This document shows positions 1-28,228 of a stretch of DNA of 28,228 nt, piece by piece. Positions within the stretch are counted from its first letter, which is position 1, and every line of letters starts with the position of its first letter. Origin of the DNA: a virus; IMG/VR virus record IMGVR_UViG_3300030101_003781, positions 1-28,228 of that record; one strand, 5' to 3'. Made by a program: the position numbers and the translations under genes. The notes under the pieces were generated by a model that made no database searches, was not told the origin of the DNA, and saw only the letters and a program-made list of their open reading frames with translations.

Positions 1-483
1 TCTTTGTTAAATGCAAACAAATTAAACGTAACTATTTATTGCGTTGATACTTTTCAAGGTTCTTCTGAACACGCTAACTTAAAATTACCACAAGACTTCT
101 CACAAATATTTAGAGACAATTTAGAATATTATATTAACAGAGATATGGTGATTCCAATGCAGGGTAGATCAGATGATACTAAAATTTTAGAGGTGTTTGA
201 AGAAGCTAGCATAGATTATATCATGGTAGATGGTGCTCATGAATATGAACCAGTCATAGATGATATACAAAATTGGTGGCCTAAACTTAAACCAAATGGT
301 GTAATGTTTGGTGATGATTATCAACTTGCTTCAGTAGCAGAAGCAGTAAAGAAGACATTGCCAGAAGTAATGGCAGGTGGGTTAGGTGTTAATGGCAGTC
401 AAGAGCAAACATGGTATGCAAGTAAAGATAATACTTATACATTTTTTGAAAAAACAGTTCCTGGAGTTAACTGCCTTAAATGA
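1..483 (+). CDS. Class I SAM-dependent methyltransferase, 5'-truncated (Methyltransf_24-like)
   Basis: The reading frame is open from the first base, so the true start and the N-terminal SAM-binding glycine loop lie upstream. What remains is the second half of a Rossmann-fold methyltransferase. CVDTFQGSSEH holds the acidic residue at the end of strand beta2 that normally contacts the SAM ribose. IDYIMVDGAHEYEPVIDDI is followed by a WWPKLKPNGVMFGDDY segment, which is typical of the Methyltransf_24 family. The substrate cannot be read from the sequence; in phages and surface-glycan loci such enzymes often methylate sugars or small molecules. It overlaps the next gene by 4 nt (ATGA), so the two are probably translated together. 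The fold assignment is fairly secure and the role is unknown. Confidence 0.75.
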   Translation, partial: SLLNANKLNVTIYCVDTFQGSSEHANLKLPQDFSQIFRDNLEYYINRDMVIPMQGRSDDTKILEVFEEASIDYIMVDGAHEYEPVIDDIQNWWPKLKPNGVMFGDDYQLASVAEAVKKTLPEVMAGGLGVNGSQEQTWYASKDNTYTFFEKTVPGVNCLK

Positions 484-671
484 GTGTATTTGTATTACAT
501 AATTATCAAAAAGAACTTAAAAGCTTAAAAGAAAACCTCTTAGAAAATTTAACTGTAGGGGTTGATAAAATTGAAGATTACAAGTATATTTTAGGCAAGA
601 TACACATGCTTGAAGCATGCCAACAGGAGCTTTCTCGCCTGCTGGAACAAGAGGAGAAAATTGATGACTAA
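480..671 (+). CDS. Small helical phage protein, function unknown
   Basis: This 63-residue protein is charged and predicted to be almost entirely helical, with heptad-like Leu spacing (LKSLKENLLENL, then LEACQQELSRLLEQEEK), so a short coiled coil is likely. It overlaps the methyltransferase stop by 4 nt and the next gene by 8 nt, so it is locked into the operon. It has no signal peptide or membrane segment. Small coiled-coil ORFs of this kind often precede head genes in marine phages, but I do not recognise a named family and assign no function. Confidence 0.65.
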   Translation: MSVFVLHNYQKELKSLKENLLENLTVGVDKIEDYKYILGKIHMLEACQQELSRLLEQEEKIDD

Positions 672-1083
672 AACATTATACGTGCCTGATCACGTAAAAG
701 CAAAATTAGACAATCCTTCTAAAGGAATTGACAAAAAGAAAACTGAAATAGATAAACTTCCAAAACCTGTTGGGTGGAGAATTTTAGTTTTACCTTTCAA
801 AGCAAAAGATAAATCAAAAGGTGGTATCATACTCACCGATAAGACTATTGAAGATTCACAATTAACTGCATCTGTTGCCATGGTATTAGCCGTAGGAGAT
901 GATGCATATAAAGATAAGGAAAAGTTTCCTAATGGACCTTGGTGCAAACAAGGTGATTGGGTTGTGTTTGGCAGATACGCTGGTTCAAGAATCAGGATAG
1001 ATGGAGGAGAAGTAAGATTATTGAATGACGATGAAATACTCGGCACAGTAGATAATCCAGAGGACATATTAACAATACTTTAA
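664..1083 (+). CDS. GroES-like co-chaperonin (phage Cpn10)
   Basis: A 139-residue protein with the Cpn10 barrel signature. PVGWRILVLPF is strand 1, and KGGIILTDKTIEDSQ corresponds to the mobile loop that docks on GroEL. It is followed by VAMVLAVGDDA, by QGDWVVFGRYAGSRI with the GroES-like G(D/K)WVxFGxYAG pattern, and by a GEVRLLNDDEILGTV ending. I chose the ATG at 664 because GAGGAGAA lies just upstream; an in-frame ATG at 610 would overlap the preceding gene by 62 nt. Known precedent is T4 gp31, which replaces host GroES so that host GroEL can fold the large capsid protein. The position ahead of scaffold and capsid genes fits that role. No GroEL partner is seen in the window. Confidence 0.85.
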   Translation: MTKTLYVPDHVKAKLDNPSKGIDKKKTEIDKLPKPVGWRILVLPFKAKDKSKGGIILTDKTIEDSQLTASVAMVLAVGDDAYKDKEKFPNGPWCKQGDWVVFGRYAGSRIRIDGGEVRLLNDDEILGTVDNPEDILTIL

Positions 1084-1095
1084 CATGGAGGTACC

Positions 1096-2028
1096 ATGCA
1101 AACAGAACTTAACACTGCAAAAGACGAAAAGCTGGTTGATCTTGATACATCAGGAGAAGGCGCAGAAGTCGAATTAGAAGATAAGTCTCATGGCGCAGTA
1201 GCACCAGAAAAATACGAAGAAGTAAAAACTGAAGAAAAAGATCCTCTTAATCCTGAGGTTGCCGGACAACAATCTGAGGAAATGGATCAATATTCTGATA
1301 AAGTCAAAAAAAGAATAGATAAGCTTACTTGGAAGATTAGAGAGGCAGAAAGAGAAAAAGAAGCTGCTCTCGTATTTGCACAAAATGTGCAAAAAGAATT
1401 ACAAGATGCTAAAAAGAAAACTTATGACATTGATAAAGGTTACATGTCAGAGAGTGAAGTTAGAAATAAAATGGCATCTGATCTTGCTCGTCAAAATCTT
1501 ATAGCTGCAAGAGAAGCAGGTGATTATTCAAAAGAAGAAGAAGCAAGACAAGCTTTGACTAAACTTGATCTTGAAGCAGAAAGAATAAGAGTTACCAAAT
1601 CTAAAAAAGAACAAGAGTATGAACAGTTTTCAAAAGAATATGAAAACGTTCAACAACAAATTCAAAATGAGCCAAGACCACAACCATCTCAAAAAGCATT
1701 AGCTTGGGCAGAAAAAAATACTTGGTTTAGATCTGATGCCGAAATGACAGATTACGCTCAAAGAATACATAGAGGTTTAGTAGCAGAAGGATTTGACACA
1801 GAGTCAGATGACTATTATGATGAATTGACTAATAGAGTTAAAAACAAGTTTCCAGAGTCTTTTGAAGACTCGGATCAGACGATCAGAGGTAACACAATCG
1901 CCCAACCCGTTGCTTCTGCCACAAGGTCTGCAACACCGGGGCGCAAGTCTGTTAAGTTGACCGCTAGTCAAGTAAAAATAGCAAAAAAGCTAGGGGTTCC
2001 CTTAGCTGAGTATGCTAAGTACGTTTAA
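1096..2028 (+). CDS. Probable capsid scaffolding protein
   Basis: This 310-residue protein is very acidic and low in complexity at the N-terminus (residues 1-70, rich in Glu/Asp). A long Lys/Glu-rich coiled coil follows (about 75-190), then a compact C-terminal region. The last 22 residues (TASQVKIAKKLGVPLAEYAK and on) form a short basic amphipathic helix of the kind that binds capsid protein in T7 gp9-like and other scaffolds. Size, charge, coiled coil and position two genes before the major capsid protein all support a scaffold role. A GGAGGT ribosome site sits 3-4 nt before the ATG. The call is from architecture and context; no catalytic motif suggests a protease fusion. Confidence 0.7.
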   Translation: MQTELNTAKDEKLVDLDTSGEGAEVELEDKSHGAVAPEKYEEVKTEEKDPLNPEVAGQQSEEMDQYSDKVKKRIDKLTWKIREAEREKEAALVFAQNVQKELQDAKKKTYDIDKGYMSESEVRNKMASDLARQNLIAAREAGDYSKEEEARQALTKLDLEAERIRVTKSKKEQEYEQFSKEYENVQQQIQNEPRPQPSQKALAWAEKNTWFRSDAEMTDYAQRIHRGLVAEGFDTESDDYYDELTNRVKNKFPESFEDSDQTIRGNTIAQPVASATRSATPGRKSVKLTASQVKIAKKLGVPLAEYAKYV

Positions 2029-2039
2029 GGAGGTACAAA

Positions 2040-2516
2040 ATGACAGATATTAAAACACCAAGAAGTGCACAAACAAGGGCTAAAGAGGAACGTAGAAAAC
2101 CTTGGAAGCCACCGTCTCAACTAGACGCACCACCATGTCCTGATGGATATAAGCAAAGATGGCTTCGACATCGAGTCAACGGTATGGATGATACAAAAAA
2201 CATCAATGCTAGACTCAGAGAAGGCTGGGAGTTAGTGAGGTCAGACTCACATACAGAAGGTCAATACTCTGCATATAATGGAAGTATCAAAGCTTATGAG
2301 GGTGTCATCAGCGTGGGTGACTTGCTTTTGGCAAGAATGCCAGTGGAAACAATTAATGAGCGTAACGCTCATTACAAGCGAATGACTGATCAACAGACTG
2401 AAGCTTGGGAAACAGATCCGCTGCGAGAACAACATCCTAGCATGCCTATGAACGCAGATAGGCAAAGTCGTGTATCTTTTGGCGGTGGAAATAAAAAACC
2501 ATCTCAAGATACTTAA
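2040..2516 (+). CDS. Conserved phage head-region protein, function unknown
   Basis: This is a 158-residue basic, hydrophilic protein. Its core, PDGYKQRWLRHRVNGMDDTK followed by NINARLREGWELVRSD, is a pattern I recall from hypothetical proteins encoded between scaffold and capsid genes of many marine podoviruses. The middle (YEGVISVGDLLLARMPVETI) and the helix NERNAHYKRMTDQQTEAWE look like a small globular domain ending in a charged tail. A GGAGGT ribosome site lies 5 nt upstream of the ATG. The context suggests a minor head or assembly protein; no enzymatic motif is visible. Confidence 0.6.
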   Translation: MTDIKTPRSAQTRAKEERRKPWKPPSQLDAPPCPDGYKQRWLRHRVNGMDDTKNINARLREGWELVRSDSHTEGQYSAYNGSIKAYEGVISVGDLLLARMPVETINERNAHYKRMTDQQTEAWETDPLREQHPSMPMNADRQSRVSFGGGNKKPSQDT

Positions 2517-2534
2517 TTATAAAGGAGATGAACT

Positions 2535-3113
2535 ATGGCAAATCAAGAAGGCAATTTTGGATTTCGTCCTGTTCAAATGCTTGGTGCAGCTTATAATGGT
2601 CAAGGCCAACAAGAGCTGTCTATCGCAAGTAACGAGACAAATTCAATCTTCCAAGGTGATCCAGTTGTATTAAATGCAAACGGATCAATTTCTCGTGGAT
2701 CCTCTGCTGGTGCTGAACTAATTGGTATTTTTAACGGTTGCTTTTATACAGACCCTACAACGTCTAAACCAACTTTTTCAAATCATTATCCAGGCGCCAT
2801 CGTAGCGAGTGATATCGTTGCTAACGTAATCACAGATCCAGATGTGGTGTTTGAAGCTAAAGTAGATGACGCAAACGCCGGACTAGCACAAGTTGGTTCA
2901 ACATGTAACATTGCAACATACAGTGCAGGTGATACCACTTCAGGTATTTCTAACGTTGTAATTGACGGTGGAACATTCGCAACTAGCAGTGCTTCAAACT
3001 TCGCTGTTGTCGCATTATCGACAGATATCGAGAACAGTGACTATACTGCTGCTAATGCTAACATTCTTGTTAGAATTAACAAACATCAGTATAGAGATAC
3101 TACAGGCATATAG
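2535..3113 (+). CDS. Probable head decoration or minor capsid protein
   Basis: This 192-residue beta-rich protein opens with NQEGNFGFRPVQMLGAAYNG. FGFRPV-type N-termini are common in small capsid-associated proteins encoded immediately before marine phage capsid genes. The sequence is rich in Ala, Gly, Ser, Thr and Asn with alternating hydrophobic strands, and ends in ILVRINKHQYRDTTGI. It has no Cys pairs or catalytic motif. It has a strong AAAGGAG site and is separated from the major capsid gene by only 11 nt, so the two are probably co-expressed at high level. The decoration role is inferred from position and composition. Confidence 0.55.
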   Translation: MANQEGNFGFRPVQMLGAAYNGQGQQELSIASNETNSIFQGDPVVLNANGSISRGSSAGAELIGIFNGCFYTDPTTSKPTFSNHYPGAIVASDIVANVITDPDVVFEAKVDDANAGLAQVGSTCNIATYSAGDTTSGISNVVIDGGTFATSSASNFAVVALSTDIENSDYTAANANILVRINKHQYRDTTGI

Positions 3114-3124
3114 GAGGTTAAACT

Positions 3125-4033
3125 ATGGCTATTTCTAGAAGTCAACTCGTTAAAGAGTTAGAGCCAGGTTTGAACGCCCTGTTCGGCTTGGAGTATGGGC
3201 GCTACGACGCTCAACACGCAGAAATCTTTGAGACAGAAACTTCAGATCGTGCATTCGAAGAAGAAGTAATGTTATCAGGATTTGGTAATGCAAGAACGAA
3301 GAGTGAAGGTGGGTCAATTGTTTATGACAATGCGACTGAAACATTCACAGCACGTTACACACATGAAACAATTGCACTAGGCTTTGCAATCACTGAAGAA
3401 GCTGTCGAAGATAATCTTTATGACAGAATCTCAGCAAGATATACAAGAGCACTTGCACGTTCCATGGCAAACACAAAACAGGTGAAAGCTGCAAACATTT
3501 TAAATAATGGTTTTGATAACAACTTCCCTGGTGGTGACGGTGTTGCTCTTCTTTCTGACGCACACCCGCTAGTAGCAGGTACATTAAGAAATGAACTTGC
3601 TGTGGCTGCTGACCTTAATGAAGCATCATTAGAGCAATCTCTAATTGACATTGCTGCATTTGTAGATGAGAGAGGTTTATTAATCTCTACTCAAGGAAGA
3701 AAACTTATTGTTCCTTCTGAGTTACAATTCGTTGCTGACAGATTAACTGAGTCTGCATTCAGACCAGGAACTGCTGACAATGATGTAAACGCATCAAGAA
3801 ACATGGGTATGATTCCTGAGGGATATACAGTAAACAACTACTTAACTGATCCAGATGCATTCTTCATTAAAACCGACATTCCTAACGGATTCAAATTATT
3901 CCAAAGAAGTCCAATTAGAACTTCAATGGAAGGTGATTTCGACACAGGAAATGTAAGATACAAAGCTAGAGAGAGATACTCATTTGGTTTCTCTGATCCT
4001 AGATGTGTATTCGGTTCACCAGGTGCTGCATAA
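3125..4033 (+). CDS. Major capsid protein, Mu gpT-like
   Basis: This 302-residue protein is of the type annotated as Mu-like major head subunit gpT. An N-terminal LEPGLNALFGLEYGRYDAQH is followed by FETETSDRAFEEEVMLSGFG. A central region, YTHETIALGFAITEEAVEDN, leads to the HK97-fold helix where ARYTRALARSMANTKQ introduces NILNNGF and LLSDAHPL. The C-terminal half contains LIVPSELQFVADRLT, a SPIRTSMEGDFDTGN turn and RYSFGFSDPRCVFGSPGAA. It forms the icosahedral shell. It is preceded by GGAGGTTAAACT and followed by a strong hairpin terminator, as expected for a gene needing the highest expression in the operon. Its codon choice and base composition look less AT-rich than the oxygenase genes further along. 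Confidence 0.88.
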   Translation: MAISRSQLVKELEPGLNALFGLEYGRYDAQHAEIFETETSDRAFEEEVMLSGFGNARTKSEGGSIVYDNATETFTARYTHETIALGFAITEEAVEDNLYDRISARYTRALARSMANTKQVKAANILNNGFDNNFPGGDGVALLSDAHPLVAGTLRNELAVAADLNEASLEQSLIDIAAFVDERGLLISTQGRKLIVPSELQFVADRLTESAFRPGTADNDVNASRNMGMIPEGYTVNNYLTDPDAFFIKTDIPNGFKLFQRSPIRTSMEGDFDTGNVRYKARERYSFGFSDPRCVFGSPGAA

Positions 4034-4056
4034 GCATAACCAAAATCAAATCTTTG

Positions 4057-4090
4057 AAAGGGCGTATGTCTTTGACTGCGCCCTTTTTTT
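4057..4090 (+). terminator. Rho-independent terminator after capsid gene
   Basis: AAAGGGCG (4057-4064) can pair with CGCCCTTT (4079-4086) across a 14-nt loop, and the stem runs into seven Ts (4084-4090). It starts 24 nt past the capsid stop codon. It probably ends most head-operon transcripts here, leaving read-through or a new promoter to supply the downstream genes. Confidence 0.85.
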
Positions 4091-4190
4091 ATGCCATATT
4101 GATGGTCTAGCATGACAAATTACACAAACTGGGCTAGCAGACGATATAGAGATTGTGTGATTAAGGTCTATATAACCAAGGAGGTTTATT
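4091..4190 (+). promoter_or_regulatory. Leader after capsid terminator, possible weak promoter
   Basis: With the terminator, this forms the largest non-coding gap (157 nt). I see no clear promoter. The best sigma70-like pairing is TTACAC (4120-4125) with TATAGA (4145-4150) at a long 19-nt spacing, which is weak. A TATATAAC stretch lies at 4169-4176 without a matching upstream hexamer. The segment ends in a good ribosome site, AAGGAGG, at about 4178-4184 for the gene at 4191. A promoter is expected here because a terminator lies just upstream, but it is not demonstrated. Confidence 0.25.
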
Positions 4191-4697
4191 ATGGCAACAA
4201 CAACATTCGCAGGTGTCGTTAGATCTAACGGCGGCGACGATAAAAGAGGTACCTATGCTGGTTCTATGTTGATGGCGGCTCAATTTTATTTTGATCCATC
4301 AGCAGCACAAGGAACTGACGTTCAGGTATCAGCAACAGATACAAGAAAAGTAGTTTTACCAAAAAACTGTGTTATTACAGGTGTAGCATTTAATCCAGAC
4401 GCAACAGGTGGAACAAATCCTACTATTGATATTGGATTTACCGATTTTGATGGTGGCACTAATTTTGTAGACGTTGACGGATTAATTAATGAGGGCGATG
4501 CAGATGCAGGAGGCGTTACAACTATTTGGGGTGGTGACTCAGGCTCTGGTGCTGTTCTCGGTGATTTGGATACACCATCAACTGAAAGAATTAAAATTGT
4601 TGGTGGTCAAGGTTCATCTGCTGCAACAGGTGGTACAATCACAGGTATACTTTACTATTACGTAGTAGACGACGGTAAAGCAAGCGAAGGCAGATAG
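4191..4697 (+). CDS. Beta-rich virion protein, function unknown
   Basis: This 168-residue protein is rich in Gly, Asp and Thr with alternating beta strands. Its N-terminal MATTTFAGVVRSNGGDDKRG and the central ATDTRKVVLPKNCVITGVAF resemble small capsid-fibre or decoration proteins that follow capsid genes in marine phages. The acidic Gly-rich section (DFDGGTNFVDVDGLINEGDA) suggests surface-exposed loops, possibly calcium-binding. The protein ends with strands GTITGILYYYVVD. There is no signal peptide. It is the first gene after the capsid terminator and has an AAGGAGG site. It is probably a head-surface protein, but this is inferred from context only. Confidence 0.55.
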   Translation: MATTTFAGVVRSNGGDDKRGTYAGSMLMAAQFYFDPSAAQGTDVQVSATDTRKVVLPKNCVITGVAFNPDATGGTNPTIDIGFTDFDGGTNFVDVDGLINEGDADAGGVTTIWGGDSGSGAVLGDLDTPSTERIKIVGGQGSSAATGGTITGILYYYVVDDGKASEGR

Positions 4698-4706
4698 GAG
4701 TAAATT

Positions 4707-4979
4707 ATGATAGGTACAAGTTCGGCAAAAGTTACTGCAACGGGTAATGTAACTACACGACCAGCAAGACTTATTGCTATTCATGCTGTTTGCGCAGGAT
4801 CTGCAGGAAGCATAGTGCTTAAAGATTCTAGCACTGGAAGTACCTTATTCGATATTGATACTCCAGGTAGTGCTACCGCAGTTATAGAAACTTACATTGG
4901 TGATGAAGGTATGAGATTTCCAACAAATATTCATGCTACACTCACTAATGTAACATCATTAACCTGCTTCTTTGCATAA
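4707..4979 (+). CDS. Small beta-sandwich-like protein, function unknown
   Basis: This 90-residue protein is made of short hydrophobic strands: ATGNVTTRPARLIAIHAVCA, SIVLKDSSTGSTLFDIDTPG, then ATLTNVTSLTCFFA. It contains two Cys that could pair only outside the cytosol. The layout resembles small phage head or fibre-surface domains that show a scalar property of tens of repeats on the virion, but I do not recognise a named family. It lies 9 nt after the previous gene and its stop overlaps the next start (TAATG), so the three genes form one translational unit. Confidence 0.5.
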   Translation: MIGTSSAKVTATGNVTTRPARLIAIHAVCAGSAGSIVLKDSSTGSTLFDIDTPGSATAVIETYIGDEGMRFPTNIHATLTNVTSLTCFFA

Positions 4980-5260
4980 TGAGAAAACGGGACAAACAAC
5001 CCCCAAAAACTAAAAAATATTTCCGCCCCACTAAGGCAGGGGCGGGAATGACTAAGGCCGGTGTTGCTAAGTATAGACGTGACAACCCTGGTTCTAAATT
5101 AAAAACTGCTGTAACAGGAAAAGTAAAACCTGGTAGTAAAGCAGCGAAAAGAAGAAAATCATTCTGCGCTAGAAGTGCAGGACAAATGAAAAAGTTTCCA
5201 AAAGCAGCAAAAGATCCTAATTCAAGATTAAGACAAGCAAGAAAGAGATGGAGGTGCTAA
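4979..5260 (+). CDS. Small basic phage protein, DUF6321-like
   Basis: This 93-residue protein is about one-third Lys and Arg. The core GMTKAGVAKYRRDNPGSKLK is followed by TAVTGKVKPGSKAAKRRKSF, then CARSAGQMKKFPKAAKDPNS and a terminal RLRQARKRWRC. From memory this matches a domain of unknown function, which I believe is DUF6321, that is widespread in marine phages and some algal viruses; I could not verify this. The strict Cys and terminal Trp-Arg-Cys are part of that pattern. The high positive charge suggests nucleic-acid binding. It is the first of a run of similar small basic proteins. Confidence 0.65.
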   Translation: MRKRDKQPPKTKKYFRPTKAGAGMTKAGVAKYRRDNPGSKLKTAVTGKVKPGSKAAKRRKSFCARSAGQMKKFPKAAKDPNSRLRQARKRWRC

Positions 5261-5620
5261 ATGAAGCTTTCAGAAAATACATCAATCTCAATGCCTATGA
5301 GAAATCTTATTAGTATACTGGGAGCCACAGCAGTGGGTGTCTGGGCTTACTTTGGAGTAATCGAAAGACTAAATAATATAGAAACAAGAGCTACTTTATT
5401 TGAAGCTGATCTTGTTAAGAATGCAGATCAAACTCCTATAGATCAGGAACAGTTTATGCTACTAGAATTTGTATCAGATCAAGTAGAGGGTATGTCAGAA
5501 GATTTAGAAAACATGGCTCATAACAAAGTAAATATTATGAGATTACAAACTGATATGGAAAAAGCACTAAATGACATTGAAGAATTAAAAGATAAAATAA
5601 GGGCAGCAAATGGTTACTAA
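5261..5620 (+). CDS. Membrane-anchored coiled-coil protein, paralogue of the gene at 5956
   Basis: This 119-residue protein has one transmembrane helix (about residues 15-34, LISILGATAVGVWAYFGVI). A long charged coiled coil follows (residues 36-115, including RLNNIETRATLFEADLVKN). The junction ERLNNIETRA closely matches ERLNAVEKKA in the protein encoded at 5956, at the same place relative to the helix. A single anchor with a coiled coil is compatible with a holin accessory, an inner-membrane spanin or an ejection-apparatus component. No lysis enzyme is visible nearby. The ribosome site GGAGGT lies 5 nt before the ATG, inside the end of the upstream gene. Confidence 0.6.
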   Translation: MKLSENTSISMPMRNLISILGATAVGVWAYFGVIERLNNIETRATLFEADLVKNADQTPIDQEQFMLLEFVSDQVEGMSEDLENMAHNKVNIMRLQTDMEKALNDIEELKDKIRAANGY

Positions 5621-5828
5621 AGTTATTATAGCATTATTATTATTTTCTTCACAGGGCACTATGCTTGAACATACTGTTACTGATGGTGTTAAAGATTGTC
5701 TTGAAAAGAAAAGAATTATGGAACGAAATATGTCGGATACAGTTAGAATATCTTGTGCAAAAGTAGAAGCACAAATAGAAACCATAGAGGGTGTCGAATT
5801 TATAAGATCTTTAAGTAAGGTTAAATAA
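5610..5828 (+). CDS. Small exported protein, function unknown
   Basis: This 72-residue protein has a typical short signal peptide: MVTK, then the hydrophobic run VIIALLLFSSQG, with likely cleavage near residues 14-16. The mature part contains two Cys (KDCLEKKRIMERN and VRISCAKVEAQIE) that could form a disulphide in the periplasm. I recall similar small secreted ORFs with a DCLExKRxMER-like core in marine phages. It overlaps the coiled-coil gene by 11 nt. An envelope or lysis-related role is plausible, and a small Rz1-like part cannot be excluded, though no lipobox Cys is present at the cleavage site. Confidence 0.55.
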   Translation: MVTKVIIALLLFSSQGTMLEHTVTDGVKDCLEKKRIMERNMSDTVRISCAKVEAQIETIEGVEFIRSLSKVK

Positions 5829-5902
5829 TGTACTTGGGGTATTTTTATTTACTCTGTGCGTTTATAACTGTAATATTTATGTATTTATCAATACAAACCT
5901 AA
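5828..5902 (+). CDS. 24-residue single-pass membrane miniprotein
   Basis: A tiny ORF whose ATG overlaps the previous stop (TAATG). It encodes an almost entirely hydrophobic peptide (YFYLLCAFITVIFMYL, residues 5-20). Translational coupling and the absence of any other use for this 75-nt stretch argue that it is real. Peptides of this size and type are seen as membrane regulators or holin-like proteins in phages. There is no direct support beyond start context and hydrophobicity. Confidence 0.4.
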   Translation: MYLGYFYLLCAFITVIFMYLSIQT

Positions 5903-5923
5903 TTAGGAGATAGGAGTTATACT

Positions 5924-5971
5924 ATGTGCGATTGTAAAACAGATGAGGACTGTGTATGTCGATTAAGATAG
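5924..5971 (+). CDS. 15-residue Cys-rich microprotein candidate
   Basis: The ORF encodes MCDCKTDEDCVCRLR, with two Cys-x-Cys pairs. Its ATG is preceded by TAGGAGTTATACT, a better ribosome site than the one in front of the gene at 5956, which it overlaps by 16 nt. It may therefore be a metal-binding microprotein, or mainly a leader peptide that couples translation into the next gene. I have a vague recollection of similar CDC-type micro-ORFs in marine phages but cannot verify it. Confidence 0.35.
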   Translation: MCDCKTDEDCVCRLR

Positions 5972-6183
5972 AGATGAAAACGGTCCTGCCTTATGTTGTG
6001 CTTATTGCAACAATAGGCATGACATGGGGTATGTTTACTGAGCGACTAAATGCAGTTGAAAAAAAGGCAGATAGTGTCGCAAAAATGCAACAAGATATTG
6101 CTATTATCAAAGAGAGAATTCTTCAAATGGATGATAAAATTATGTGGATAGAAGAGTTTTTAATTAAGACAGTGGAGTTTTAA
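5956..6183 (+). CDS. Membrane-anchored coiled-coil protein, paralogue of the gene at 5261
   Basis: This 75-residue protein has a transmembrane helix at about residues 9-27 (VLPYVVLIATIGMTWGMF), then ERLNAVEKKADSVAKMQQDI and IIKERILQMDDKIMWIEEF as a coiled coil. It looks like a shortened relative of the protein at 5261: the same N-in single anchor, the same ERLNxxExxA junction and a similar register. The start at 5956 is used here; an in-frame ATG at 5974 would still retain the whole membrane helix. Two such proteins so close together could form a hetero-oligomer in the envelope. Confidence 0.6.
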   Translation: MSIKIEMKTVLPYVVLIATIGMTWGMFTERLNAVEKKADSVAKMQQDIAIIKERILQMDDKIMWIEEFLIKTVEF

Positions 6184-6348
6184 ATGCCCATATCAAGAGG
6201 ACAAATGAGACAGCAGGTATCAAAACCAGGTGCAAAAAAAATTAAAAAAGTTATTAAGGGTTTAAAAAAAGCATCAAAGCTTCACGCAAAACAAGCAAAA
6301 TCTTTAAAAGGAGTTATAGGTGGCCGATCCAAAAAAAGGAACCGGTAA
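6184..6348 (+). CDS. 54-residue Lys-rich basic protein
   Basis: The start codon directly follows the preceding stop. The product opens with MPISRGQMRQQVSKPG and continues as a Lys-rich helix (KKIKKVIKGLKKASKLHAKQ), ending GGRSKKRNR. MPISR-type N-termini recur in tiny basic marine phage proteins, from memory. The charge distribution suggests nucleic-acid binding. The last 29 nt overlap the start of the next gene. It is too short to place in a family. Confidence 0.5.
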   Translation: MPISRGQMRQQVSKPGAKKIKKVIKGLKKASKLHAKQAKSLKGVIGGRSKKRNR

Positions 6349-6616
6349 GAAGCCGAAGGGCTCTGGTAGGAGATTATATACAGATGAAAATCCTAAAGAT
6401 ACTGTCGGTATTAAGTTTGCTACACCATCGGATGCGAGAAAAACGGTTGCAAAAGTTAAAAAAATTAAAAAACCATTTGCTAGGAAAATTCAAATCCTCA
6501 CAGTCGGAGAGCAACGAGCAAAAGTAATGGGTAAGACAGAAGTTGCTAATATATTTAAAAAAGGTAAAGTAAGTATAAGGAGAAGTAGAAATGGGAAAAC
6601 TATGTCCAAGAGGTAA
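6320..6616 (+). CDS. Small basic phage protein with RRLYTDENPKDTV motif
   Basis: This 98-residue protein probably starts at GTG, 6 nt after AAGGAG. Residues 15-33 read GSGRRLYTDENPKDTVGIK, followed by FATPSDARKTVAKVKKIKKP and a basic tail. I recall the LYTDENPKDTV motif from short proteins of marine phages and large algal viruses, possibly the DUF5872 group; this is unverified. Net charge is strongly positive. It overlaps both neighbours (29 nt and 26 nt), so coding density is extreme here. Function is unknown, and DNA-associated virion protein is my inference. Confidence 0.6.
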   Translation: MADPKKGTGKKPKGSGRRLYTDENPKDTVGIKFATPSDARKTVAKVKKIKKPFARKIQILTVGEQRAKVMGKTEVANIFKKGKVSIRRSRNGKTMSKR

Positions 6617-6869
6617 AGCAGCAGCAAAAGCTCGATTTAAAGTATATCCTAGCGCATACGCAAATATGTATGCTAGTGCTGTATGTAGTGGAAAAATAAC
6701 ACCTGGTGGTAAAAAAAATAAAGGCAAGAAAAAAGCCATGGGTGGCACTATTTCTCAAGATAGAAAAGCCGTATCTTTCAAAAGAATGGCTAAAGGTGGA
6801 TCAATTGTTGCAGCAGGTTGTGGCATGGTTGATTCAGGTAGACGCAAAAAAACCAAACTCTACGTCTAA
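6591..6869 (+). CDS. Small basic protein with CPRGKAAAKxxF...YPSAYANMYAS motif
   Basis: This 92-residue protein opens with LCPRGKAAAKARFKVYPSAY, followed by ANMYASAVCSGKITPGGKK. The motif is common in marine phage and nucleo-cytoplasmic large DNA virus (NCLDV) small proteins, where it can be fused to the LYTDENPKDTV motif found in the preceding gene. The two overlapping genes may therefore be the split halves of one functional unit. The C-terminal half is Lys/Gly-rich with GGTISQDRKAVSF and MAKGGSIVAAGCGM. Three Cys could bind metal. The ATG is preceded by AAGGAGAAGTAGAA. Confidence 0.6.
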   Translation: MGKLCPRGKAAAKARFKVYPSAYANMYASAVCSGKITPGGKKNKGKKKAMGGTISQDRKAVSFKRMAKGGSIVAAGCGMVDSGRRKKTKLYV

Positions 6870-6880
6870 GGAGGTAAATC

Positions 6881-6988
6881 ATGAATAAGTTATGGAGCAA
6901 GTGGAATAACTTAAATAAAAAGGGTAAAGCAATTGCTGCCGTTTTTGTTGTAGTTGTTTTATGGGCCATTTATAATCAAATCTGGTAA
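6881..6988 (+). CDS. 35-residue single-pass membrane miniprotein
   Basis: The ORF is preceded by an excellent ribosome site (TAAGGAGGT, ending 5 nt before the ATG), and its stop overlaps the next start (TAATG). The product has a basic amphipathic N-terminus (MNKLWSKWNNLNKKGK), then a membrane helix at residues 17-32 (AIAAVFVVVVLWAIYN). The topology is probably N-in. The strong start signal makes this the best supported of the tiny membrane ORFs. It could be a holin-like or envelope-modulating peptide; no family is recognised. Confidence 0.6.
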   Translation: MNKLWSKWNNLNKKGKAIAAVFVVVVLWAIYNQIW

Positions 6989-7263
6989 TGGCAAAAAAGG
7001 GTTTACGTGCTTGGGTTAAAGAGAATTGGGTTGACATAGCCAACAAAAGATCTGATGGATCTTATCCTAAATGTGGTAGAAGCGGTGGAGAAAAAAGAAA
7101 AAACTATCCTAAGTGCGTACCCATAGCAAAAGCAAGAGCTATGTCAAAAGGTCAAAAAGCAAGCGCTGTTCGGCGTAAACAACAAGCTGGTAATCCTGGT
7201 GGTAAACCCACTATGGTCAAAACAATTGTCAAGAAAAAAACTCGCAGAAAAAATAAAAGATGA
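6988..7263 (+). CDS. Small basic protein with GLRAWVKENWVDI motif
   Basis: This 91-residue Lys/Arg-rich protein has residues 5-22 reading GLRAWVKENWVDIANKRS, then CGRSGGEKRKNYPKCVPIAK and MSKGQKASAVRRKQQAGNPG. I know this W-V-D-I...KYPKCVP...AKA...SAVRRK layout from many marine cyanophage and pelagiphage hypothetical proteins, and similar short proteins occur in algal viruses. Two conserved Cys are present. A function has not been established as far as I know. It belongs to the basic small-protein run and is followed by an overlapping gene in another frame. Confidence 0.65.
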   Translation: MAKKGLRAWVKENWVDIANKRSDGSYPKCGRSGGEKRKNYPKCVPIAKARAMSKGQKASAVRRKQQAGNPGGKPTMVKTIVKKKTRRKNKR

Positions 7264-7810
7264 TGTAATTAATTGGTCTAAGAATGTCTTAGAACCAATG
7301 AATAAACACCTAGGTTATCCTGCATGCCCTTTTGCTGCAAAGTGGAGAAAAGATGGCAAGCTTAGAATAGAAGTTAGATCTGACAAATCAAAATATGAAA
7401 AACACCTAACGACATTACTCAAAGATTGGAACAAAAAGAAACATGATATAATTATCTTTTGTGATCCTTTTTGGGAACAATACACACCTGAACAATTTCA
7501 AGATAAAATAGATTTTTACAATAAGACTTATAATAGACGAGATGTTTATTTCATGGGTTTTCATCCTAGTAATCCAGCATCAGTTGAAGAACAAGAGTTT
7601 TTAGTAGAGCCTACGGATGACTGCGAGTATGAGACTGACTTAGCTTATTCTATGATGTTAATACAGAAATTTAAACAGCTATATGAAGCAAGTTGCAAAC
7701 TACATAAGATAGGTTATTATGAAAAATGGCCAGCCGAGTATTACGATGAGGTCGTAAAAACAAGGCAAGACGAATATGAACGTATATTTAAAAAGGAGCG
7801 TACATCATGA
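7199..7810 (+). CDS. Conserved hypothetical protein with CPFA motif
   Basis: This 203-residue protein differs from its neighbours in being globular, aromatic and acidic. Key segments are LEPMNKHLGYPACPFAAKW, HDIIIFCDPFWEQYTPEQF, DVYFMGFHPSNPASVEEQ and the acidic PTDDCEYETDLAYSMMLIQK. I recall similar bacterial and phage proteins with a PVCPFA...GFHP layout, but no described function. The GTG at 7199 overlaps the preceding gene by 65 nt; a TTG at 7226 or a later codon could be the true start, because no good ribosome site is seen. It is the only non-basic protein in this small-gene run. Confidence 0.55.
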   Translation: MVNPLWSKQLSRKKLAEKIKDDVINWSKNVLEPMNKHLGYPACPFAAKWRKDGKLRIEVRSDKSKYEKHLTTLLKDWNKKKHDIIIFCDPFWEQYTPEQFQDKIDFYNKTYNRRDVYFMGFHPSNPASVEEQEFLVEPTDDCEYETDLAYSMMLIQKFKQLYEASCKLHKIGYYEKWPAEYYDEVVKTRQDEYERIFKKERTS

Positions 7811-8037
7811 TGAAAAAGAAAAATGTCGTTGGAATGAAAAAAGGCGGCAAAGCTAAAAAAAAGAGCGTGGTCAAGAAACGTGGCGGCGGTGCTATGAAAA
7901 AGAAGAACGTTGTTAAGAAGCGTGGCGGTGGCGGTATGAAAAAGAAAAATGTCGTTAAGAAACGTGGCGGCGGTATGATGCAGAAAATGCGTGGCGGCGG
8001 AGCTGCAAACCCACATAAATCAAGAAGAGGTATGTAA
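7807..8037 (+). CDS. Lys/Gly repeat protein, probable nucleic-acid condensing
   Basis: This 76-residue protein is built of near-identical units: AKKKSVVKKRGGGA (16-29), MKKKNVVKKRGGGG (30-43) and MKKKNVVKKRGGG (44-56), with degraded copies at both ends. Lys, Arg, Gly and Met make up most of it. Such K-rich blocks separated by flexible glycines resemble histone-tail or protamine-like peptides, so DNA binding is the natural guess. AAGGAG lies 8 nt before the ATG at 7807, and the previous stop overlaps it (ATGA). Synonymous differences between units indicate an older duplication rather than an assembly artefact. Confidence 0.6.
   Translation: MMKKKNVVGMKKGGKAKKKSVVKKRGGGAMKKKNVVKKRGGGGMKKKNVVKKRGGGMMQKMRGGGAANPHKSRRGM
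7852..7974 (+). repeat. Three tandem ~42-nt coding repeats
   Basis: Units occupy 7852-7893, 7894-7935 and 7936-7974. Each encodes (M/A)KKK(N/S)VVKKRGGG. They differ mostly at third codon positions, such as AAG against AAA and GTT against GTC, so the protein repeat is conserved better than the DNA. The third unit is one codon shorter. Confidence 0.85.
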
Positions 8038-8714
8038 TGGCTACCTCGGGAACTACTACTTTCAATCTTAGTTTTGATAGAATTATTGAACGAGCGTATG
8101 CACGTTGTGGTAAGTCTTTAAGAACTGGATATGAATTACAAGCAGCAAGAGATAATCTTAACTTGCTTTTTTCAGAGTGGGGTAACCGAGGTATACATTT
8201 ATGGAAAGTAAAAAATCATACACAAAATTTAACTGCAAGCACAACTACATATACTGCACCGAGTGATGCATCTGATGTTTTAGAATTAGTTTTTAGAAAA
8301 ATAGATGGTAGCGAAACTACTGACACAAGCATGACTAAAATATCAAGATCAGAATATGAAAATATACCTAATAAGTTTTCAACAGGAACACCTAGTCAGT
8401 ATTACGTAAGAAGAAATTTATCTAATGTAGAAATAAATTTATATCAAACACCAGATACCACTGATACACAGATAAATTATTTTTATGTTGGTCGTATACA
8501 AGATGTTGGAGAATACACGAATGATCCTGATGCACCGTTTAGATTTTTACCATGCACTGTATCAGGACTTGCATATTATCTAGGTCAAGAAGTTGCACCA
8601 GAAAGATCACAAGAATTAGAAAGAAGATATGAAGCAGAATTACAAAGAGCGTTGACTGAAGACAGTCAATCAACCTCTGTAAATATTGTGCCTCGTAGTT
8701 TCTATGTAGGGTAA
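8037..8714 (+). CDS. Head-tail adaptor, P22 gp4-like (putative)
   Basis: This 225-residue protein has an N-terminal FDRIIERAYARCGKSLRTGY leading into an ELQAARDNLNLLFSEWGNRG helix, then IHLWKVKNHTQNLTASTTTY. Further on are SRSEYENIPNKF, TGTPSQYYVRR, a strand-rich TQINYFYVGRIQDVGEYT and the helical C-terminus PERSQELERRYEAELQRAL. I associate this architecture with the adaptor that docks on the portal in P22-like and many marine podoviruses. Its position as first of the neck genes agrees. ATG overlaps the previous stop (TAATG). The adaptor call is by recalled similarity and context, not by search. Confidence 0.65.
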   Translation: MATSGTTTFNLSFDRIIERAYARCGKSLRTGYELQAARDNLNLLFSEWGNRGIHLWKVKNHTQNLTASTTTYTAPSDASDVLELVFRKIDGSETTDTSMTKISRSEYENIPNKFSTGTPSQYYVRRNLSNVEINLYQTPDTTDTQINYFYVGRIQDVGEYTNDPDAPFRFLPCTVSGLAYYLGQEVAPERSQELERRYEAELQRALTEDSQSTSVNIVPRSFYVG

Positions 8715-8715
8715 A

Positions 8716-9159
8716 ATGACCTTTGCAAATGGTAATCGTTCCTTAGCTATCTGTGATAGATGTGGGCAACGATATAAATATTTACAATTAAGACAAGAAT
8801 GGAATGGACTATTTACTTGTCCTTCGTGTTTTGAACCTAAGCATCCTCAGTTAGATCCCGGTTATCATCCTGCGGATCCTGTAGCACTTAGAGATCCAAG
8901 ACCAGAATCAAATAAAATTTTAAAAGCTAACTCACCACCAGGTCCTAATGATGCAACCACTAATACCTTTGGGCAACCAATGCCAGTTACTGTGTTTGTT
9001 GGTGATCCTGGAGACAGTGCTTTTATGACAACTGTGCAAGGAACCTCACCAGATGATGGTTCTGCACCAACAACGTCATCTAGTATGTTGCCTCAAATTC
9101 CGAATCAAAAATTGACACTTGTATCAGTGGTTGGTAATGTGACAGTGGTGATATCATGA
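8716..9159 (+). CDS. Zinc-ribbon virion protein of the neck region
   Basis: This 147-residue protein has an N-terminal zinc ribbon, CDRC at residues 13-16 and CPSC at 35-38, separated by GQRYKYLQLRQEWNGLFT. EPKHPQLDPGYHP follows. The rest is Pro/Asp-rich and flexible, then a short beta region ending in KLTLVSVVGNVTVVIS. Proteins with this ribbon plus PKHPQLDP are common between the adaptor and neck genes in marine podoviruses, from memory. It starts 1 nt after the adaptor stop and overlaps the following gene by 4 nt, consistent with fixed stoichiometry. Its exact structural role is unknown. Confidence 0.65.
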   Translation: MTFANGNRSLAICDRCGQRYKYLQLRQEWNGLFTCPSCFEPKHPQLDPGYHPADPVALRDPRPESNKILKANSPPGPNDATTNTFGQPMPVTVFVGDPGDSAFMTTVQGTSPDDGSAPTTSSSMLPQIPNQKLTLVSVVGNVTVVIS

Positions 9160-9848
9160 ATTATTCTGAACTTTTAGATAATGTAAGAAACTATACAGAA
9201 GTGACATCTGATGTCTTATCTAACTCTGTTATCAATGTTTTTCTTACAAACATTGAAAATCAAATTGATAGACTAATAGACACTGACGCACAAAGAAGAT
9301 ACGCAACATCCACATTTGAAGCTAACAACAGTTTTTTAGATGTATCAGGGCCAGAGGGTGGCTTTAGATTTGCAAGAGGTTTGCAAATACATGGTTCTGA
9401 TGGAACTATATCTTGGATGGAGCAAAGAGATGCTACATTTATAGATGAATATGCAAAAGAAAGATCTACGACAGATACAAATTTTACAGGTCAGCCTAAA
9501 TATTGGGCTAATTGGGATGCAACAACATTGATTGTGGCTCCTACTCCTAATACTGCTTACACAGTAGAAATGTGGTATGATGAAACACCGGAGCGTTTAG
9601 GTAATGGTTCTGGAACAACATCTACCACAACTTTTGTTTCAAACAACGCACCAGAGGTTTTATTGTATGGAGTATTATCTGAAACCTTTTCATACTTGAA
9701 AAACGTACAAGATATGCAATTATACACCCAGAAGTTCCAAACAGCTCTTCAAGCTTTTGCTAATGAGCAGATGGGACGTAAACGAAGAGATGAGTATGTA
9801 GACGGAGTGTTAAGAGTAGCATTACCTTCTGCAGACCCTAAAGCCTAA
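9156..9848 (+). CDS. Neck / head-tail connector protein (putative)
   Basis: This is a 230-residue protein. The helical N-terminus SELLDNVRNYTEVTSDVLSN and VFLTNIENQIDRLIDTDAQR is followed by a beta-rich middle with WMEQRDATFIDEYAKERST, TGQPKYWANWDATTLIVAPT and YTVEMWYDETPERLG. It closes with a long helix, FQTALQAFANEQMGRKRRD. I recognise this layout (helix, EQRD, PKYWANWD, long terminal helix with GRKRRDEY) as a conserved neck or tail-tubular-type component of many marine phages. Its place after the adaptor agrees. Whether it corresponds to T7 gp11 or to another ring is uncertain. Confidence 0.6.
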   Translation: MNYSELLDNVRNYTEVTSDVLSNSVINVFLTNIENQIDRLIDTDAQRRYATSTFEANNSFLDVSGPEGGFRFARGLQIHGSDGTISWMEQRDATFIDEYAKERSTTDTNFTGQPKYWANWDATTLIVAPTPNTAYTVEMWYDETPERLGNGSGTTSTTTFVSNNAPEVLLYGVLSETFSYLKNVQDMQLYTQKFQTALQAFANEQMGRKRRDEYVDGVLRVALPSADPKA

Positions 9849-9862
9849 GGAGGGCATAAAAC

Positions 9863-10306
9863 ATGGCAATAAACCAAGCAGTCTGTGCTTCCTTTAAACA
9901 GCAGTTGCTTCAAGGGGATCATGACATTGATAATGACACTATCAATCTTGCCCTTTATACAGATTCTGCAACTTTAAATGGAAACACAACAGCCTACTCA
10001 GCCACAAACGAAGTAGGTAATTCAGGAACATATACAGCAGGTGGTGCAACCTTAACAGGTGCTACTGTTGGTTTAACAGCAACTAGCGTTACAGCATCAA
10101 CAGCATTCGTTGACTTTGCAAATGCAAGTTTTACATCAGCAACAATATCTGCACAAGCAGCATTGATCTATAACAGATCATCAGCCGCTACTAATGCAGC
10201 TATTTGTGTTCTTGATTTCGGAAGTGTAAAAACATCAACAAACGGTACATTCACAATCGCATTCCCAACTAACGATAAAGACAGTGCTATATTAAGATTA
10301 TCTTAA
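9863..10306 (+). CDS. Beta-rich virion surface protein
   Basis: This 147-residue protein opens with INQAVCASFKQQLLQGDHDI and continues with DTINLALYTDSATLNGNTTA. It then forms Thr/Ala/Gly-rich strands with YTAGGATLTGATVGLTATSV and a terminal TFTIAFPTNDKDSAILRLS. I recall similar proteins with MAINQA(L/V)C...FKxELLQG in many marine phages, where they are annotated as structural. The spacing and the strong AAGGAGGG site suggest high expression. A tail-tube-surface or fibre-base role is plausible. The stop codon lies inside an inverted repeat. Confidence 0.6.
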   Translation: MAINQAVCASFKQQLLQGDHDIDNDTINLALYTDSATLNGNTTAYSATNEVGNSGTYTAGGATLTGATVGLTATSVTASTAFVDFANASFTSATISAQAALIYNRSSAATNAAICVLDFGSVKTSTNGTFTIAFPTNDKDSAILRLS

Positions 10307-10310
10307 TATA
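10288..10310. repeat. Perfect 10-bp inverted repeat over a stop codon
   Basis: TATATTAAGA and TCTTAATATA are separated by TTA and span the stop codon of the gene ending at 10306. The stem is mostly A/T and lacks a following T-run, so it is not an obvious terminator. It could be an RNA hairpin protecting the 3' end or separating translation of the two neighbouring genes. Confidence 0.6.
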
Positions 10311-10323
10311 AGAGGTCATTACC

Positions 10324-11307
10324 ATGGCAGATGCTTGGGGTGAAGGTACATGGGGGCAAGGCTTTTGGGGCCAACAAAGTTCGGTCACAGTATCAGTTAC
10401 TGGGTTATCGACAACAGCAGCGCTTGGCACAGAGTCAGTTGTTGCTGATAGTTTAGTTACATTAGACTCACTTCAATCTACTTTTACTTTAGGCACAGCA
10501 GCAGCAGAACAAGAATCTGTCTTTGATTTAACAGGTGTAACATCTCAATTTAATTTAGGCACTGTAAGTGTTGAAGAAGGAGCAGGAGTTACTCTTGATA
10601 GTCTATCCACATCATTTGCTGTAGGCACTGAAAGTGCATCAGGAACAGTTGATGCGGGTTGGGGAAGATCCACATGGGGGTCTTTTGCTTGGAATGAAAA
10701 CATAACACAAGAAGTCAGCGTCACGGGAGTGACTATGGCTACGACTCTAGGTACCACAACTCAAGAAGTTGGAACTGGTGTTATAGTTTCAGTTACCGGT
10801 CTTGAGATGACAGGTGCATTGGGCACCACATCACAAACAGGAACAGCCGTAGAAACTCTTGATAGTCTTTCAGTAGGTGTTGCTCTCTCAGGAGCGACGG
10901 TATCAGGTGAGGGTAGTGTTGCTGTTATAGCACCCTCTGATCAATTAGATTTTGCTATTGGAACTCCTGTAATAGATATTTTCACACAGGTAGATCCAAC
11001 CGCAGTTACAATGACTGCAACTCTTGGAACTGCTGTAGCAGAGGCAGATGCTTTAGTCACTCTTGATAGTTTATCTTCATCATTTGCTACAGGAACAGAA
11101 ACAGTTGAAGTGGGAACTGGTGTAATTGTAAGTGTTTCAACAGTTGCAATGAGTTTTGCTACAGGCACGGAAACAGTTGAAGGTAGTGCTTTAGTAAACG
11201 TCACAGGACTTGACTTAACCATAGTCACAGGTAATCCTTTCTCTACACCGTGGGCGAATGTAGTTACAGGAGCAAGTAATACTTGGACAGAGGTAAATGC
11301 TGCGTGA
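10324..11307 (+). CDS. Repetitive beta-strand virion protein with W-G-rich N-terminus
   Basis: This 327-residue protein is Thr/Val/Ser/Gly-rich. The opening WGEGTWGQGFWG (residues 5-16) and a second WGRSTWGSFAWNEN (113-126) bracket repeats of about 20-40 residues, with the shared pattern TLDSL..(S/T)F..GT (TLDSL at 47, 90, 178 and 247) alternating with VTG(L/V)xMxxxLGT. Such strand-turn repeats suggest an extended beta fibre or spike stalk. VGTGVIVSV occurs twice. It is followed by the oxygenase-like gene at 11304 with a GTGA overlap, so one fibre-type protein and a presumed modification enzyme are translationally coupled. A structural role is inferred from composition and context. Confidence 0.6.
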   Translation: MADAWGEGTWGQGFWGQQSSVTVSVTGLSTTAALGTESVVADSLVTLDSLQSTFTLGTAAAEQESVFDLTGVTSQFNLGTVSVEEGAGVTLDSLSTSFAVGTESASGTVDAGWGRSTWGSFAWNENITQEVSVTGVTMATTLGTTTQEVGTGVIVSVTGLEMTGALGTTSQTGTAVETLDSLSVGVALSGATVSGEGSVAVIAPSDQLDFAIGTPVIDIFTQVDPTAVTMTATLGTAVAEADALVTLDSLSSSFATGTETVEVGTGVIVSVSTVAMSFATGTETVEGSALVNVTGLDLTIVTGNPFSTPWANVVTGASNTWTEVNAA

Positions 11308-11762
11308 CATTTAAGGTAATAGATAATTTTCTTTCAGATAAAAATTTTGAAAAAATACAGAATACAGTATTATCGAACAAATTTGTTTGGTTTTATTCTG
11401 ATTGTGTGAGTAAACAAAACGATGGTGATTTTCAATTTTCCACTATGTTAGATACTGAAAACGATGAAATAGTAAAATTGTTTAAAGAAAAAATACAAAT
11501 AGAAAAGGTGATTAGAGTTAAAATAAATCAAACTCATAGAACAAAAAATCTTTTAATTCATAAACCACATGTTGATCAACATTTTGACAGTAAAGCTATG
11601 GTTCTTTATTTGAATACAAACAACGGATACACTTATTTTGATGACCAAAAAGTGTCCTCAAAAGCCAATAGGGCGATTCTTTTTGATGCTACTGCCTTAC
11701 ACGGAGGAACTACTTGCACAGATCAAAAGAGAAGAGTAGTATTGAATATGAATTATATTTAA
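11304..11762 (+). CDS. 2OG-Fe(II) oxygenase-like protein A (H-x-D type)
   Basis: This 152-residue protein has the prolyl-hydroxylase-type fold signature. HVD at residues 89-91 supplies the first two iron ligands, H133 (ATALHGGT) the distal one, and R144 (KRRVVLNMN) the likely 2-oxoglutarate carboxylate anchor. LYLNTNNGYTYFDD lies between them. I chose GTG 11304 because it gives a GTGA overlap with the upstream stop and an N-terminus TFKVIDNFL matching the paralogue at 22422; a TTG at 11283 is also in frame. It is short for the family (usually about 180-220), so it is probably a minimal catalytic core. Substrate unknown. Proteins A and J are the closest pair among the ten. Confidence 0.7.
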   Translation: MTFKVIDNFLSDKNFEKIQNTVLSNKFVWFYSDCVSKQNDGDFQFSTMLDTENDEIVKLFKEKIQIEKVIRVKINQTHRTKNLLIHKPHVDQHFDSKAMVLYLNTNNGYTYFDDQKVSSKANRAILFDATALHGGTTCTDQKRRVVLNMNYI

Positions 11763-11764
11763 TG

Positions 11765-11792
11765 TTGAATTTTAGATGTAAAAAGATATATT
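11765..11792 (+). promoter_or_regulatory. Candidate sigma70-like promoter before tail fibre
   Basis: TTGAAT (11765-11770) and TATATT (11787-11792) are spaced by 16 nt within a 46-nt gap ahead of the fibre gene at 11809. The match is fair, but such pairs arise by chance in AT-rich DNA. Confidence 0.3.
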
Positions 11793-11808
11793 TTTAAGAG
11801 GTTTAAAC

Positions 11809-12912
11809 ATGGCAAGTACATATTCAGATAGACTCAAATTAGAACTCATGGCCACTGGCGCTAATGCCAATACATGGGGTACTAATACCAATAATAATTT
11901 AGAAGTAGTAGATGCTTTTGCAGCAGGATATTTATCAAAATCAGTTGCAGGTTCAGCAAATATTACACTTTCAACAGCTAATGCCTCCGATACAGCAGAA
12001 TCATCAAATAAAGTAATTGAACTTACAGGTGCTTTAACAGGGGATATTGTTGTCTTTATTCCTGCTGTTGAAAATAATTATACTTTTTTTAACAACACTA
12101 CAGGTTCACAAACTTTAACAATCGCAGCAACAGGACATACAGCTAATGGTACTTTGATTACACAAGGCGCACATACCACTGTTTATTGTGATGGCTCATC
12201 AGATTTTAATGTAGAAATTGCAAGTTCAACAGACGCTGCTGCTTTAAACAAAGGAACCTTACCAGATGCAAGATTTCCTGCGACATTGCCCGCAGCTTCT
12301 GGCGCTAACTTAACAAGTTTAAACGCATCAAACTTAGGATCAGGAACTGTTCCTAATGCTCGTTTAGATGCACAACTTCAAGATGTAGCAGGATTAGCTG
12401 TTACTGATGGTGGTATTATTGTCGGTGATGGTGGTAATTTTGTTTTAGAAACAGGAGCTACTGCAAGAACAAGTTTAGGTTTAGGAACATCATCTGATGT
12501 TCAATTTAATGATATGCAAGTAGACTCACTTGGTGTCGCTACTGCAGCATCAGGAACAAGTGGTGAGATTAGAGCCACAAACGACATTACTGCTTTTTTT
12601 TCATCTGATGTCGCATTAAAAGAAAATATTCACAACATATCTTCACCTATGGAAAAAGTACAAAATCTTAATGGTGTGCTTTTTGATTGGAAACAAGAAT
12701 TTATTGACGCCAAAGGTGGGGAAGATGGTTATTTTGTTCGTAAAACAGACGTAGGTGTTATAGCTCAAGATGTTGAAAAAGTTTTACCAGAGGTCGTAGG
12801 CACAAGACCTGACGGAGTTAAAGCCGTTAAATATGATCGTTTATGTGCTTTATTAATCGAATGTGTAAAGGATTTACAAACTCAGGTCAATGATCTTAAG
12901 AAGGGAGAATAA
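11809..12912 (+). CDS. Tail fibre with C-terminal S74 intramolecular chaperone
   Basis: This 367-residue protein opens with TYSDRLKLELMATGANANTW, a common N-terminal fibre-attachment module in marine phages, followed by beta-rich shaft segments (residues 40-260). The C-terminus is the peptidase S74 / endosialidase chaperone domain. It starts at SDVALKENIHNI, where S266 and K271 have the Ser-x4-Lys spacing of the autocleavage dyad. It continues through GVIAQDVEKVLPEVV and ends in a coiled coil (IECVKDLQTQVNDLKKG). Known family members trimerise the fibre and then cleave themselves off. The cut would fall just before S266, leaving a mature fibre of about 265 residues. AAGAGG precedes the ATG. 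Confidence 0.85.
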   Translation: MASTYSDRLKLELMATGANANTWGTNTNNNLEVVDAFAAGYLSKSVAGSANITLSTANASDTAESSNKVIELTGALTGDIVVFIPAVENNYTFFNNTTGSQTLTIAATGHTANGTLITQGAHTTVYCDGSSDFNVEIASSTDAAALNKGTLPDARFPATLPAASGANLTSLNASNLGSGTVPNARLDAQLQDVAGLAVTDGGIIVGDGGNFVLETGATARTSLGLGTSSDVQFNDMQVDSLGVATAASGTSGEIRATNDITAFFSSDVALKENIHNISSPMEKVQNLNGVLFDWKQEFIDAKGGEDGYFVRKTDVGVIAQDVEKVLPEVVGTRPDGVKAVKYDRLCALLIECVKDLQTQVNDLKKGE

Positions 12913-12915
12913 GTT

Positions 12916-13860
12916 ATGCCAACACCTTCAGGTCAAATAGGTCTTTCAGACGTAAACGCAGAATTAGGAAACTCTCCCACAGCTCAAATAAATATGGACT
13001 CTGCGCCTGTAAGAGGATTAGCAGAAGTTCCTAGTGGAGCCATATCCATGTCTGACTTGCAAAATAAGTCTAATGTAAAATTTATTGTTGCTTCAGGTGG
13101 CTCAGAAAGCACTGATGGAGATTTTAAAATTCATACTTTTAATAGTAGTGGTACATTCACCGTAAATGATGCAGGTAACTCAGGAGGATCTGACACCGTT
13201 GACTTCTTAGTAATTGCAGGTGGTGGAGGTGGTGGTCGTGAACCAGATTCAAGAGCAGGTGGTGGAGGTGCAGGTGGTTTTAGACTTGACTATCCAAATC
13301 CCGCTACTGGAGGTTTACCAGTATCAACAGGTGGAATACCTGTCACCATTGGTGGTGGAGGTGGACCCAACAGTCCTGGCAGTTCATCAAATTTTTCTAC
13401 AATAACTTCATCTGGGGGTGGTAGCCAAGGAAGACCAGGCGGATCTGGTGGTGGACAACACACCTTTCAATCTGGTGGAACAGGTAATGCAGGGGGATTT
13501 TCACCTCCTGAGGGAAGACCAGGTGGAACTTTCTCTAACCAAGCAGGTGCAGGTGGTGGTGGAGCAGGCAGTAATGGTCAAAATGGATCAGGTAACACCG
13601 CAGGTGGTGGAGGTTCAGGATCACCTACCAATATAGATGGCACTTTCTCAAGTAGAGCAGGTGGCGGTGGAGGCTCTGGTGGAGGTTCCGAAGGTCCCGC
13701 TAATGATGGTGGTGGAGCAGGTGGTCGTCAAACAGGTGGACCTCGAGCAGGAAGACCAGGTACAGCTAATACCGGTGGCGGAGGTGGAGCAGGACCCTCT
13801 ACTCGAGCTAATGGCACAGGTGGAAGTGGTAAAGTAATTATTAGGTACAAGTTTCAGTAA
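12916..13860 (+). CDS. Glycine-rich tail fibre / adhesin
   Basis: This 314-residue protein has an N-terminal GQIGLSDVNAELG module, as seen in marine phage fibres, and a short strand region (FKIHTFNSSGTFTVNDAG, TVDFLVIAGGGGGG). A glycine-rich region (101-305) with many GGGG runs follows, and a final strand, GTGGSGKVIIRYKFQ. Such regions can form a polyglycine-II helix sandwich, as in the S16 gp38 adhesin tip. RPG occurs at 173-175, 201-203 and 280-282, and SPG at 153-155; these are XPG sites of the type hydroxylated by prolyl 4-hydroxylases in collagen. It probably forms the host-recognition tip. It is encoded immediately before the oxygenase island. Confidence 0.8.
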   Translation: MPTPSGQIGLSDVNAELGNSPTAQINMDSAPVRGLAEVPSGAISMSDLQNKSNVKFIVASGGSESTDGDFKIHTFNSSGTFTVNDAGNSGGSDTVDFLVIAGGGGGGREPDSRAGGGGAGGFRLDYPNPATGGLPVSTGGIPVTIGGGGGPNSPGSSSNFSTITSSGGGSQGRPGGSGGGQHTFQSGGTGNAGGFSPPEGRPGGTFSNQAGAGGGGAGSNGQNGSGNTAGGGGSGSPTNIDGTFSSRAGGGGGSGGGSEGPANDGGGAGGRQTGGPRAGRPGTANTGGGGGAGPSTRANGTGGSGKVIIRYKFQ

Positions 13861-14342
13861 TGGCACATTTTGCAAAATTAAGTGATGAAAATTTAGTTCT
13901 ACACGTAGAAGTTGTGGATAACTCAGTTTTAGAAGATGAAAATGGTAATGAGCAAGAGTCTTTAGGAATCGCATATTTAAATTCAATACACGGATGGCCT
14001 CATTGGAAAAAAACCTCTTATAATACAATTAAAGGAAAACATTATGAAGCCGATCATCAAACAGAATCTTCAGATCAATCAAAAGCTTTTAGGAAAAACT
14101 TTGCCTCTATTGGTGGAAAATATGATTCTACAAAAGATGCATTTATACCTGAGCAACCTTTTAATTCTTGGATTCTTGATGAGACTACATGCACATGGAT
14201 TCCTCCTATTACTGAGCCAATTACGGAAGAAGAAACAAAAAGAATTTATTGGAATGAGTCAAATCAAAGTTGGGACGCAGAAGACGTTGATGGAACAATT
14301 TTGAGATGGAGCACAGAAACATCTTCATGGAGTGCTGTTTAA
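13860..14342 (+). CDS. Conserved fibre-module protein (MAHFAKL family)
   Basis: This 160-residue protein starts AHFAKLSDENLVLHVEVVDN and includes ENGNEQESLGIAYLNSIHGW, WKKTSYNTIK and FRKNFASIGGKYDSTKDAFI. It also has PFNSWILDETTCTWIPP and a final YWNESNQSWD. I know this pattern from many marine phages, including cyanophages, where the protein is found near tail fibres. Its biochemical role is not established to my knowledge; a fibre-associated structural protein is the usual annotation. It starts by TAATG overlap with the glycine-rich fibre, supporting joint use. Eight nt separate it from the oxygenase island. Confidence 0.65.
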   Translation: MAHFAKLSDENLVLHVEVVDNSVLEDENGNEQESLGIAYLNSIHGWPHWKKTSYNTIKGKHYEADHQTESSDQSKAFRKNFASIGGKYDSTKDAFIPEQPFNSWILDETTCTWIPPITEPITEEETKRIYWNESNQSWDAEDVDGTILRWSTETSSWSAV

Positions 14343-14350
14343 CTTTCTAG

Positions 14351-14911
14351 ATGAAAGATAAAGTAGTCCTATCAGAATCTTTTTACATTAAAGGTTTTAT
14401 TTCTAAGTCACTTGATTTAGATAAATTCTATATAAAAAATAATGTCATAAAGAATTATGCTTATGATTCACAACTTACAAAAGATAAATTATACCCCTCT
14501 AAAGATTATGTTAATTTAAGCCAAGATGAAAATGTATTAAGACTAAATCAATATTTTGTTGACTTTTACAAGTTATATCACAAAGAAAATATCGAGATAA
14601 TGCACAACTACGGTATTTTTTTAAATCAAAATCAATCAATAAATTTACATAATCACATTAATGATTACGACCTTACTAACAGTCCAGAGATTTCTGTATT
14701 GTATGTAGTTGATTGCAATGATGATTCTTTAAATGTTGAATTTCAATTTCATAAAAGACTTACAAGAAATTCAAAAAAAATGGTTACTCTAAAACAAAAT
14801 GATTACCTTGTATTTAATTCAAATTTACAACATGGCATATTAGCTAATAAAAATAATAAACCAATTTTACTTTTATCTTTTCAATTTAGAGTGAGATCTG
14901 ATCAAATATAA
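14351..14911 (+). CDS. 2OG-Fe(II) oxygenase-like protein B (H-x-H type)
   Basis: This 186-residue protein is markedly AT-rich in codon use. It has a cupin / double-stranded beta-helix arrangement, with LHNHINDYD giving H100 and H102 (with D105 near) as metal ligands. Strands VLYVVDCNDDSLNVEFQF follow, then NDYLVFNSNLQHG with distal H161, and K170 at the usual 2-oxoglutarate-anchoring position before ILLLSFQF. The H-x-H start differs from the canonical H-x-D. It is the first gene of a six-member oxygenase block. Similarity is only at motif level, so catalytic activity is less certain than for protein C. A cupin-type binding protein is the alternative. Confidence 0.5.
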   Translation: MKDKVVLSESFYIKGFISKSLDLDKFYIKNNVIKNYAYDSQLTKDKLYPSKDYVNLSQDENVLRLNQYFVDFYKLYHKENIEIMHNYGIFLNQNQSINLHNHINDYDLTNSPEISVLYVVDCNDDSLNVEFQFHKRLTRNSKKMVTLKQNDYLVFNSNLQHGILANKNNKPILLLSFQFRVRSDQI

Positions 14912-15514
14912 ATGACCTTAGATAATTACTGGTATTACTTTCAAGATGCATTACCAAGTCGTTTTTGTGATGACATTATTGCTTTTGGTAATGAGCAAGT
15001 TGCTCAAACAGCAAGTGTTGAGGGCTTTCAAGGTAATGTAGATAATCAAAACGATGTATCAAAACTTTATAAAACAAGAAACTCTTCAATAGTTTGGATG
15101 AATGAATTATGGATATGGAGAGAAATAGAGCCTTATCTAAGAGAAGCTAATAAAGCGGCAGGTTGGAATTATGATATTGTCTCTCCTGAAAGTTTTCAAT
15201 TTACAAAGTACACAGAAAATCAACATTATAGTTGGCATCAAGATGCTTTTAATAAACCTGACAAAGAAGGATTAATACGTAAAATTTCTTTAACTCTTTC
15301 ATTAGAAGACGGTGACAAATATGAAGGTGGAGACTTTGAATTTGATTTAAGAAATGACAGTGAAAGTAAACCTGTCATGATGAAATGTGCAGAGGCTAGA
15401 AAAAAAGGTACATTAATATTCTTTCCCTCTTATGTTTGGCACAGAGTTACCCCTGTAACATCAGGAATAAGATATTCTTTAGTTATATGGAACAGAGGTT
15501 TACCTTATAGATAG
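14912..15514 (+). CDS. 2OG-Fe(II) oxygenase C, prolyl-hydroxylase-like
   Basis: This is the most canonical member of the set at 200 residues. YSWHQDA gives H109 and D111, with KISLTLSLEDGD and YEGGDFEFDL as the intervening strands. GTLIFFPSYVWHRVTPVTSG gives distal H177 and R187 for 2-oxoglutarate. It has the typical PKHD-hydroxylase (PiuC-like) spacing, and its length matches the catalytic domain. The reaction is oxidative decarboxylation of 2-oxoglutarate coupled to substrate hydroxylation, with the substrate unknown here. Its ATG abuts the preceding stop and it is followed 9 nt later by another oxygenase. This is the best candidate for a protein hydroxylase. Confidence 0.85.
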   Translation: MTLDNYWYYFQDALPSRFCDDIIAFGNEQVAQTASVEGFQGNVDNQNDVSKLYKTRNSSIVWMNELWIWREIEPYLREANKAAGWNYDIVSPESFQFTKYTENQHYSWHQDAFNKPDKEGLIRKISLTLSLEDGDKYEGGDFEFDLRNDSESKPVMMKCAEARKKGTLIFFPSYVWHRVTPVTSGIRYSLVIWNRGLPYR

Positions 15515-15522
15515 GAGAAGTA

Positions 15523-16170
15523 ATGAAAAAACAATCAACAGGTAATCATTTTCAAGATAATCATTATGTAGTTATAAGAGAGGCAATCAGTTCTGATTTA
15601 GCTAGTTTTGTTTATAATTACTTTCAAAATAAACGTGCAGTAGCACAAAAGCTTTTTGAGGAAAAATACATTTCTCCTTATGAGCAGTCGTGGGGACATT
15701 GGAATGATCGACAAGTGCCTGGGACTTATTCTCATTATGCTGATGTAGCAATGGAAACTTTACTCCTACGTGTCATGCCTGTTATGTCGTACATTACAGA
15801 ATTAGAGTTAGTTCCGTGTTATTCCTATGCTAGAATATATAAATATGGTGATGTCTTACACAGACATAAAGATAGACCTGAATGTGAAATCTCAACTACT
15901 ATAAATTTGGGTGGAGATAATTGGCCTATATATTTAGATCCTTCTCAAGGAGAAGGCAAAGAGGGTATTAAGGTAGATTTAAATCCTGGTGACATGTTAG
16001 TTTACAAAGGTGAAAAACTAGAACATTGGAGAGAGCCTTTTCAAGGATATGATTGTGGTCAAGTTTTTTTACACTACAATGACAAAAAAGGACCTTTTCA
16101 AGAAAAAAATAAATTTGATCATCGACCTATATTAGGATTACCAAGTGATTTAAAAAAATTTAATGCTTAA
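15523..16170 (+). CDS. 2OG-Fe(II) oxygenase-like protein D (H-x-D, no visible Arg)
   Basis: This 215-residue protein has YARIYKYGDVLHRHKDRPEC followed by EISTTINLGG. H115 and D117 are the ligand pair, and H168 (EKLEHWREPF) the distal ligand. GQVFLHYN follows, where an Arg or Lys would normally bind 2-oxoglutarate; here the equivalent positions are Cys-Gly, so the co-substrate contact must come from elsewhere. Similar proteins (HRHxDRxxCE...LHY) are frequent in cyanophages and other marine viruses, from memory, annotated as 2OG-Fe(II) oxygenases. The gene has a GGAGAAG site and overlaps the following oxygenase by 8 nt. Confidence 0.7.
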   Translation: MKKQSTGNHFQDNHYVVIREAISSDLASFVYNYFQNKRAVAQKLFEEKYISPYEQSWGHWNDRQVPGTYSHYADVAMETLLLRVMPVMSYITELELVPCYSYARIYKYGDVLHRHKDRPECEISTTINLGGDNWPIYLDPSQGEGKEGIKVDLNPGDMLVYKGEKLEHWREPFQGYDCGQVFLHYNDKKGPFQEKNKFDHRPILGLPSDLKKFNA

Positions 16171-16753
16171 AGAAGAATTATTTGACATAAAGAGTTTTAT
16201 TGGTGGATGGTACATAGACAAATTATTATGTGATGCACTTATCGATTTTCATGAAGCAAATAAAGATAAAGTTGTGCAAGGCACTGTTGGAAAAACAATC
16301 GTAGACAAGAGCACTAAAGACAGTCTAGATCTTCGTTGTCGTCCAAACGGACATCCCGTGATAAAAGAATATCAACAACAATTACAAAAATGCCTTGATT
16401 TATATTTAGAAAGATATGAGTCAGCTAACAATGTTAATTATTTTGCTGTTCATGAAAATATTGCAATACAAAAATATAAGATTAATGGTGGATTTAAAAA
16501 ATGGCATTGTGAAAATCAAGGTTATTCTGGAAACATTCAAAGATATTTAGTTTTTATGACATATTTAAATGATGTTAAAAACGGAGGCACAGAATTTAAA
16601 TATCAAAAAATTAAAACTGAAGCAGTGAAAGGACTTACGCTCATTTGGCCAGCTTTTTTTACACATACTCATAGGGGCGTAATATCAAACGAAGATGAAA
16701 AATACATCATTACGGGATGGTTCAGTTTTAATGAAGGAGAACAAAATGATTAA
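16163..16753 (+). CDS. 2OG-Fe(II) oxygenase E (H-x-E type)
   Basis: This 196-residue protein contains AIQKYKINGGFKKWHCENQG, where H115 and E117 are the ligands (Glu replaces Asp, seen in part of the superfamily). The gene also encodes RYLVFMTYLNDVKNGGTEF, and IWPAFFTHTHRGVISNEDEK gives distal H170 (or H168) and K180 before YIITGWFSF. This layout, HxE/D...NGGTEF...P..F.H.HRG...KYIxTGW, is typical of the phytanoyl / prolyl hydroxylase-like oxygenases in marine phages. It overlaps its upstream neighbour by 8 nt and the glycosyltransferase gene by 8 nt, which ties these enzymes into one translational unit. Confidence 0.8.
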   Translation: MLKEELFDIKSFIGGWYIDKLLCDALIDFHEANKDKVVQGTVGKTIVDKSTKDSLDLRCRPNGHPVIKEYQQQLQKCLDLYLERYESANNVNYFAVHENIAIQKYKINGGFKKWHCENQGYSGNIQRYLVFMTYLNDVKNGGTEFKYQKIKTEAVKGLTLIWPAFFTHTHRGVISNEDEKYIITGWFSFNEGEQND

Positions 16754-17549
16754 GCCGGAAGAATTAAAAGATAAAAATTTTAAAATATTTTTAGGAATGC
16801 CCATGTATGGTGGCATGGTCTCAGAAGCGACAGTTCATGGATTACTAGAATTACAACAATGGAGTATGGCAAAAAAGGTTGGACTACGATTTCAATCCAT
16901 GGGTAATGAAAGTTTAATAACTAGAGCTCGTAATACAATTGTTTCCATGATGATGGATCAAACTGATTTTGTAGCAACGCATTTATTATTTATTGATGCT
17001 GATATTGGTTTTCAGTGGCAAAATATTGAAAGATTATTATGTGCAGACAAAGACATAGTTTGTGGTATTTACCCTAGAAAACATATCTATTTAGAAAAAG
17101 TAAAAAAGATATTAGAAGAAAATCCTAATGCAACTCCTGACGAAATAGAGGCAAAAGCTTTAGGTTATAATGTTAACTTTGACAATCCAGAATTAATAAA
17201 AGGAGAGAACGGTTTTTTTAAAGTTAATGAAGCAGCTACAGGTATGATGCTAGTTAAAAGAGAAGTGTTTCGCACGATGATGAAAAAATTTCCAGAGCGT
17301 AAGTATGAGTCTGATCAAATTGTAAATGGAGGGTATTACAGATCTGATAATTGTTATGACTTATTTGCTGTTGGTCCTTATCAGACATTAGATAAAAAAA
17401 GATATTTGTCTGAAGATTACTACTTCTCAAGACTATGGACTGAAGAGTGTGGTGGAGAGATATGGGCAGATTTATCCATGCCTTTAACACATTTTGGTAA
17501 CAGAGCATTTAAAGGTCACGTTGGGACTTTAGTGGCGGAAAAAAAATAA
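16746..17549 (+). CDS. Glycosyltransferase-like protein (GT-A fold)
   Basis: This 267-residue protein resembles GT-A (family 2 / Anp1-like) nucleotide-sugar transferases. LGMPMYGGMVSEATVHGLLE is the N-terminal nucleotide-binding strand. SLITRARNTIVSMMM is followed by HLLFIDADIGFQW with a DxD motif at 84-86 for the metal and sugar nucleotide. A later CGIYPRKHI and the acidic LSEDYYFSRLW (222-224, probable catalytic region), then MPLTHFGNRAF. I use the ATG at 16746 with AGGAG upstream; an in-frame start at 16695 would overlap the previous gene by 59 nt. The enzyme sits between six oxygenase-like genes, so it may glycosylate hydroxylated residues or sugars. Confidence 0.75.
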   Translation: MIKPEELKDKNFKIFLGMPMYGGMVSEATVHGLLELQQWSMAKKVGLRFQSMGNESLITRARNTIVSMMMDQTDFVATHLLFIDADIGFQWQNIERLLCADKDIVCGIYPRKHIYLEKVKKILEENPNATPDEIEAKALGYNVNFDNPELIKGENGFFKVNEAATGMMLVKREVFRTMMKKFPERKYESDQIVNGGYYRSDNCYDLFAVGPYQTLDKKRYLSEDYYFSRLWTEECGGEIWADLSMPLTHFGNRAFKGHVGTLVAEKK

Positions 17550-18187
17550 TGGAAATAAAATCATTAGATAATGACAACGGTTACATATTAGATGATGTAC
17601 CAGTTCATATTTTTGAACAATTAAAATTACATATACAAGATGTAAACTTACCTGAAGCTAATAAAGATTTAGCAGGTAACATATCTAAAGAGTTTCATTT
17701 ACCAAAAGGGCCAGAAATTCTTCAATCATATATTCTTGAATTAAAAGATATTTATACTCAAAGATTTAAAATAATGGATCATTATACTATTCTTACAGAT
17801 TCATTACCTTTTTGTTTAAATAGCACATGGGTAAATTTTCAAAAAAAATATGAATTTAATCCAGTGCATGTTCATTCAGGACTTTTTAGTTTTGTTATAT
17901 GGATACAAATACCTTACACAAAAGAAGAAGAATTAAATTCTGAACACTGTAAAGCAAGTAATACGAAAGCTGCAGGTGCCTTTTCTTTTGTATATCCTGA
18001 TATACAAGGAAACATACAATCTGATATTATATGTGCTGATAAAAATTATGAAGGAAGAATAGCTTTTTTTCCTGCGAGGATGGCACATTGTGTTTATCCT
18101 TTTTACACATCAGATCAAGAGAGAATAACTGTATCAGGAAATGTTTTTTTAGAAGTAAATAATGAATATAAAAATACTACAACATAA
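17549..18187 (+). CDS. 2OG-Fe(II) oxygenase-like protein F (H-x-H type)
   Basis: This 212-residue protein has STWVNFQKKYEFNPVHVHSG giving H107 and H109, then LFSFVIWIQIPY and AAGAFSFVYPDIQG. EGRIAFFPARMAHCVYPFYT gives distal H180, and R192 (QERITVSGNV) is the probable 2-oxoglutarate anchor. I recognise this layout (WVNFQKKxEFNPxHxHSGxFSFVIW) from T4-like cyanophage proteins annotated as putative 2OG-Fe(II) oxygenase or hypothetical. The H-x-H pair is unusual compared with the canonical triad. Its ATG overlaps the glycosyltransferase stop (TAATG), and its 3' end overlaps the next gene by 26 nt. Confidence 0.65.
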   Translation: MEIKSLDNDNGYILDDVPVHIFEQLKLHIQDVNLPEANKDLAGNISKEFHLPKGPEILQSYILELKDIYTQRFKIMDHYTILTDSLPFCLNSTWVNFQKKYEFNPVHVHSGLFSFVIWIQIPYTKEEELNSEHCKASNTKAAGAFSFVYPDIQGNIQSDIICADKNYEGRIAFFPARMAHCVYPFYTSDQERITVSGNVFLEVNNEYKNTTT

Positions 18188-18713
18188 TGAATTTTCTTTA
18201 TTTGCTGTATACGTTTTAGAGGACTTTTTAAGTGAACAAGAAAATTTGTTAGTCACTGAAGAAGTAAAAAAATGTATACAGGAGGATAATTTACTTACTA
18301 ATAAAACTAACGTTCATGCCGAAATGACATCTTGGCAATCAGCTTTAAAAAGGGAAAACCTAGAATTTTTCTTTAAAAAGGTAGCTGACATGGTGATGAT
18401 TATTTATAAGATGAGGGAACCCAATCCTAACCGAGCACAAGAGTTAACTTTTTTTGACTCGTGGGCAATGAAACACAATAAAAATGACTACACAAGAAAC
18501 CATATTCACGGCTCAACAATGTTTTCTGGTAGCTACAATTGTTTAGTTCCAAGCTCTGATCAATTTATGTTTTTTCCAGATTTTACAGATAATGTTCAAA
18601 TGAAGTCAAATCAACTAATATTCTTTCATGGACTTGCAAAACATAGTGTAAATAAGAACTCTTCACATAATCCACGATATTCTCTTGCTTTTAATATGGA
18701 AATTGATTCATAG
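18162..18713 (+). CDS. 2OG-Fe(II) oxygenase-like protein G (H-x-H type)
   Basis: This 183-residue protein contains FFDSWAMKHNKNDYTRNHIH followed by GSTMFSGSYNCLVP. H114 and H116 are the ligand pair, with the SGSY motif characteristic of the group I associate with Pfam 2OG-FeII_Oxy_5 (TIGR02466-like). LIFFHGLAKHSVNKN provides distal H161, and R172 (PRYSLAFNME) the anchor. The ligand spacing is compatible with a functional active site. The 26-nt overlap with the preceding oxygenase suggests coupled translation, though the ribosome site is weak. It ends the six-oxygenase island just before the tail hub gene. Confidence 0.7.
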   Translation: MNIKILQHNEFSLFAVYVLEDFLSEQENLLVTEEVKKCIQEDNLLTNKTNVHAEMTSWQSALKRENLEFFFKKVADMVMIIYKMREPNPNRAQELTFFDSWAMKHNKNDYTRNHIHGSTMFSGSYNCLVPSSDQFMFFPDFTDNVQMKSNQLIFFHGLAKHSVNKNSSHNPRYSLAFNMEIDS

Positions 18714-18732
18714 TTAGAATATATTATGCCCT

Positions 18733-20559
18733 ATGCCCTTAGTTAACTTTAGACCAGCACCAGGCATCAATAAAGAAGTGACCGACTACACAGGCGAAGG
18801 CAAGTGGACGGACGGTGATAACGTACGCTTTTTTCAAGGATTGCCACAAAAAATCAAAGGATGGGAGAAGTTTATCTCCACAACCTTAGTAGGTGTTGCA
18901 CGTGATCAACATGCTTGGGTAGCTTTAGATGGCACGAGGTATAATGCTATTGGGACAGATAGAAAACTGTATGTCGTAGAGGAAGGCCTAGCCTATGACA
19001 TTACACCTATAAGAGAAACACAAGCCTTAACTAATCCATTTACTACAAATGCAACAACATCCGTTGTTGTGACAGATACCTCTCATGGTGCACAAAAAGG
19101 AGATTTTGTAACCTTTGATTCTTTCTCTGCAATTGATGGTCTTGACATGAATAAAGAGTTTGAGATTACCTCTATTGCTAATAGTGATGCTTATGTTGTA
19201 ACAACAACCGCTGCTGCGTCAGGATCTACTTCTGGTGGTGGTGGATCAGGTAACGCAAAGTATCAAATATCAATAGGTCCTGAGCTTTCTACATCAGCTT
19301 TTGGTTGGGGCACAGACACTTGGGGTGCGGGAGGTTGGGGCTCACCTTCGACAACATCAAATGTGACATTAGAGGCAAGACAATGGTCACTTGATAATTT
19401 TGGTGAAGATTTGATAGCCACAGTTTTAAATGGTGGAGCTTTTCAATGGGATACTTCAGTGGGCGTAAGCACTAGAGCTGCTGCTATATCTGGAGCTCCT
19501 ACAGCATCAAGATTAAGTTTAGTTTCAACCCCTGACCGACATTTAGTTTTTATGGGAACAGAAAATACGATTGGCTCATCAAACTCTCAAGATGATTTGC
19601 TTATTAGATTCTCTGATCAAGAAGATATTACTACTTATCAACCAACAGCAGAAAACACTGCTGGTTCTCTTCGTATTGCTGATGGATCACGAATCGTGGC
19701 AGCAGAGAGATCAAGAGGTCAAATACTCGTGTGGACAGACACCTCATTACATTCCATGCAATTTATCGGACCACCTTTTACGTTTGGATTACGTCAACTA
19801 GGTCAAAACTGTGGAATCATTGGTAGTCATGCAGGTATTGATTTAAATGGTGTTGCTTATTGGATGTCTCAAGATTCTTTCTTCTTGTTTGATGGTACAG
19901 TTAAAAAACTACCATGCACAGTAGAACAATTTGTATTTAATAATATTAACATTACAGGATCAGAAAACGCCTTTGCAGGGCATAATGGTGAGTTTAATGA
20001 AATAATGTGGTTTTATCCTAGAACAGGATCAGATCAAATAAATGCTATTGTTGCTTATAATTATTTAGAACAAACATGGTGGACTGGAACATTATCAAGA
20101 ACTACATGGATTGATAGAGAAGTTTATGAAAACCCAGTTGGAACCGAATATCTATCTACTACCATAGCTAATAATGAAACAATCTCAGGATTAACAGATG
20201 GTGCAACACAATTGTATTTACATGAAACAGGCAATGATGCAGATGGAGAGGCCATGATTGCTTTTGTTAAATCAGGCTCTGTTGAAATAGGTGAGGGCAA
20301 CGATTTATTATTTGTTTCCAAGTTAATTCCAGATGTGCAGAATCAAGAGGGAACATTAAATGCAAAGCTAGAGTTTAAAAATTATCCAAACACTAGCACA
20401 AGCACTATTAAAACAGCAACCTTTACTGATGCCACCGAGTTTGTTAGTTTAAGAGGACGAGGAAGAGAATTCACAGTCAATGTTGTTTCAAATACCACTG
20501 GCACAGCATGGAGATTAGGAACACAGCGTTTTGATATACAACCTGATGGTAGAAGATAA
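18733..20559 (+). CDS. Tail hub / nozzle protein, P22 gp10-like (putative)
   Basis: This 608-residue protein starts LVNFRPAPGINKEVTDYTGE with GKWTDGDNVRFFQGLPQKIK, the signature of the large beta-propeller-like tail protein of podovirus-type marine phages. It contains a Gly/Ser linker region and FGWGTDTWGAGGWG (about residues 190-203), a W-G motif also seen in the gene at 10324. Strand-rich blade repeats follow. The nearest analogue is P22 gp10 (packaged DNA stabilisation, tail hub), encoded separately from the gp4-like adaptor; T7 gp12 is the alternative. Its size and position among tail genes are right. The ribosome site before the ATG is weak. Confidence 0.65.
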   Translation: MPLVNFRPAPGINKEVTDYTGEGKWTDGDNVRFFQGLPQKIKGWEKFISTTLVGVARDQHAWVALDGTRYNAIGTDRKLYVVEEGLAYDITPIRETQALTNPFTTNATTSVVVTDTSHGAQKGDFVTFDSFSAIDGLDMNKEFEITSIANSDAYVVTTTAAASGSTSGGGGSGNAKYQISIGPELSTSAFGWGTDTWGAGGWGSPSTTSNVTLEARQWSLDNFGEDLIATVLNGGAFQWDTSVGVSTRAAAISGAPTASRLSLVSTPDRHLVFMGTENTIGSSNSQDDLLIRFSDQEDITTYQPTAENTAGSLRIADGSRIVAAERSRGQILVWTDTSLHSMQFIGPPFTFGLRQLGQNCGIIGSHAGIDLNGVAYWMSQDSFFLFDGTVKKLPCTVEQFVFNNINITGSENAFAGHNGEFNEIMWFYPRTGSDQINAIVAYNYLEQTWWTGTLSRTTWIDREVYENPVGTEYLSTTIANNETISGLTDGATQLYLHETGNDADGEAMIAFVKSGSVEIGEGNDLLFVSKLIPDVQNQEGTLNAKLEFKNYPNTSTSTIKTATFTDATEFVSLRGRGREFTVNVVSNTTGTAWRLGTQRFDIQPDGRR

Positions 20560-20726
20560 TGGCTAAATTAGTATTACAAAGGTTCCCAGATCCTAGAGAT
20601 GAATATCAAAGAGAGCAACAAGCTGAACTTATTAGACAACTAGAGGAATTAGTGCAACAATTAAACACTCAATATACACAAGATACTCAAGAGGAATCCA
20701 CAAGAAGAACGTGGTTTTTTAAATAA
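20559..20726 (+). CDS. 55-residue conserved phage protein after tail hub
   Basis: Its ATG overlaps the tail hub stop (TAATG) and its stop directly abuts the next start. The product opens AKLVLQRFPDPRDEYQREQQ, then a helix (AELIRQLEELVQQLNTQYTQ) and ends ESTRRTWFFK. I recall short proteins with the same (K/Q)FPDPRxEY...QLNTQYTQ...RxWFF layout right after tail genes in many marine phages. It is probably a small tail or fibre-base component; its biochemical role is unknown. It is too short for many annotation cut-offs. Confidence 0.65.
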   Translation: MAKLVLQRFPDPRDEYQREQQAELIRQLEELVQQLNTQYTQDTQEESTRRTWFFK

Positions 20727-21083
20727 ATGGCTGACGTTTTTAAAAGATTTATTGCAAATTTGACAACTACAGATTTAACAACTGTTTTTGAAGTGCCTAC
20801 TGCAAACGTAGCGTCAACACCACCAACACCAGTTTCTACATTTATAGTGCAAACTATAAATACACATAATTATGACGGATCAAGTGCGGTAACTGTTAAT
20901 TTTGACCACAATAATGGAAGTGCTGATTTTCAAATATTTCAAGTAGATGTATCAGCATCTGATACGAATACAATAAGCACAAGTATGGTCTATCAAGAGG
21001 GAGATAAAATGAAGGTACAGGCTAACGCTGCCTCAAGGGCAATAATTGAGGTATCTTTATTAGAGGTAAAACAGCAACAATAA
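20727..21083 (+). CDS. Small beta-rich virion protein
   Basis: This 118-residue protein starts ADVFKRFIANLTTTDLTTVF followed by EVPTANVASTPPTPVSTFIV and strands NYDGSSAVTVNFDHNNG, FQIFQVDVSASDTN and a final AIIEVSLLEVKQQQ. It resembles short surface-exposed beta-sandwich proteins (MADxFKxxxxxLTTTxLTTVYxVP) found near tail fibres in marine phages, recalled from memory. Its start abuts the preceding stop and its stop overlaps the next ATG. A decoration or fibre-associated function is the simplest inference. Confidence 0.6.
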   Translation: MADVFKRFIANLTTTDLTTVFEVPTANVASTPPTPVSTFIVQTINTHNYDGSSAVTVNFDHNNGSADFQIFQVDVSASDTNTISTSMVYQEGDKMKVQANAASRAIIEVSLLEVKQQQ

Positions 21084-21406
21084 TGTCTCCTTTTCAACTG
21101 TTACAAGTTTGGAGAAATAAACCTTTTAAAAAAACAAACTATGAAAATATCAAAGCATTCTATGATGATTATAAATACGTAGAAATGAAACCTAATTCAC
21201 AGATTAGTTTGACAGAGGGACTGTTTCATATCATTTTACCTCACCCTGGAGAATGGGTGAAACAAAATTTCAAATTAGAAAGATATATAACTTTATGTAA
21301 TGAAACTAATTCATTCTTATATTTTACTTTAAAGCAGTCATTACTTTTTGACGATGAGCAAGAATACAAACTGCACGTAAAAAATGGTGTGAACCTTGCA
21401 AATTGA
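21083..21406 (+). CDS. Hypothetical protein ahead of second oxygenase cluster
   Basis: This 107-residue protein is Lys/Tyr-rich with SPFQLLQVWRNKPFKKTNYE, NIKAFYDDYKYVEMKPNSQI and LTEGLFHIILPHPGEWVKQN. The middle looks like alternating strands, perhaps a small beta domain, and the end is helical. It lacks a signal peptide and any recognised catalytic motif. It is coupled to the gene before (TAATG) and overlaps the following oxygenase by 11 nt. I do not recognise the family. It could be the non-catalytic partner of an oxygenase or a fibre protein. Confidence 0.45.
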   Translation: MSPFQLLQVWRNKPFKKTNYENIKAFYDDYKYVEMKPNSQISLTEGLFHIILPHPGEWVKQNFKLERYITLCNETNSFLYFTLKQSLLFDDEQEYKLHVKNGVNLAN

Positions 21407-21935
21407 CTTATTTTCAATACCTATTTGGATAGGTAATATTGATACATCAAAAATTATTCTTGATACTAAAGAATTAAAACCGACTTTCGGATCTGAATTA
21501 AATACAACATTTGATGATGGGGAAGGCAGTAAAGTCACACAAGATAGTATTGATTATTTAAACTCAGTAATTATTGGCCAGTTGAATAATTTTTTTAAAA
21601 GAAATTATGTGATTGACATTACTAATATTTGGGAAAATCATTATAATCAAGATGATTTTCAAGAAAATCATATACATGCTAATTCTGATCTTTCTTTTAT
21701 AATTTATAAGAAAATTAAAGAAGCTAGGACACAATTTGTAAATCCATCCGCAAAACTTTTAGATGCATTTTATTCAAGCTGTATCATAAAAAAAAATATA
21801 TTAGGTCAAGAATTTTTTGTTCCAGAGTGTAGAGAAAACCAAATTGTAATTTTTCCTAGCTATTTAGAACACTTTGTGAGAAAAACAAATGATGCTATAA
21901 CAATAGCAGGTAATTTAAATATTACATTTGAATGA
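21396..21935 (+). CDS. 2OG-Fe(II) oxygenase-like protein H (H-x-H, Arg replaced)
   Basis: This 179-residue protein has the N-terminus QIDLFSIPIWIGNIDTSKII, resembling the LFPTPVW-type starts of TIGR02466-like oxygenases. ENHYNQDDFQENHIHANSDL gives H92 and H94, and PSYLEHFVRKTND gives distal H159. The residue that is Arg in relatives before (S/T)I(A/S)GN is Ala167 here, so 2-oxoglutarate binding may be altered or lost. TTG at 21396 is the preferred start because it preserves the family N-terminus; no ATG exists nearby in frame. It overlaps the neighbouring genes by 11 and 4 nt. Confidence 0.6.
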   Translation: MQIDLFSIPIWIGNIDTSKIILDTKELKPTFGSELNTTFDDGEGSKVTQDSIDYLNSVIIGQLNNFFKRNYVIDITNIWENHYNQDDFQENHIHANSDLSFIIYKKIKEARTQFVNPSAKLLDAFYSSCIIKKNILGQEFFVPECRENQIVIFPSYLEHFVRKTNDAITIAGNLNITFE

Positions 21936-22432
21936 GATTCATAGAAGATAAATTAATTTTTATAAGTAAAATTAGAAATTATGCAGATAATAATAAAAAA
22001 ATACTCGCATGCATAGATGGATTAAACGATAAAGGTTTATCTTCTACTAATGAACAAATAACAAAAACTGATTGGGACAGTGTAAACTCAAAGAAAGATT
22101 ATTTTTTTCACATTGATTGGGATGTAGACAAACATTTGGAAAAACAATGTGCTATCTTAGGAGCTAATGAAGCTGAGATAGATAAGGTATGGTATCAACA
22201 ATATAGAACTAATTCATCTCATGGGTGGCATACACACGCAGGCGCACATTTTAGCAATGTATACTTTGTTGAATGTAAGAAAGGACAACAAACAGAATTT
22301 AAAAATTTTGATATTGAAGTAGAAGAAGGAGATTTAATTAGTTTTCCAGCATTTTTACCTCACAGGTCAAAAGAAATTATTGATAGTAGAAAAACAGTAA
22401 TAGCTTTTAATACTCAAATACATGGATTGTAA
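21932..22432 (+). CDS. 2OG-Fe(II) oxygenase-like protein I (H-x-H type)
   Basis: This 166-residue protein has VWYQQYRTNSSHGWHTHAGA giving H100 and H102, then HFSNVYFVECKKG. GDLISFPAFLPHRSKEIIDS gives distal H144, with K154 (SRKTVIAFNT) at the 2-oxoglutarate anchor position. The YRTNSSHGWHxHxGAHFS pattern is one I associate with putative 2OG-Fe(II) oxygenases (PF13640/PF13759-like) in marine phages. The N-terminal 90 residues are more divergent. The ATGA overlap with the previous gene and the 11-nt overlap with the next tie three oxygenase-like genes together. Confidence 0.65.
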   Translation: MRFIEDKLIFISKIRNYADNNKKILACIDGLNDKGLSSTNEQITKTDWDSVNSKKDYFFHIDWDVDKHLEKQCAILGANEAEIDKVWYQQYRTNSSHGWHTHAGAHFSNVYFVECKKGQQTEFKNFDIEVEEGDLISFPAFLPHRSKEIIDSRKTVIAFNTQIHGL

Positions 22433-22913
22433 AGTCATAGATAATTTTCTTCCACAAGATATTTTTAACAATATTCAAGAATTGTTAATTAGTGATAAGT
22501 TTGGGTGGTTTTATTGCAATGCAGTGGGAAACCCCTTAGATGATGAAGATGATTATTATATTCATCATTTTTTTGAAGATGGTAAAATTCATAGTCTATA
22601 CTTTGAAAAAGTAATGATCCCTATTTTGTGCAGATTATCTTTTTCGACTAATAATTTAGATAGAGCAAGAGCAAATATGTATACGAAAAAAGAAGAGAGA
22701 TTTATTCATGATTTACATAATGATTCAGATAATAAACACGTTGTAGGTTTATTTTCCTTAAATACAAATAATGGATTTACAATGTTTGATGATGGAAGAA
22801 GGTTTAAATCCACAGCAAATAGAATGCTTATATTTGACGGATCTCAAAGACATTGTAGTGTCACACAGACTGATACGAATATAAGATACAATATCAACAT
22901 TAACTTCGTATAG
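22422..22913 (+). CDS. 2OG-Fe(II) oxygenase-like protein J, paralogue of A
   Basis: This 163-residue protein carries HDLHNDSDNKH giving H99 and D101, distal H144 (SQRHCSVTQT) and R155 (NIRYNININF). The N-terminus CKVIDNFLPQDIFNNIQELL and the core SLNTNNGFTMFDDGR align with TFKVIDNFL and YLNTNNGYTYFDDQK of the protein at 11304, so the two are clearly paralogues. They lie about 11 kb apart with other oxygenases between. The catalytic triad and anchor are complete. It closes the second oxygenase cluster and is followed by a small regulatory-looking gap. Confidence 0.72.
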   Translation: MDCKVIDNFLPQDIFNNIQELLISDKFGWFYCNAVGNPLDDEDDYYIHHFFEDGKIHSLYFEKVMIPILCRLSFSTNNLDRARANMYTKKEERFIHDLHNDSDNKHVVGLFSLNTNNGFTMFDDGRRFKSTANRMLIFDGSQRHCSVTQTDTNIRYNININFV

Positions 22914-22921
22914 AAAAGCTA

Positions 22922-22966
22922 TTGATTTCCTAAGTTTTCGCCTATAAAACTATAGTATGGCGAAAA
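22922..22966 (+). promoter_or_regulatory. Promoter-like element and 8-bp dyad over a start codon
   Basis: TTGATT (22922-22927) and TATAAA (22943-22948), spaced by 15 nt, form a possible promoter whose start point would fall at about the ATG at 22957. TTTTCGCC (22935-22942) and GGCGAAAA (22959-22966) form a perfect dyad flanking the -10 hexamer and the start codon. No ribosome site is present before the ATG. The dyad could be an operator, or an RNA hairpin exposing the start codon in its loop. Confidence 0.4.
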
Positions 22967-23208
22967 TTGTAGATGAACCTAAAATCTTGCGTTACGACAT
23001 GATTGATGGTGAAAAAGTCCCTGTTTATAGTGCTAAAGTAGAAACTACAATAACAAACACTAAAACAGGTCAAGAATATAATTCACATGAGGAGTGTCAG
23101 GCCGACATTGACAATCCTGATACAGAAACAACAGAGGAACATATTAGAAGAGATGTTCACGTAACGGCTCCTAATGTATTTGCTGGAGCACACACACTAC
23201 CGGAGTAA
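22957..23208 (+). CDS. Conserved small phage protein, function unknown
   Basis: This 83-residue acidic protein has the layout IVDEPKILRYDMIDGEKVPV, then YSAKVETTITNTKTGQEYNS and IRRDVHVTAPNVF. I recall TxTNTKTGxEYxxxxEAxxDVxxPxTxT...IRRDVxVxxP as a widespread small protein in marine phages, usually encoded before the internal virion proteins. Its function has not been established to my knowledge. It lacks an upstream Shine-Dalgarno sequence, unlike most genes in the window, and a dyad overlaps its start. Two nt separate it from the next gene. Confidence 0.6.
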   Translation: MAKIVDEPKILRYDMIDGEKVPVYSAKVETTITNTKTGQEYNSHEECQADIDNPDTETTEEHIRRDVHVTAPNVFAGAHTLPE

Positions 23209-23210
23209 AA

Positions 23211-24113
23211 ATGTTTAAAAAGATTTTTTCAGCAGCAAAGAACTTACTTAAAAGTCCTGTTGGACAAATCGGTATTGGATTACTATTACCCACATTCGCA
23301 CCCGCTCTTGGCACTATGGCTAAAGCAGGAGGACTTAAAGGTTTAGTCGGTGGTATTGGATCTTTTGCAGCGGCAAATCCCATGCTTACTCAAGCTGGTC
23401 TGGGTTTACTTGCAGGTGATAAGCCTGCGAACGTTGCAAGAAACGTAGCCCTCGGATCACTGACCAGGGGCATTGATGCACTAGGTAAAGGCAATACATT
23501 TATGAGTGGTGTTCAAAGTGGTTTTGGTATAACTCCTGCTGGCGCAACAGAACAAATTTTTGACCCAGTTTCTGGTGCTATGAGAGATTCACTTGTAACT
23601 CCTTCAGCTATAAAAAAGCCAGGATTTTTAGAAGGCTTAATAAAAAAAACGAAAGTTATAACAAATGCAGATGGTTCACAATCCGTCGTTCCAGTTACAG
23701 ACTTCTTTGAAAAATATGGCACTTTATTAAAATTAGGTTCTGTTGGTGCAACTGTTGCAGCAGCAGCAATGACTGATGAAGAAAAAGAATTTTTTTATGA
23801 CCCGAATAGAAACCCTTACTTAAAAACAGGTAGTGCTGACAAAGACTTCTTTGAAGATATAAACCCTTATTACTCAATGAACCAAGGTGGAGGAGTGATG
23901 GACTTTCCTGAAAAAGACGGTATGATTAATGGTCCAGGTGACGGTCAATCCGACGATATCCCTGCAATGCTCTCCGATGGCGAATTTGTAATGACTAAGC
24001 AAGCAGTAATGGCTGCTGGCAACGGAAATAGAAGTGAAGGCACAAAAAAAATGTATGACATAATGAATTCATTAGAAGATAAAGCAAGAAACATGGGAAT
24101 AGGAAGAGTCTAA
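23211..24113 (+). CDS. Internal virion / ejection protein with IPAMLSDGEFVM motif
   Basis: This 300-residue protein has a basic amphipathic N-terminus (MFKKIFSAAKNLLKSPVGQI), a Gly/Ala-rich hydrophobic section (residues 20-85) and an acidic middle. A conserved C-terminal module, GPGDGQSDDIPAMLSDGEFV, is followed by MTKQAVMAAGNGNRSEGTKK. I recall that module as common in phage internal or tail-associated proteins, in the same genes as or next to ejection proteins. The hydrophobic N-terminal half could insert into the host envelope during DNA injection. It is the first of four genes that resemble the internal core of podoviruses, all linked by overlapping starts and stops. Confidence 0.6.
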   Translation: MFKKIFSAAKNLLKSPVGQIGIGLLLPTFAPALGTMAKAGGLKGLVGGIGSFAAANPMLTQAGLGLLAGDKPANVARNVALGSLTRGIDALGKGNTFMSGVQSGFGITPAGATEQIFDPVSGAMRDSLVTPSAIKKPGFLEGLIKKTKVITNADGSQSVVPVTDFFEKYGTLLKLGSVGATVAAAAMTDEEKEFFYDPNRNPYLKTGSADKDFFEDINPYYSMNQGGGVMDFPEKDGMINGPGDGQSDDIPAMLSDGEFVMTKQAVMAAGNGNRSEGTKKMYDIMNSLEDKARNMGIGRV

Positions 24114-24997
24114 TGTCGCCAGAAGAATTACAAAAATTAATTGCACAACAATATGGTAACGTGCTAACTGCTGGTCAAGCTTTAACATCAAAACCAAAAC
24201 CTATTCCGACTCAAGAAGTTGTTCAACCTTCCGCTGCTATAGGTCAAGCCACTAATTTAGCTGCAAATGCTGCTACAACTGGACCAGATTTTTTTGGTAT
24301 GGGTGTGGGTGCACTACAAGGTGCTCAATCAGCTATTGGCAATGCCATGGCAACGTCAGCTCAAACAACCGGGGCCTACGATCCACAGTCTTATCAAGCT
24401 TTTATGAATCCTTTTCAACAAGAGGTTATTGATCGATATACCCAAGAAATGCAAAGACAGTTTGACATCACTGGTCAACGTAGAAAAGCAGATGCTATCA
24501 GTGCAGGCGCTTTTGGTGGTGGTCGTGAGGGTGTATTAGAGGCAGAGGCACAAAGAGGTTTTCAACAACAATTAGGTACTGGCATCGCTGGTCTTTTATC
24601 ATCAGGTTTTCAAACTGCACAACAACAAGCTCAACAAGCATTTGAAAATCAAAGAAAAGCACAACAAGCACAAGCAGGTTTAACACTTGCTGGTGGTGAA
24701 TTAGGAACTGGTATTGGTCAGCTCTTTGGAACATTCGGTGTACAAGCACCAACAACACAAGCAAATTTAGCAGCACAACTAAGTCAATTAGGAGTTACAG
24801 AAACTGCTGCACAACAACAAGCAGCACAACAAGCATTTCAAAATCAAATGGCTCAGTTTAGACAACCATATGATCAATTAACATTTCAAGCTGGTTTACT
24901 TGGTGGTGCGGCGCCAGCCTTCATGTCACCAGCAACACCAGGTATGGGTAACCCACTTTTACAAGGAATAAGTGCATTAGGCGGGTACGCAAGATAA
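24113..24997 (+). CDS. Gln/Ala-rich internal virion protein (putative)
   Basis: This 294-residue protein is low in charge and rich in Ala, Gln and Gly. AYDPQSYQAFMNPFQQEVID leads into RRKADAISAGAFGGGREGVL and EAEAQRGFQQQLGT, a helical pattern with the (S/A)GAFGGxRExxxxAE motif that I recall from phage virion and ejection proteins. Long helices with repeated AQQQAQQAFENQ and AAQQQAAQQAFQNQ follow. There is no signal peptide. Like other ejected proteins it may be flexible or unfolded to pass a narrow tail channel. It overlaps the preceding gene (TAATG) and has AAGGAGG between it and the next. Confidence 0.55.
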   Translation: MSPEELQKLIAQQYGNVLTAGQALTSKPKPIPTQEVVQPSAAIGQATNLAANAATTGPDFFGMGVGALQGAQSAIGNAMATSAQTTGAYDPQSYQAFMNPFQQEVIDRYTQEMQRQFDITGQRRKADAISAGAFGGGREGVLEAEAQRGFQQQLGTGIAGLLSSGFQTAQQQAQQAFENQRKAQQAQAGLTLAGGELGTGIGQLFGTFGVQAPTTQANLAAQLSQLGVTETAAQQQAAQQAFQNQMAQFRQPYDQLTFQAGLLGGAAPAFMSPATPGMGNPLLQGISALGGYAR

Positions 24998-25006
24998 GGA
25001 GGGTCA

Positions 25007-26875
25007 ATGAGTTCTACAGGATATGACACTCTTAGCGATTTTAAAATCGATCTCACAGTTGATCCTATTCAACCAATAAATTCTATTAGACCACATCAAG
25101 GTGGTGGTAAATTTACTATTTCTGATCAGATGGAGACACCAACTCCAGAGATGGAAGCTAACGCTGCCACGAGCATGCAACAAGCTACTCAAGAAGTTGA
25201 CGTTACATCTTACATGAATGCGATGGCAAATCAGTTTGCTGGTCAATACTTACCAGTAAGAGATCAAAGAAGAGCTTACGCTGATCAATATTACAAAGCT
25301 CTAGGTTTAGGCAGTCGATATAATCCTGCTGATTTTGAAGCTGAGATCAGACAATCTTTAGGTGAGTTACCAAAAAGAAGTGGTTTAGATTCTACTTTGA
25401 ACTTTGTTATCGATGCTTTAAATGGCAGAACACAGTTTAAAGGTGTTGCAGGTGCACTTGATGTATTAGCACAAGCTACTGGTAAAGCGTTAGGTCGAGC
25501 AGAGCAAGATCGTTTAAACAGAATTAATTATCAAATGAAAGTTGGAGAGCTTGCTGTTCAACAAGCACAAGACGCCAATAAAATCATTATGGAAAAAGAA
25601 GCTGACTTTTTCTTAAAAATGATGGGTTATGACAATGAAGACATGACCAAGTTTATGAGTTTTAATGCAGACATTTTAAAAGATGTATCAGAGCATAATT
25701 TAGATGTGCAAAAAGAAAGAATTAAATCTTCTTTAGCGATGTTAAATAATTTAGATGCACCTTTAAATGTAAGTTATATAGATAACACTGGAGCCAGACA
25801 AACGGGTATGGCAAAGATGGTCGCTTCTGATGTTGGCCCACAATTAATGTTAGGTCGTCTTATGGACTTACCTGATGGTAGAAAAGTACAAATATATGAT
25901 ATTCCTATTGATGTAAGTAACGCAACTATCATTGGCAAAAGTCAACCAGGCACAGAGGCTGCAACATTAGCGAGTATGACACCATCATCTCAAAAGATTG
26001 TAGAAGGTGTTCAAGACTTTGCATCTTTAGATGGTATTAGAACAGACATTTCGAATATCTTAATTACCGCTTCTAATGACATAAACAAGTTAGGTTTGCC
26101 AGGTAACATACAAAGTGTTATTCAGACTGTAGGATTTAACATTGAATCAATCTTAAACGAACTATCTAAAAATTCTGGTGGTAGTGGTGCCGTTGGTACA
26201 AATGCGACCAACAAAGGTGAGATGTTTTTTAATAGGGATCAATTAAAATTTGATGATTACGATCAAGAGGAAACAACTATAACTTTAACAGATCTACCAA
26301 AAGGCAATAACCCTTTTGCAACCACAACAAAAGATGTGTCTGTGTCTATGAATGATTTATTTAGTGAAGACTGGTTTGTCAGTCAAGGTTATGACACCAG
26401 TTATGCAGAAAACAAAGTTCGTGAAAACTTTATTATTTATGGTTTAGCAAGAGCTAACAAACCTACCGGTCGTTTGAACGTGGATGATATCAAACGTGCG
26501 AGTGATGCTATATCTATTTATGGTGCAAAAGCTCCTCAAGATGTGATCGCTGCGTTGAAAGAGGTTGATCGCAAAATTAGACAAGCTCAACAAGGTTTAA
26601 TACGTGCTTATCCTGAGATTATACTTCGAGATCCTACGTTCTCTAATCCTGATAAAACAAATGAAATTTTAAAAGGCTTAGGATTAGATCCTAATGATTT
26701 TGAAACATACTTAAATCAATTAACACAATCAGGAACAAGTCCTGATGCTAATGCTATTCAAAGTGAACAACCACAAAATGAACAACAAAGAACAGTGCCC
26801 AATGAGTTTGATAATGAAGGTGAAGCTGTAGATATCGATGACTTATTTAGTATATCTGTTGAGGGAGTAATTTAA
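25007..26875 (+). CDS. Large internal virion / ejection protein (putative)
   Basis: This 622-residue protein is mostly helical with charged coiled-coil segments, for example YMNAMANQFAGQYLPVRDQR and YQMKVGELAVQQAQDANKII. A beta-type section (VSYIDNTGARQTGMAKMVAS) precedes a C-terminal helical domain and an acidic tail. It has no transglycosylase or other enzymatic motif that I can identify. Size, sequence character and its place between two other core-like proteins suggest part of the DNA ejection apparatus, comparable to T7 gp15 or P22 gp20/gp16 in role rather than by visible homology. AAGGAGG precedes the ATG by 5 nt; the gene overlaps the next by TAATG. Confidence 0.55.
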   Translation: MSSTGYDTLSDFKIDLTVDPIQPINSIRPHQGGGKFTISDQMETPTPEMEANAATSMQQATQEVDVTSYMNAMANQFAGQYLPVRDQRRAYADQYYKALGLGSRYNPADFEAEIRQSLGELPKRSGLDSTLNFVIDALNGRTQFKGVAGALDVLAQATGKALGRAEQDRLNRINYQMKVGELAVQQAQDANKIIMEKEADFFLKMMGYDNEDMTKFMSFNADILKDVSEHNLDVQKERIKSSLAMLNNLDAPLNVSYIDNTGARQTGMAKMVASDVGPQLMLGRLMDLPDGRKVQIYDIPIDVSNATIIGKSQPGTEAATLASMTPSSQKIVEGVQDFASLDGIRTDISNILITASNDINKLGLPGNIQSVIQTVGFNIESILNELSKNSGGSGAVGTNATNKGEMFFNRDQLKFDDYDQEETTITLTDLPKGNNPFATTTKDVSVSMNDLFSEDWFVSQGYDTSYAENKVRENFIIYGLARANKPTGRLNVDDIKRASDAISIYGAKAPQDVIAALKEVDRKIRQAQQGLIRAYPEIILRDPTFSNPDKTNEILKGLGLDPNDFETYLNQLTQSGTSPDANAIQSEQPQNEQQRTVPNEFDNEGEAVDIDDLFSISVEGVI

Positions 26876-28228
26876 TGGAAGAAGATAATATTGTACAAAT
26901 AGGTTCTTTCTTACCTGGCGCTAAAAAAGGTAAGCCAATTACTTTAATGAAAGGCACACCTAATCAAAAAACATTAATGTTAGAAATGCCTGGTGGTAAG
27001 ATGTCTGCTCAAGATTTACAGACTATAAAAAAAGCCTATGGCTTACCTGCCGATATAAGTTTTCAACAAACACAAGACCTCTTAAAAAAAATTGAAGCAA
27101 GTGACAGACAATCAGTTTTACAAAGTATTGATCAGTTTGAAAAAGGCACACCAGAATACTTTGGAGAACTAGCGGGTCAAACTGCTGATGCAATTGCAAG
27201 AGATCAATTAATAAAAGATCCAATGAACTTTTATTATAATCAAGCAGCAAAAGAGTTTTCAATACCTAACCCCGGTTCTTACATTCCTTTTTTAGGTCAG
27301 TATTTACCTGATGATATAAGACTACCACAAGATTTAGTTTCTAAACCTTCGTTTGAAATGATTGGTGGCATGACTGGTGTAACAGCAGCGCAAACTGCAA
27401 AGATTCTTGGCACACGAAATCCTTTTGCTTTATTAACACCACAAGAATTATATGGCTCTGAACTTTTAGGAACCTCTGCTGGTAATGCAGCATATGTTTT
27501 AGGCAATAATATTTTAAGAAGTTTATTAGATTTACCTGAAGAAAGTTTAAAAGATCAAGGTTCACAGTTTTTATATGACACAATGTTAAATACAATGTTT
27601 ACAGGTGGTGCTGCAGCATTAGGGCCAGTCTTTAATCATACTAAAGGATTTATTGGCAAAAACATTTTTGGTATTGATCCAACTAAAAAGAATTTACAAA
27701 AACTTGCAGAGATATCTGACACCTATGGTATGCCTCTTGGTATTATTCAAGCAACAAACATGCCTTTCTGGAGAGCTTACAGTAAAGTGATTGGTGTTTT
27801 ACCATGGGTAGGTAAGGAATTTGGTAGACAGCAGCAAGCAGTTCAAGAAGGTTCTAGACAATATTTAGGCAAGTTGATGAATTCTGTTGCTCCTTTACAA
27901 ACTGTATCGATGTTAGGAAAGGATTTATCAAAGATGATGCAAGATAATTATGAGTCTGTAAGAGCTGCTCAGCGATATTTATATGAAAACTTTGAAGAGT
28001 ACGCAAAAAAATTAAAAGGTAAAAAAGTTATAAACATTGATAACTTTAGAAATTTAGCAGAAGAAACAAGAAAAGCTTATCAAGAAGGTATACCTGGTTT
28101 GAGAACAGGTGAGCAGTTTAGATATCCTGGCTCTCGTTCTCAAGAGTCATTTGGAGAGTTATATAAGATGTTAAGCAATCTTGAACCAAACATTACAATG
28201 GAACAAGCCATTACACTTCGTCAAATGT
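26875..28228 (+). CDS. Internal virion / ejection protein, 3'-truncated by window end
   Basis: An ORF open from ATG at 26875 (TAATG overlap) to the end of the window, at least 451 residues with no in-frame stop. It starts EDNIVQIGSFLPGAKKGKPI and includes a low-charge hydrophobic stretch around residues 240-260 (TMFTGGAAALGPVFNH). Long helices follow (KEFGRQQQAVQEGSRQYLGK, SKMMQDNYESVRAAQRYLYE). The last helical part, GELYKMLSNLEPNITMEQAI, continues past the edge. Helical, large and last in the core-protein run, it is probably the largest ejection protein. No catalytic motif was seen in the available part. The full gene could be 800 or more residues. Confidence 0.6.
   Translation, partial: MEEDNIVQIGSFLPGAKKGKPITLMKGTPNQKTLMLEMPGGKMSAQDLQTIKKAYGLPADISFQQTQDLLKKIEASDRQSVLQSIDQFEKGTPEYFGELAGQTADAIARDQLIKDPMNFYYNQAAKEFSIPNPGSYIPFLGQYLPDDIRLPQDLVSKPSFEMIGGMTGVTAAQTAKILGTRNPFALLTPQELYGSELLGTSAGNAAYVLGNNILRSLLDLPEESLKDQGSQFLYDTMLNTMFTGGAAALGPVFNHTKGFIGKNIFGIDPTKKNLQKLAEISDTYGMPLGIIQATNMPFWRAYSKVIGVLPWVGKEFGRQQQAVQEGSRQYLGKLMNSVAPLQTVSMLGKDLSKMMQDNYESVRAAQRYLYENFEEYAKKLKGKKVINIDNFRNLAEETRKAYQEGIPGLRTGEQFRYPGSRSQESFGELYKMLSNLEPNITMEQAITLRQM

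What the first reader, a model, noticed from the sequence alone, without database searches (positions are those of the whole stretch)
4979..8037. Run of six small Lys/Arg-rich proteins between capsid and connector genes
Seen: basic proteins at 4979, 6184, 6320, 6591, 6988 and 7807, from 54 to 98 residues, several with motifs shared by small basic proteins of phages and algal viruses. Inference: histone- or protamine-like proteins packaged with DNA or assisting assembly; alternatively RNA-binding or host-takeover peptides.
Basis: partly seen in the sequence, partly recalled or inferred. Interest (0 to 1): 0.6.

Follow-up and report, generated by a model that had tools for sequence, protein, structure and literature searches.

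The report
Small basic head proteins of pelagiphages
Six tiny, strongly positively charged proteins encoded beside the capsid gene of an ocean phage are real, conserved genes; at least three of them match parts of larger proteins found in purified particles of cyanophages, so they are most likely carried inside the virus head with the DNA.

Summary
Observation confirmed. Six basic ORFs (pI 10.6-12.0, 54-98 aa, summed net charge +147) lie between the capsid gene (3125-4033) and an SU10-type adaptor (8037-8714) of a phage related to Pelagibacter phage HTVC023P. They are the window's only such genes, and five neutral or acidic genes interrupt the run. All six are under purifying selection. The 4979 ORF is DUF6321; the 6988 ORF belongs to a family whose members match DUF5872.

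The main new result: homologues of the 4979, 6320, 6591 and 6988 proteins occur fused, in varying combinations, as modules of single 330-720-aa proteins in T4-like phages, often next to terminase genes. Two such proteins come from mass-spectrometry virion lists: S-SCSM1_29 (three modules) and S-CREM2 gp137 (DUF6321). Some DUF6321 proteins or their neighbours begin with a T4-type capsid-targeting sequence, and module boundaries are enriched in hydrophobic-x-E, resembling prohead-protease sites.

Best reading: small internal head (virion) proteins that associate with packaged DNA. This phage encodes them as separate genes; T4-like phages encode them as a probable prohead-processed polyprotein. 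"Protamine" is too strong: the DUF6321 model is a compact helical fold. Virion presence in this phage, expression timing and DNA binding are untested.

The parts
4979..5260 (+). B1: DUF6321 protein, 93 aa, net +30, two invariant Cys, C-terminal ..RWRC
   Evidence: PF19846 E=1.2e-12; >550 phage records carry the domain; dN/dS 0.06; AF2 pLDDT 89
6184..6348 (+). B2: 54-aa Lys-rich protein (KGLKKASKLHAKQAK motif)
   Evidence: dN/dS 0.24; HTVC027P gp51 is a homologue lying between B5 and B1 homologues; fused C-terminal to B4 in L051, L312, L331, L144
6320..6616 (+). B3: 98-aa basic protein, GTG start
   Evidence: dN/dS 0.08; homologous module in fused T4-like proteins L442, L443, L448, E about 1e-29; no Pfam or PHROG family
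6591..6869 (+). B4: 92-aa basic protein (YPSAYAN motif)
   Evidence: phrog_27331 E=2.6e-24; dN/dS 0.26; module of Syn9 gp114 and S-SCSM1_29
6988..7263 (+). B5: 91-aa basic protein (CGRS..YPKC motif), DUF5872-related family
   Evidence: phrog_23735 E=2.4e-28; 16 of 48 homologues hit DUF5872; dN/dS 0.12; module of S-SCSM1_29, E=6e-8
7807..8037 (+). B6: 76-aa K/G/R-rich protein made of a 42-bp tandem repeat
   Evidence: 2.9 copies of 42 bp; close homologues in viral contigs; dN/dS 0.07; shorter positional counterparts just before the adaptor in L151 and DSL-LC04
5261..5620 (+). 119-aa acidic protein, probable N-terminal membrane anchor plus coiled coil, interleaved in the cassette
   Evidence: phrog_20984 E=3e-36, unknown function; homologue near B1 in HTVC010P and HTVC203P
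5956..6183 (+). 75-aa probable membrane plus coiled-coil protein, interleaved
   Evidence: sequence; dN/dS 0.15
3125..4033 (+). major capsid protein (upstream landmark)
   Evidence: PF25209 E=1.3e-14; 74% identical to HTVC023P capsid
8037..8714 (+). SU10-type portal adaptor (downstream landmark)
   Evidence: PF24175 E=2e-12

Best explanation
The six ORFs encode small internal head (virion-associated) proteins. They are made with the capsid genes, enter the prohead or bind the DNA as it is packaged, neutralise part of its charge through Lys/Arg-rich modules, and may leave with the DNA into the host, as T4 internal proteins do. B1 (DUF6321), B3, B4 and B5 are interchangeable modules. HTVC023P-type podoviruses encode them as separate, often end-to-end genes. 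T4-like phages, mainly cyanophages, encode them as one multi-module protein that probably enters the prohead and is cut at hydrophobic-x-E sites by the prohead protease. Shown: gene reality, selection, homology, fusion, gene neighbourhood, published detection of T4-like homologues in purified particles, motif enrichment. Inferred: location inside the head of this phage, DNA binding, late timing, cleavage, injection.
For: (1) Purifying selection on all six. (2) Fusion: B3+B5+B1 in L442 and L443; B5+B4+B1 in L453, L439, L444, Syn9 gp114 and S-SCSM1_29. (3) Published virion proteomics of CsCl-purified particles: S-CREM2 gp137, C-terminal DUF6321, 4 unique peptides, and its basic neighbour gp136, 8 peptides; S-SCSM1_29 carries the 'virion protein' tag used in that record for proteins the paper names as detected by mass spectrometry. 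(4) Head or packaging neighbourhood in unrelated phages: capsid|DUF6321|gp11, scaffold|DUF6321|capsid, beside terminase genes. (5) Capsid-targeting-like N-termini: S-SZBM1_192 (DUF6321) MKTFKQYITEA versus T4 IPII/IPIII MKTYQEFIAEA; among 5,382 background ORFs of >= 100 aa only 12 begin with this pattern, and these come from loci that hold DUF6321 genes, nearly all directly beside them. (6) Hydrophobic-x-E before modules in 47-100% of cases versus 10-12% background, specific to E; T4 gp21 cuts after L/I-X-E. (7) In unbiased loci B1 is as conserved as the capsid protein (77% versus 75%), other head genes far less. (8) T4 internal proteins are small, mostly basic and packed with the DNA.
Against: No proteome of a HTVC023P-type virion was available. 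Virion evidence comes from T4-like homologues in which the modules are parts of a larger protein; coverage of gp137 is 4.1%, and the S-CREM2 authors warn that some abundant phage proteins may simply co-purify. S-SZBM1_192, with both a targeting-like N-terminus and DUF6321, is absent from that phage's 30-protein virion list. The window proteins lack a T4-type targeting sequence. Some related phages lack DUF6321 altogether (CRP-902, HTVC106P), so it is not universally essential. DNA binding is untested. B2 and B6 have only weak or local comparative support.
Confidence: 0.6

Rival explanations
1. Prohead assembly or packaging factors: they act with scaffold, portal or terminase during assembly and are mostly lost from the mature particle.
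For: Neighbours are scaffold, portal, terminase and capsid genes. The T4-like fused genes lie between small and large terminase. T4 core proteins are cut by gp21 and largely expelled.
Against: Fused homologues are listed from mature purified particles, although coverage is low and one T4-like list lacks its DUF6321 protein, so loss cannot be excluded.
Confidence: 0.2
2. Host-takeover peptides made early that bind host RNA, ribosomes or chromosome.
For: Basic peptides can bind RNA. In HTVC027P the early genes are all of unknown function and temporal clusters are mosaic. A HicA-type toxin domain is fused to DUF6321 in L472.
Against: Contigs keep the modules on one strand in compact runs (261 of 261) within or at the end of the virion-gene block. 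In HTVC022P the DUF6321 gene gp32 lies between scaffold and capsid, and the paper states that genes of each temporal class are adjacent in that phage. Fused homologues are listed from virions.
Confidence: 0.12
3. Lysis-associated proteins (for example holin or endolysin partners), because similar genes flank peptidase M15 and small membrane proteins in other pelagiphages.
For: M15 peptidase is close to the cassette in HTVC023P, HTVC203P and HTVC106P. Probable membrane/coiled-coil ORFs are interleaved in the window.
Against: The basic proteins themselves show no hydrophobic membrane segment. In T4-like and T7-like phages the DUF6321 gene is beside terminase or capsid genes, not lysis genes. Fused homologues are listed as virion proteins.
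Confidence: 0.06

Closest known systems
DUF6321 (PF19846) proteins of cyanophages and pelagiphages
   Same: The 4979 ORF is a member: same invariant residues, same C-terminal Trp-x-Cys ending
   Different: Stand-alone and inside a multi-gene basic cassette, whereas in T4-like phages it is often the C-terminal module of a large protein
DUF5872 (PF19197)
   Same: A third of the sampled homologues of the 6988 ORF match it (16 of 48)
   Different: The window protein itself does not reach even E=1
T4 internal head proteins IPI, IPII, IPIII
   Same: Small Lys-rich proteins in head context; cyanophage DUF6321 protein S-SZBM1_192 has a very similar targeting-type N-terminus
   Different: No sequence homology claimed; the window proteins have no targeting sequence and are far more basic (pI 10.6-12.0 versus 8.9-9.5)
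Multi-module proteins near the terminase genes of T4-like cyanophages (Syn9 gp114, S-SCSM1_29, S-CREM2 gp137; phrog_727 and related)
   Same: Syn9 gp114 and S-SCSM1_29 contain homologues of B1, B4 and B5 in one chain, relatives in contigs also B3; gp137 has B1
   Different: The window phage has the modules as separate genes
Pelagibacter phage HTVC027P gp49-gp52
   Same: B4, B5, B2 and B1 homologues in four end-to-end genes
   Different: Placed between portal-side genes and GroES rather than between capsid and adaptor

Membership tests
DUF6321 (PF19846) | Profile match above the curated cut-off | tested here: met
   4979 ORF: 48.7 bits versus cut-off 28.5
DUF6321 (PF19846) | Invariant core: S-x-C-x-R-x-x-G and C-terminal W-x-C | tested here: met
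   Invariant S61, C63, R65, G68, W91, C93 in 51 sequences
DUF5872 (PF19197) | Profile match by the 6988 ORF or its family | tested here: inconclusive
   Window protein no match at E<1; 16 of 48 homologues match, best E 1.6e-14
T4 internal head proteins | N-terminal capsid-targeting sequence (MKTYQEFIAE type) | tested here: not met
   Window N-termini MRKRDKQ, MPISRGQ, MADPKKG, MGKLCPR, MAKKGLR, MMKKKNV versus T4; met only for some T4-like relatives
T4 internal head proteins | Present in the mature head with the DNA | not testable with these tools
   Only T4-like homologues have published virion detection
T4 internal head proteins | Cleavage by prohead protease | not testable with these tools
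   Candidate sites enriched in T4-like fused relatives only
Histone, HU or protamine families | Profile match | tested here: not met
   No such family for any of the six at E<=1 in Pfam or PHROGs
Protamine-like disordered proteins | No stable fold | tested here: not met
   For 4979 only: mean pLDDT 89, four helices; B5 is less certain (72); not tested for B2, B3, B4, B6

The most novel reading that the evidence does not exclude
A widespread, previously undescribed system of modular internal head proteins: the same small basic cysteine-containing modules are single genes in pelagiphages and a prohead-protease-processed polyprotein in T4-like cyanophages, associate with the packaged genome, and can carry cargo (for example a HicA-type toxin domain) into the host.
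Probability: 0.35. Interest if true: 0.78.

Novelty: new variant of a known kind. Interest (0 to 1): 0.57.

Why it matters
DUF6321 genes occur in more than 550 phage records, mostly cyanophages and pelagiphages, yet have no function, and no paper in the library mentions the domain. [quoted passage not shown] Showing that stand-alone basic proteins and a T4-like virion polyprotein share the same modules gives a first concrete, testable role for several unknown families, links unrelated phage lineages through an internal head component, and predicts cleavage products and cargo proteins to look for in existing proteomic data.

Tried and rejected
Fold comparison: the DUF6321 model matched no solved structure (best E 9.5) and essentially only other DUF6321 proteins in the viral library; the B5 model (pLDDT 72) gave nothing meaningful. 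Sequence search against solved structures with both families: none. Literature search for DUF6321: no paper. Published HTVC027P time-course RNA-seq exists, but gene-by-gene clusters are only in a supplement that could not be read. Recent horizontal transfer as the main cause of high B1 identity was rejected: synonymous sites are near saturation (median pS 0.67) while dN/dS is 0.06. The first comparison of B1 with capsid identity was biased by selecting loci on B1; in capsid-selected loci B1 (77%) only equals the capsid (75%). Most DUF6321 proteins lack a capsid-targeting start (found in 2 of 122 ORFs of 110 aa or more), so targeting of those by that route is not claimed. The sigma-70 scan of the region gave no more promoter-like sites than shuffles.
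Full report
WHAT IS THERE. The window is a 28,228-base virus record. Its capsid protein is 74% identical to that of Pelagibacter phage HTVC023P and matches Phage_capsid_4; the gene at 8037 encodes an SU10-type adaptor. Between them lie the six basic ORFs of the finding, at the stated coordinates and lengths, with pI 10.6-12.0 and net charges +19 to +30. They are the only genes of 47 in the window with pI above 10 and K+R of at least 24%; the chance of six such genes falling within 11 consecutive genes is about 9e-4, and none of 49 spurious ORFs qualifies. The run is not unbroken: acidic or neutral ORFs at 5261, 5610, 5956, 6881 and about 7226-7810 are interleaved. I call the basic ORFs B1 (4979), B2 (6184), B3 (6320), B4 (6591), B5 (6988) and B6 (7807).

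ARE THEY GENES. Against relatives fetched from viral contigs, median dN/dS is 0.06 (B1), 0.24 (B2), 0.08 (B3), 0.26 (B4), 0.12 (B5) and 0.07 (B6), compared with 0.08 for the capsid protein and 0.16 for the adaptor. In loci selected by the capsid protein, so without bias towards B1, B1 has median identity 77%, the capsid 75%, the 1096 gene (scaffold position) 40% and the adaptor 43%. The modules are on one strand whenever two or more occur (261 of 261 contig pieces), with a median span of 1.3 kb for three or more, and B4 and B5 are usually end to end. The cassette occupies either the capsid-adaptor interval or the portal-GroES interval; in 35-kb pelagiphages it lies near peptidase M15 at one end of the virion-gene block.

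FAMILIES. B1 is DUF6321, an otherwise undescribed domain present in more than 550 phage records. B4 matches phrog_27331 and B5 phrog_23735; B2, B3 and B6 match no family. B6 is built from a 42-bp tandem repeat.

THE KEY RESULT: FUSIONS. Profiles made from the stand-alone proteins find the same modules fused in T4-like contigs: B3, B5 and B1 in one chain (L442, L443), and B5, B4 and B1 in another (L453, L439, L444). DUF6321 is C-terminal in 283 of 286 cases. In L442 the fused gene lies between small and large terminase, as in S-B68 and S-CREM2; in Syn9 it follows the small terminase. Syn9 gp114 and S-SCSM1_29 each contain B5, B4 and B1. B2 is fused to B4 in four contigs. Five of the six window proteins are therefore linked by fusion; B6 is linked only by position.

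VIRION EVIDENCE. S-CREM2 gp137, with DUF6321 at its C-terminus, was detected in CsCl-purified particles with 4 unique peptides (4.1% coverage), and its basic neighbour gp136 with 8 (24.1%) (PMC10665884). S-SCSM1_29 is labelled 'virion protein' in its record. [quoted passage not shown] I infer that the label means detection. Against this, S-SZBM1_192, a 165-aa DUF6321 protein, is not in that phage's list of 30. The S-CREM2 authors also warn that some abundant proteins may merely co-purify.

TARGETING AND CLEAVAGE. T4 IPII and IPIII begin MKTYQEFIAEA (read from the T4 record); the first ten residues of IPIII are what is required for entry into the head, and gp21 cuts after L/I-X-E (PMC9026906). 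S-SZBM1_192 begins MKTFKQYITEA. Among 5,382 other ORFs of at least 100 aa only 12 begin with such a pattern; they come from loci holding DUF6321 genes, nearly all directly beside them. In 25 fused proteins remaining after 60% identity clustering, a hydrophobic-x-E occurs within 8 residues before module starts in 47% (B5), 67% (B1), 100% (a Cys-Trp module) and 100% (an R-I-P module), against 10-12% in random windows; hydrophobic-x-D, -K or -S show no such general enrichment. This is what a polyprotein cut inside the prohead would look like; it is not proof of cleavage. Only 2 of 122 DUF6321 ORFs of at least 110 aa carry their own targeting-like start.

STRUCTURE. AlphaFold2 gives B1 a confident compact helical fold (mean pLDDT 89, helices 26-35, 54-72, 74-78, 83-91) with no match among solved structures. 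B5 is less certain (72). B1 and B5 each carry two invariant cysteines. B1 is thus not a disordered protamine.

MECHANISM. I think most likely that these are internal head proteins: small positive modules that enter or line the prohead, bind DNA during packaging and perhaps leave with it, in the manner of T4 internal proteins, whose lysines contact DNA phosphates. Virion association of the family in T4-like phages is supported by published data; location inside the head, DNA binding, timing and injection for this phage are inferred. I put virion association of the set at about 0.7, and DNA charge neutralisation as a main role at about 0.45.

The 'packaged with DNA or assisting assembly' inference gains real, indirect support; 'histone- or protamine-like' is not established; the proposed refutation (absence from virions with early transcription) remains the right test, and part of it may already lie in the published HTVC027P RNA-seq supplement.

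Noticed in passing
L472:3620-4246: A 208-aa protein of a phage contig joins a capsid-targeting-like start (MKTFKAFISE), a HicA toxin domain (PF07927, E 1e-12), a Cys-Trp module and a C-terminal DUF6321, with hydrophobic-x-E at the joints: possibly a toxin domain carried in the head.
   Followed up: partly
L565:17253-19376 (S-SZBM1_194): A 707-aa Lys-rich protein beside the DUF6321 gene contains an internal sequence FITYREFIAEG closely resembling the T4 capsid-targeting sequence.
   Followed up: no
L448:2264-4219: A DUF192 domain (PF02643, E 5e-26) is embedded in the multi-module DUF6321 protein.
   Followed up: no
window 5261-5620, 5956-6183, 6881-6988: Three small probable membrane or coiled-coil proteins are interleaved with the basic genes; homologues of the first also lie in the block with peptidase M15 in HTVC010P and HTVC203P, suggesting a lysis function.
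   Followed up: partly
window 11283-22913: Six 2OG-Fe(II) oxygenase genes above the Pfam cut-off (14912, 16163, 17549, 18162, 21396, 21932) and one just below (11283) sit among tail genes.
   Followed up: partly
window 4056-4090: Strong terminator-like hairpin with a U-tract directly after the capsid gene (-18.6 kcal/mol, z -5.5), so the cassette may be read by read-through or from its own promoter.
   Followed up: partly
L001-L007 and viral contigs: The basic cassette switches between the capsid-adaptor and portal-GroES positions with shuffled gene order, and is missing between cement and adaptor in Roseobacter phage CRP-902.
   Followed up: partly
L168:8587-8838 (Pag-Yong1) and L006 (DSL-LC04): A small K/G-rich basic protein stands directly before the adaptor gene even in distant relatives, like B6; sequence similarity was not examined.
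   Followed up: no
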